Shown here: positions 1-64,000 of the stretch, piece by piece | Position numbering within the stretch: position 1 is the stretch's first letter | Layout: every line of letters begins with the position of its first letter | Assembly (NCBI RefSeq): GCF_029962835.1 | Contig: NC_080583.1 | Span: forward strand, 2,294,001-2,358,000 | Length of the DNA: 64,000 nucleotides | From: Magnolia sinica | Lineage: Eukaryota > Streptophyta > Magnoliopsida > Magnoliales > Magnoliaceae | Direction: 5' to 3' | Translations under genes and position numbers: made by a program | Notes under the pieces: model-generated | Told to the model about the DNA's origin: nothing | The model's input: only the letters and a program-made list of their open reading frames with translations | Databases searched by the model: none

Positions 1-44
1 TCCGTTGATCAAGTGGGTTGCACCATCCACAAAGAAATAGAAAT

Positions 45-580
45 TTTTTTTTTTCAAGCAAAGCCAATCTTCATTGAAAAGGAAAGGGGACAGTACAGCC
101 ATTCGGGCGGGGCCGACAAAAAGGAACGCCCCCGCCTATCATATGAGCAAAACGAAGATAAAAAAACAAAGGCCCCTAACAAGTAAGCAGGAGGCCCAGG
201 TTAGGGAGTTCTGATCGACCCTAGACTCACCTTGTCAAGGAAAGCTAACCCCCTAATCTCGTGGGGCATAAACGAAAAGCCGGAAAAGAAATGGGAGGAT
301 TGGGAAGCGCTGCCCAGTTTTGCTAAGGCATCTGCTGGCGCATTAGCTTCCCTAAACATGTGTTGAAAGTTGACCCTCCCCAGATTCCCCAAATTACCAA
401 TCCTCGATCTCCAATAGCGCCAGGACCAGCCGTTGTATGTGGTGGAGTGCAGAGTGTCCACCACGAGCTTGGAATCAGATTCCAGAATGATGTTGCGAAG
501 ACCCTTGGCAAAGCAGAGGAACAGGCCATCCCAGACCGCTCTGAACTCAGCAAGGTTGTTGGAGCCTGACCTGTAACCCG
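45..580 (-). pseudogene. 5'-truncated LINE 3' end with RNase H-like domain
   Basis: Read on the minus strand, an open frame ending at 201 carries a plant LINE-type RNase H domain. The motif NNLAEFRAVWDGL supplies the catalytic Glu, ESDSK the second Asp, and APADALAK the last Asp. The first Asp block (DGS) is absent because homology stops near 575, where AT-rich simple sequence begins; the upstream part of the open frame (575-686) is therefore not LINE protein. Downstream of the stop is a typical LINE 3' UTR ending in about a dozen A residues on the minus strand (poly-T at 48-58 as given). RNase H would remove RNA from the RNA/DNA hybrid during target-primed reverse transcription. The fragment lacks endonuclease and reverse transcriptase and is dead. 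Confidence 0.75.
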
Positions 581-823
581 ATGCAAACGAAAAAAATAAT
601 AATAATGAATGAATAAATAAATATAAAAATATAAAAATGAAAACCAACAGTCCAAATGCAAGATGCGTTCGATAGAACAAATGCATGAATAAGTCAGGCT
701 AAGCCCTACGAGACGGTGCTGAGTGGGCTGGGCTAGCCCAGCTAGGCAGAATCAACTTTTGGCTGGGATTGGGCTGAGCCTGAAGGCCCATGACTTGGAC
801 CTTAGTCAAGATAGTAATTAATT

Positions 824-1440
824 GTGGATGGTTCGGCACGTGGTAATTCGGGTCTATCCGAGGGAGGCAAAATATGTAGAAGGGATGATGGCAGCTTTGT
901 CTTTGCTTTCTCGTCTACCTATGGGGTGAGTTCAAATAATAGAGCGGAGCTTCAGGCTATATACGATGGTATCGTCCTCTGTTTGGAAAGAGGGTTTTTT
1001 AGAATTGAAGTAGAAACTGATTCCAAGGTTGCGGCAGGCCTGCTATCAGGGACCTCAACCACCCCTTGGAAATGGAAGCCTTGGGTTTCTAGGATCAAGA
1101 ACTTAGGCCAGATTGCCTCGTTTGTGTTTTCGGTCATTTCCAGGGAAGGGAATGGCCCGGCTAACGGCATGGCTAGGGAGGCTAGTAGGGGTCCAGCGCC
1201 AGTAGTGATTTCCCACTTTGAGAATCTCCCTCCCTGAGTTCGCACCTTCTTTTTTTAGATAAGGTCGGATTGGGTGCTATTAGAGATACCCATGTGAAGA
1301 TGTAAAGCTGTTTTTTTGTATTTTTGTCTGTTGGTGGTCGTCTGTGACTGCCTTTACGATAGGCGGCCCTGTTTTTGTCCCAGGGCTGCCTGAAGGTCCT
1401 TCATTGTAAAGCTCTATTGTCAATGGAAAAACCTTTTTTT
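824..1440 (+). pseudogene. 5'-truncated LINE 3' end with RNase H-like domain (second copy)
   Basis: The frame 824-1237 (137 aa) is an almost complete RNase H domain: MDGSARGN (first Asp), NNRAELQAIYDGI (Glu) and ETDSK (second Asp). The last catalytic position reads GPANGMAREAS, so the usual A-D has become A-N. It is a divergent relative of the copy at 45-580 and points away from it, so the two were probably separate insertions. A LINE-like 3' UTR follows (a CATTGTAAAGCTC-type block at about 1402) and ends in a T/A homopolymer near 1433-1446. No endonuclease or reverse transcriptase is present upstream. The Asp-to-Asn change and the truncation indicate a non-functional remnant. Confidence 0.75.
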
Positions 1441-1446
1441 TTTAAA

Positions 1447-2013
1447 AGGCTAGTAATTAACTGAGTTTAAGCCTGGCTTAAAATTCGAAGAGGCCTACTA
1501 ACCGAGTTTCTAAGACTCACCAAGAGAAGTGAAAAGAGTCTGAAAATGGCAAAGAGAGGTGACATTGTATTTCTAACTATAGAAATTGTAATTTGGGATG
1601 AGAAGCTCCTTCACCACTTACACTTATTTATACCCTTAATACATATTGTTTAAATTCCATTTTCTTTTATTTTTATTACTTTTGTATTGTAATTTCATAT
1701 TCTTAGAAATGGGTGACAGATGGCCAATCGTCATAGATATGAACCGACACCAATCCTTTGAATTGCATGTGAATCACGCTACAGGGGGAGAAAGGGAGAG
1801 AGAATGGTTTAAAAATTCAAACTCGACCTGATTAGAATTAACTAAGACTCAAGAGAAACTCAAGCTAGCCATGGCTCATTCAAGGATAATTGTGGAGAAG
1901 GAAAAAGTTTTCTTATCTTTTAGTTCAAGAGATGAAAAGGAAATGTCCATTTTTTGTGGTAATCAATTTCCTTAGTTTTTGCCTTTCTTTTCTTTCACAA
2001 ATAAGGAAGCCAT
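1447..2013. other. intergenic, nothing recognised
   Basis: AT-rich sequence with no coding frame of protein-like composition and no terminal repeats that I could pair. Confidence 0.5.
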
Positions 2014-2526
2014 GGGTCTGTTTTGATCGCGGGATTAAATAGTATTGAATTGCATTACGTGGAATTAACACCATTATTGTATAATGATTATATGTTTCAA
2101 ATTATGATGATATTTTGTCTCTCCAATCTCACATTTGGGAGCAAATTCTTACTTTGGAAAAAACATTATATTAAGTAAAACTTGTGTTCGGTGAACCATG
2201 GAATTGTGATCAGCAGACTAGTGTCAATCACATACATGCATATGCAACTCAATTGTCACGTGTAAACCATATATATAGATGGACGGCATGAATAAAATAC
2301 ATGCATCAATGTGAGGCCGACAGATGTAGGAATTTCGAAATCCACCATAAATCTTGTCGTACCTCTTGTTGGGACTATTGAATCTCCTGTTGGGCATGGA
2401 TTATATGATACCTAAATTAATGTAATCATTTGCATCTTTTCCAAGTGTTAGATTGAAATTTACATTGGACCAAATGCAATTTAATGTCACCTAATCCCAT
2501 CTAATCCTAGCTTCCAAACAAGCCCC
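2014..2526. mobile_element. Tourist/PIF-Harbinger-like MITE
   Basis: The left end GGGTCTGTTTTGATCGCGGG and the right end, read in reverse as GGGGCTTGTTTGGAAGC, form imperfect terminal inverted repeats. CCTAATCCCATCTAATCC lies just inside the right end. The same right-end words recur near 48905-48940. There is no coding capacity. A clean 3-bp target duplication is not visible, so the family assignment rests on TIR style only. Confidence 0.5.
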
Positions 2527-3780
2527 ACCATGGAAATGGTGGTAAAAGGTGTGAATAGGTGGTAAACGCATTTTTTTTTAAAGGTGCATTTAAGGAGTGG
2601 TACGGTGGTGGTAAATGAATTCCAATTACCACCATTTCTAAGGTTTCGAATTCCTTACCACTACCTGTGTTTTCAAATCCCATTATCAGCCTTTACCATT
2701 GATGACATTACTATCAAACAATAGTGTGTTGCTTTAAGAATTAGTGGACACCACGATCATGTTTACATGAAATCCAACTCGATCAATAAGTGTCCCCTTA
2801 ATTTTACCACAGAGCCCAAAAATCAACTCAGTGTGTGATTTGGGTGGGTCATTCCAAAAAAAAAAAAAAAAAGCCAGGAGAGAGACACGTACCCTTGATT
2901 TTTTTTCAGGGCCCACTGTGATGGTTTTATGAAATCCACTCCAACCATTACATACAAAGCTAAAATGTAGGCATAGACACAAAAACTTAGGCCCATCCTC
3001 AATTTTTATAGATCATGTGAAAGGAAATAATTTGGAGGGTAAGGGTTACTTTTCCATTCATATGGCCCATCTGAATCAAAGAGCAACCTAATATTTGTGT
3101 AGTACAGATCAAATTAAATGATGCACTTGGTAATCATGGTGGATTTTGCATTAATATCATGGTGGCCATGTCTCACGATATTTTTAAGGCATAGATGGGT
3201 TCACATCATAACCTCTCAACAAAAAAACATAGTTGGCTTCAAGAATTGAAATGTGCCTCACCTTAATGTTTACCTAAAATCCACCCTAATCACTAGGTGT
3301 ACCACCCCATTTTAACTATAGGCCCCAAAAATCAGCCCAACTCATGATTCAGGTAGCTCATATGAAAGCAAACAATTGGGATAGCCATACCCAGTATATT
3401 GTTTCTAACCTTATAGTCCACCTCAATCATAGACCAAGTTGAGTTTTAAGCCCTACGGTTATCATAGAGCGGCATACTTGGTGATCGGGGTGGATATCAG
3501 ATAAATATTACAATGGGCCACTATTAAGAATTTAGTGAAATGCATGTCATCGGTGGAAAAAGTTGTCAAACACCAATTTTAAATTCAAGTGAAATCTATA
3601 TGCACATTGTCAAACACCGCCTAAGATTCTAATTCACATAAATTCTTTGATAATTATGATTTAAATTCAAATTTACATTGAATACATACTACCAAAATAC
3701 CTCGTATATTTGAGAAAATTAATGTTGTTTCATTGATTTTTTATATATAGAGAGAGATATCCTACCTATGCTTTTCCCGT
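2527..3780. repeat. degenerate dispersed repeats, partly duplicated
   Basis: Non-coding. A block beginning near 2758 (ACATGAAATCCAACTCG, then ACCACAGAGCCCAAAAATCA) has a diverged second copy near 3268-3385 (CCTAAAATCCACCCTAATC, then AGGCCCCAAAAATCAGCCC). A further block near 3118 (CACTTGGTAATCATGGTGGA) recurs near 3475. This looks like an old duplicated MITE-like repeat. Clear termini were not found. Confidence 0.4.
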
Positions 3781-4950
3781 TGGTTTTATTTTATCTTTTG
3801 ATGGGATCATAATTACAAGGCATGATTGTTTATAGGGTTAGACCTCTATACTAGTTTTGCACCATTTACTCAATGAATGTTCACACCCATGCTGTGATGC
3901 AATCCAAAACATCCATACATTGAGCAAACTGCAGTAGAACATAACTAAAAAATTACATTAAGAAGATAATATTAACCATTTATTTTTTTCCTTAGGAAGT
4001 TGTACAACTCACTATATTACATTTAAGAATCATTTCATGGTCATTAATGAATGGTTAGGATTACTAGATCAATTGATTTTAGAGATATGTTCCATCCAAC
4101 CGTAGATCAATGGGACATGTGAGAAGGATAAGTCACCACCATTTTCAAGATCTTGCTCAACTTATATATGAGTCCAGCCCTTGTTTACCATATATATTAC
4201 CCCAAAATAAGAAGAGAAGGTTTTGCATCCTCCAGCATGGACCACTTGATGTGGCCCACAGGAAGGTGGATCAAAACCGCCCATCTACAAGGTACTTTCA
4301 CTATGGGCCACGTAATCCATCTCGCATATCAAACCAGTCCTCTTGTACCAGCTGAGAGTCGTCATATATATTAAGTCTTTGCTTGCTTATTTGAATATAG
4401 GAATTATAAGATGATGTTTTCGAGTCTTGACCATGCACATACTGGTACAAGTGCAGGTAGGGAACACGTGTGAGATCAGATCTTTGCATTAGGTGGGCCA
4501 CACTGTTTAGATCTTTTGGTTTGAAAATAAAGCCATTTAACTCCTCAGTGGGCCATAGCATACAAAACAAATGGATGTGTAGAGAAATTGTTTTAACTGT
4601 CAATTTCACTTTCATGTAGTGTGGTCCAACTGTTTTAGCTGATAACAGCTCAACAATTGAATTGTCGCCTGGTGGGACACGGTACCGTCGTGATTCATGA
4701 ATTAATAGATTCTTTTTTTTTAGTGTTGGATTAAAACTCGAGTTTAGAATGTAAGATTGACAGCAATAAGCTCAAGGAATGAGAGAATAAGTTAAGTCAT
4801 CATGTTGCTTGTACCCTAGTCTACATATGTCATCTAACTTCATGAACCCATCCTCATATGGATTGAAATCGGATTTCTTACTAAAACATGGGCGAGTTTG
4901 GATTGTAGGAAAAGAAAAGAAATGTCTAATGATTATTGAATCATGCATTC
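3781..4950. other. intergenic, nothing recognised
   Basis: Open frames here are short, overlapping on both strands and unlike known proteins. Scattered GGTGGGCCACA-like words suggest decayed repeats. Confidence 0.4.
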
Positions 4951-4959
4951 TCATTAATT

Positions 4960-4998
4960 CTGTCTACCACTTGAGCTATGGATCAGGGTGTCGATAAT
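4960..4998 (-). repeat. fragment of tRNA-derived SINE head (A-box region)
   Basis: The minus-strand reading contains ATAGCTCAAGTGGTAGAC, the tRNA A-box-like segment also present in the SINE at 24011-24165. The B box and body do not follow, so this is only the 5' head or a chance remnant. Confidence 0.4.
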
Positions 4999-5159
4999 TT
5001 AAATAAATAAATTTAAAGTCAAAAATTTCCCTCCCATCCATCCCTCTCCATCTCTCTCCCTTGCCTTTTCACATCAACCGTCCACAGCAGCACCCAAGTT
5101 AGCTAGCTTTTTCAAGATGGCTCTCTTTCTCTCCTTTTTGAAATATAATGAATGCTAGA

Positions 5160-5346
5160 GAAGGCTGGCATATGGGGTAATTTCGGGCTTGGGCTCAGCC
5201 CAGGCCCTGTATAACTAATTCAGGCTGGGCTCAGGCTAGACTTTTTGGCCCGCACTGGACCAGGCTGAATTTGGGCTTAAGTTGAAATTTTCGGGCTGGA
5301 CTTGTAACGAGCTTGTTCCGGCCCTAATCCAGCCCGTTGACACCCA
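5160..5346. repeat. GGGCTC/GAGCCC-rich degenerate repeat
   Basis: About 190 bp rich in interspersed GGGCTNGGCTC words and their complements, resembling the interior of non-autonomous hAT elements such as those at 32455 and 33179. It ends in TTGACACCCATTACT. A similar GGGCTGGGCTAGCCCAGC block lies at 722-760. Terminal repeats and a target duplication are not resolved. Confidence 0.35.
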
Positions 5347-5403
5347 TTACTAATATTTGTGTTTTCCCTTCATCCATCTACCTGGTTAACCGCTTAAATG
5401 CTA

Positions 5404-5606
5404 GATAAACATCATCGTGGGTCCTAGGAAGGTTTCAACGGTGGACGTCATTATCACCACTATTTCCTGTGTGTGGACCACCTAAGCTTTGATTATACTT
5501 CAATTTGGGCTCATCCCCGCTGGTAAAACGGATGGACGACGTGGATAAGACACGTACATCACGGGTGGGCCCAGAGTTTACAGCGTACTGAGTTACTCAG
5601 CACTCT
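5404..5606. mobile_element. right half of a foldback MITE (AGTTACTCA-ended family)
   Basis: Contains the core words GGTTTCAACGGTGGACGTC, GTGTGGACCACCTAAGC and ACGGATGGACGACGTGGAT, then the end words GTACTGAGTTACTCAGCAC. This is the right-half arrangement of the element that follows, so it appears to be a truncated copy abutting a fuller one. Confidence 0.5.
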
Positions 5607-6115
5607 CTTATCGTCCCGAGTAAACTCATTTGGACCCACCTTGAATGTATGTGGTCTATCCACGCCGTCCATCCGTTTTTCCATCTAATTTAATGCGTTG
5701 AGCCGAAAATTGAAGTATATCCAAAGATCAAGTGGATCATACCACAGGAAACAGTGGGGATAATGATTTCCACCGTTGAAACATTTCTAAGCCCCACAGT
5801 GATGTTTATTTCTCATCCAACCTGTTCATAAGATCATACAGACATGGATGAAGGGAAAATACAAATATAAGGTTGATCCAAAACTTCTGTGGCCCCCAAA
5901 ACTTTTTCAATGGTAAACGTTCAATTCAACTTTTTACTGTGTTGTGGTCCATTTGAACATTGCGTATGCTTGATTTTTGGGTTTATGCCCTAAAATTATC
6001 TGGTAAAATGGATGGACGGAGTGGATAATATTAAAAAAAAAAAATCGTGGTGGACCCCACAGAGTTTTCTCAGTACGCTAACCGTAGTGAGTTATTCACT
6101 ACACAATCCGCTTTC
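5607..6115. mobile_element. foldback MITE, AGTTACTCA-ended family
   Basis: The two halves are imperfect inverted copies. The left half has CTATCCACGCCGTCCATCCG, CAAGTGGATCATACCAC and TTTCCACCGTTGAAAC; the right half has TTTTTCAATGGTAAACG, TGTGGTCCATTTGAAC and ATGGATGGACGGAGTGGAT. The right end read in reverse begins GGAAAGCGGATTGTGTAGTG, the terminus shared with the other foldback families here. A second copy is at 59753-60214. Non-coding. Confidence 0.65.
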
Positions 6116-6625
6116 CTTTGCCTCTCTCTCTCGCAGCACGGGAAGGAGGCCTCAGCTACTTGCGGCAGCGCAGGGGTATGCTCTTCTTCCTTTTCTCTCT
6201 TTCTAATGGTGATGTTGATTAGGGATTAGGGATTAAGGTTTGAAATTGAAAAATCTGTAATTGGGAATTTTTCACATCCCTAATTCCTGACTGGAGATTC
6301 TTCGAATTCCTAATCCCTAATTAGCAATTTTTATATTAGAAGATGTATTTTCTTAATCCATCGAATGATTTTACACCCATTACTGAAGAATAATGTATGT
6401 TGTGAAATTATCCGAAGCCGCTGATAATGGAAGGTCGCTTCCGGTATCAATACTGTTATTATCCAGAAAAGATGGATATGAGTCTGATACGGATACTAGA
6501 TGTCCGACTCGGATATCAGATATGGATATTGCAATATCCGGCAAGTATCCGACCCGTTTACAGCACTAGGTGCAACTGGCCCAAGCCAGGCTAGATTGAA
6601 GCTTGTCCATGTGACATAATTCATG
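6116..6625. other. intergenic, nothing recognised
   Basis: CT-rich stretch followed by AT-rich sequence. No supportable gene. Confidence 0.4.

Positions 6626-6689
<64 letters not shown>
6626..6689. repeat. compound (TA)n(GA)n microsatellite
   Basis: About 12-13 TA units run directly into about 18 GA units without interruption. It is likely polymorphic. The apparent peptide translated across it is low-complexity and not a gene. Confidence 0.95.
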
Positions 6690-6690
<1 letters not shown>

Positions 6691-7745
6691 TAATTGATTG
6701 CTATGTGCACATTCCTGGCACTCACTCATACAAACAATGCGGAACATGTATGACGAGATCCAAATGGTTAGTCAGGTTAGTCTCACTATGTCGATGTCCT
6801 ATCGCGGGCTGAAATTCATCAAAACCAGATCATCAAGTGGCCCCCACACAATTGCAAAAGGTATGGATGGTTGAAATAAATTGACCAACTATGAACATGC
6901 CCACCAGATGAGCAGAACCAAACTGATTTCCAGCTCGCGGAACCTACGTGATGGGAACCCCCTATGGCAGCTAGGATTTCTCACGTGTGTACCACTTTGG
7001 TAAAAGTGAGGTTCAAGAACAAGGTTTAAAGTATTGTCCTAAACGGATATGCATCACTCAATGCATATTGGTATTGCCCATGAATGATGCAACTGTACTA
7101 ACCTATATCACAAGACATAGGAGCAAACGGGGCTGTATCAGTGGTGAACGATAAAATACCCAATATGCTGATTTAAAACCTTTCTCAGGAGTGTTACTTG
7201 GGCACTTTGTGTCCCCATCCTTCATAAAGGATGTGTGAACACACAGGAATTTACTGAATGAATGGAGTCCAATGTTAACTCAATCACCCAACCCCCTACA
7301 TGTTCCATCCCAAATGGCATGATCCGGATTTACAAGTCATTTGGGGTTCCGGTAGCTAGCTGATCCAATGTCTGAAATCACAGTCGTATTATCTTAGTGT
7401 TGATTTAAGTTACAAAGAGCGTGGAGACATGCATATAGTGTAAGACTATGTATATTGGGTCTATAATGTATTCATCATCATCATCATTCTCATTGTTATC
7501 ATGCCTTATCCCTACTAATTGGGGTTGGCTGCATGAAGCATGTTCCTCCACTCCACTATTGAGGGCCATAACTTCATATTGACAATTGGTATTCATATTG
7601 TTAGGATTCACTATGAAATGAATAATGTAATATTCATCATTTCATATATTGGAGTGTTCCCCAAACCACTTATTGGAGTAATTAGTGTACCCCAAACCTA
7701 TTCCCCATACCATGTTCCAAAGCGACCTGCAATCTACGTAACTTT
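6690..7745. other. intergenic, nothing recognised
   Basis: No protein-like frame and no RNA gene. Contains a short CAT/TCA-rich run at about 7470-7500. Confidence 0.4.
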
Positions 7746-9077
7746 AGTGTTTTAAATAGCGTTGCTACATAGGGAAGTGTAGCCACAATACGTGGCGTGC
7801 AAAAAAGCCTTACCCTAGAAGCTATGTAGCATGTAGCATGCAGCGTAGTAGCATATGTAGCGTACACTACTCTACGAGAAGAAGAAGAAGAAAAAGAAGA
7901 GGAAAATCACATTTTTATATGATGTTACTTCCAGCTTCAATGTAAAATGATGATGATCCATTCTTCTCACTTGTGGCAATTATGTTGAGCTATCTAAACC
8001 ATAAAAATAGTAGTTCCTATCGTAGATGGAGAATATTTATATTTTTACCAATATCAGACAAAATTAACCATCTATAAATGGCCCTCCACGCATGGCTATA
8101 GATTTATGCCATATCATAAATGGTATAGAACTCACACTTCAAGAATAGCTTGAAAGTTTCTTTAAAAAAAAAAAAAAAAGGGTTTTGATGCAAGCATCCT
8201 CTGCTCCAAATCCCTTTCTTCAATTCTCTGTCCACAAAACCATTGAAGGGAAGATTTCAGCAGATCAATCAACCCTGTAAGAAGTTCCATTTGCAGTATT
8301 TTTAAGATCATTGGAGCTCAATCAAAGTAGAAAACCAAATCAAATTGAATAATATTTCAGCTTATTTTTTTCTTTTTTCTTTTTTTGCTTTTTTCTTATT
8401 ATTTATCATATTTTTCCCCATGGTGTATTTCTTACTATTTATCATATTTATTTGCTTTTTTCTTTTAGTGGTTTCCCTGTGGTGTGGTGTCCACGTGATA
8501 TTGGTGGTGGTGGTGTTTTGGCTCTTTCTTTTTCTCTTTTTTTGCTTTTTTTTCTTACTATTTATCATATTTTTCATATTTTTAAATTAATAAATAGAAG
8601 TATTGTGTAGCTTACACTACACACTATAGAAGGCTGAAATGCTATGCAACATGCCACATGCTATTGGAATCACCGGGTAATCTTGACATGGACTGAACCT
8701 AAACTCGCTTGTATGATTCAGTGAGACCTTTTGGGAGTCATTCAACATTGAGGTGTTCTTTAAATTCGGCAATTTTCAAAAAATAAAGGAAACAGTATTA
8801 AAATAGTTCTATTGCTCTTTCTTTGTAGTTAATTTTGCCCTAATTTTCCTATTATTTTAGGTCGTGTTTGGTTGCACCAACATCATGAAATTCATTATTA
8901 GTTAGTCTAATTTGGTGCAAAATATCATGAAATTGCATGATATTTGGTACAATCAAGCCCAGCCTTAATTAAAAATCTAGAAGTAGCATTTAGCTTACAC
9001 TACACGCTGCGTAGCTTACGCCTCATGCTTCAGAGTAGTGAACGCTATGCTACACACTATTTGACATTTAAAACACT
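7746..9077. mobile_element. candidate TIR transposon, non-autonomous (AGTGTTTTAAAT ends)
   Basis: AGTGTTTTAAAT at the left end is repeated inverted at the right end (ATTTAAAACACT, ending 9077). Subterminal regions on both sides are rich in TGTAGCNTACACTAC-like words (about 7850-7872, 8607-8627 and 8992-9060). No transposase frame is present; the interior is T-rich (8340-8590), where hydrophobic open frames are artefacts of poly-pyrimidine. No target duplication was identified. A Tourist-like MITE (8860-8963) is nested inside. Confidence 0.5.
8860..8963. mobile_element. short Tourist-like MITE with TTA target duplication
   Basis: About 104 bp, beginning GGTCGTGTTTGGTTGCACC; the right end read in reverse is GGCTGGGCTTGATTGTACC. 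It is flanked by TTA on both sides (8857-8859 and 8964-8966), as expected for PIF/Harbinger-derived MITEs. A related copy is at 31434-31541. Confidence 0.6.
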
Positions 9078-9179
9078 GAGATGGACATATGGATCATAGG
9101 GTTTGGATGACAGAAATTTAAGAAATTGGGACCTTAAGATAGCCCAAAAATTGGCCCTGGATGCAGAAAAACTTTCCTG

Positions 9180-9184
9180 CATAC
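9180..9184. repeat. target-site duplication CATAC (left)
   Basis: Identical to 17557-17561, immediately outside the two LTRs. Confidence 0.9.
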
Positions 9185-11487
9185 TGTTCACTCCCCAAGT
9201 ATAGGGTTGTGATGTAGTAATAAACTCGGTAAGACCAAGGTCGAATCCATAGGGACTGATACCTGTACGTTATCTGAAACTAGGTAGAAATAGAACTAGC
9301 CTAAGATGTAATCAAAATCAAATGTAAATTTAAGAAATAATTGTGGAATAATTATCTAAAACTTAAGGAATTCAGAGAAAGGAAACTAGAGATTCAGAGG
9401 ATCCACTTGTAGAGATCAGGGAGATCTTATGCCTGCATCAAGGATTATGGAATTCAAACTGAACTTACTTGATCTGGTTTTCAAGAGATGAAAGGTATAT
9501 GAATTAGAATGGATTCCATCACTACACCATGCCCAGGAGACAAAGCAAACAACAGGATTAAACTAATTACCAACCAATCAACAGTGCATGAAAGTTAGGA
9601 AGGGTACCATCATCCAACCATGCCCAGGAGACGATGGTGAACAACAGGGCCTCCTGACGTCATAAACATCAAAAGGGAAAAAGAAATATTCAAAGCCATT
9701 GCAAACCCATTGTAATTTCAGTCACAACAGACCATTAAAGACTAGGAAAATATTCCTTTGATAATCAACTTAAAATCAAATTCAGTTCAGAAATTTAAAT
9801 TAAAGGCACAAAGTAGGATCTCCCATCTCGCTACAGGCTTCACCTCTTAGCCCTAGCTAAGAGGTTTAGCCACACATGAATGGGCTAAGTCTTAAAAAAT
9901 GAAAGAAATATAAAGGAAAAGAAGAGAAAAACCAGGCTGCTTCACTTCTCTCTCTCCATTCCTCAGCTTTTTCTTCTTTTCTTCTTCTTTTCTTCCGTTC
10001 CTTCAAAGCCAACCCAGACGTCCAGCCCAAGCCACCCCTGTCTTGCCGTTCCAACCACCACCCGTTGACAGCAGCCAAAACCGAGCCCTCCTGCTCCAGC
10101 GCTCAGCAGCAGCCAAGGTGCCTCCACCTGCCCGTCCAAAGCTCCCCGTTTCTCTTCCTTCCTTCCCTTTTTTCCAAAACTCCTCCCCAACTCCAGACGA
10201 ACCTCCAGCCCTGCCTTTTTTCTCTTTCTTTATAGGTGTCAGGGGCTGTGCAGGAGAGGCCTGGCCGGATTGCGAAATCCTTCGCGGCAGATTCCTCGCG
10301 GAACTCTGTTTCTGCGCCAGGAAACGCTCAGCCTGATTGCGTTTGGACTGAGTTTGAGAGAAGGAGTCTTCCCCTCTTTGAAATCTGCCAGCATGGTGAG
10401 TGTAAGCACCCATTGTATGATCAAATGGACGGTTTGGATCGCTGGTCCGTTCACGGACGGAGGCCTGCAACTTCCGGCTTTCCCGGACGCGCGTAAGCTT
10501 ACGCAGACGCGCTGACGTGTTCAGTGGGACCCGTGGCGATGTTTCTGATGAAATCCACCCCGTCCATCAGATTCCTCTCGATTTTTCGGTCAAGAATGGG
10601 TGGTTTAGAACGTCCATTGACGCGGCCCAGATAAGAAATCACCTCAAAAATCGTTTTGAACGTCGCAGGACCGCTTGTTTGTGGCCTCTGTATCGCGCAC
10701 GTGTGCTTGCATGAGTCCAAAAGTTCAGCAAGGTTTTGTAGTAGTCGAGGCTCTCTACACGATAGACGGTTTGGATTGTCCGTACGTATGCTCTGTGGGG
10801 CCCACTAGCGTCCGTAAAAACGGACAGCGTCCGTCCGTTTTACGTGAAACGGCAGTTGCCGTATTTGAGAAGGAGATGCGGGTCAGCGCTGCTGACCCGC
10901 GTAATGTGGTTCGGTGCGGCTCGGCACGTGTACACGTGCAGTGTACACACCTCACGTACAAGCCCCAATGTGATGTGATTTGAAAATCTGATCCAGCCAT
11001 TTACTTTCTCATCTTATTTAAACCGTCGAGACCAAAGTTGAGACAGTTCCAGATATCAGGTGGGCCCAGAATCAACGGTTTATGGGCTGATCTGTCAGTT
11101 GAGGTACTTCCATAGTGATCCGAGGCCTGAAATTTGATATGTACGGTTAATTTATGGCCCTCAGGCCATGTATGAAGTTTTGAGCCAATCAGATGGCAAG
11201 AACTATGTGATCTTGCATTTTTCACCAATTTCGGGCCTCTTTAACGTGAATGGCCTGATTTCCTCGGATCCCTGGTGTGTAATTCCATCGATCTTGGTCC
11301 CCTGGAGTCCGTCCCTTACCTTGGGTGTCATCAGAGCGTTAAATCCATGGTTTAAGCACCCTTTTTCAGTTCATGCTTGTAAATACACTCTGCATCACAA
11401 ATACAATTAAATCAGGCCATTAAACGGTATCATGCTTGTAAATTCATGCAATAACTGGGTCTGATATGTAATATTTGACCCTCAACA
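9185..11487 (-). repeat. 3' LTR (2303 bp)
   Basis: Bounded by TGTTCACTCCCC and GACCCTCAACA as given. Matches 15343-17556 throughout, except that it retains 100 bp (11069-11168) missing from the other LTR. The GC-rich segment 10040-10950 gives overlapping open frames on both strands, repeated in both LTRs; these lack domain or codon signals and are treated as non-coding. Contains a perfect 10-bp-arm palindrome at 10878-10900. Confidence 0.92.
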
Positions 11488-11502
11488 CAACCCCCAACCA
11501 GC
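11488..11502 (-). other. polypurine-like tract next to the 3' LTR
   Basis: The minus strand reads GGTTGGGGGTTG immediately before the LTR start TGTTGAGGG. Position and G-richness fit a plus-strand primer, although two T pairs interrupt it. Confidence 0.5.
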
Positions 11503-13097
11503 ATTTTGCTAGTCCCGAGCAAAATATGCGAAAAGTAAGTTGAGAATTACAGAACAATTTCTATAAACTCATGTGATTTTTGTAGAATAATCCAGATATG
11601 AGAATTCCCAGATTCATGAATGTTGGATATTACTTCCTCCTAGACTCAAGCGCACGGTAAACTTCATAGTCAAGTTCAAATATTAATCCATTAATTAGAA
11701 CAATTCTACACATCGAGTTCCATGGGTGTATAGTGTAATCACGGCTTATCATCATTAAGAGATTCAATTGTCAAATTTCTATGATACATTGATGTTCGAA
11801 TGAGCATTCAAGACAACCAAAACCTAAACCAGAAATTGCCTTACAATTCTCTCTCTTTTTTTTCTTTTTCTTTTTTTTTTTTTCATTCGTCCAGCTTTTG
11901 ATTTTTCCATCAAGGGGAAAGGGAATCGCATCCACACCTATAAGGAGCAAACCTATGATGAAGATCGTACACCCAACCCTTTCCTGATGACAACTGTTTT
12001 TTTTTTTTTTTTTAGCTGGGTATTCTTTTTCTTTCTTTCATTCATTCATTCTTTTTTTCTTTTTTTTTTCTTTTTTTTTTTTTTTAATTCTTTGTATTGA
12101 ACAAGATGAACAATTCCCCAGGTTGGTTCCTTCCATGCTTAATGATCACCAAGTTACAATTCAATATCGAACTGAAACCTTAATGTGCAAGCGAGATGTG
12201 ACCTGTGAATCCATGACTCAATCAATGTTTACAACTTTTAATAATGGATTAACAATTCAAACTTAGCTGTGAAATTCAATAGATAACTGAATCCAAGAGT
12301 CATAAAGTACCAACATCACGCATCTTGAAATTCTAAGTGCCCTAGATGGCCATCAAAATCACTTCGAATTCATCAGAAATCCTGAAAAATTAAAAAAATT
12401 TCACAACTTTTGCTCAAGACCAAGAAAATACTGATTAGGAAACCTAATCTCCCACCCCCAACCAAAAATCTACATTGTCCTCAATGTAAAAGAAATAAAC
12501 ATGTAATGCACATGAGACAACGGAAATATAGGAGGAGTGATGGAAAGATAGTACCTGGATGAAAAGAATCAAGAGGCTTTCCAAAGATATCTACGTAAGA
12601 TCGGGTCAGCACAAGAGAGAAACCAACAGAAGTAAAATAAAAATAACAAAAATGAAATCCTACCTACACCACTTTCGCAGGTACTCTCGATTGCATTTAG
12701 CGTATGCAACAAGCCTTTAAACCCCTAGGTTACCCCTAGTGGACGAGTTGTAGTCTCGTGAGGGTTTGCAGTAATGTTACCCACAAACATTGAACTAACT
12801 AAATAGGAAAATAAAATGGAATGAAAAGCTGGATTAGCTCCCAGGAGCGCTAAGTTTACAGTCTATCCTAAAACAGCATAAAGGAAACTACCCTAGTCCC
12901 AAGAAAGCAAGGAAAAACTACTGAGTCAAGCCGCAAGGTTCCTCTTTCGGCCAGTATCTTGATAAGTTTCTCAGTAAGTTCCTCAACAAGATCATCCAAA
13001 AGCCCTTTTTGCAATAGGCTTGGACGCCTTGGAGCATGACCTTCCATAGAAACTTATGTACCTCATAAGAAATTTTTCGTTGAAGTGCTTGAGGTAT
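11503..13097 (-). other. internal non-coding part of the LTR element
   Basis: Between the ORF stop and the polypurine tract lie 1.6 kb without a long frame. It includes homopolymer T/TTTC runs at about 11850-11882 and 11995-12085. This is where pol would be expected in an autonomous element; I see no polymerase motif remnants. Confidence 0.6.
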
Positions 13098-14705
13098 CTA
13101 TAGTATATACGATTCACCTGTGACAGAAGAAGTTTTAACGTTAGTATCCCATAGTGAATCAGAAACTACAGGTAGATAAAGTTTAGAAAACTTCACAAGA
13201 AGTAATGTAGTCTCAACACATTCCGAAGTGTCAGACTTCGGTTCAATTTTCAGCTCCTCCTCCCTTAATGGTAAACATTCAGGATCTGTGGAAGAAGGGC
13301 CTTCAAAGTAAGGGTTCTCTCGGTCAGTGATGACTACCGAGATGTTGTCTTGCAAGGCATTCACTATGTCTCTTATCATGGGATCATTTGAATCTGCAAA
13401 GTGTGTCAAACAATCATCAAAAGAGTTGGGACATTCAGCTGAGGGTGACTCATTTTCCACATTAAAACTTGTGATGATCTGCCCAAGGAATCCATTGTCT
13501 TTAAAGGTAAACGGAGGTGTGCTCTCTTTCTCCAGCCCTACACAGATAGATTGAAAATCAATAGGGGAAGCATTGATGTGATCACTTTGTTCATTGAAAC
13601 TACTCAATCGAGGTGTTGAATTGTCAAACGTGTACAGCTCAGATGGTGGCCTCAACTTAGTGGTTTCAATTTCCAAGGTCGTAGCGAGCAACTCGTCCTT
13701 CTCTCGAATCACATCATCATTTAATTCAGAGGAGTGGTCCAAACATATTTCACAAGAGTTAGAAGGGTCGATTGTAAGGGGCTCATCCTCCACCTTAAAA
13801 TCAGACATGTCAGGTGAGGGGAGTGGCTCATTATGACCGACCACTTCATGTACATTTTGATCATTGACTTGGACCAAACTTGAGATTGATTCTAGGGGAC
13901 TTTGGGCTGTGTATTCATGATCATCATCCCAATAAGCATCATTGTCTGATTCCGTGCAATACACACTTGGGATGGGGTCGCTCTCCTCACATTCTACACC
14001 TAAGTTCGGTTGAGGTTTGAAAAAACTAACCTCTACGTCATCATTGAGATCCTGTGTGTCATGTGAGGAAAGTGTGTCATCATCACTGTATTTGAAAGAT
14101 ACCCACGCATCTTGACCATTCCTTTGAACAGTCATTGAGATCAACTCATCGGGAAATTGAACCATATGCTCATTGATAGAATCCAACTCCTCATTTGTAA
14201 TTCCAGAGTTCTTCCAAAGCGAGTTAGGATCACTTTTCTCGCATTGTATTTCTGGAATGAATTGTGGTTGAGATAACCGAGCCTCCTCTATCTTATCAAG
14301 GCACGAATTAAGCGCTTCCAACGATTTTCTCATTTCCGTGAGATAGGCCAGGCTACGCTGAGCTGAATCCTCTTGGATTGTTTCTGGTTGAATATCAATG
14401 GTAGGGTATCCAAGAGGATAATCATTATAACATATAATTGGTTCATCTTCCAAATTTTGATGTTTCCCCTGGTAATAGTCATACTGATCATACATGGGAG
14501 AATATGATGGTTGATAATAATCCTCGTTTCCATAATTACGATCATATACGGCCCTATTAACAGATGGAACATAATGTTTTAGTTGGTTCTCAATGTCTGT
14601 TCTTGATGGAGAAAAATCTTGAGGTATACGTTGAATTCCATAACCCTCAGGCATTCCCCAATATCTCTTATCCATCTCGGCATATGCACGTACCCATGCT
14701 TCCAT
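13098..14705 (-). CDS. unrecognised 535-aa acidic protein of the LTR element
   Basis: The only long ORF of the element, starting at MEAWVRAYAEMDKRYWGMPE about 610 nt after the primer-binding site and uninterrupted to its stop. I do not recognise the family, and no zinc knuckle (CX2CX4HX4C), capsid-like, protease or polymerase motif is visible. Residues 55-90 are Tyr/Asp-rich. The middle and C-terminal parts are strongly acidic and contain diverged internal repeats: CEKSDPNS (about 155) resembles CEESDPIP (about 240), and FKVEDEPLTIDPSNSCEICL (about 305) resembles FNVENESPSAECPNSFDDCL (about 414). The last ~40 residues are more hydrophobic (TTLLLVKFSKLYLPVVSDSL). An intact frame in a young element suggests recent constraint, or simply recency. 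It could be a highly diverged gag or an accessory protein; function unknown. Confidence 0.6.
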   Translation of the reverse strand: MEAWVRAYAEMDKRYWGMPEGYGIQRIPQDFSPSRTDIENQLKHYVPSVNRAVYDRNYGNEDYYQPSYSPMYDQYDYYQGKHQNLEDEPIICYNDYPLGYPTIDIQPETIQEDSAQRSLAYLTEMRKSLEALNSCLDKIEEARLSQPQFIPEIQCEKSDPNSLWKNSGITNEELDSINEHMVQFPDELISMTVQRNGQDAWVSFKYSDDDTLSSHDTQDLNDDVEVSFFKPQPNLGVECEESDPIPSVYCTESDNDAYWDDDHEYTAQSPLESISSLVQVNDQNVHEVVGHNEPLPSPDMSDFKVEDEPLTIDPSNSCEICLDHSSELNDDVIREKDELLATTLEIETTKLRPPSELYTFDNSTPRLSSFNEQSDHINASPIDFQSICVGLEKESTPPFTFKDNGFLGQIITSFNVENESPSAECPNSFDDCLTHFADSNDPMIRDIVNALQDNISVVITDRENPYFEGPSSTDPECLPLREEELKIEPKSDTSECVETTLLLVKFSKLYLPVVSDSLWDTNVKTSSVTGESYIL

Positions 14706-15318
14706 GGTAGAACCCTAACTCTGAGTCTAATTCTAAAAAAAATAGAAGAAAAGATCCTACAGAAGTATGGAAAGTAAGAGGAGGAGAAGTTAGAAAGAAG
14801 GTACCAAATGAGAAGTTCCTATGTTAAGATCCTGTAAAAGAAAACAATAGAAAGTTAGTTTCTAAAAAGGAAAGTTCCCTAAACCTAGAAGCTAAGTTAG
14901 TTTCTAAAAAGAAGACCTAGAATTAGAAAGTTTCTAAAATAGAAAATCGAAGCCTAAAAATAAAATAAATGAAAGATGAGTTAGTTTCTAAAATTAGAAA
15001 GAATTTCTAAAAGGGGAAATAATTAACCTAGTTTCTAAAAACAAAAGATGAAGGTTTAAAAATAAACTAGTTCCTAAAAATAAAAAATACTAGAAAATAG
15101 AAAATTTTCAAAACTCAAATCCTAATTCTAAAAATAGAAAAAGTAGAGGAATTAGAAAGGGATTACCAGTTTAGAAGTTTATGTCAGGATCCTACAAAAC
15201 AGGAAACAAGTTAGTTCTAAAAATCAAATAGAAATAAAAATCTAAGACTAAGGTTAGTAAAATCCTAATCTCAAACTAATTCTAAAACTAATTAATTTCA
15301 AAGAATCGTAACCGTCAG
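14706..15318 (-). repeat. leader of the LTR element with TTTTTAGAAACTA-type repeats
   Basis: Between primer-binding site and ORF, the minus strand repeats TTTTTAGAAACTA-like words many times (as given: AGTTTCTAAAAA at about 14853, 14899, 14977, 15029 and variants). AT-rich, purine-rich, without a frame. Confidence 0.6.
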
Positions 15319-15336
15319 TCCCTGGCAACGGCGCCA
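15319..15336 (-). other. primer-binding site, tRNA-Asp type
   Basis: The minus strand reads TGGCGCCGTTGCCAGGGA starting with the terminal TGG expected opposite tRNA-CCA. It differs at one base from the TGGCGCCGTTGCCGGGGA site I know from Athila/Calypso-like elements, attributed to tRNA-Asp. It lies six bases inside the 5' LTR. Confidence 0.75.
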
Positions 15337-15342
15337 AAAACT

Positions 15343-17556
15343 TGTTCACTCCCCAAGTATAGGGTTGTGATGTAGTAATAAACTCGGTAAGACCGAGGTC
15401 GAATCCACAGGGACTGATACCTGTACGTTATCTGAAACTAGGTAGAAATAGAACTAGCCTAAGATGTAATCAAAATCAAATGTAAATTTAAGGAATAATT
15501 GTAGAATAATTATCTAAAACTTAAGGAATTCAGAGAAAGGAAACTAGAGATTCAGAGGATCCACTTGTAGAGATCAAGGAGATCTTATGCCTGCATCAAG
15601 GATTATGGAATTCAAACTGAACTTACTTGATCTGGTTTTCAAGAGATGAAAGGTATATGAATTAGAATGGATTCCATCACTACACCATGCCCAGGAGACA
15701 AAGCAAACAACAGGATTAAACTAATTACCAACCAATCAACAGTGCATGAAAGTTAGGAAGGGTACCATCATCCAACCATGCCCAGGAGACGATGGTGAAC
15801 AACAAGGCCTCCTGACGTCATAAACATCAAAAGGGAAAAAGAAATATTCAAAGCCATTGCAAACCCATTGTACTTTCAGTCACAACAGACCATTAAAGAC
15901 TAGGAAAATATTCCTTTGATAATCAACTTAAAATCAAATTCAGTTCAGAAATTTAAATTAAAGGCACAAAGTAGGATCTCACATCTCGCTACAGGCTTCA
16001 CCTCTTAGCCCTAGCTAAGAGGTTTAGCCACACATGAATGGGCTAAGTCTTAAAAAAATGAAAGAAATATAAAGGAAAAGAAGAGAAAAACCAGGCTGCT
16101 TCACTTCTCTCTCTCCATTCCTCAGCTTTTTCTTCTTTTCTTCTTCTTTTCTTCCGTTCCTTCAAAGCCAACCCAGACGTCCAGCCCAAGCCACCCCTGT
16201 CTTCCCGTTCCAACCACCACCTGTTGACAGCAGCCAAAACCGAGCCCTCTTGCTCCAGCGCTCAGTAGCAGCCAAGGTGCCTCCACCTGCCCGTCCAAAG
16301 CTCCCCGTTTCTCTTCCTTCCTTCCCTTTTTTCCAAAACTCCTCCCCAACTCCAGACGAGCCTCCAGCCCTGCCTTTTTTCTCTTTCTTTATAGGTGCCA
16401 GGGGCTGTGCAGGAGAGGCCTGGCCGGATTGCGAAATCCTTCGCGGCAGATTCCTCGCGGAACTCTGTTTCTGCGCCAGGAAACGCTCAGCCTGATTGCG
16501 TTTGGACTGAGTTTGAGAGAAGGAGTCTTCCCCTCTTTGAAATCTGCCAGCATGGTGAGTGTAAGCACCCATTGTATGATCAAATGGACGGTTTGGATCG
16601 CTGATCCGTTCACGGACGGAGGCCTGCAACTTCCCGCAACTTCCGGCTTTCCCGGACGCGCGTAAGCTTACGCGGACGCGCTGACGTGTTCAGTGGGACC
16701 CGTGGCGATGTTTCTGATGAAATCCACCCCGTCCATCAGATTCCTCTCGATTTTTCGGTCAAGAATGGGTGGTTTTGAACGTCCATTGACGCGGCCCAGA
16801 GAAGAAATCACCTCAAAAATCGTTTTGAACGTCGCAGGACCGCCTGTTTGTGGCCTCTGTATCGCGCACGTGTGCTTGCATGGGTCCAAAAGTTCAGCAA
16901 GGTTTTGTAGTAGTCGAGGCTCTCTACACGATGGACGGTTTGGATTGTCCGTACGTATGCTCTGTGGGGCCCACTAGCGTCCATAAAAACGGACAGCGTC
17001 CGTCCGTTTTACGTGAAACGGCAGTTGCCGTATTTGAGAAGGAGATGCGGGTCAGCGCTGCTGACCCGCGTAACGTGGTTCGGTGCGGCTCGGCACGTGT
17101 ACACGTGCAGTGTACACGCCTCACGTACAAGCCCCAATGTGATGTGATTTGAAAATCCGATCCAGCCATTTACTTTCTCATCTTATTTAAACCGTCGAGA
17201 CCAAAGTTGAGACAGTTCCAGATATCAGGTGGGCCCATGTATGAAGTTTTGAGCCAATCAGATGGCAAGAACTATGTGATCTTGCATTTTTCACTAATTT
17301 TGGGCCTCTTTAACGTGAATGGCCTGATTTCCTCGGATCCCTGGTGTGTAATTCCATTGATCTTGGTCCCCTGGAGTCCGTCCCTTGCCTTGGGTGTCAT
17401 CAGAGCGTTAAATCCATGGTTTAAGCACCCTTTTTCAGTTCATGCTTGTAAATACACTCTGCATCACAAATACAATTAAATCAGGCCATTAAACGGTATC
17501 ATGCTTGTAAATTCATGCAATAACTGGGTCTGATATGCAATATTTGACCCTCAACA
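15343..17556 (-). repeat. 5' LTR (2214 bp)
   Basis: Same termini as 9185-11487. The 89-bp length difference is exactly explained by a 100-bp deletion (corresponding to 11069-11168, CCA microhomology at the junction), a 10-bp tandem duplication (GCAACTTCCC at 16626-16645) and one extra A. Transcription from this LTR would proceed leftwards. Confidence 0.92.
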
Positions 17557-17561
17557 CATAC
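17557..17561. repeat. target-site duplication CATAC (right)
   Basis: Identical to 9180-9184. Confidence 0.9.
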
Positions 17562-17800
17562 AAGGCCACCTTTTTTGTTGTTGCAGCCCTGGGATGCAGA
17601 AAACCTAGGATTTTTCAAAAAAATAAAAAAGTGTGCAGTGGCTCACCTTTGGGTTAGGAAGGATCCCACTCCCACACCATTTTGGTCTGTGTTTGGTCTC
17701 AAATTCACAAAATTTCTGTCTTGGATGTAGTTTTTTAGGCTACGGGTGGTCTTTGGCTATGCTTGGTCTTGCTTTGGGCTCTGAGTACTCAGAGTGATTC

Positions 17801-17943
17801 TTTTTTTCTTTTTTTTTACGTAGGCACACACACCCCACACACTCACGCTGGTGGAATTTCACCACCTATGGGTACTCGAACCCTTAACCAGGTGTTGAAA
17901 CTCCTGAGAGTCTACCACCTGAGCAAGAGTAAGGACCCTACTT
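17801..17943 (-). mobile_element. tRNA-derived SINE with target duplication
   Basis: The minus-strand reading starts near GGTCCTTACTC, has an A-box-like TGCTCAGGTGGTAGACT (17910-17928) and a B box GGGTTCGAGTACCC (17870-17883), a short body, and an A-rich tail (poly-T at 17801-17817 as given). It is flanked by AGAGTGATTC (17791-17800) and AGAGAGATTC (17944-17953), a 9/10 target duplication. The internal promoter boxes would support RNA polymerase III transcription. A degraded copy is at 48296-48446. Confidence 0.75.
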
Positions 17944-17953
17944 AGAGAGATTC

Positions 17954-18527
17954 TACAATGTGCTTTCCTTGATACAATTCAAGACCCTTCTTTCCTTGAT
18001 GAATGATTTAATTAGCTTAAGCACACTTTCGACTGGGGTGTCTATGAGGATCATAGCCCATAGGCAAACTTATAGTTTGCTAACACATTGCACTTCGTAC
18101 ATGTGGAACCAATGGTTCATAGTACTGCATTGAGTTTTCATAAAATGAATTTTGAGACATTAACATCCAAACAACACCACAAGGGGGGAAAAACAGATAC
18201 TGTTATCCAAACAACATTTCTAGATGAAATCATAATTGGAATCTGATTTCTCAGGATTTTTGTTCCCAGAAAATCTATTCGGCAGTGTCTGTTTTTGCTT
18301 CTCTGTTCAGGGTTGATTTTGAAATGAATTACAATTGAACCAAATCTTTTATTTCCTTCTCTCATCATTCATGTTAAAGGACTAGGCTTGCAATTCATGC
18401 CTGTTTTCCTTTCAAGTTGAACTTGTATTGATTGTAACTGCACCTTATTTAGAAGATTACTATTAACTTTGCTATTAGCATTCATGATATTCTTAATTTC
18501 ATAATTTTCTGATTACAGCATTTAATT
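17954..18527. other. intergenic, nothing recognised
   Basis: No protein-like frame. Part of the distal upstream region of the PPR gene. Confidence 0.4.
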
Positions 18528-18690
18528 TTGTTTTTTGTTTTTTGTTTTTTGTTTTTTTCCCCCCTAATATAGATTGAAGAAAGAAATTCATTAGAGGAAG
18601 CATGAAACAATACAAAGCGGAAAGTCATAGGTCATACATCAAGAATCAAAGAACATAAAATCCCAGGAAATGAATCCGTTGCATTCCAAA
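18528..18690 (-). mobile_element. probable LINE 3' tail
   Basis: The minus strand reads through TTGTATTGTTTCATGCTTCC and AATGAATTTCTTTCTTCAAT, then an (AAAAAAC)n tail (TTTTTTG runs at 18533-18557 as given). This is the style of plant LINE 3' ends; no coding part remains. Confidence 0.45.
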
Positions 18691-18918
18691 ATCTATATTT
18701 GTTTTACAAGATTTCATCACTTTCTGTTATACTGGATGACTTCTTTACCCTTTGTGAATGTGTAGATTTGCTTGCTTCAATGATTATATTCAAACTGCGG
18801 AGCTTCCAGCATTCAGCAGAAATAACATGTGAAGTTAGTCATTTATTCAGTAGAACCATCCATTCTTTGTTCCTTCAACATGACAAAAAGTGACGTCTTT
18901 TTGCTTTTGGATATTTGA

Positions 18919-21900
18919 GTGATTGGACTATCATTTATGCCAATTACTCATGGATTCCGTGGATTTATCAGAATCAAGATGCTATTTTTTCATTATATGT
19001 GCGCTTATAAGCTTTCGAGTTGTTCAAAGACATATTTTAGTGGGATTCATTCACTTCACCATTTTAAAAACAAGAAACCCATCAAACCAACTAAGAAGAA
19101 GATTGGAAGATCTACCAAAGACCGTGGTAAGAGGGTGGATAAAGAGCCAAAAGTTTATATGAGGAATACAATAGAAAACATATCAAAGATTTTGAGGTTC
19201 TCAACATGGGATTCGGCTCGAGAGCGGCTAGAAAGCCTCCCAATAAAATGGGATTCCTATACAATCAACCAGGTGCTGAAAACCCACCCGCCCATGGAAA
19301 AGGCTTGGCTGTTTTTCAATTGGGCGTCCCATCTGGGTGGATTTAAGCATGACCAGTTCACTTATACAACGATGCTGGACATCTTTGGGGAAGCAGGGAG
19401 GATTCCATCGATGAAATTCATCTTTCAGCAGATGCAAGAGAAAGGTATAAAGATAGATGCAGTAACATACACTTCACTAATGCATTGGCTTTCGAAGGAT
19501 GGAGATGTCGATGGATCATTTAAGATGTGGGAGGAGATGAAAGCTATGGGCTTTCGCCCGACGGTTGTGTCATATACTGCCTTTATGAAGGTTCTTTTTG
19601 ATAATAACAGGCCAAAGGAGGCTGCTGAGGTTTACAAGGAGATGCTTGAATCGAGGTGTTCGCCAAATTGCTACACTTACACAGTTTTGATTGAGCATCT
19701 AGCTGGCGTTGGTGAGTATAGTTATTTATGTTTATTTACTTTGTTTTATGCTCCACCTATGCATTGCATCTATTGTATAATGCAGTTAAAATGATTTTTT
19801 TTTTCAATTCGTGTGGAATGATGTGACAAATTCCCAGACTTTGGAAGTATTTATAGGACTGTCTAACATGTGTCATGTATGGTATGGATTTCATATTTTT
19901 ATATGTCATGTTCACCAAGTTAATTAGGCAATTCATTTAAAGATGCTCGAATGCTCTTAGAGCACTATTAAGTTATAGTGCTCCTAGTTGCATTGGAACA
20001 CCTAAGCAGTCCACCAGTCGATTAATCTAGAATGTCCATTATGTCCAACACATTTCATGGGTTACCATGCAAATATGACACCGTTCTGTTGATCTTATCC
20101 ATCTAATCAATGGCCTCTAATATGGATGGTCAAGATTGTTTGTACAATAATAGGCCTCAGTGTGGGTTGCTTATGATCCATCTATTTGATACCCTCATCA
20201 TGGATTGCATATGATTCTGAAGAATCACTTCTGTTATGCAATCCTAACCATCCCATCTGTGGGTTGGAGAAAGAATGACTCTAAAAGAGACCAAACCTAC
20301 GATGGATTTGATCATCTGATAAGTTTTGATTTTTCATGGTAGTTCTTGAAATATGTTCTAGACTTAAATGGACTGTTTAGATTGGCCTCTTGAACTCTCC
20401 AAGTACCCAATGCAACTGGCACCAGTGTTACTTATAATGCTCTGAGAGCATTGGAGCATGTCTCCAATTCATCTACATACATTTTATAGCTTGTTGATGC
20501 ACCTTGAGTTTTCAGTCATTCGTCTCTTTTATTTTGATAGACAACTTTGTTCTTCTTTCCTCCCTGTAGGAGTGCAGTATTCATAACCATTGGTATTGTG
20601 GTGACAGATTGCCCTCATTTGTATAATAGTGAAGTCTTATGAGATGCTTTCCATGCAAGGTATTCCGTAACAGTAACGGTGGCCGTAACAGCCACCACCG
20701 TTACCTTTACGATACATGTTGTAATGGCTGTTACAACCCCCGTAACAGCCGTTATGGAATTTTTTTCTTGGAAAAAAAAAAAAACCCAAAAAACCTATAT
20801 CTACCCTGTAACGTTGAAAAAAAATCCAAAAAACCTATATCTGCCCCGTAACAGACCATTACGAGGCTGTTACGGCCATTACAAGAAGTGTGATGGGCCA
20901 TTAACAGCCGGTCATTTTTTCCATAACAGCTTTTGTGGCTGTTATGACCCTATAATGTAAAACGGTTGCCACCATTACCTTTTACATAATGGCATTTACG
21001 GCACACCATGTTTCCATGATCCACTTGTAGTACTGTGGCATCTACCAGTGGTGCCGGTACCGCTCCACTGTACACTACAGTGTTACAGGGAAAATGTGGG
21101 GCCACGTGAATACATGATGCATTCATTAAATCCAACCCATCCATAATATGCACCAGAGCACATTACCCTCAGGAACCTAACATCAAACTGATCAGTGAAT
21201 CAGGTGGGCCACGCAACAGAGTATACATTGGGAGGGAATGTCCACCCTTGATTTACATGGAAAGCTCACCTCATTGTTTATTATGAAATCCACTCCATTC
21301 GGACTCCTCTTCTGGTTTGGATGAAGGCCCAGGCTGAAAATCACTGTTTTGAACTTGACGTGGACCCCGATGTAAATCAAAGGTGGGTCATTCTCTTTCA
21401 CATTTCCCTTGTCATGGCCTACTTGAGTGTTGGATGAAGATCGTTTTTAGCACCGGGGGGTAATAGGAGGTGACGCATCTGATAGACAGGTTGGATGGCC
21501 TTCATACATCACATGGGCCCGACATCTGCCTGGTAACACCATAAGCTTACACCATTACAACTCGAGCATGCCCCTTGGAGAATTCCTCTTTACTACTGAT
21601 ACTCCGGATCTTCATAAACTCATCTCTCATAATTTAATGTTCTATTAGTGATGGTATGCCTAGCACATGAATATATAGCATGTCACCATGGGCTTTCATT
21701 AGTCAGTCCAAGGTCTTCTAATGCAGATATTGTTCCTTGATGAAGCAAGAAACATATTACATGGGATAAGAAAGTCAGCCAATACACATTGGATTTGTTC
21801 AACCGACCTTATACTCTCTTTAGATAAGATGGGAACATGGATGCACGTTGGATTTTTACAAACGGATTATGGTTTGGGTTTACGCTTAAATTTTAGTTCC

Positions 21901-23007
21901 CAAAATCTTTTGTTCCTTTGTTTGATTGTCAGGACCGTATGTGGTGCGTCGGGATGGTAGCAGGTAAATTTGAATGAATAAGATATTCATGGTTCTCTTG
22001 CTTTACTGGTTGCAGGTAAATTCAAAGGAGCGCTTGAAATTTTTGACAAGATGCAAGAAGCAGGAATTCAACCCGACAAGCCCTTATGCAACATCTTCAT
22101 CCAGAAATGCTCGGCAGCAGGAGAGATGTCAGCAATGGCTCAAATCCTTCAGCATATGAAAGAGAACTCACTTGTCCTTCGTTATCCCATATATCTGGAA
22201 GCCCTCCATGCGCTGAAAGCTGCTGGAGAGAGTGACCATCTCCTCCGAGAAGTCAATCCACATCTTGCATTTGAAGGCATTGATGAGGAGAAATCTGAAA
22301 CCGTAGTAACTACTGCCAATTTTCACTACCAAATTGACAGAGGCATCGTTCTAAATCTTCTGGGGAGGCGGAATTTCGTTGCAACTGAAAACATGCTTGC
22401 TGGAATGATTTCTAGGAAAACCCGTTTGGATTCTGACCTCATCTCTGATGTCATTCGAGCGAATTGTGCAAATAGTAGACCTTCTGGTGCTCTGATGGCG
22501 TATGAGTATAGTATAAAAACAGGCATAAAGCTCGAGAGAGATGCATATGTTGCTCTCGTAGGCCTCTTCATTCGAACTAGTTCATTTCAAAAGGTCTTGG
22601 AGATTGTCGAATGCATGGTTAGAGCAGGGATCACGCTCGGGGTGTATTTAGTTTCCATCTTGATTTACAAGCTTGGATGTGCTGGAATGCCCACATCTGC
22701 TGCGAAGATCTTCAATTCCTTTCCCAATGACCAGAACACTACCACTTATTCAGCTCTGATTGCTGCCTATGTTCAATCACAGGACATTGATAAAGGGCTT
22801 GAGGTCTACACGGACATGAAAAGGAGGGGGGTCCGCCCCTCGTCTGGCACATATAGAGTTCTGATAGCTGGTCTCGAGGAAGCTGGCAGAGCCAATGAAG
22901 CAGAAGTTTTTAGGAAGCAAATGAAGGGCATACGAGGCGATGGCTATACCAGAGATGTCGTTTCTATAGAAGAAAGATTATCTAACCTTCTCTTTGATAG
23001 GGGTTGA
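18919..23007 (+). CDS. P-class pentatricopeptide-repeat protein, At2g01390-like (join 18919-19711, 22016-23007)
   Basis: Two exons give 594 aa. The N-terminus (1-80) is basic and hydrophobic, fitting an organelle transit peptide (mitochondrion or plastid not decided). A conserved start block follows (ISKILRFSTWDSARERLESL, then LPIKWDSYTINQVL at about 107). Successive 35-residue PPR units begin at about 147 (FTYTTMLDIFGEAGR), 182 (VTYTSLMHW), 217 (VSYTAFMKV), 252 (YTYTVLIEH, spanning the splice junction) and 287. A linker with KAAGESDHLLREVNP follows, and two more PPR units lie near 507 and 542. There are no E, DYW or SMR extensions. PPR proteins bind organelle RNA base by base for processing, splicing or stabilisation. 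The closest protein I know is Arabidopsis At2g01390, linked as I recall to an embryo-lethal phenotype. The first Met after an in-frame stop was chosen; Met21 or Met81 are possible starts. The frame is intact in both exons. Confidence 0.9.
19941..20465. mobile_element. TIR MITE in the PPR intron
   Basis: The left region GATGCTCGAATGCTCTTAGA through GTTGCATTGG pairs inverted with the right region CCAATGCAACTGG through GCTCTGAGAGCATTGGAGC. AATTCATTTA (19930-19939) and AATTCATCTA (20466-20475) flank it as a 9/10 target-duplication candidate. A related, shorter copy is at 30447-30706. Non-coding. Confidence 0.6.
20652..20995. mobile_element. GTAAC/GTTAC-rich foldback element in the PPR intron
   Basis: Packed with CCGTAACAG, GGCTGTTACGG and related words on both strands. 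The left flank (GTAACGGTGGCCGTAACAGC, CACCGTTACCTTTAC) is mirrored by the right flank (GTAAAACGGTTGCCACCATT, CCTTTTAC). The interior carries two copies of CCAAAAAACCTATATCT followed by GCCCCGTAAC/ACCCTGTAAC (20787 and 20832). No frame of protein-like composition. Confidence 0.6.
21025..21560. mobile_element. foldback-like dispersed repeat in the PPR intron
   Basis: The left part TGGTGCCGGTACCGCTCCAC and the right part CTGCCTGGTAACACCATAAG, with intervening GGTGGGCCACG and CCACCCTTGATTTACATGG words. The same organisation recurs at 28270-28835 in the opposite orientation. Ends are approximate. Confidence 0.45.
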
Positions 23008-23849
23008 GCCTTGTGACCCAAGAAAATTCCATGATGGTGGTGATCATGAAGTGGCCCACTCGAGCAATCAACAATTGTCAAAGGTACTTGCATCATTTGT
23101 GCATGTATTAGCAGCATTGTCAAGGTTTATTTTTTCCTGTTCAGTTTGTTGTGAGTTAGTTGTTACTCTGGCAGAATCTGATAATACTGTAGATGTGGCG
23201 ATGCACCTCAATCCGAGCAGTTCAAATCACTGGGCCTGCTGTGTGGAATGTGACCCATGTGATCAGTTGATTGGACAGTTGTAATTTGTGATTAACAAGC
23301 ATTTCATTGATTAATTTTTGACATTGATCATTTCTCATTTCAACCATACATTTAGTGGCCACCAATTGAACAACTAGGATCGATCCTTTGAGAGTGATTT
23401 TCAGGTAAAGGCTCATTGAGAGTGAGGCCAAAGATTTTTGCAGTTTGGATTAAGGTACATTGTGCCACTCATACAATCTGGAATTCGATTAGTGCTCCCA
23501 ATCAACTTCTGAACTTTGATACATTCTTGAACTTTCATGCGTATTGTCGATCGTCCATCAAAGGTGGGCCCAGAGTCCTATATGGAGTAGGATTACTGAC
23601 ATCTTTACACCCAAAATTTTGTCCATTGGCCCTCTTCCTTCAGATGCTAGCATGATCAAGTACTCAATGATTCTGATTGACTGTTGTCCTTAGTGATGTC
23701 ATGACTCGGCTGAGTCAGGGAATGACTCATCCGCATTGTGTGTAATCAGGCATATTTTCAATGCTGAGTTGTGCAAGATCTAGGCCGTTCGCTCTGCAAT
23801 AACCATCATGAAACATATTGCAAAAATGCCCTTGTAACTGGAGCTATAC
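23008..23849. other. 3' flank of the PPR gene
   Basis: Presumed 3' UTR and downstream sequence. No canonical AATAAA is evident close to the stop and no further coding frame is convincing. Confidence 0.45.
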
Positions 23850-24378
23850 ATGAGTTGACCCGAGTCGAGCTTAGCCCAGCTTGGCTCGGATCAGCCAGCA
23901 GGCTACCCCAGCTCAAACTCGGCTCGGCTCAGTCCTCAAGTCTGACTAGGTAGCTTGGCTGGGTCAGTCAGTAGCTCAGGCAAACTCGAGCCAAGTTCGA
24001 GTTCAGGTTTTATGATTTTTAATTTATTTTTATTTTTATTTTTGTTAGCCTGTTAGTACACCCCACTGTTAGCCGCCCCCACTAGGGATTGATACCAAGA
24101 CCTCAGTGTTGAAACGAGGTATCTTTCACTCAGTCTACCACTTGAGCTATGGATCTAGGTGTTACAAAAATATTTATTATATAAGTGAACCTGATCCGAA
24201 TCGATTCGAACTAAGACAAGTTCAAGTCAAGTTTCAAGTTGAGTTTGGTCTAGCTGGGATTTTGCTCGAAATTTTTTTGAGCTCAAAAAATCATCTCAAC
24301 TCGGCTCGAATTCAGTTTCGAGCTGAGTCGAGTCAAGCTTTTTCGAGTTGAGTCGAGCGAGTTAACCGAGCTAACGGG
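23850..24378. mobile_element. degenerate hAT-like element, GAGCTCGA-rich, interrupted by a SINE
   Basis: Two flanks (23850-24010 and 24175-24378) are rich in GAGTCGAGC, CTCGGCTC and TTCGAGTTGAGTCGAGC. The right end read in reverse contains AGCTCGGTTAACTCGCTCGA, the same subterminal sequence as the intact element at 33179-33855. Its own TAGGGG termini are not preserved. Confidence 0.6.
24011..24165 (-). mobile_element. tRNA-derived SINE, second family
   Basis: The minus-strand reading has A-box-like ATAGCTCAAGTGGTAGACT (about 24134-24152), B-box-like GGTATCAATCCC (24085-24096) and an A/T-rich tail (24018-24044 as given). It sits inside a decayed hAT-like element. A + strand relative is at 32385-33147. 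Confidence 0.6.
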
Positions 24379-27300
24379 ATCTTAAACAAAGCCTGGTCCT
24401 TGGGCCTAATATTCCAGCCCAAGCCCAAAAGCCCCTCCAGCCATCCTGGTCCATTGACAGCCTGGACTCCAGATCCCATCTGACAACAATTATTTGAAGG
24501 AGCATGGACCTTAGTTTAAGTAAGTGTAACTAACCATTACTTATATACTAGTCAACTGGAAATGCAGCATAGTTTTATAAATCTATCTATAAAATAAATA
24601 ATTTTAATATTTTATTTAAGAAATTCATTAAGGGTAGCCTATTAAAATCCCACCTGAAGTGCAGTTGGCCTATCAAAATCAGGATTAGACTTAATCCTGA
24701 TTTGTGGGACCCCTGCTCAAATGGACCCAATTTTTTTTTCTAATTTAATTTACTTATTTTTTAATGGTATAATTATTGTTTTATTAAAGGAGAATTAAGG
24801 TCCATAGCCTCCATTTTTTGCACCATCTAGCATGTGAGATCATGTTATCCATATTTTATTAGATTATCTCAAAATCCATACTAATGGGTTGACCTGAGCA
24901 GTCTGATTGTAGGTCATTAAATGGACGATCGGAAAGGCGCAGTTGTGTGATCTGATTTTTTGTGCTATTCACCCACATAGGAGGACCACATTTCACATGG
25001 CCAAGATCAACTCACACGTTTGCCATATGTAGAATGGATGTGTGTATGGTTCACCATACTCTAGTAGAGTACAATATAAAAGGTTGGAAATGGGACCGTT
25101 TGATCATTTTGCAGTGCTTTTTCAGTTAGGATGCCTATCCCACTCCTCTTATCTTTAAAAGAAAAACATCATGAAATGATGTTGTTCCATTCTCATGAAT
25201 TTGAAAGCGATCTAGCACCGTCATTTTCCTTCCCTACATGACCACTATAAAATCATGAAAGTTTAGCTGTCCATCCCAACAAGCAACATCATCACCAACC
25301 GACCTCTGCCCTTTTATCTTTTTTGGAGGGAAAAGGCTGAAAGTCCATGACCACCATGTTCTTGACCTCTCCACCATAGGTAGACCCCATCTCCTTGATC
25401 AGAACTGTTCATCTTTTTAACAGAATGAGTAAAATTGACCGATTGATAAAGTATTTTCAATTGGGACCATCTGTGACATGACACGCCAGATGAACGGTTG
25501 CGATTGCCAAGTCCCGGTCTTGTGTAGGGTTGTGGGGATGCGTATTACAATTTTGGGTGGTCCGGCAGAGTCCTAATTGAGCACTTTTTATTATTGCCAT
25601 TGTAAATGGAATAAAATAAGATAACGAAATTATGTAAGTGGGCTCAGTGTACGGAAACCATCCCATGCATCCAGTTGTATTTGGAGTCGTTCTCATTCGC
25701 ATCACCTATCTGAACCGTCCATTAGACCCATTCCTACCTTCTTCCACTACCATTCAAAAAATCGCAGCAATCAGATATCCGAAAACAGATGTAATTGGAC
25801 CTATCTTATACCAATGATCTTGTTCATCCATTTTTTCTTTCCACTAACTAATTAATGGTTTGGATCATTCAATCTGTACCATCCTTCAAATACAGACTAT
25901 GAAGAGAAACTGGACCCGCTGGACGTTCCAGATAGACGGTATAGATTCCAACGAGTACAAATACAACTAGTTGCATGGGAAGGTTTCCATACTCTTTTAG
26001 ACCACTGGATCATTTCTCAATATGATATTAGAGCATGCTAATGTACATGAACGTACCGTATCCATTACAAGATTCTCATCCCTTGTTTATTTTCTGATGT
26101 GGAGACCGTAGATTTTTTGGCACTTGATTAATGGCTGTTTTATAAAATCCAAAGAAGATGGGAAGTTTCCCACTGGGCCACTTCTTCTTTTTATAATAGG
26201 AGGAATCACATGGTCCTGATGATCCACCATGAACCTGAATAGTGTCCAAATGCCCCAGTATGTACAAATGGGGCCAGTGTTTCGTTCATCCTGACCATTG
26301 ATTTAATAACCCCTAACATGGATGGGACATTCCTCTAAATCATTTCAGATTAGGGGTTCCTAAAAATACAGCAAAGGTCGATAAAAAGGCCAAAGATTGT
26401 ATGGCGAGGATCCTCAATCTAATTTTATTTTTTTATATAAGAAATCTCCCATCTATAGTGGGTTCTATCACATCAACGGCTTGGATCGACCGAGCTCGAA
26501 CCCCAATTGTATGGATCCACTGCATCAGGATTATATTTCTTCTTATGATAATTTTTAATTGTAGATATGGATCAGTTATAGCTGTCCAAGTCAAGCTAAG
26601 TCACCCTCTTAGTTAATTTTGTAATGGATAAATGATCAGGTACCGATAGCAGTACCATAAGCTGACTTTAGTGGTGCCTTTTTTCCTGACAACGTGTGGG
26701 ACATCCGGTCCATCAAAATTTTAGCTGGATCAGAAAGATCACCACCGTTCATGAAAATCAGAACAACTTACTCATCAGATGGACCAAACCTGTATAGTGG
26801 ATCAGATCATAGGCATCCATCGGTTTTGATGTTCTGGTCCTCCAGATGACTGGACCAGCCTGAATTTTAGACTGGAGGATCTTCATGATGAAGCCAGCCT
26901 TTTCTATGGCTCGGATTTCATACACGTGTGACTTGTTGGTAGTAAAAGGGCGTAGTACGGTGAACGTGTGGTGCTGATGGCCGTACCTGATCATTTCTCT
27001 TTATGATTTTTATGGGTTAGGGATTTACGTAGGCAGATCTTATGGGTGGGAGTTAGATGCCATCTGACCAGAAAAAATAATGTATTTTTATGGATATTAT
27101 ATAATGTAGGATGCAATCAAGTCCACTGTACACGTGGCATTTGTATATGATATTCGAACTGTTCGTTCATATGGGAAAACCATGGATGGGTCATAGACCG
27201 AAAGTCACACTGATCGGACAATCCTAACCATTTAAAAGTAGTAAAAAAATCAGCCAAATCCAGTCACTGAATGTTTGTACGACAGATTTTAGATGGATTG

Positions 27301-27615
27301 AAGGATCTATGGAATCTGAATTTTTGTGTAGAGATTATTTAGGTAGCCTTGTGATGAATGAACGGTTTGGATCATCATAATCATGTCATGTGTATGGTAT
27401 AAACATTGGAGGATGGGATCTCTTCCGTACTAATAGGCGGTCAGAAAAAAAAAATTTGCGTCGTCCAAATTCAACGCACACAAGTGGCTCACTTGATGAG
27501 TTTACTACCTTAGTTTTTAGGGTATGGTATGGTGACAGTGCGGGATACCTGATGAATGGACCAGATCTCTCACACGTATGCCATCTGCCTAGATCTCTGA
27601 CTTGTGTTCCTCCCC
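24379..27615. other. gene-free stretch with decayed dispersed repeats
   Basis: No coding frame, RNA gene or complete transposon that I can bound. Short words typical of the region (GGTGGGCCACT, ACGGTTTGGATC, CCAACCGTTGA types) occur throughout and probably represent old MITE debris. Confidence 0.4.
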
Positions 27616-28243
27616 CTCACACGAGGAAACGGATTGGCTGGTGCACCTCACACCAGCCATACAGCTGCTGTATCGACGTCAGCAAGTTCTGACGGTCTGA
27701 TCCTGGGGTGAAATCGTCCCTACATTTGGCGAGCTCGCCTTTAAGGATTTAGGCGAAAACTAAGACAGGTCTAGCTATCAAGTGGACCATAATGCAAAAA
27801 GTAGCGGGGGATTGAACGTATACCATTGAAACCCTTTTTGGGGTTATAGAAGTTTTGGATCAGTATGAAATTTTTTTTTCCTCTTCGTTTAGGTCTTTGT
27901 GATCTTATGAGCAGATTGGATGGAAAATAAACCTTATGGTGGGCCCTATTAATTTTTTAATGGTGAAAATTATTATCACCATTGCTAGTTGTGGTGTGGT
28001 ACAGATGATCTTTGGATATGATCCGTTTTTTGAATAATGCTCTAAAATCATCTCAAAAAATAGATGAAAAATGTAGATATAATAAATACATCATAATGAG
28101 GCCCATGTAACTTTGATCTCCTCTGAACCGTTCGTACGACTCGGAGGTCGAGGAGCGTCAGTGCTCGTCTTCGCACGACACGTACCTACAGCAGCTATAT
28201 AGCTGGTGTGTGGTATACTAGCCAATCCGCTTCCCTCACACGA
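27616..28243. mobile_element. foldback MITE with 9-bp target duplication (GCTGGTG family)
   Basis: The element proper is 27625-28234 (610 bp), flanked by identical CTCACACGA (27616-27624 and 28235-28243). Terminal inverted repeats of about 48 bp start GGAAACGGATTGGCTGGTG on the left and GGAAGCGGATTGGCTAGT read from the right; each contains a small internal hairpin (GGTGCACCTCACACC). The interior is an imperfect inverted repeat with AAGTGGACCATAATGC and GTGGTGTGGTACAGATGATC. A 9-bp duplication suggests mobilisation by a Mutator-like transposase. Non-coding. A second copy is at 60630-61511. Confidence 0.85.
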
Positions 28244-28269
28244 GGCCCTAGCTAATTATAGCTTAGGTG

Positions 28270-28835
28270 CGCTCTAGTGGTAACGGTAGCACAGTATGCT
28301 TACGGTGGCATCGAGCAGATGTGGGACCCGCATGATCCATTAAGACCATCCAAACCGTCCATCAGACGAATCACCTCATATTATGCTAAATGTCAAGAAA
28401 CAGGCTGATGGAACACTCAAGTGGGGGACAACACTGGGAACAATGTGAGAGAGAACTCCTACCCTTGATTTCTACAGGGACTCACCTGAAGTGCAAAACA
28501 TCATGATATTTGGTATGACCCTTCATCCAGGACAGATGAAGGGTCTTAACTGCATAGATTGCATATACACAACATGGTGGGCCCTCCACAGAAATCAGGG
28601 TGGGCTTTCCCTTCCAATCTGTACCCCATGTTTTCGCCCATTGATTAATGGATTATCCTGATTCTCAGGATCTGGAAGAATTATTTTCTGAGGTATCTGA
28701 TGGACGGATTGGATTTTATACAGATATTACGTGTGCTGCATATCTGCCCAGCATCACCATACCCACAATAGCCATGGTGGGCGTTCCCTTCCAATCTGTA
28801 CCGGTACCACCGAGCGTTCCCCACACCCACAATTG
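28270..28835. mobile_element. foldback-like dispersed repeat
   Basis: GTAACGGTAGCACAGTATGC near the left end and TCTGTACCGGTACCACCGAG near the right end resemble the ends of 21025-21560. The interior contains ACCCTTGATTTCTACAGGGA and an inverted counterpart CCACAGAAATCAGGGTGGGC. The bounds are approximate. Confidence 0.45.
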
Positions 28836-30446
28836 CCAATGTATGAGAATGTTCCAATTAGCTATTAATTTATAGTATTAGTTGCAATCAACGGTCGATT
28901 ATTCCATCTAATGTCACTTGGTCAATAGCCTACCGTCCACTCTTCTCGAATAAAATAATCAATGGTGAGATTTTAATATGCAATTATCTGGTTTGAAACC
29001 CTACTGTGGATGGATTTTATTTTTGTCCCATCAAGATCTGGCAGGAATGGGACCTACCCATTTTAACTTGGGGCCCACTCCCCTTTATTATCTTTAGCTG
29101 TCCATTTGTGGGCCACAGATAAAGAAAAAAAGAGATCTTCCATAGTAGGTGCCTTTGATTTCATGTGTACATACACGGCCAAATCTCACCCGTAGGTTTA
29201 ATATTGGATTGGAATTGAAGTGGGACCCACCTGATTTGTCTTGAAACCAAGTGGGGCCCACTTGAAATGTCTGATCTTGGCTGGACATTGACATTAAATC
29301 AATCAACCCTTACAAGCTTTTTCTGTGCTGTTTCAATCTGGATCATTCATGCTAAAATGTAAAAGCTCTATGCAATTTTGTCACAGATATTTCTGGTGAT
29401 TGTGACTCTTGATCTGGTGGACCGTCATTGGGGTGGGCCATGGGCACTGATTGGACAACTCTAACCATTTACTTCTGAATTTCGCTGGTTGAACATGGAA
29501 GAACCGTTACTTTTCCAGTCCAATGATCGGATGGTTATAATCCAACCCCTTGATTTTGGAAATATAGACTATATGGCCCACCAGAACAACAGTGCAGATC
29601 ACCTGACTTTTTTGCCACGTGTACTGTCACGAGGGGTTTGCTCATACACTTGACCATAGTTCCCAATGTGACACACCTTTTCACCTTCTTTCCTTTATCT
29701 TTATGAGGAATTATAGAGGTCCCCACCCATCAGCAGCCCTATGATTCTCTGACCTTAAGGAATCCATACATTCGGAGCAATAGATCGACGATCCAAACCG
29801 TTGATTGGATTTTCCACGCGGGATACTAGAAAATTTTCCAGATCAGTGGATTTCAACCGTTCCATAGATTACAGTAACGGCTTGAATTCAACTAAAAAAG
29901 ATCCAACGATCAAAGGGACGGGAGTCACCTAATTAGAGTGATTTTTCGGGAATCAACTGTCCAAACTTATTTCCATCAGATAAACGGCCTTGATCACCGG
30001 ATTATGATATAATTCCTCTTAACTTTTCAGATAACATCAGGGACCTCTACCAACTGCTCCCACCAAATCAAACACCTCTGGAATGGCATTACTGTAAATA
30101 ACCAAAATCCAAGACCTTTTTTGTACCCTTCGAGAGTTCCCGTTTAAAAGTAAGCTTGCATTGTAAGTTACAAGATATTGGCGTGTCCTTCCTAAAATAA
30201 TGCATATGAACGCTTGCAAATACAATAGCTAATTTTTCTCCTTATCAGGTTCTTGTGGGCACTTTTTAGGAATTTTCTTGTGGGCCCCACTTCATATATT
30301 AAATTTCCAATAAAAGCCCACTTGTTGACTAAGTGTAAGTAGGCCTATCCTAATTGATTTTATAAGATCTCACTTTTCTCATTTTGGAATTAGGGCAGAG
30401 TTGGAAACCCATTTGGAGTAATGAGAAATGGTCCATTGATCTCATA
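28836..30446. other. intergenic, nothing recognised
   Basis: No gene. Scattered GTGGGACCCACCTG-like words and short non-protein-like frames only. Confidence 0.4.
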
Positions 30447-30706
30447 TCACTATAAGCTATAGTGCTCTTAGTTGCATTGGGACACTTAGAGAGTCCAATC
30501 CATTGATCTGGACTGTTCGTTGTTTCCGCACATTTCATGGGCTATGTTGCAAACATCACGCCGAATCAAGAAGGATGGGTTCATCGACTGGTGAAAATTT
30601 TGTGCAGAAGGTCAAAAAAATGTTTTTTGGACTTAATCAATGGTTTAGATCAATTGATTGAATTGTCCAAGTCAATCGATGAAACTAGGAGCACTAGTAT
30701 GATAGC
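30447..30706. mobile_element. TIR MITE, relative of the PPR-intron copy
   Basis: CACTATAAGCTATAGTGCTC and TTAGTTGCATTGGGACAC match 19960-20003. The right part (AACTAGGAGCACTAGTATGA) is roughly inverted to the left. It is shorter and more decayed. Confidence 0.5.
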
Positions 30707-31433
30707 ACCAGGGTATTTCTCCTTAACTAAATATAAAATCTGAACTTAAGTGAGGTTTATTATGAGAAATCATGAACATAAATTCAAGGGCAAGCAACCA
30801 ACATACTTTAATAGAGAGAATCCAAACATAAATGAGAAAAACTCCTAAAAAATTCAAGGATAAATGAAACAATGCATGATTTAACAGTAATTTCATTGTT
30901 TGATTTGAACCATAACATCATAGAAATATAATAAAAAGGCTAAAAGTGCCTTCAATGATCATTAAAAAAATCTCTGATTCCATAGCTGAATGGTGGCAAA
31001 CAGACTACTCTTGCAATGAGATCATGAGACCGGGTGCCCATGTGATGGCGCGGTGTGGTTGTGTGAGTATGTGTTGTGTAGCTGAGTGTGAGAGAATAAA
31101 AAAAACATAAGATTTTAAAAATCTACATTTAACAAGTTTCAAGTAAGTTTAAGTTTCGAACTAAAGAAATGCCTAATTAAGTTTTATATTGCATTTGGAT
31201 GCATTATTTGGATGGATTGAATTGATTTATAAGTCTAATAAATTGAGATCAATAAATCCTAAATTCCTTAGGCAGCATTCATATTAAAGATTTTTAATTG
31301 AAGATCTACAATTCAATTGCGCATCCAAATGCAACCTTATACAAATTTGACTATTTAATCACTAATAGAATTATAGTTTGAATGAAGCTTAAATATCACA
31401 TTTACCTACTAAGATTGCACGAATCGTGCTTAA
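30707..31433. other. intergenic, nothing recognised
   Basis: AT-rich, no gene. Confidence 0.4.
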
Positions 31434-31541
31434 GAATGCATTTGGTTGCGCCGAGTATAATGAAATTTCATGATTAATTAGTCTAATTTAATGCAGAATT
31501 TCATAATATTTTTTGAAATCTGGTGCAACCAAACACACCCC
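31434..31541. mobile_element. short Tourist-like MITE, second copy
   Basis: ATGCATTTGGTTGCGCC on the left is mirrored by GGTGCAACCAAACACACC on the right; the middle shares GATTAATTAGTCTAATTTAATG with the 8860 copy. The target duplication is unclear. Confidence 0.55.
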
Positions 31542-32384
31542 AAAATAATAAATTGAAATAACAACTTTTGCAATCAATTGAGTTAAAGAAATTATTTCTT
31601 TAATGTTTAAAATTGGGCATGTTTTGGTAACCTTCTTTGCAGATGGACATACCTAACTAACCGCCTTTTGGATATGTTGAATGGTAGTATTGGGTCAGTT
31701 TCCCATGTATTGACATGTCAGTCTGATTCCTGCTAATTTAGAAAACGTGTGAAAGATCCAATCCTTTGGTCAGGTGGGGTCCATTGTTTAAATGCCCTGG
31801 CCAGAAACTCTACCCTTTCCGTTCATTGGGTTGGCAACACTTTAGGAAAAAAAAAAATGGATGACTGAAACAAGATGATTTTACCTCCATTGAGTTTCTT
31901 GCACTGTGGCCCATCCGATGAATAGAAGGGGCTGATTCTTGGGGCGGGGCATCCTAAAACAGTGGGGCCCTCCTGAAAGGAACGAGCATGAACGATTTCA
32001 ACTTTCCGAGTAATCTTTATGGAGGGGTATGATAGGTGGCAGGACATCAGTGGTCATTATAATAACTATGGTGCTTCGTAGGCTGCACTGATGTACACGT
32101 GGGCATGTACCTGTAATCCGAGCCGTCCATATAGTAGGACCCACTTGGTTTCAGTACATCTCTAAAATTTCGCTGAGATCATGATCGTAACTGGTTGATC
32201 GATGGACAAGGAAAGAAAAGAAAATTTTTAGCGGTCTCAATTTCACTAACCATAGGAGTTCTCCCTCAATCTGGATTCATTTATCTGACCACTCTACGAT
32301 GGATGGATTGCATTTTTTAAGCAGTTTGGATTTGAATCAAATGCCACGTGCACAGAAGTGGAGGCCACATCGCCCTAATCGAGT
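31542..32384. other. intergenic, nothing recognised
   Basis: No supportable gene or bounded repeat. Confidence 0.4.
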
Positions 32385-33147
32385 ACAACCGTGAAAGATA
32401 CCTCGTTTCAACACCGAAGTCTTGGTATTGGTATCGATCCCTAGTGGGGGTGGCTAGGGGTGCACATTGAACCGGTAGAATTGTGGAATCAAACCAGAAC
32501 CGACCAAACGGTCCAGTTTGGTCTGGTTCTAGAGTGCACCAGTTCTGGTTCCGGTTCCAAAAATCAAAGAACCGGTTATATCGGTTCGATTCTCGATTTG
32601 GGGTATGTAGAGCCAAACCGAACAATGAACCGATTCGTAAAACCAAACCATGGATCCGATCCGTAGAACCGAACCGTGGAACCAAACCTGGAACCGAACT
32701 TGGAACCGAACCAAGAACCTTTGGATTGTTTCCATATTTGACTCATGATTTATAGTTTATAATGCATCATTTAATTATTTTCATAGATGTATTTTTGCAC
32801 ACCTTATACAATATCTAAACCATTCATCAAATGGACCACAACATGGATAGACATGGGCTAGATAATAAAATTAAACATGTAATTGGGCTAGATTATAAAA
32901 AGCCCAGAACCGTGGAACCGAACCGGTTTTAACGGTTCGATTCCAGTTCAGTTCTAGGGTGCCAACGGTCCGGTTCCGGTTCCGAATATCCTAGAACCGT
33001 TAGGAATGGTTCAGTTCCGGTTACACCCCAGAACCGGACCAAGCCGACCCGTGTGCACCCCTAGGGGTGGCTAATGGTGAAGTGTCAACTGACGGTGTTG
33101 CGTACTAATCAGCTAACAAAAAATTAAACAAATGAAATAAAAAATAG
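32385..33147 (+). mobile_element. tRNA-derived SINE (second family) split by a hAT element
   Basis: GAAAGATACCTCGTTTCAAC, B-box-like GGTATCGATCCC (32430-32441) and AGTGGGGGTGGC precede the insertion. GGTGGCTAATGG and an A-rich tail (33119-33147) follow it. Sequence and order match the minus-strand SINE at 24011-24165. The A-box head is missing or too diverged to see. Confidence 0.6.
32455..33063. mobile_element. non-autonomous hAT element, AACCG/CGGTT-rich, 8-bp TSD
   Basis: 609 bp with ends TAGGGGTGCACA and TGTGCACCCCTA, and perfect 8-bp target duplications GGGGTGGC (32447-32454 and 33064-33071). The interior is dominated by GGAACCGAACC and GGTTCCGGTTCC words on both strands, giving strong self-complementarity. 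No transposase. Terminal TAGGGG and an 8-bp duplication are hAT hallmarks. Confidence 0.9.
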
Positions 33148-33178
33148 TCGACTACAATTACCTCCACACTATTATGAT

Positions 33179-33855
33179 TAGGGGTGTACATGAATCGAGC
33201 TAGCTCGGTTAACTCGCTCGACTCGACTCGAAAAAGATCAATTCGACTCTGTTTGAAGCTGAGTTCGAGCCGAGTCGAGCTGATTTTTTGAGCTCGAAAA
33301 TGAGTTCGAGCTAAGTTCGAGCAGGCTCAGCTCGACTCGACTCGGATCGAATCTAGCTCGAATTGAACTCAGATTGAACCAATTTGGTGACTCAGTTACT
33401 TTGCCACTAATGTTGCCCACCAACTGTTTGATAAAATGACTCAACCAAATGTGGCTGTTGGCAAGGAAGGTTTAGATAGTGGCAAGGAAGGTTTAGCCAG
33501 TGACGAGCAAAGTATGTATATTAAACAAATACATTTTTTCTCTTTATTTTTTTGAGTTTTTATATTACTTAAAAGGTATTCGGTAAAACACTTGTAAAAC
33601 CATTGCCTCTATTTTACAAATAGTGAGATTGTAAGGTTGCAGTTTTGGTGTTTGTGAAAATGTCTCAACAACAAACTTGGCTCAATCTTAGCTCGAACTT
33701 GGCCTGAGCTCGCCTGAGTTGTTGACTAAATTGAGCCAAGCGGCCCGTCATGCTTAAGAATCAAGTCAAGCCGAGTCTGTGTTGAGGTCAACCAGTGTTC
33801 GAGCCGAGTCAAGCCGACGCCAGCTCGACTCAGTTTGACTCGATGTAAACCCCTA
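33179..33855. mobile_element. non-autonomous hAT element, GAGCTCGA-rich, 8-bp TSD
   Basis: 677 bp, starting TAGGGGTGTACATGAATCG and ending CGATGTAAACCCCTA, with perfect 8-bp target duplications ATTATGAT (33171-33178 and 33856-33863). The interior is rich in CTCGACTCGA and GAGCTCGAA words near both ends, with a unique AT-rich middle (33450-33660). No transposase. Confidence 0.9.
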
Positions 33856-33863
33856 ATTATGAT

Positions 33864-36498
33864 TTCGAGAATATGCTGTCTACGCGCGTGTATAAGGCAG
33901 CTCATTTACACACCACTAGATGTGCTAGGATAGCATACGTATGTGAGATCTGAGCCGTCCATCAGGTTCATCTTTCCATGTAGATTACCAAGATCAAAAC
34001 TCAGACCAATATTCTCAACTTACGGGCCACAATTTACAAAACAAATGGATGGATTGCAAAAACTCCTCTAAGTTCTTCTCAACCGTCCGCTTGCTTCTAA
34101 CCTTTCGACATGCCTAATAAGCAGCCTAGCCTACTTCTTGGCCCATGGAATCTAAAGAATGGACCCACCCGATAGACGGCTCTCATCTCACACTCATTTG
34201 CCACCGCATGCAGATGGGCTCCATCCACACGTGTGTGGGCTCCGTACAGAAGAAGATATGAAGCTGAGATGTTACAACCTAACCAACCCCTTAATAGAAA
34301 CGACGTAAAAAAGCATGGTTGGTTTTTCTCATGCATGATCACATGCATGCTGTAGTGGAGTATGACCGTATGGTAAGATATGGTCCATCCGCACTTCATA
34401 GATACGAACCCATGTCCTTTTCATGATGTCACACTCCATGCCATGTATGATTCACACATGCTGGTGTGGAAAGGAACACATGGGTCTTTTTACCATAAGA
34501 AGTAAACCCTAGTCATTTTCATAGCCATTAGCAACCGTAGACGTAAAACTGTGTGTCTATGTGCATAGGCCGACATGCACATGTATACACATCCATACAT
34601 CTCATCTATTCATGACTGCTTGCATATAAATATAGTCTCTATGTTTGGGCATGCACGTTGGATAATAAAGAAGTAATGAATTAAAGTAGAAAGTATTTGA
34701 AAGAAAGTTTTTTTAAAAAATCACTATAATCTTCATATGTAATTGACATGACTTATGTAAATCTAGACTCTTGAATTTACCAAAAATAGTAATAATATTA
34801 AGATTAGGAACATATAAATACCCATTAACTTCAGGAGTGGTCCACTAAAAAAGTTTTATTTGCACTTATCAAATATGGGCCTTGCAAATTAATTTAGAGC
34901 TACAGGCATGAAATAATATTAGTTATACCCTTCTCACTGCAGGCCCTACATTTTACAATGCCTATGGTGTTTTCTTTGAGCCACGTCGTAAATCATTTGT
35001 TTTAAAAAAAAAAAAGTAAAAATGTCAAATTTTAAACTTGGATTTGGATTAAAAATGAATTGTTAAAACATGAGAAGTAGTAATTGAAATTGTAACCTTT
35101 TTTTTTAAACTTCAAATTGAAATTTAACCCTCCAAAGCATTGTTATTAATATGTTCGTGGGTCTGTCACGCTCCAAATTCAAAGGTCGAGTCCTACTACT
35201 TTTCAAGTTTCAAATTCGAATCATAGTAATTTATTTGTTATTTATCATGCTTGATGAATGGTTAATGAACTTCCGAACACCTAACTTAGCTTATGAAGAA
35301 GGATTTCTAAATTTTCAAATATTATTACTATAATAATTCTTAGTTGACTAAGATGTAGAACTCATTAATACATTTTCAATTACGTATCACATGCAAACAC
35401 CAATTAAATAGTCAAGCCCTTTCTAACCTTAATGGTCGTATGCTGATGCAGCGAAAATTAAGTAATGGGTCATACGCTGAAAAAGATGGTTTGAAAAGGC
35501 ACTTAACTGGAGACCCTTTCAAAAAAAAAGGTCCTAGCCCATATCTAACAAAGTCATGTTTCGCCAATCAAATCTTGCCACGTCACCATGTTATTGCTGT
35601 GGGTAACCTAATTAAGGTCCATTACATGCACAATGTCAATCATGGGTCACAAAGTCGTGCCCATTATAAGCTATAGTAGGTGTGAGGCTGTTGTTTCCAA
35701 TCTTGGCCATAGTAGCCTGATTTCTTTCAATCATGGCCGTTCATAAATTCATGATCGACCTATCTAACAGCAGTAAGACATTGGCTACACGTATACAGGC
35801 AGTAATGCACGTGTGTATGTGCCTACACACACCAATTCGTTTCTACGTAACAAGATTTTGTGACACATGCAGGGATGCACCCCACAACAAAATGAATCCA
35901 AGCCGTCTCAACCAAGCGTCCGTACACCCTACTTTACCCTGTACACGTGCCAATGAAAATAGTGAATCAGAACCATTAATCTAATGACTTTACTGCTGAT
36001 GGCCCATCGTTCAAAAACCATATTGATCAGGTGGTCCTAGCTATCCAACCATCAGCTTTTAATAACAATGGTAAAACCGGGACGTTAATGGTCCTAATTT
36101 GTTGGTCATGAAATTGGACAACAATCAATGGCTAGGATTATCTGATCAACGTGGTTTTCTAATCTAGACCGTCCATTCTAAGGCCATAGTACTGGTTGAC
36201 CAGCCCCACTTGCCACATGCATGGTGGAAGGTAGGTTGCATGGAAGCTCAGCTGAATGGGGTCCACCGAATCATTTCACTACATCCCACGGGTCAAAATA
36301 TGTGATGAGAGCGACGCTTCAGTACAACGCCACTTGTGGGTCCCACCCATGCAACGGCCTGCATTTAAGGTTTTGGTGCCCTTGACCCCTGCATTGTTCA
36401 CATGAAAGAGCACAAATCTTAATTTTCTTTGGTGGATGAGCTGTTTTTTAACTAACATTATCATGGGATTATTTTAATTGAGAAAATAAAAACTCTGG
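33864..36498. other. gene-free stretch
   Basis: Many short frames on both strands without protein-like features. Homopolymer A/T runs near 34700-35110 and GGTGGGCC-type debris. Confidence 0.4.
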
Positions 36499-36866
36499 TA
36501 CTCTGGCAGAGTGTGATGGCTGATATGCAGGCACTAAGAAACCGCACATATATATTACAGGTAACTTAAATTAAGCCATCTAAATCATGCGTACCAGTTT
36601 AGATGGCCCGAAAACTGTAATTACACTGATTTGGATCCACAATCGGTGGACACTTAGTGGACAGTTGAAATGAATAACAGTCAGCGGTCAGAATCATACA
36701 AACAAATGGCTGTTAATCAGAAGTCAGGATCATTCAATCAACTTAACGTTTGAAGATGTCCTATCTACAATGGTTACTGAAATTTGGACAGTTTAATTTG
36801 TGTTAATATTGCTACGTGTATAATTTTTGAGTGCCTGCGTATCAAGGATAACCCTGTACCAGAGTA
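36499..36866. mobile_element. TIR MITE with TACTCTGG ends
   Basis: Left TACTCTGGCAGAGTG with TATGCAGGCACT just inside; the right end read in reverse is TACTCTGGTACAGGG with TACGCAGGCACT inside. No coding capacity. The same ends bound 60494-62066. No clear target duplication. Confidence 0.65.
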
Positions 36867-39712
36867 TGAAATAGCCCCTTCTTGTAATTTTTAACTGATT
36901 TTGGCAAGCTAACGTTGGAGAGCGATTGATGGGTAAAGGAACAATATTTAAAGAATATTGAGCCATTATACGGTAGGAGGTTTTGTACCTCATTAAAGTG
37001 AAGTGGGCCTAAAATGGGTCCATCAGCAATGACGATGGACCGTTGGATGGGAGCAGTCCATAATGGATTGCTGATCGGCCCAATATCTATCTCATCAGAC
37101 GATCACAACCATCCAAGTAAGGCCCTGAAAAATGGATGGTGTGATCGTCGTGCAATTATCGTCCCTTTCTTTTTTTTGCACCGTCGACGTGGATCTCTAA
37201 TTATCCAATCATCATTATTTTTGGGTCATCTTGAGATGGGCTCGTCCAACCAACGGTCGCCGTTGATGATAGCTGTCTCCAGTGGGCCCCACATGGGGAT
37301 TACCATGGGGAAAAGTTCCAAAGAATTAATGCTGGATAGTGATAGTAGATCAAGGAATAACGAGAACAATATTTTAAAAATAAAAATAAAATAAAATAAA
37401 GAACAGGAAAAGAGAGCATTACAAAGCCCACGCGCGTGTGCAATACATCTCATGTACACGCCACATGTGCCAACATGAAATGATAAATCGAAGATCCACT
37501 CCATCCATCAGAAATACATAGCTATGTTGATTCTATATCATGAAGAACCATCCTACTCCACTCATCAGGTGGGCCACATTTTACAGAACAAATGTGGATC
37601 TGAAAAACATGGCTGAAGTTTTCTAATCCATCTACCTATTTCCAATATTGGGGCCACACCTTCTGAGTGGACCAGAATGCCGTACCAACATGATGGGAGG
37701 ATAGGATCTCATACCTATTTGCCATGCTGGCACACGTGCGGTGTATACATGAGCTTTATTGCATAAGCGTGTGCACTTAGCAAGGGAAAGAAGGTGGATG
37801 AGACAAGGAATTGAAGGTTTCGTTGGAAAATAGCAATACCAAACCCTTCCAACGTGGCAACCACATGCGGATGCTGTATTTTATGTGGCATCTTGCCTCT
37901 TTCTTCAAATTGGAATTGTTCCAAATTCTCGTTCTTAGATTTTTCAATTTGGAATTATTCCAATTCTCGTTCTTAGTTTTGGTTTTGAATGAAAGGATTT
38001 CAATGTCTTAAGCATTCCAATTTCAAATAAAATATTCCAAATTATCTATGTTGGTTTTGAATTTGGATGGAATTACAAAACAATCCATTGGTTGAATGTA
38101 AATAATGATTGAGAACTGCTAAAGGCGGTTTTTTGTAAACTGGAGGATTTGTGCTACATGTGCCAATTCTAGTGTAGGTGTGTGAGATCCAAGACATTCA
38201 TCATGTGGGTGTCTTTGGGAACATGCCCTTGCCATAGATGGACATGCAAGCTTTGATTTCCAAGGTTTTTTCTTCTGTTTGATGATAAAGAAATAATTTT
38301 ATATTTTCTTATATTTGTATTAGGTGTCCATGTTATATATATATCCCAATGGGTCTGAGCCAAATCAATAGTAAATGAGCTTGGATTTGAAACTAGACCT
38401 ACCTAGGTGGGTTTGGGTCTAGCCCAAATTACTACATTGGCTAGGCAGCGTACTTAACAAATATCCTTATTCATAGGGTGGGAAATTTTCCTTAGAAGTA
38501 TATAATATTATTAAATAGAATGCATCAAATGCATACAAGGCATTTTTTAAACAAGCAATGCATGCTCAAATCCTATCACAATTAGACAGAATAATTTTTA
38601 AAAATAAAATTTTATTAAAAATAGTAAAACTTTTATGAGGATCTTAAAATCAAAATCAAAATCCCAAATAAATATTAGTCCAATTAATGATTTTAAAAAC
38701 TCTAAAACATGTGAATAGATAATAACAACAAAACTAACTTAAAAATAGTAACTTTAAACTTGGGATGCAACTTTGATATGGTAAATGGCATTTTTTAATA
38801 AAATTAGTCGGGTAACTACCTATGTTGCTGAGTAGTTGCTACCCCACAAAGATTATCTTCATTTGTCTTATGATAATTTCATGCTTCAGATGGACAGAGT
38901 AGTTCACTTGATGAAAGGCTCGAATTTCTCATATGTGTGCCATATTATGACCTGCTTGTGTGGGGATGCCTACTGTTTTTAAAATTAGTGGACCTCTTAA
39001 TTAAAATATAAAATATCTACCTGAATAAAATATGTTGTTAGTTCTTAATAAGAAGTCTATATCTAACAAAAAATTAGAAGTTAGACCAATCCAACTTAGA
39101 TTTGGTCTTTAGATTAATAGTCACGTGTGCAAATCTTTTTAGCCTAGACTCAACATACACTCTTCTATAAAGTCGCAAGGAAGGATGTGAGGGGATAACT
39201 CTTTTGAATCCATGGGACTTCTTTGGACTTCTCATAGAGCTCCTCGAATCCACGAAGAAAATAAAAAGAAAATAGAAAATAAATTCTATAAAATTTAAAA
39301 TTGATTGATGAATTGACTAATTTGTATATGCCCGTTACATCATTAATATTTTAAAACAAACTAAAATTCGTAATTACCAAAAATAATAAATTTCTAATTT
39401 TAATAAAAATCCTAATTCTACTAAAACTCTTCTAAAGACTAATTTCTAAAAATAAAAATTTCAAATAAACTTTGTTAAAAGAATCCTAACATAATTACAA
39501 GTTATTTCTAAGAGTGAAGAAAATTTAAAACTCTAAAGATAAAAATAAAAATATATTTAAAAAATTCAAAATTACTAAAATATAGTATGTTTTTTCTAAA
39601 AATTCGTTTTTAAGCTGAAAGTGCACGTTTTCTGTCAAAATAGACAGTTGTGATCTACTTTATGAGTCGGTTCATCTCAGATGGCCTGTTTTAATAAAAA
39701 TTGATAGGTTGT
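36867..39712. other. gene-free stretch
   Basis: Contains low-complexity A/T sequence (37375-37400, 38590-38800, 39000-39600). No gene or complete element bounded. Confidence 0.4.
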
Positions 39713-39881
39713 TGTAAAGTCTTGGAAATCGGGGGTCGTACATACACTCAACTCCCGAATTCCCAAGTGTCACTTATCATAAATTTTATGGTATTATGAT
39801 TAATAACGCTTCATTGCGCAACTTGGAATCACCTGGAACATGGAACACAACCACAACTAGTCTACTGAAATGAAAAGAGAT

Positions 39882-39920
<39 letters not shown>

Positions 39921-42705
39921 GTGTCCAAAAAAATAAAAGGGTCGCACAAGACATTACCCAACAAAATCACAAAAGAATAGCATGTCTAAAAAGAATAGAG
40001 CTGGGCCCACTACTCAGCGATCCAACGTCCCTTCTACTGATCCGTTGGGGTCTCACTCATCAGTTGGAAGTAGGCGAACTCATCCTCCTCATCGAGGCTC
40101 ACATCGCTATGCTCCTCATACTCGGCATCACCTGCATCTACGGACGAGTCTGGTTGATATTTTAAAACACCGTCCTAAAGTGGGAGTGAGTGATCAACTC
40201 AGTGGGTGTTATTAGTCATAAGTTGTAACAAGCATCAGTTATAATAAGAATTTAATGAAAAGTAGCCAATCATAAACACCTAACTAATCTTATTAATGCG
40301 TATACATGACGGATGGTATGATGCATACCCTCGCCACAACTCTCTCTCGAGCGACTCCATCTAACGATCGCGTATGACCAACACTTCCTCAGAGCAACCT
40401 CGACTGTCGAATCGCCACCCTAACTAAGCAATGCAATGCGATCGTGTTAGCCGAGTTCTTAGCTAGGTTCATTCATACAGTAGGTTGGGGAATCTGATAC
40501 ACCCCATGTATCAATACCTTGATCTGGTTACGAGGCCAAGACCCCCCAACGTATGAGGTCAAGACCCCGCGATCCGTGATCTCGTCGGGTTCCCCGTCCC
40601 CGACTTCAAGCACACAGGGAGTGCTGAAATGTGAGATCGCTCGCGGTCACTACGGGGCGGCGCGTCACCCCAGCGTAGGCCGACAGCTCGGACACAGTGT
40701 CTCATTCCACCATGCCCAGCTCACGAGACAGTGAATCAATTTCAATCTGGCTAATGATGGGCTACAATGGTTGTAGAGTGTTCCAGGTTCCATACATATG
40801 TGAGCAAACAAGGTTAACAACAAAGGTTGGTCAGTAAGTAGGCTAGACCGCACGAGTCAGGCGAGCACGTGACGGACGACATCGAGTGCGAGAGGCCCAT
40901 GTAATCAAACTACTACCGCCCACGTGCACCCACCCAAATCTATGGGGTTTAGCCTCGGGGTAACCCTACCAATGGGTTTACCGTCTCTCCTTATGTTTCC
41001 TAACCAACACAAGGGTTTGAGAACGGTTCATAATATGTCAACCATCGGGTTATTAACTAGCATAACAGTAACATGTTCACATACACCTCAACATATGATT
41101 CAAATATACCAACAAGCGAGCTACAACATCACGAACAAGGTGCATGTGAGTGGTGTGGATTAGGGGGAAGTTAAGCACTTCCTACACCTCGAGAGATCAA
41201 ATACACAAGAGTAATGAATCATGCACACTACGAATCAACACATATGAGAAAAATCAAACAAACATGAGCATGTAATCATCCATATACTAAATCATGTGAG
41301 AGGCAAGATTATCATCAAATGAGAACAAACATGCAAATCCATACAATTTCAACAAACATATCATCCCTAGGTTTCCTCTAGATTCTTTAATACAACATCT
41401 CATTCAAACAAAATCATTAAACTCCTATTATAATCGGTGCTAGGCCACCTAAGGATAATAGTCAACACCTATGGATCGTTGGAGAGTTGGAAAACAACTT
41501 AGGAATGTGAATTTCAGGGTCGATCAACCGGAATCCCTAAAGCAATCATTGGTATGTTAGATTTTCATGCAAATCCCCTCTCATCACAAGGGTTTCAAGA
41601 AAATGGGTGATGGATCTTACTTAGACGATCAACGGAATGAATGGGCGGTCGTGAATGAGGGTTTCTTCTTAGAGAAGAGATAGGGAGTTGTAAGGTTTGA
41701 TTTTCCTTGGCCCCACCTCGATCTAGGGTCCACCTTGCTTACCTTCACTCTCTCTTTCTTCTCTTTTACTCTCTTGCTCTCCCTTTACTCCTTGGTAGTA
41801 GAGGTGAATGAGAGAGTTATGAGAGAGCTAAGGTTTATTTCTTAAACTTGGGCCCTTTGGCCTTAAGTTTCAACAACTTCCTAAAATAGCCATGTAGGAC
41901 TCCCTATTGGTGTTGGGGCCACACTAGCACCCCCTTGGCCACCAAACTTGGTGTGTATGTGTCCCATGGCCCAATGAGGGATTATGCAGAGTTTGGGAGC
42001 AAACGGATAAACGAATATGGGATTTGATCATATGGTTCCAATCTTTAAATGGCCCTGTGGGGTCCATTCCAGTGATTGGAGCAGTTCTGGTGGTCCTCTG
42101 ACCCTGAAACTCATAGGGTAGGTGCTCCATAGTCCGATGAAGAGCCATGCAAAATTTGGGAACGATCGGGTATGGGGTTTGGTCGTACGAGTCCGATTTG
42201 TGATCAACGGTCGCCGTGCCACGGCCGGGTCCCATATTTTGTGGACGGACGTAGGAAAACACATTAGGCCTTCACCGTAAATTTTGAAGAAATCCAACGG
42301 CTGAAATGTCTTACATTTCAATTTTATTTACAAGTGTCAGATCCCAATTTTGGCATTAGAGGGGCGCGTTTGGCAAATGCCAGATTTCACTTCTGGGTGT
42401 CCACTGAATTTGTGGTCCACAATGGCCTACAAGCCCAGTGAGATATATGCTTGCCTAAACTTTTAAAATTTTCTGACCTTCCTGCATCGCGGTATATCCC
42501 GCACGGGCTGTTGCTAAGTGTAAACGGTCATCTGGTTTGACTGCCCGCATTTGGTCATGTCATGATCCGTCTGGTCTATTCAATTTGGGCTAATCTTGGA
42601 TTAATTTATCTGTGGTACCTCATTACGAGTGGCTTAAATGAACAGTCCTGTGGCAAATCTTACGTGGGCGCCCCAGGACACTGTGCTGGTTGGATAGGAC
42701 GATCA
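39713..42705 (-). mobile_element. solo LTR-like copy of a long TGTAAC-type LTR
   Basis: Read on the minus strand it begins near 42705 and aligns with the start of the block at 52727 (CCAACCAGCACAGTGTCCTGG against CCAACCAGAACAGTGTCCTGG), then TTAGCAACAGCCCGTGCGGG. It runs to an end near 39713 with GTACGACCCCCGATTTCC, which matches the 3' end of the LTR at 52514-55980. Conserved interior blocks include GATCGTTAGATGGAGTCGCTC and ACGGTGTTTTAAAA. No protein-coding region, primer-binding site or partner LTR was found next to it, and no target duplication (GTTGT versus AAAGT). The long structured LTR suggests a Ty3-gypsy origin (inference). Confidence 0.65.
39886..39921. repeat. (AT)n microsatellite
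   Basis: About 16 uninterrupted AT units inside the LTR copy; absent at the corresponding place of the 52514-55980 copy, which has only TATATAATTAT. Confidence 0.9.
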
Positions 42706-43863
42706 AAAGTTATAGTCAATTTACGGTCCACCTTCTTTCAACCCAACCATGCTAGGAACATATCTATGACACATTCTACATCATATACTAGCTTATTTGA
42801 ATTTAGACCTAACTCCAAGCAACTCACTTGCATTCTTTTTGGAGAAAGGTAGTGGGACTACTACTTAATCTTTATTAAATGATGAAAAGAGAGTATAAGA
42901 ATGGAGACCAAACCTACATGGCCATTGAAAAAACCAACAAGGAATGCAAAACCATCCGCTATTTAATACACATACACAATAGCCCCATGTTATCTAAACA
43001 AAACAACGTGCATAACTTCACAGGAGGAGCAAATTTATGAAATGTGCTAATCCCAACTGAATCACACACATATGAGCCATTTTTACTTACAGTCCCAACT
43101 CCTAAACTGACTAAGCTGCTAATACTAAAGTAATTAGAGAATCAGATATGTACAATAACAACATGAAGTTCATGGCATAGCATTAAAACATAACAAAAAA
43201 GAAAAAAAATAATAAATAAATAAAGTACAAAAATAGTAATATAATCCCCATTAATAAAAACAACATGAAAAAGAAAATTTTGAAAATATATTTTCTCTAA
43301 AAATGGTTTTCCGTCTGACCTAACTTAAATAGCCATTTCATCTTAAAACAAACCTTACGAACGAGGGTATGTAAGTCTGAATAGAAATGATACATGTAGA
43401 GTTTTAAACCTTGGTCTTAAGGGACAAAATGCCTTCTCTTATCTATGTTTCTAAATAAAAATCTCTTTTTAAAAAATAAAAGGAAATATTTTGAAATAAA
43501 AGTTAAAAAACGATTTTTTTACATTTTCAAATTTGAAAATGTACACATCATTTTTTAAAATAAATTAACCAACTAAAAATATCTTCTTATTTGAAAATAT
43601 TTGAAAAGATCACCACCCATGTGATGATCGAGCCGTTTTCTTCGTAAGGCTCCAATAAGAATAGGTCAGAGGCCACAATGCCCGTAACAAGATTATTATA
43701 ACCATGTAAAAGAAATAAAATATAAAAATATTAACCCAAGTCCAGTGATTTATGTGCAGTCTTTTAAAATAACTGGCTTGTCTAGCCAGCTAGGGTTTTT
43801 CAACATTGGGTTTCTTAATTAATTTAAAGGGGTGAAAATGGGCCACGTGGTCCAGTCTGTAAG
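42706..43863. other. intergenic, nothing recognised
   Basis: AT-rich with an (AAAT)-rich tract near 43200-43225. No gene. Confidence 0.4.
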
Positions 43864-44590
43864 GCGGCGGATTAGGTGTAGCCTCAGCCTCGGTCTCACC
43901 CAAGGCTGTGGGGCTCACCTTAATGTATATATTTTATCGTCACGCCATGCATCTATTTTTGTTGGAGGACTGCGGAAGCACACAACGGTGAATTAAGTAT
44001 TACAATCGCACCACTGAGACCAATCATAAATATTTCGAATTTAAAGCACTTATGCAACTCTACGTGACTCCATGCAACTATTTATGACCCTTCAATATCA
44101 TTTTAATAGTATCAAATAGCCTTTGATAGGATCAAACATCTTCGACATCATTAAATTAAAACACCAAAATATTTTAACAGTGAAACATGAATTTTTTGAA
44201 TTTTTTCAACGGCATCAAGATGTCTTTGACAAAAATGAAGAAGACCCAAATCTCACGGACAGTATTAATTGAGAGCCCTACCATTAAAAACTTCATACGC
44301 CTAATATAATGTTTCCATAATTTATATTTACCATCCAACTTGTTAATAAGGTCACATAAGCTTAAATTTTTTAAAAAAAAAAAACACGGACATACCTTAT
44401 CCAAGGCTTTTGTAGCTTATTAATAGTCCATCACTACTGTTTCCCGTAATATAGTTCACTTGAGAAATGGATCTACTGAATTTTTGAGCCAATGCCCTAA
44501 AATGATATGACAAAATGGATTAATGGAGTAGATATAGAATACATACATCAAGGTGGGTCCCACTGTAAGGGCCAGGCTGAATTCGCTCCC
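43864..44590. mobile_element. foldback MITE, GATTAGGTG family (diverged copy)
   Basis: The left end GGCGGCGGATTAGGTGTAGC and the right end read in reverse, GGGAGCGAATTCAGCCTGG, are the family termini. CTCACCCAAGGCTGTGGGGC and AGGTGGGTCCCACTGTAAGG are the subterminal blocks. The middle is extended and AT-rich compared with the ~515-bp copies. Confidence 0.6.
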
Positions 44591-46424
44591 CCTCTGTAGG
44601 ACCCCATCAGCCTGGACGATTGGCCTACTGTAGGTTTTCCCTATTTTGTGCAGGACATCCTAGCCACACGAATGTGGCTCACAACATAGAAGTTGAATGG
44701 CGTGAATATCGGAATAGTCCGCTAATCAGGCAAAGTACATCATTGATGGACACAGCTGATGGTTGAATCAACGTGTGTTTGTAGTCCACCTAATGACTGA
44801 ATTGTTCTGGTTTTCAATTGATCTTGCAGGAGCAGCTCTCCCCACCGTTCATCTTGCGCGCCCAGAGTTTCAATAATCAAACATATAAGACAATCACAAC
44901 GGTTACTCTTGACCATCTGCCGTACACATTAAGACCACTGATCAGATGGATGGGATCATCTGATGGATGTCTATTTTAAATCAATTACCATCCACAGCAT
45001 TGGAAATTACATGGACGGTCCCGATTGATGCGTCTGATTGCCACGTGCTTCCTTGCGTGGAGAGATGTCTCTACCATGTTCAGTTCTCACTCGAGAGAAA
45101 TGATACGGTAGATTAAGAGCCAGAAGAACGGTTCTTAAGAGCTATCTTTCTACGTAGCAAACGAAGGGCCATCCATCAATCTGAACCGTTCAACTAGTGG
45201 GATATGAGATGTTTCGAAAATAATACCATCAGAAGACCTTAGCTATCATTTATCTTTACTTTCCACCAACTAATCTTGACCATTCACTGTTTTTCTTTCA
45301 CACCGTCAATTTCAAGGCCACTGTTTAGATGGCTAGGATCATCCAATCTACGTCTATCTTGAACCAACGTCTATCCATAGTGGGACCCACTAAATTGAAA
45401 ATCCTGATTTAAACCATGCCACGTGTACTCCAGTCTAATAGTGTAAGCCACCTATCAGCGAGAAGCAAGTGGATTTATCCGGATTTTAAGATATGACATG
45501 GCATACCGTGATTGGTGGTTCACCCTATTACGTTACGGCATGCCGGTGGGACGATCCTAACCGTTTGATTTGAGAGAGAATTAACCACCACCTATATTTG
45601 AGGCATGTTCTACTGGATTAGTTAGGATCATCCATTTATCCTGAACTTTGTATTGATGGTCCACTCACGTGGAGCCTTGTAAGTTTGCCACGTGTATCCA
45701 TTTGATCTTCTGTAATTCGCAAGGTGGGCCCTATGTTAGAAGTGGGGTCCAGTTGCTGTAGCCTGTTGTTGTACTACCTACCCGTAAGTAACAATTTGAA
45801 TGGCTAGGATCATCTCATCGAGTTTTTTTTTTTTGGGTGCTCAATCCATGGTGTTATTCAAAATACCAACGGTCTAGATTAGAAAAGAAGGGCCCCACTT
45901 GTCATAACTGAAAATCTACGCATAGTATACAATGACGCGTGTGGCCCACCATATAATTCCTCAAAGATGAGTAATTATTGCAAACTTGTTTTTTTTTCTA
46001 ACTGAACACACACGTGCAACGGTCGCCGTGCAATCGGTACCATGAAAATGGGGGCCCTACCATGAAGATCGTCTTTAAAGAAATCAGTCTGATCTGTTCA
46101 ACAGGTGGGCCACACCTGTATGTTGAATCAGACCGTCGATTGTCCATTGATTTGCGTTTATTTGATCAGTTATCTTTTCATGTCGGACATGGGGCTCTGT
46201 GTATGACGTATAGAAACCGTGAAAGAGGCGCACGTGTAGTTAATTTGGACCTTACATTTATTGGATCTTACAGTGCGTGGTCCACGGATGAACAGCCACA
46301 TTAATTGGACGGTCCTAATCTTTCTAATAGTTATTTCTGTAGGTGGAATGTATACCAACGCTTCAACCTTTCTGGTTACCATCGGGTGGGGCCCACAACT
46401 CATTTCGTGTTTGAATGTTTATGT
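44591..46424. other. gene-free stretch with dispersed repeat debris
   Basis: No coding frame. GGATCATC and GTGGGACCCACTA words recur. Confidence 0.4.
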
Positions 46425-46953
46425 TACCGAAAAGGTCGCGGATTAGGTACTTACCCAGGCCCCACCAAATACGGTGTGGTCCTTACCGTGGTGTACACTT
46501 TGATGTATGTATTCTACATCCATGCCGTCCATCGGGTTTTTCAGATCATTTTTGCGCATCAACTCAAAAATGAGCAAGATCTAAATCTCAGGTGGGCCAT
46601 AACATCCAGTTCTGAGTCACCTTATCAAAAGGTTGGATGGAAAATAAACATTAGTCAAACATCACAGTGGGCCTCAGGAAGCTTTTAATGCTGGGGTTTT
46701 CAATCACCACCGTTTCTTTAGTATGGTCCACTTGAGATTTGGATCTACTTCGTTTCGGGGCTTATATCCTAAAATGATATGAAAAAACGGATGAACAAAA
46801 TAGATTTAGAATACAAACATCAAGGTAAATGAACTTGAAAAATGGATGGACGGAATCGATTTAATACACATATATCAAGGTGGGGCCCACTGTAAGAGCC
46901 GCGCACCGTCTTGGGTGAGGCCGGTCCGCATCTAATCCGCTCCCTACCGAAAG
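46425..46953. mobile_element. foldback MITE, GATTAGGTG family, with target duplication
   Basis: The element is about 46434-46944. The left end is GGTCGCGGATTAGG; the right end read in reverse is GGGAGCGGATTAGATGCGG. TACCGAAA precedes and follows it (46425-46432 and 46945-46952), giving an 8-bp perfect or 9-bp 8/9 duplication. The right half contains a local ~75-bp duplication (AAAAAACGGATGAACAAAAT near 46783 and AAAAATGGATGGACGGAATC near 46839). Non-coding; the halves form an imperfect palindrome. Confidence 0.8.
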
Positions 46954-47352
46954 GCCTCTCGTGTGATTAGACGGAGCACACGTGCCAGACGAGCAAGTAT
47001 ATGGGACATTTGATAAGGTGGCCCCCACCATAAAAGTGGACCGACGTAGAATTCGTAATGGACCTGGTCGGTCACACATGTTGGATGTGGACCGTTGATA
47101 ATTTTTTAAACCGTCCACTTTTTCATATGACGGTGGCCCATCTGACAAGGTGACGAGTCTGATTGTTTCATTTTGTTCATCTTCAAGGTGGGGACCACCT
47201 TATTAACCACTAAGATAGTCCTCACAAGTGCCATTTTGGCACGTATGCTGCTCGTGAAAGCGCGTGTGGGGCTAGTAAAACATCTCACGCAAAAACGCGT
47301 TTTCCCGTCCCCGTCAGTAGTCACGCAGGAAACACAGCAACTTCATAAATCA

Positions 47353-47877
47353 GGGAGGAGATTAGATGCGACCCCGGCCTCGCTCCATATGGTACGACCC
47401 TTATAGCGGGGCCCACTTTGATGTATTTATTATATATCCACACCGTCCATGTGTTTTTCCAGATCATTTATCCAATGATTCCAAAAATTTAGATATAATT
47501 CTGAGGTGGACCACACCCTAAAAAACAGTGGTGGATGACCATTAATGGGCCATAGAAGTTTTGGATCAATCTTATATTTATTTCATCCCTTCATCCACGT
47601 TTATGTGACATTATAAAAACGTTTTATGGTAAATTAAAATTACGTAAACCTCATTGTGGGCCCTAGGACGCTTTTAAAGGTAGATCATTCAATCAACACT
47701 GTTTCTTATAGTATGGTCCACATGAGATTTTGATATTCTTAATTTTTGGATCATGGACTAAAATGATCTGAAAAAATCGATGGACGGTGTGGATATATAA
47801 TTTATACATCAAGTTGGGGCCCATGGTAAGGGTTGCACCGTCTTGGGTGTGTCCAGGGCCGCACCTAATCCTCTCCC
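47353..47877. mobile_element. foldback MITE, GATTAGGTG family
   Basis: 525 bp from GGGAGGAGATTAGATGCG to CGCACCTAATCCTCTCCC. Left and right halves are inverted copies (CACACCGTCCATGTGTTTTT on the left against AAAAAATCGATGGACGGTGT on the right). Flanking ATAAATCA and ACAAATCA (7/8) may be the target duplication. Non-coding. Confidence 0.75.
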
Positions 47878-48295
47878 ACAAATCAAGGTGGAAAATAGCT
47901 TCCGTAATCTGGCAGAAGGCAGTGGTTCCTACGTATGCACTCAGCTTTCGTACACGTGGCAAATACATAACCCGAATCAGATTCTGAAAGTAGTGGGGTC
48001 CACTCTAAAAATAGCATAAGCCAAAATTTCTGTTGAAAAGATTATTCTAGCGGTCTAATTGATGGACATATACTGGACGGTTAAGATTAAAAGCAGGCAC
48101 ATGTCTAAATTCATCCAAATCGTAGCTTTGGTTCAACCAACTACTCTTATTTTTTATATACGTGAACTTGAATGGGGCCCATGAACTTGACGGTTTGACG
48201 AAAGTTGCATGGATGCGATGTACATAGTCAGCGCATGCATACCAAGCGTCACGTGTTTGGTGCATGTTATGGGAAAGGATTTGGTGGGGTGGGAT

Positions 48296-48446
48296 AAAAA
48301 TAAATAATAATAATAAAAAATAAAAAATAAAAAAATTGTAATTATTACGTATGACCGAAATTGTCCGTGTGCGTGTGATTTCACCACTGGTGGGTACTCG
48401 TTCTTGAAACTCTTGGGAGTCTACCATCCGGTAAGAGTAAGGACCA
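48296..48446 (-). mobile_element. degraded SINE, first family
   Basis: The minus strand reads GGTCCTTACTCTTACC, GGTAGACTCCCAAGAGTTTC and GAGTACCCACCAGTGGTGAA, then an A/T-rich tail (48296-48335 as given). It matches 17801-17943, but the B box (GGGTTCGA) has decayed. Confidence 0.6.
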
Positions 48447-49150
48447 GAAATTGTCCCCAATTACCATGTGATAACCATTGGATAAGCCTAATTCATGTTG
48501 TATTTGTAACATGGTGGTACATTGAATAGATATACCCATCCTCATTTGAAACTATTAAGAGTAATACAACCGGTCATCTTTTTTGTAACCTCATTTCATG
48601 TTATAAGCATAAGTATGAGGTAGATCCAAAACTTATGTGACTTTAAAGAAGTTTTCAAGTATAGTTATTCAATCCCTGTAGCTTTCTATAATTGAGTTCA
48701 CTTGATCTTTAAATCTACTTGATTTTTTGGCCTATGCTCTAAAATAATCTTAAAAAATGAGTGGAATGTATGGATATAGTCCGCACATCATGGTGGGACC
48801 TACACAACTTGCAAACATTGAGTGGAATTGGAATAGGATAAATGCAATTCCATCTAATCTAATTTCAACTCTTTTTATTAGCACAAGACTGAATGCAATT
48901 TCATCCCACCTAATCCCATCTAATACCATGTGCCAAACCACTCAGTTTTTGAGATCATTTTAGAAAATGAGCCAAAAAACCATATAGATCTAAAGCTCAT
49001 GTTAACCCACCACACCATAGAGAGTAGCGAGGATTAAATACCTGCTCTTGAAAGCTTATTTAAGGTCACATAAGCTTTGGACCTGTTTCAATTTTAAGCC
49101 CATGACATAAAATGAGGTTACAAAATAGATAAACGGTTTGTATATAACAA
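48447..49150. repeat. foldback-core fragments interrupted by a Tourist-like MITE
   Basis: Core-like words of the foldback families occur at 48605-48810 (GTAGATCCAAAACTTATGTG, TTGAGTTCACTTGATC) and at about 48950-49145. Between them, 48820-48945 carries GGAATTGGAATAGG and ATCCCACCTAATCCCATCTA, the style of the MITE at 2014-2526. Confidence 0.5.
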
Positions 49151-49923
49151 GTGTTATTTTCAATAATTTTAAATGATGGTGCATTTATTTATTCAATGTA
49201 CATCAAATCAGAGACTGAATCCCAGTATGTTACAAACATAGCAAGGAATCAGGCTTATGGGAGGGCAACACGGACAATATCCGTAATAAGTACTTCTTCT
49301 TCTGTTTTTTTCAATCCCTTCCCACCTAATCCTCCCCGGATACCATGCGCCAAAAAGGTCAGTCCTGCTGGGCCATATATCAGCTGAAGGTCGCTGAAGG
49401 TCCATTTCTGGTGGTCCGCCTCCCTTTTGTATGAAGATGATCTTAACCATTGTAAAGTTAGATCTGCATGTAAACCATGCAACATACTCTGATTTTATTC
49501 CTTTAATAGATTGAACGGCGAGGATAGTTTGCGGCGACTCGTGATGGGACCTACCCTTAGACGGTTGATATGCATGGTACAAAAATATGGGCCATGGGTA
49601 CAAATATCAGATCCACTCCGCCCATTAGATGAATTATTTGGTGCTAGATTGTTGGTACCAAAATAATTCCGAACGGAAACGAAGGTGGGCCACACCACAA
49701 AGGACAGTTTGGAGGAACGCCAACCGATAAAATATTCACCACTGTTTTATGGGCTAAGGCGCTGTGCGTATACCATCCAATCCATTCATCAGACGTGACT
49801 TACTGATATTAATGGATGCGCAGTTGACGTGGGACCCACAGAGAATCCCGGTGCTACCACAAGTTATGGGGCACCGATGACATATATCATATAAGAGCGC
49901 TTCCCCAAGTACTACTGTAAGAT
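49151..49923. other. intergenic, nothing recognised
   Basis: A second remnant CCCACCTAATCCTCCCCGGA at about 49320. No gene. Confidence 0.4.
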
Positions 49924-50425
49924 GGCAGGATTGCCTGTGACCCAGGACACAGAGATATTCCTGTGCCCGGGGCTGTGTGGGCCCACAGGGATTACCATGA
50001 CATATCCCCTCCGTCCATTTGTTTTGAAATAACACAATAGGATGAGATTATAAAAATCAAGCAGATCCAAAACTCATGTGGGCCATAAATCACGAAGCAG
50101 TGGGGATTAAAACAATGGGGGTGAAAGAAGGTTTGTATAATATAATTTTTGTTCCCACAGTTTATATGAGTGTTATAAACCCTATGAACGGTTTGGATGG
50201 GATGTAAACATCATGGACGGCTTCAGAAAGGTTTCAATGGTAGACGTTTCTGTTCCAATTGTTTCGTTCGTGTGGCACACCTGAGTTTTGGATCTTCCTT
50301 CGTTTTATAATTTTTACATTTCAAAACATATGGACGGGTTGGATTTATCAATGGCATCTAAGTGAGCCCCACACAATCCCGGGCACAGTTATATCTATGT
50401 GCGGGGGTCACAGGCAATCCGCTTC
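49924..50425. mobile_element. foldback MITE, GCCTGTGACC family
   Basis: Terminal inverted repeats of about 60 bp: left GGATTGCCTGTGACCC, CTGTGCCCGGGGCTGTGTGG; right read in reverse GAAGCGGATTGCCTGTGACC, CTGTGCCCGGGATTGTGTGG. The core contains GCAGATCCAAAACTCATGTG and ACACCTGAGTTTTGGATC, shared with the other foldback families. No coding capacity; target duplication not resolved. Confidence 0.75.
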
Positions 50426-51887
50426 GGCATTTTCTTCTGGACCGGTGCTTCTGGGTCTATGCCATTTTCGAACATATGCCATATATTGTACGAGATCAAA
50501 ACCGTTCATTAGTATTTTGTCTAGTGGACAGGCCTGATTTAAAAATTTTAATTTTTAGAAAATCCTAACCGTTAGTGGTGGGCGTGGAAATTAACACTGG
50601 AGAATAAAATCGTCGACTGTTCCCATTTAGTGAGATAAAATCCATATATTGGACGGATAGGATAATATAATCTAAATAAATTTTTGCAATAAAAATTCAA
50701 AGGCAGATAATACAAGATGACTGGATTGGATAATCGTTTACATTTTTTTAAATGTATCATACATAATATTGAGGCACGAAAGTGAAAGTTACTCCCTAAA
50801 ATAAAAATACTTTTTTTAAAATTATTTGGAAATAATATTATATGGATAACCTTCAATACCGTCACGTAGTCTATGCAAGAATTCAGAATTGTATGATCCT
50901 CAGGCGGAGGATATGTGTAGTGTGTACTCTGACCTTAGTCCATGAAAGCTGGGGCTTTGTCATATGATCCAGACCATTGATCTGATGGATCACGCCATGA
51001 AATGAAGATTACCCGGAAATCTTGCCTATAGAAAGCGGTATCCATCAATCGTTGTTGTGTGCATCCAACGTTTATAGAGGTTGGAGGAATCCTCATGCAA
51101 ATTCCCACCTATGGACGGTGGTGATGGGGCTATCGGGGTAATTGATCACCAGTGGACACGATATACACCGTACATAAAACATATGTGATAGATGTGATTT
51201 TATTTTATGCTCGACCCGACGTGGGGTGGAGGAGAGGTCATCTGATCCGTTGATCTGGTGGGTCCTATGATGGAAGAGGCCATCCCTCCGTGTCTCCACT
51301 TTCAGATGATCCTAGCCGTCCATCCACTAGAAGTGCATAACTAGCAGATCCGCCAGGTGGTCCACCTCATCCACTTGAATGAATCGGATCGCCAAAAGAT
51401 GGGCCCTACATAACGCGTGCGATGTCTAAGACATGCGTCACATGGCCCATGCATGCCGTAGCCCAAGATCAGATCGAGTCCACTCATCAAGTAGGCTGCA
51501 GGGTTTAAAAAATGGACGGCTGAAAACTTGTTTCAACGGTCCGTTCATTTTGACCACTACTCCGCAAGCTCAGCTGATCAACGGTGTGGATGCTCACCCC
51601 ACATGCACGTGGATCGCCTGTAGAGGCTCTCGTCACGTACATACGTATGGGATTATCAAACCACACGGCAGGGCAGCTGGGACGCGGTTTGGCTGGCTTC
51701 CCAGCTCTAGCCACCTGGCTGGTGTCGAGGCTATGCGGGCCTATCTATGTATGTGTTTTTATCACGCGGTCCGTATATTTTTCCCCTTATTTAAGGAAAT
51801 GAGCCAAGAAAGTTTAATTAGTCACTGCAAGTAAAAAAAAATTTTAAAAAAAAAGAAAGGAAAGTGGAGGTATATTTAAAAGGGTGA
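50426..51887. other. intergenic, nothing recognised
   Basis: No supportable gene. Open frames around 51433-51834 overlap on both strands and do not look protein-like. Confidence 0.4.
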
Positions 51888-52513
51888 TGTAACATTCTCG
51901 ATTTTTGTTATTTTAGATTTCTAATAACGCTTGAAAATTTTTATTTTAAATAACTTATATTGTCACTTACTGACCATTAACATTTGATATTAGTTTATAC
52001 GCAAGTAGTACTGATAAAGAATCACATCAATCTGATTAATCAACCGTAAGAAGCTAATAAATCATGCCGATCACTTAAACACCGAGTTTAGCCACACGAT
52101 TTGCTCATGTAAGGTCAAAATCTAACCAACCTATCATTGACTAATTGAGACAACCGTAACTAAATAAAAATCTAATCAAAGCCGAGACGAATAGGGGTCA
52201 GATCTTAATTAACAAATCAAATTAATCCAGTTACTCATTTAGCCTAAAAACCAACGGTTTAGGGTTATTAAGACCGAATCGTCATTTTCACTAATTACGA
52301 ATAGACCACACTATGAACATAATTAATCCAAACCCTAATTACCGCGTACAAGAAATTTTGCCACCTAATTCATTTCATAAATACATTGATTATCCAAACG
52401 AGCTCTAAACCGCTCGTTAGTAGGCCACTAGTTCTAAAACTATAGAATAATGTCTGTTTTAATGGGCTCGATATCAATCGCAAGAGTCAGACCTGGGTAG
52501 TGTCCAGAACCGC

Positions 52514-55500
52514 TGTAACATCCTTGATTTTCACTGTTTTGAATTTCCAAAAATCCATCAATTTTTATTTTTTATTTTATTTAATTAACTTATAATATCA
52601 CTTAATGACCATTAGCACTCAGTGATAGTTTAATCACGGGTGGAACTAGTAAAGAACCGCACCAGTCCGATTAATCAGCCGTAGGAAGCCAATAAATCTG
52701 CCCAATCACTTGAATATCAGGTGTAGTGTAACATCCCACCCAACCAGAACAGTGTCCTGGAGCGTCTACATAGGATTCGCCACAGGACTGTTCATTTAAG
52801 CAACTTATAGTGATGTATCACAAATAAATTAAACTAAGATTAACTCAATTGAATAGACCAGACGAGCCTTGATAGAACCTGGTGCAGGCCTCCAAGCCAG
52901 ATGACCGTTTACACTTAGCAACAGCCCGTGCGGGCTATACCGCGACATGGGAAGGTCAGAAAATTATAAAAATTCAAATGAGCATAGATCTCACTGGGCT
53001 TGGGGAACATCGCGGACCACGGACCCAGTGGACACTCAGAAGTGGAATCTGGCACTTGCCAGATGCGCCCCACCAATGCCAAAATTAAAATCTGGCGCGT
53101 GTAAATAAAACTAAAATGTAAGACATTTCAGCCATCAGATTTCTTCATAATTTACGATGAGGGTCTAATGTATTTTTCTACACCCGTCCACAAAAATTTG
53201 GGTCCTAATCGTGAAACGGTGACCGTTGATCGCAAATCGGACCGTTGCGGTAAAACCCTGCATCCGTTTACCCCCAAATTTTTCATGGCCCTTCATCGGG
53301 CCATGGAGCACATATTCTATTAGTTTCATGGCCAGAGGGCCACCAGAACTGTCCTGATTCTCCAAACAAGCTCTACACCGCTCGTTGGTGGGCCACTAGT
53401 TCCAAAACTATAGAATAATGTCCGTCTCACTGGGCTTGACGTCCATCGCGAGAGTCAGACCTTGGTATTGCCCAGAACCAGTCAACTTGAGCCAAAGGAC
53501 GAGTGCATGAGAAGTGCAAATATCCTAAAGGAAGGAGTTGGAACTTAAGTGAATTGATTCGTCCACACTTATGCAAAGTTGAGGATTTCGGACCGTCGGT
53601 TTGCGACCAAACTTTACCCATTGAGTAAAGATATTTCTCTGCTCATATTCGTATAGCCGCTGCCCAGATCGACTATCGGCGACCGTTGAACGAATTTCTA
53701 ATCATATCTGTCGATCGGCGCATCCAAATGGCGGGCCGATCATATCCATACGTAGATCATCATTAAGGTTAACTATTTTGCGGTGTATATCGACTTGTAC
53801 TCCCCATAATGGGCCCTAGAGCTTAAAAAGACTCTCTTATAAGTCTAGTATAGTAAAAACCTAGCACTTGGGGCCATTTACATCAAATCTGGCATTATAA
53901 AAGGGTCTCATTTGGGGCACCCCTCTCCCCATACGAATTTGCCCTAGAGAGAAAAGGGAGAAGAGAAAGAGAGAGGAAGAAGAAAGGAAAGGAGTATGTG
54001 TTAGGATGTGGGGCCTAAGGAAGTCCAACCTTGCAACTCTTTACCCATTCTCCAAGGAAACCTCCACCAAACCCACCCATGCCAATAAGTAGAGGTAAGA
54101 ATGGTATATTTCCCTTCAATAGAGCAACTTAATGTAGATTTATAAGCATTAATGTTGTCTTTCTTGATTTTGATTTAGGAAATGGTGGTTTTACCTAAAT
54201 CTCCAAACCCTAAGATCTCAAAGAATGGAAATCTCTTCTTAAGGTGCGACCTATTATCTTTAGGTGGCCTAGCACCAATTATAGTTGGAGTTTAATGATT
54301 TTGTTTGCTTGGTATATTGTATGGAAGAATCTAGAGGAACCTAGGAATGGTATGTTGTTGGATTGTATGGAATGACATGTTTAGTTCTCCTTGATGTTAA
54401 ATCTTGCCTCTCATGATCTAGTGTATGGATGATTACATGCTCGTGTTTGTTTGATTTCCTTTTCTCTCATATGTGTTGTTTCTTAGTGTGTTGATTCATT
54501 GTTCTTGTGTAATTGATCCCTTGAGGTGTAGGAAGTGCTTAATTTTCTCACCAACCCACACCACACACATACACCTTATTCATGATATTTATAGTTTGTT
54601 TGCTAGAGAAATTTGAATTGTATGTTAAGCAACATGAGAACATGGTGATGAATATGCTTGATGTTATATTGGTAGTTGGCATGCTATAAGTCATTATTCC
54701 TACCCTTGGGTTAGTCAGGAACATGAGGAGAGCGAAGGTGGTTCCGTTGGTAGGACCACCTTGAGGCTAAACCCATGGGTTTGGGCGAGTACGTGTGGGC
54801 GGTAGTAGTTAGGCTACATGGGTCGCTTGTACCCGATGTCGTTCCACCACATACTTGTCTGGGCTCGTGCGATTTAGTCCACTGGCTGACCCACCTGGTT
54901 TGTTAACCTTGTTTGCTCATATATGTATGGAAACTGAAACACCCTACCACCGTTGTAGCCCATCGATACCGGATGGAATATTGATCCACAGTCTCTTGAG
55001 CCGGGCATGGTGGAATGGGACACCGTGTCCGAGCTGTCGGCCTATGCTGGGGTGACGCGCCTCCCCATAGTAACCGCGAGCGACCCCACATTCAGCACCC
55101 CCATGTGCTTGAAGTCGGGGATTGGGGAAACCCGACGGGGTCAAGGATCGCGGGGTCTCGGCCTCACACATTGGGGGGTCTTGGCCTCGCAACTAGTTCA
55201 GGGCATTTGATACGTGGGGTGTATCAGATTTCCAAATCTGCTGGATGAATGGACTTAAATAAAAACCCGGTTAACATCATCATTGCATGACATTAGCTAG
55301 GTTGCCGACTCGGCAGTCGAGGTCGCACTGAGGGAGTGTTGTCATACGCGATCGTTAGATGGAGTCGCTCGAAGGAGTGTTGTGGCGAGGGCATACATCA
55401 TATCATCCTGCATGTATGCGCATTAACAAAACTAGATAGATGTTTATGATTGATTGCTTTTCATTAAATTCTTATTATAATTGATGCTTGTTACAACTCA

Positions 55501-55980
55501 TGGCTAATAGTACCCACTGAGTTGATCACTCACTCCCACTCTGAGACGGTGTTTTAAAACACCAACCAGACCCGTTCATAGATGCAGGTGATACAGATTT
55601 CGTGGAGCCTAGTGATGCGAGCCTCGAGGAGGATGACGAGTTCTCTTACTTCCAGCTGATGGATGGTTCCCCGTCGGCCTAGTAGACAAGATTTGGATCG
55701 CTGAGTTGTGGACTCAGCCCTATTCTTTTGGACATGATATTCTTTTTGTGATTTTATCGGGCAATGCCTGATGCGACCATTTTTATATCCTTTTGGACCT
55801 GTATATAATTATCTATTTTCATTTCAGCAGACTAGTTGTGATCGTGCTTCATGTTTCAAGTAATTCCATGCTGCGCCTTTAAACCTGGATTAATCGCATA
55901 TTAATGAAAACCAATTGTAAGTGACCCCGGGAACTCGGGAGTCTAGCGTATGCACGACCCCCGATTTTCAGGGTGTTATA
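52514..55980 (+). mobile_element. inner solo LTR with perfect 5-bp TSD
   Basis: 3467 bp from TGTAACATCCTTGATTTTC to GATTTTCAGGGTGTTATA, flanked by ACCGC (52509-52513 and 55981-55985). It is mosaic: 52514-52725 resembles the outer LTR start, 52727-53354 restarts with TGTAACATCCCACCCAACC and resembles the LTR at 39713-42705, 53355-53960 again resembles the outer LTR, and the remainder resembles the 39713-42705 copy. No internal coding domain. Frames at 54855-55250 are shadows in conserved LTR sequence. Confidence 0.8.
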
Positions 55981-57439
55981 ACCGCTCAACTTGAGCCGAT
56001 GGACAAGTGCATGAGAAGTGCAAATACCCTAAAAGAAGAAGCTGAAACTTAAGTGATTGGGTCATCCAATCTTACGCAAAGTTGAGAATTTCGAACCGTA
56101 AGTTTACGACAACAACTTCACATGTAGAATAAGGATATTTTTCCACACATATCCATATAGTCGTGGCCCCTATCGATCATCGTCGAGCAGACTTCTAATT
56201 ATATCCATCGATCGGCGCATCCAAATTGCTGTCTGATCATGTCTATGTGTGGATCATCATCAGGGCTAACTATCCTACGGCGTATATCAATATGTACACC
56301 CCATAGTGGGCCCTAGATGTTAGAAAAACCCTCCTATAAAGCTAGTATAGTAAAAAAATTTCAGCCTTTGGGGCCATTTACACCAAATCTGACACTATAT
56401 AAGGGCTTGTTTTGGGCACCTTATCTCTCCATATGAATTTGTATTTTCCAAACGAGAGAAAGAAAGAATGAGAAAAAGAAAGAAGAGAAGAAGAAAGGTG
56501 AAAGTAGGAGCGGGGAGGCTTTAGGTATTCCCTTAATCGGTTTCCTCCAATCAAAGCCCTAGCATCGATCATTTTCCTCCGCCGAATCTACCCCACTCGC
56601 GATTGGAAGATAAGAAACAAATTCTACCTTCTAACCTAGGTTTTTTTTAAAAATGAATTGCATAAATCTCATATAGTTCTTTGTGATTATATCAGAATTT
56701 GTGATTTTCTCCAAATCCCTAACCCTAAGAGATCAAAATCGGATATTCCATCTTAAGGTGCGGACCATTATTTCTAGGTTATCATTTATCAACCTTTGAG
56801 GGTATCAATTAATGATTAGATGCTTGTAAATGAATTTGCACATGCTAATATGTAAATGTTTTGATTTGTCTATAATATATGTTATTTGTTGAATATGGAT
56901 GCCCACGTGTTTGATGAAATGCTTAAATAGTGGAATGTATTACTTTTTTTATGCTCATATGCTTGATTTAATATGTAAGTGATTGTATTACTTTATGCAT
57001 GCTCCCATATTTAGTTTAATGTCTTAGTGAACGTAATATCTCATGTATGCTTACATGTTCGATGAAACGCCTATGTGGTTATGTCGTTGAATTTATGTTG
57101 ACGGCATGACGAATTGCTAAGTTTACACTGATGCCTAGGTTGCTTACAATGTTGGGTCAATCGGTAAATCGCTCAAATCAAGGGGTGACCCTAGTTAGGG
57201 CGACCACCCTAGGCTTGTTTAATCGACCCAGGTTGAATACGGACGACCGACGGTAGCTGGATTACACAGGTTGTTTGTATCCAATGCCGGTTATGTCGTA
57301 GTTTTCCCAAGTCAATCAAATTAGTTCACTAGCCGACTGATCATATATGTTCACAATGTATGACACAATTAAATGGAATCCAGGATACCCCGTTCCCAAT
57401 GGATGTATTCATTTATAACTGTTAATGTGATACGATCCC

Positions 57440-57636
57440 ACTAAGACTCATGAGCTGGATATGGTGGTATGAGACACTACGTCCGAGCTGTCGGTATACG
57501 CTGGGGTGACAAACCTTCCTGTAGTGACTAATGAGCAACTAAGACTCATAAGTCAAGTATGGTGGTATGGGACATCGTGTCCGAGCTGTCGGCCTATACT
57601 GGGGTGACGATCCTCCCCATAGTGACCAGTTAGCAC
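57440..57636 (+). repeat. 98-bp tandem duplication within the outer LTR
   Basis: ACTAAGACTCATGAGCTGG at 57440 and ACTAAGACTCATAAGTCAAG at 57538 begin two copies, each containing GTCCGAGCTGTCGG and CTGGGGTGAC in the same order. The other LTR copies have one. Confidence 0.8.
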
Positions 57637-58766
57637 TGATGGAGGTGATAGACCATTGTTCGAACGGCCCCTGTCAAATTATTCAGCCGATGGTTGCGTG
57701 CTAGAGTACCGTTCGAACGACCCGGGTGTTAATAAAATTGAGTGACGAGCTCTTTCCTTTATATGTTTTTGGTTTTGTGTGACAATCCCGAACCTCGGAA
57801 CTGAGTGATCATACCCGATATTGGGTGACAATTCATACCGGGTTGATCTTCATATATTTAGGTATCATACTGTATCTTTGGAATTATTGATTTGTGATAT
57901 AAATGAGTAATACCTAAATTTTGATTAAGAGACACTGGTAAGGAACAACTACGTGCGACAACGAGCCACGTGATTCGGATAAAGACTCGTGATATAACGT
58001 TGGTATCTTAGATTCACCAATATGCTGGATGAATTAAATTTAATAATTACTCGGCTAACATGTCATTCACCGCATTGCATTAGCTTAGAATGTGGCGAAC
58101 AGGCCTGGTTGTCGCGTGATGAAAAAGTGTTGTCATTTCCTAAACAGGTAGTCGGAGTCGCGTGTGAGGGAGTGTTATTTGGAAAGGGTATACATCATGT
58201 CATATCTTCATATGCACATTTAACAAGAGTATTTAAGAATTGTTTGATTTTTTATTTATCATTAACTGCATTGATTATGTCGATAGTATATGTAACTTAG
58301 AACTAATGGAACCATTGAGTTAGCTACTCGCTCCTGCCTGGGACGGTGTTTTAAAATACCAACCAGGGGTATCATTAATGCAAGTAAGTGAGACCTCAGA
58401 CAGGTAGACTCATACCGGGTTGTGCCAGCGCTATTATGTTTTGGAGAATTTGGTGTAAATTGAAGGCTTTACACTTTAATCGTCTTGGGTATATATATTG
58501 TGGATTGTGGTTTGTATAATCCTATTTTGGGCGATCATCACAATTAGAACTGTATTTCTAACTTTTAACTCTATATTTATGAATCTATTGTTATCTCTAC
58601 ATCGCTTTGCATCCGCTAATTCGAATTGCGCTACTATGATTATTCGTGTGTGAAATGAATTTGAATCTGAATGAGGACACACGTGCATTCTCATTAGGTT
58701 AACACCTGGGAACTCGGAATTGGAGTCTTTGTACTCGGGTGTCGATTTTCGGGGCGTTACAGGTTT

Positions 58767-59752
58767 AAATTTAATTGATGAAATTCTAAGTTTCAAATGG
58801 ACCACAAACACAAGATCATGTTCGAGTGACTAACCAATGAAATTTAACTGTTGATTTAAATGGACAATGTTTGGACGTTGTTGATCATCACATTAGAGTA
58901 ATTATAGTGATACAGTTGATAATTTAGTTGTTTTGGGATATCATTAGTGGGTCATGCGCCCAATAATTTTTGATGGGATTTGAAATCCCTTATTACTTTA
59001 TGGTGCCAAATAACTAGGATTTGAAATCTCCTCAGTGCGGTCCATAGTGTTTAAGAGGGGATCCACCCCACTAGGTGAGATTCACACCGCCCAGGGGGGA
59101 TCCACCCCTGGACCCTTTCCACACCCACATACACATCCAAAATTAATTCCATAGACACGTGCACATGCACATCCTACTCGCCGTATGAATCGCTAAAATG
59201 AAGAAAAGCTTCAAAATGTTGTTGGAGGATTGTCGGAGTGAGCGGTAAGCAGCAGTTCCCCCTGATGGTGGTAGTCTCCCTTGTGGCTCCTTTTTCCCAT
59301 AATATATACACTTATAGAATGATATTGTGGGGCCCATTGTGCATCTCCATTGAAATCTCCTCCGACTATTAGGTTGGGAAATTAACCTCAGGTCATGGGC
59401 CCAAGATTTGGAAAAGAAAGCATGTAAGATGTACAACACTAGAATCTAATAGAGAAAGTATTGCTCTCTCTTTTGGGGGCCTCAAAAGCCTAGGATGGAG
59501 ATGAAATCAACGCCCTTAAATGTTCAAGCATGTCTTAGATGAAACGAACGGATCAAATTGGCTGAGGGATAGGCCAAATCATTATTTCCATGTTTCGAAG
59601 GATAAATTTGTCAGAGAAAAATTCAAAATCTCATCTTTGAGGCCAAAAAAGTATCCCTTATGAGAAATAAGGTCATTTTGAGATAACATTATTTCATAAA
59701 GTTATTATGGTAAAAATCATTAAGAAATCTGTGTAGCTGCTGATTAAGCTTT
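58767..59752. other. intergenic, nothing recognised
   Basis: No gene. Contains CCACCCC-rich sequence at about 59040-59120. Confidence 0.4.
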
Positions 59753-60214
59753 TATCCCGAGTAAATTCAGCTGGGGCCATTGTGAATGTATGTTGTTCAT
59801 CCACACTGTCCAAACATTTTTCTTCATCATTTTAGTGGTTGAGCTTAAAATGTAAGCATATCCAAATCTAAAGTGCCCATCACAGAAAGAAATGGGAAGA
59901 TGGACTTCCACCGTTGAAACCTTTCAGGCCCATAGTGATGTTGATTTGTCATACAACCTGTTCAGTGTTCATAATATCACACCGACATGATGACGGGGAA
60001 AACACAAATAACAGCATGATCCAAAATTTCCGTGACCTTGAGAAATTTTCAACGGTAGAATTTCAATTCAAACTGTTTCTCATCCAAGCTCTAAAATTAT
60101 CTGTTGAAATGGATGGACGGATCAGATAAAATAAATAAATCACGGTGGATCCCATGGAGTTTATTCAGTACGCTAAACGTGTGTACTAAGTTACTCATTA
60201 AGCAATCTACTTCC
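59753..60214. mobile_element. foldback MITE, AGTTACTCA-ended family, second copy
   Basis: TCCCGAGTAAATTCAGCTGG, CTTCCACCGTTGAAACC, AAATGGATGGACGG and GTACTAAGTTACTCATTAAG follow the same order as 5607-6115. The right end read in reverse begins GGAAGTAGATTGCTTAATG. The left terminus is unclear. Confidence 0.65.
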
Positions 60215-60493
60215 AACCTTTTCCGGGCAGTTGGCACCTTATACCAAACTTAGATTTTATGATAGTTCATACCATCATTTTAATATTGGATGTAATTCAT
60301 CCACCTTTTACTCATGACACCGTCCAAAATCTCTATGCCGATTGCAACCGTCTGATTTTTACGATTAAATATGGACCATTCACCACTTTACATTTCAATC
60401 ATCCATATGATAGCCACCAAAAAGATGGCTAGGATTCATAAACTATACGGTCCATTCAATGTTATACGTATACGGAGATAGAGGGTTACTTGA

Positions 60494-62066
60494 TACTCTG
60501 GCAGAATGTGGTGCTTGTGACACTGCCGCTCTGGGCTCTGGTTAACAATCCGAACGTGACGCGAATTTCCTGCTATCACTGTTACAAGGAACACGTGTAA
60601 CCGAAGTTCCGAAAAATAAGGTAGATTTAGGAAGCGTATTGGCTGGTGTACCTCACACCAGTTATATAGCTGCTCTATTCACGCCAGTAAGATTTGTAGA
60701 CTGGTCATGAAGTATGTGTCATGTCTAAACCACACCAGTTACATAGCTGCTCTATTCATGCCAGCAAGATTTGTAGACTGATCATGAAGTATGTGTTATA
60801 TCCAAACCGTTCGTTCATCTATTTAGTGAGCTTGGATTCATATAATAGCCACGAAAATATTGAATAGGATAACAATCCGATCATGACGCGAATTTCCTGC
60901 AATCACTGTTACAAGGAACATGTGTAACCGAAGCTCCGAAAAATAAGGTAGGAAGCGGATTGGCTGGTGTACCTCACACCAATTGTATAACTGCTCTATT
61001 GATGTCAGCAAGTTTTGTAGGCTGATCGTGAAGTCTGTGTTATATCTAAGTCATTCATCCATTTAGTGAGCTTGTCTTAATGCTTTAGACTAAAAATAAG
61101 ATAAATTTAAGTATCAAGTGGATTAAAGTGAAAAAAGGTCACCACAGTTTCCAATCAATATGCAAAACCAAAAATAAAAAAATTCCTCTTCATTCCAGTC
61201 TTTGTAATGAACACATTGGATGGGAAATAAATGTTATCGTGTGCCATACATAGTTTTTAACAATGAAAATCATTATCTCTCTTACTATTTACGGTGTGGT
61301 TCATTTTTTCCATAATGCTTTAAAATGATTTCTAAAAATATATGAACGGTGTAGATATAATAAATACATCATTGTAGGGCCATATAACTTTTATCTCCTT
61401 TGAACCGTTACTTGAACTTGGAGCTTGAAGTGCGTCAGTGCTCGTCTTCTCACCACACGTACCTACAACAGCTACATAGCTGGTGTGAGGCACACCAGCC
61501 AATTCGCTTCCGTAGATTCAGAACTCAATTGGGCCCACCACAATAAACGGTGGAAAATGTTCATCCACCACAGAAACCTTCTTGTGTCCCACAGAGGTTT
61601 TAGATAAGGTTGATATTCTGTTTTCCCTTTATCTTGGCGAGAATCACCATGTGAACGGGTTGGATTGCATTGCATGCAGATATTGCGGTGAGCCCCAGTG
61701 GTGGGCGTTTCCATCTCCACCGATTATTATGGTGTGGCCTACTTGAGTTTTTCATCTGCCTACTTTTCCATCATGCCTAATATGAGCCGCAGAAACTGAC
61801 GATAGAATTGATATCAACCGCACATCACGGTGGGCCCACGGAAATACGGGCTCCAAGTAACAGTTTAATAAGGTTGTAGGAATTGTACGTCCTTAGGTTG
61901 TTTCAATTTCCATCTAGTTAGTTACAAGAGTAAATCACTATAAAATTGATTTTCTGGTCCATCTAATCAGGTCTCAAAATTTTGGACGGTTTAATTTGAA
62001 TAAATTTCATCCGACATGTAGAATTTACTAGCGCACGAGTATCAAACACCACATAATACCAGAGTA
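60494..62066. mobile_element. TACTCTGG-ended TIR element containing a foldback MITE
   Basis: Left TACTCTGGCAGAATGTGGTG and right, read in reverse, TACTCTGGTATTATGTGGTG are inverted repeats; the right subterminal segment matches that of 36499-36866. The interior holds the GCTGGTG-family foldback MITE (60630-61511) and a tandem duplication. No transposase. No target duplication found. Confidence 0.6.
60621..61520. mobile_element. foldback MITE, GCTGGTG family, with internal tandem duplication
   Basis: The element is 60630-61511, from GGAAGCGTATTGGCTGGTG to CACCAGCCAATTCGCTTCC. The flanks GTAGATTTA (60621-60629) and GTAGATTCA (61512-61520) match at 8/9. A second complete left terminus GGAAGCGGATTGGCTGGTG lies at about 60953, preceded by a copy of the upstream host sequence (ACGCGAATTTCCTGC at 60558 and 60881), so a ~323-bp segment spanning host DNA and element end is duplicated in tandem. 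Confidence 0.8.
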
Positions 62067-62215
62067 CTAAAGCATCTGTAATTTGTAGAACGGAATGCTG
62101 TTGAGAACTGGAAACAACCTCAGGCCTCGTGTTAACTGAGCTGGAGACAACGACAGTGGCACTTTCGTAATTGAAACGAAAGAACAGGACAAATAACAAA
62201 AGATATATATTTTAT

Positions 62216-62470
62216 TTATTTCCAAAGAAAAAATCAGGTGGACCGTCTCTACCCACTCCCCCCCCCCCCCTTCTCTCTCTCTTTTTATTTTTTGCTTTCT
62301 CTCTCTCGTCTGATTGAACTGAAAAAAACCGCTCTCGAGTTATTAAAGTCAGGCGCAGCAAAAACCACCTTCTAAAACCGCTCTGGAAATAATCAGGAGC
62401 GGTTTCCGGTTTCCCGTACGGCTCTCTGCAACTGGAGTGGTTTCTCTCGGACTCTTCTGTTTCTGGAAGG
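62216..62470 (+). promoter_or_regulatory. probable promoter/5' leader of a + strand gene
   Basis: A C12 run (62261-62272) followed by CT-rich sequence (TCTCTCTCTCTTTTTATTTT, then GCTTTCTCTCTCTCG) and CpG-containing sequence, typical of plant transcription starts and pyrimidine-rich 5' leaders. No TATA box was assigned with confidence. Confidence 0.4.
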
Positions 62471-62479
62471 GAAGGGGAA

Positions 62480-62542
62480 ATGAGGATGAACCGGCGGTTT
62501 TCCTGTAGACCGGGTTCGATTGGAAAACCGCTGGCGGTTTGA
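62480..62542 (+). CDS. possible 20-aa upstream ORF
   Basis: ATG at 62480 encodes MRMNRRFSCRPGSIGKPLAV and stops with TGA at 62540-62542, the last base of which is the A of the next ATG. It could dampen translation of the downstream frame, or be incidental. Confidence 0.3.
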   Translation: MRMNRRFSCRPGSIGKPLAV

Positions 62543-62670
62543 TGGAGAGTGGTTTTGGGGGGGTTTCTGTCTCTTCTTCGTCCCGCGTTTTGATTGATGG
62601 AGGTGAAGTTCCGGAGCGGATGTCGGATTTTATTCGTCGCTGCGGTTTTAGAGGTGGGGATTTTCTGGAG
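62542..62670 (+). CDS. putative first coding exon of an unrecognised gene (partial)
   Basis: From ATG 62542 the frame reads MESGFGGVSVSSSSRVLIDG, GEVPERMSDFIRRCGFRGGD and FLEV, with balanced amino-acid and codon composition unlike the surrounding T-rich DNA. Two donor candidates end it: GAG|GTGGGG at 62653/62654 and GAG|GTTTGG at 62670/62671. Downstream sequence to the window edge is T-rich, as plant introns are on the sense strand, and the frame would otherwise stop at about 62709. I do not recognise the protein. An alternative start at 62597 (MEVKFRSGCRILFVAAV, another frame) cannot be excluded, nor that this is all 5' UTR. Confidence 0.4.
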
Positions 62671-64000
62671 GTTTGGAATTTTTGTTGGTTTTTTCTTTTT
62701 CTTTTTTAGAAATGTGGATTTGGGCTTTGTTTTTTGTTGCAGGAATTTGGGTTTGGGTGGAAAACTCAAGGGATTTGTGTTGGATTTTTGTTGGGTGGTG
62801 GGGTTTTCCAGGTTTTACTGATCTGTTCGTTTTTTTCTGGAAATTTGGATTTTTTTTTTTTTTTGGGTTTGGGAAGCAGGAATTTGGTTCGAGCTGGGAA
62901 ATTGCTGAAGTTTCCGTTGAAATTTTGGATTTATTTTGTTAGGTTTTACTGATTTTTTTTTTTTTTTTTGGGGGGGGGGGGGTGGCGGCTTTTGAAAGTG
63001 GGTATTTGGTTAGAAACTCAAATTACAGAGGCCTTTTTTTTGGGTATTGGGGTTTTTGAAAGCAGGAATTTGGTTAGAGCTGTAAATGCAGCTTTCTGTT
63101 GAAATTTTACTGGTTTATATATATATATATTAGAGTTCACAGATCTGTTGAAATTTTCTTGGATTCGTTCTTGGTGGGATTTTGTCCACTGGAAGTTTAG
63201 ATTTGGGGGTTTTGGTTTTGGTTTTGGTTTTGGTTTTAGTAGAAGGAATTTTGGGGGAAAACTGAAAATTTCAGATACATTTTTATTTTTTATTTTCCAT
63301 GAATTGGGTTTTTTTTAGGGCTTATTGGTCAATGATATTTTGCTGAAATTCCATGCTTTTGCTTTTAAAAATAAATGGGGAGTCTAGTGTTCTGGGGACA
63401 TTTCTGCTGGCATTTGATTATAAGTGTAGAACATCAGTGGCTTTTGTTCATTTTATTGGTGAAAATGATTTCTGGGGTAGTGTGTTGAGATTTTCTTTAG
63501 ATTTCTTGTTTTGTGCATGCTTTTGCCAGTAGAATTGTAAGATTTTTTTTTTTTATTTGTTAAATATCTTGTAGAATTGCCAGAAGAAAGGTTAGTGGGA
63601 TAAAGATTTTGATCTCTAACACCAGAGCTGGGTTGCATTGTGAAGGATTTTTTTCAGTTGTTATGGTTCATGGTCACATGGAAAGTTTTTCCATTTTACA
63701 TTCTTCTGATTGAAATGGAGATCAAGGGCATGTTTGGATTTCTGCCCATGTCGAGCAGAGTGGATGCTTTTGTGCTGAATCACGAGTAGTATCGTTCCAA
63801 GCATCAAACTATGCTGCTCACAATTTGGGCAGCAAGGCACAGTTTTTTTTTTTTTCATTTCAAATTGTAAAAAGGTGCATGGCGTGGACATTGAGCTGGT
63901 CCAAAGAATCCAATTCAATAGGTTTCTGATCCACCGAAATTGGGATTTTGGGGCAGAGGTCCAAATGCCCTCTTAGGGCTCCTCCATGTTTTACAAAAGG
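62671..64000 (+). other. probable first intron, T-rich, running out of the window
   Basis: Long T and G runs on the + strand (62853-62864, 62954-62982) and near-repeats of GCAGGAATTTGG (62739, 62877, 63063), with TTTCTGTTGAAATTTT-like sequence following two of them. A (TTTTGG)n tract lies at 63207-63238 and a short (TA)n at 63117-63131. No convincing acceptor with a following exon was identified before 64000. Confidence 0.4.

What the first reader, a model, noticed from the sequence alone, without database searches (positions are those of the whole stretch)
46434..61511. Four foldback MITE families share one extreme terminus and one core but differ in between
Elements at 5607, 27625, 43864, 46434, 47353, 49924, 59753 and 60630 end in variants of GGAAGCGGATT. 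Immediately inside they split into four types: AGGTGCG, GGCTGGTG, GCCTGTGACC, and GTGTAGTGAATAACTC. Their centres share GTGGTCCACTTGAG, TTTGGAT and ATGGATGGACGGNGTGGAT. This modular design (constant tip, variable subterminal block, constant palindromic core) suggests repeated exchange of subterminal cassettes under one transposase. I do not know a described superfamily with this arrangement.
Basis: partly seen in the sequence, partly recalled or inferred. Interest (0 to 1): 0.75.

Follow-up and report, generated by a model that had tools for sequence, protein, structure and literature searches.

The report
Magnolia mini-transposons with swapped end blocks
A very abundant family of small, non-coding jumping genes in a Magnolia genome keeps the same outermost tip and the same centre, but the short stretch between them appears to have been replaced several times in its history, the reverse of what is usual for such elements.

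Summary
The genome matches Magnolia sinica. The elements are Mutator-type foldback MITEs: of 74 copies delimited by tips alone, 18 have a perfect 9-bp target duplication (control 0 of 20,000 draws). They share an 11-bp tip, roughly GGNNNCGGATT, and a ~420-bp imperfectly palindromic core. Between them lies a 40-120 bp block. I labelled 12 block types, not four. Blocks of A, B, C and D show no significant similarity to one another, whereas 47 of 49 same-sized core windows do. At matched core divergence, different-type pairs have block identity 0.55 (shuffled 0.51) but 0.71 in the adjacent core, which suggests replacement, not slow divergence. Replacements look old and few: block labels need 17 changes on a tree of 134 cores (minimum 10, shuffled mean 84), 13 after relabelling (minimum 11, shuffled 81); 77 of 80 doubly labelled elements have one type at both ends. 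Repeated exchange among present copies is not supported. Core copies number roughly 10^5. No autonomous element was found, so "one transposase" is untested.

The parts
27625..28234 (.). Type B element; core at 27714-28107
   Evidence: 9/9 target duplication CTCACACGA on both sides; core by profile
46434..46944 (.). Type A element; core at 46485-46892
   Evidence: 8/9 target duplication TACCGAAAA/TACCGAAAG; core
47353..47877 (.). Type A element; core at 47406-47826
   Evidence: Arms 117 nt, 77% complementary; duplication 3/9 in the register used
49924..50426 (.). Type C element; core at 49976-50375; left tip degenerate
   Evidence: Block arms and core; duplication 2/9
60630..61511 (.). Type B element whose left end is tandemly duplicated (second copy from 60951); core at 61020-61381
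   Evidence: 8/9 target duplication GTAGATTTA/GTAGATTCA brackets 60630-61511; duplicate 86% identical
43863..44590 (.). Degenerate type A-like element; profile core match only 44230-44565
   Evidence: Tips with 2 mismatches at both ends; duplication 6/9
5631..6115 (.). Type D core with right block and tip (6105-6115); left tip missing, abuts a second partial core at 5350-5574
59772..60214 (.). Type D core with right block and degenerate right tip (60204-60214); no left tip recognised
48605..49150 (.). Core-like pieces (48605-48806, 48941-49150) inside a larger foldback; no tips assigned
61513..61842 (.). Partial core directly beside the type B element
28320..28730 (.). Weak core match (90 bits), no tips recognised
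21095..21524 (.). Weak core match (60 bits) between two PPR open frames
2744..3165 (.). Very weak core match (32 bits)

Best explanation
These are non-autonomous foldback MITEs of Mutator type, all of one old and very large lineage. SHOWN: the layout tip (11 bp) - block (40-120 bp) - core (~420 bp, imperfect palindrome) - block - tip; 9-bp target duplications; homologous tip and core in nine block types that each have a copy with an 8-9/9 target duplication; no detectable similarity between several blocks; block type inherited with core lineage and shared by both ends. INFERRED: the block is the stretch of the terminal inverted repeat read by a Mutator transposase's DNA-binding domain, and the tip is where the strands are cut. 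In the past a new block was installed in discrete events, about ten for the labelled types, each followed by clonal amplification. A likely route is recombination or template switching while an excised copy is repaired, after which the foldback lets one arm copy the new block to the other. Each switch would let the MITE be moved by a different Mutator transposase.
For: 9-bp duplications: 18 of 74 perfect, 23 of 74 with at most one mismatch, control 0 and 0.00025 of 20,000. Cores of A, B, C, D end at the same boundary. Block against block: 13 of 113 different-type pairs at p<=0.02, none among A, B, C, D; core windows 47 of 49. Core identity 0.65-0.75: different-type pairs block 0.55, outermost core 0.71 (n=559); same-type 0.76 and 0.76 (n=145). 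B and F share the inner 18 bp of the block (0 of 2,000 shuffles) but not the outer 34 (p 0.12), a breakpoint inside a block. Labels follow the core tree. Both ends agree in 77 of 80. 98 of 98 tip-plus-block sites lead into core: 96 by profile, 2 truncated ones by reading.
Against: No autonomous element and no DNA-binding test. Types were defined by block motifs, so the same-type block identity is partly circular. Different-type block identity (0.55) is slightly above shuffled (0.51, 95th percentile 0.58), and B, E, F and N blocks are partly similar (11 of the 13 significant pairs), so part of the variation may be divergence. 51 of 74 delimited copies have more than one mismatch in the duplication. 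82 of 156 cores could not be delimited by two tips. The tree has 67 of 131 inner branches under 80% support. If all blocks came from other transposons, some should sit on other interiors; none of 98 did, but these 98 cover only types A-D.
Confidence: 0.6

Rival explanations
1. The block diverged gradually but very fast, tracking the changing DNA-binding domain of one diverging transposase lineage, with no recombination.
For: Block type co-segregates with core lineage. B, E, F and N blocks are partly similar. A and P share GGATTAGGTG and lie together on the tree. Different-type block identity is a little above shuffled.
Against: At the same core identity, block identity has a main peak at 0.50-0.60 and a lower plateau at 0.65-0.85, while the adjacent core has one peak. 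Within types, block identity follows core identity. B and F share one half of the block only.
Confidence: 0.22
2. Repeated, ongoing exchange of subterminal cassettes among circulating copies.
For: Unrelated blocks on a common core. One candidate: L061:1745-2194 has an E-like left block and a core placed beside B.
Against: 77 of 80 doubly labelled elements agree at both ends. Label changes are near the minimum. A single origin of E including the candidate is not rejected (AU p 0.24), nor of A (p 0.73).
Confidence: 0.08
3. The core was captured separately by several unrelated Mutator families, each bringing its own ends.
For: Would explain unrelated blocks and symmetrical ends.
Against: All 98 A-D tip-plus-block sites examined lead into core. 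The core boundary is the same in A, B, C and D.
Confidence: 0.08
4. Chance resemblance of unrelated families.
For: None found.
Against: Tip excess, zero reversed-pattern controls, target duplications, core homology.
Confidence: 0.01

Closest known systems
Mutator-like MITEs and long-TIR MULEs of plants (PMC3310237 and PMC12550479; passages read)
   Same: 9-bp target duplications, G-rich tips, long terminal inverted repeats, no coding capacity.
   Different: In the usual account (recalled, and in line with those passages) related elements share the terminal repeat and differ inside. Here tip and core are shared and the outer part of the repeat differs.
Galileo of Drosophila mojavensis (PMC3573991; passages read)
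   Same: Foldback-like long ends, subfamilies that differ in their ends, exchange proposed as a source of new subfamilies, including copies with both ends of one subfamily and the centre of another.
   Different: P-element superfamily with 7-bp duplications. There, 12 of 170 copies are chimaeric with non-matching flanks; here 77 of 80 doubly labelled copies agree at both ends.
Tm1 Mutator/foldback family of root-knot nematodes (PMC3169594; passages read)
   Same: 9-bp duplications, composite foldback ends, MITE-like members and a transposase-coding member.
   Different: The passages read describe no series of unrelated blocks between one tip and one core.

Membership tests
Mutator superfamily (MULE), non-autonomous | Target duplication of about 9 bp | tested here: met
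   18 of 74 perfect at 9 bp; 0, 0, 1, 0 perfect at 7, 8, 10, 11 bp; control 0 of 20,000 at 9 bp
Mutator superfamily (MULE), non-autonomous | Terminal inverted repeats | tested here: met
   Window arms; type consensuses
Mutator superfamily (MULE), non-autonomous | Mobilised by a MULE transposase from an autonomous element with the same ends | tested here: inconclusive
MITE | Short, non-coding, high copy number | tested here: met
   470-660 bp typical; 12,933 exact copies of one core motif
Foldback element | Most of the element is one imperfect inverted repeat | tested here: met
   A and D consensuses match their own complement end to end at 76-77%; C over 184 bp per arm at 93%; B only over 48 bp at the ends (98%) and 116 bp of core (72%)
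Galileo-type chimaeric families | Copies whose two ends belong to different subfamilies | tested here: not met
   3 of 80 by label; one of these is E at both ends on reading and one took its label from a neighbour

The most novel reading that the evidence does not exclude
A MITE lineage has lasted by changing locks: it keeps the cut site and a palindromic core but replaces, at both ends, the segment that a transposase's DNA-binding domain reads. It thereby passed from one Mutator transposase to another about ten times or more and became a major DNA transposon lineage of its genome. The conserved core would then have a role of its own, for instance in copying one arm onto the other.
Probability: 0.3. 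Interest if true: 0.8.

Novelty: new variant of a known kind. Interest (0 to 1): 0.55.

Why it matters
How non-autonomous elements outlive the transposases that move them is an open question. If the reading is right, one lineage with roughly 10^5 core copies offers a dozen natural end-replacements on a common core, ordered by the core tree. One could then ask directly whether transposon ends can be re-keyed without loss of mobility, and whether palindromic interiors help to spread a change from one end to the other.

Tried and rejected
Copy number from the exact 21-mer GGTCCACTTGAGATTTGGATC: 2,133 genome hits but in 0 of 156 cores, so dropped. Scaled instead from ATGGATGGACGGNGTGGAT: 12,933 hits, in 9 of 156 cores, about 2 x 10^5; the error is large because nine is small and type D is over-represented in the sample.

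Driver: typed lists of 52 A, 78 C and 90 D tips (not every listed C and D site) against the 150 listed MULE domains: none within 40 kb. Of 7 typed B tips against 3 domains, two lie 8.7 and 37 kb from one domain, on the strand that points away from it. An inward pair of exact A tips 14 kb apart has no matching duplication and each end leads into core: two MITEs. Two K tips 3.7 and 6-6.5 kb from MULE domains, noticed by eye: the first is a complete MITE with duplication CTATTTTAG, the second is core-bearing and unresolved. Pfam on 8 window ORFs and on 10 of 31 locus ORFs of at least 150 aa: no MULE domain.

Tree outliers were read singly: six rows set aside, two relabelled as a further type R. 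This was after seeing the tree; both counts are given. Two labels had been mended by hand before the tree.

Hairpin blocks as a general rule: mean z -1.47 and 49% of 130 blocks under -1.5, against 17% of 60 core windows and 12% of 60 random windows; strong in D, K, B-right and C, not in A, F, M, N or P. Not used as a defining feature.

Core mobile by itself: direct repeats at core boundaries only slightly above mismatched partners (9 bp: 2 of 153 against 0.6; 7 bp: 10 against 5.2; 5 bp: 53 against 41.6).

Tip found without presupposing it: 27 cases against 3.2 in the control; 9 are an internal type D palindrome. Of the other 18, about ten are elements whose loci had been fetched by a tip pattern, so only the remainder (types E, F and M, and one in the window) are independent.
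Full report
WHAT WAS CHECKED. The window lies at C11:2294001-2358000 of a genome of 1,838,573,281 bases in 127 contigs. Tips are in excess in the window (8 against 0.74 expected). Tip-plus-block patterns occur 52 (A, exact), 3,613 (B, exact), 360 (C, up to 1 mismatch) and 297 (D, up to 2 mismatches) times in the genome with no reversed-pattern match.

WHAT THEY ARE. A profile of the four type cores found 342 non-overlapping matches in 360,124 bases (98 loci plus window); 164 were near full length, 156 of them unique. With ends set by tips alone (up to 2 mismatches each, duplication not used), 74 of the 156 could be delimited. Of these 18 have a perfect 9-bp target duplication and 23 have at most one mismatch, against 0 and 0.00025 in 20,000 mismatched-partner draws; 7, 8, 10 and 11 bp give 0, 0, 1 and 0 perfect. 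So they are Mutator-type. The other 51 lack a clear duplication, from age or wrong ends.

ANATOMY. Consensuses of A (5 copies), B (17), C (8) and D (10) match one another through a ~420-bp core whose ends fall at the same GTGGGGCCCAC-like boundary: A 54-476, C 56-464, D 56-482, B 130-555. Outside lie block and tip. Twenty-five non-anchor core intervals of at least 340 bp printed with flanks, and 74 elements accepted, show further blocks: E (GGCTACTCCCC), F (AGATACTGACAGG), K (GCGTCCTACCCC), M (TTCCTTGGAAAGC), N, P, Q, R. Types with a copy at 8-9/9 duplication are A, B, C, D, E, F, M and N and K: nine; for N it is one copy at 8/9. One search accepted partly on the duplication itself, so its counts are not used as evidence of excess; one search is.

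BLOCKS SEEM REPLACED, NOT JUST DIVERGED. Of 113 different-type pairs of representative blocks (consensus for A-D, single copies for E, F, K, M, N), 13 reach p<=0.02; 11 of these are among B, E, F and N, the others are E-K and M-N; none joins A, B, C or D to one another. Of 49 core windows of the same size between those four types, 47 do. At core identity 0.65-0.75, different-type pairs (n=559) have block identity 0.55 and 0.71 in the outermost 35 bp of core; same-type pairs (n=145) have 0.76 and 0.76. Shuffled blocks give 0.51, 95th percentile 0.58. Types were defined by block motifs, so the same-type figure is partly circular. Without labels, block identity has a main peak at 0.50-0.60 and a lower plateau at 0.65-0.85, while the adjacent core has one peak near 0.65-0.75. 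B and F share the inner 18 bp of the block (0 of 2,000 shuffles) and not the outer 34 (p 0.12).

BLOCKS ARE INHERITED WITH THE CORE. Of 80 elements with both ends labelled, 77 agree; of the other three, one is E at both ends on reading, one took a label from a neighbour, one (P/A) was dropped. A tree of 134 labelled cores (22 of 156 dropped: 21 unlabelled, 1 conflicting; two labels mended by hand first) needs 17 label changes, minimum 10, shuffled mean 83.8, 0 of 200 shuffles as low. After the outliers were read, six rows were set aside and two relabelled; 13 changes, minimum 11, shuffled 80.7. Single origins of E (AU p 0.24) and A (p 0.73) are not rejected. N and R, two rows each, are not together. 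A possible true exchange is L061:1745-2194 (E-like left block, core beside B). Half of the inner branches (67 of 131) have under 80% support.

WHERE BLOCKS OCCUR. Of the 98 anchor sites, 96 have core within 250 bp inside the tip; the other two begin with core and are cut short, by reading. So no A-D block was seen on another interior. Either the autonomous partner carries core in its own ends, or it is rare or gone. Of the MULE transposase domain (PF10551) there are 1,104 candidates, 150 scored; no copy with these ends was found.

MECHANISM. Shown: layout, 9-bp duplications, inheritance, and the identity pattern that favours replacement. Inferred: the block is the binding segment (that long MULE ends hold transposase binding sites is stated in PMC3310237) and a switch changes the enzyme that can move the element. 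Equal ends suggest that a new block enters one arm and is copied to the other. Galileo gives a precedent for exchange founding new subfamilies (PMC3573991).

ABUNDANCE. Core-like sequence covers 5,371 of 64,000 window bases and 40,269 of 156,800 bases in the outer parts of the loci; the loci are a biased sample. 12,933 exact copies of one core motif, scaled by 9 of 156, give about 2 x 10^5 cores; order of magnitude only.

LITERATURE. Eight searches of the open PMC library (listings seen) showed no title or abstract that describes this arrangement in Magnolia. The search for tip strings found 29 papers, 15 listed, none of them on transposons by title. The library lacks most subscription papers, and supplements were not searched.

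VERDICT. Real, more than four families, a new variant of Mutator-type foldback MITEs. The modular picture holds; ongoing exchange is not supported; one transposase is untested.

Noticed in passing
window 9185-11489 and 15343-17558: Two long direct repeats, about 98% identical, beginning TGTTCACTCC; they look like the LTRs of a retrotransposon, with a 538-aa open frame (13098-14714) between them that has no Pfam match.
   Followed up: partly
window 18919-19794 and 21982-23007: Two PPR-repeat open frames with a weak core match (21095-21524) between them, perhaps in an intron.
   Followed up: no
window 201-698 and 818-1237: Two RNase H-like (RVT_3) open frames on opposite strands.
   Followed up: no
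window 60540-61049: The left end of a type B element and its flank are tandemly duplicated, about 86% identical.
   Followed up: partly
L007:2110-2660: A type E element is inserted into an A-like tip; the target duplication is GCGGATTAG, part of the tip itself.
   Followed up: partly
type D blocks: The two ends of type D differ (GGAAGCGGATTGYGTAGTG and GAAATCGGATTGCGTACTG). The block palindrome TACTGAGTAACTCAGTA also occurs as TAGTGAGTAACTCACTA, a paired change that keeps it palindromic.
   Followed up: no
G000, e.g. C1:105190218, C12:64505094, C18:18358394: Eight MULE-domain loci with the same score (115.7 bits) and open frames of 493-780 aa without stops: perhaps a recently active autonomous MULE family.
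   Followed up: no
window 48329-49309: A larger foldback with several nested inverted repeats that holds core-like pieces.
   Followed up: no
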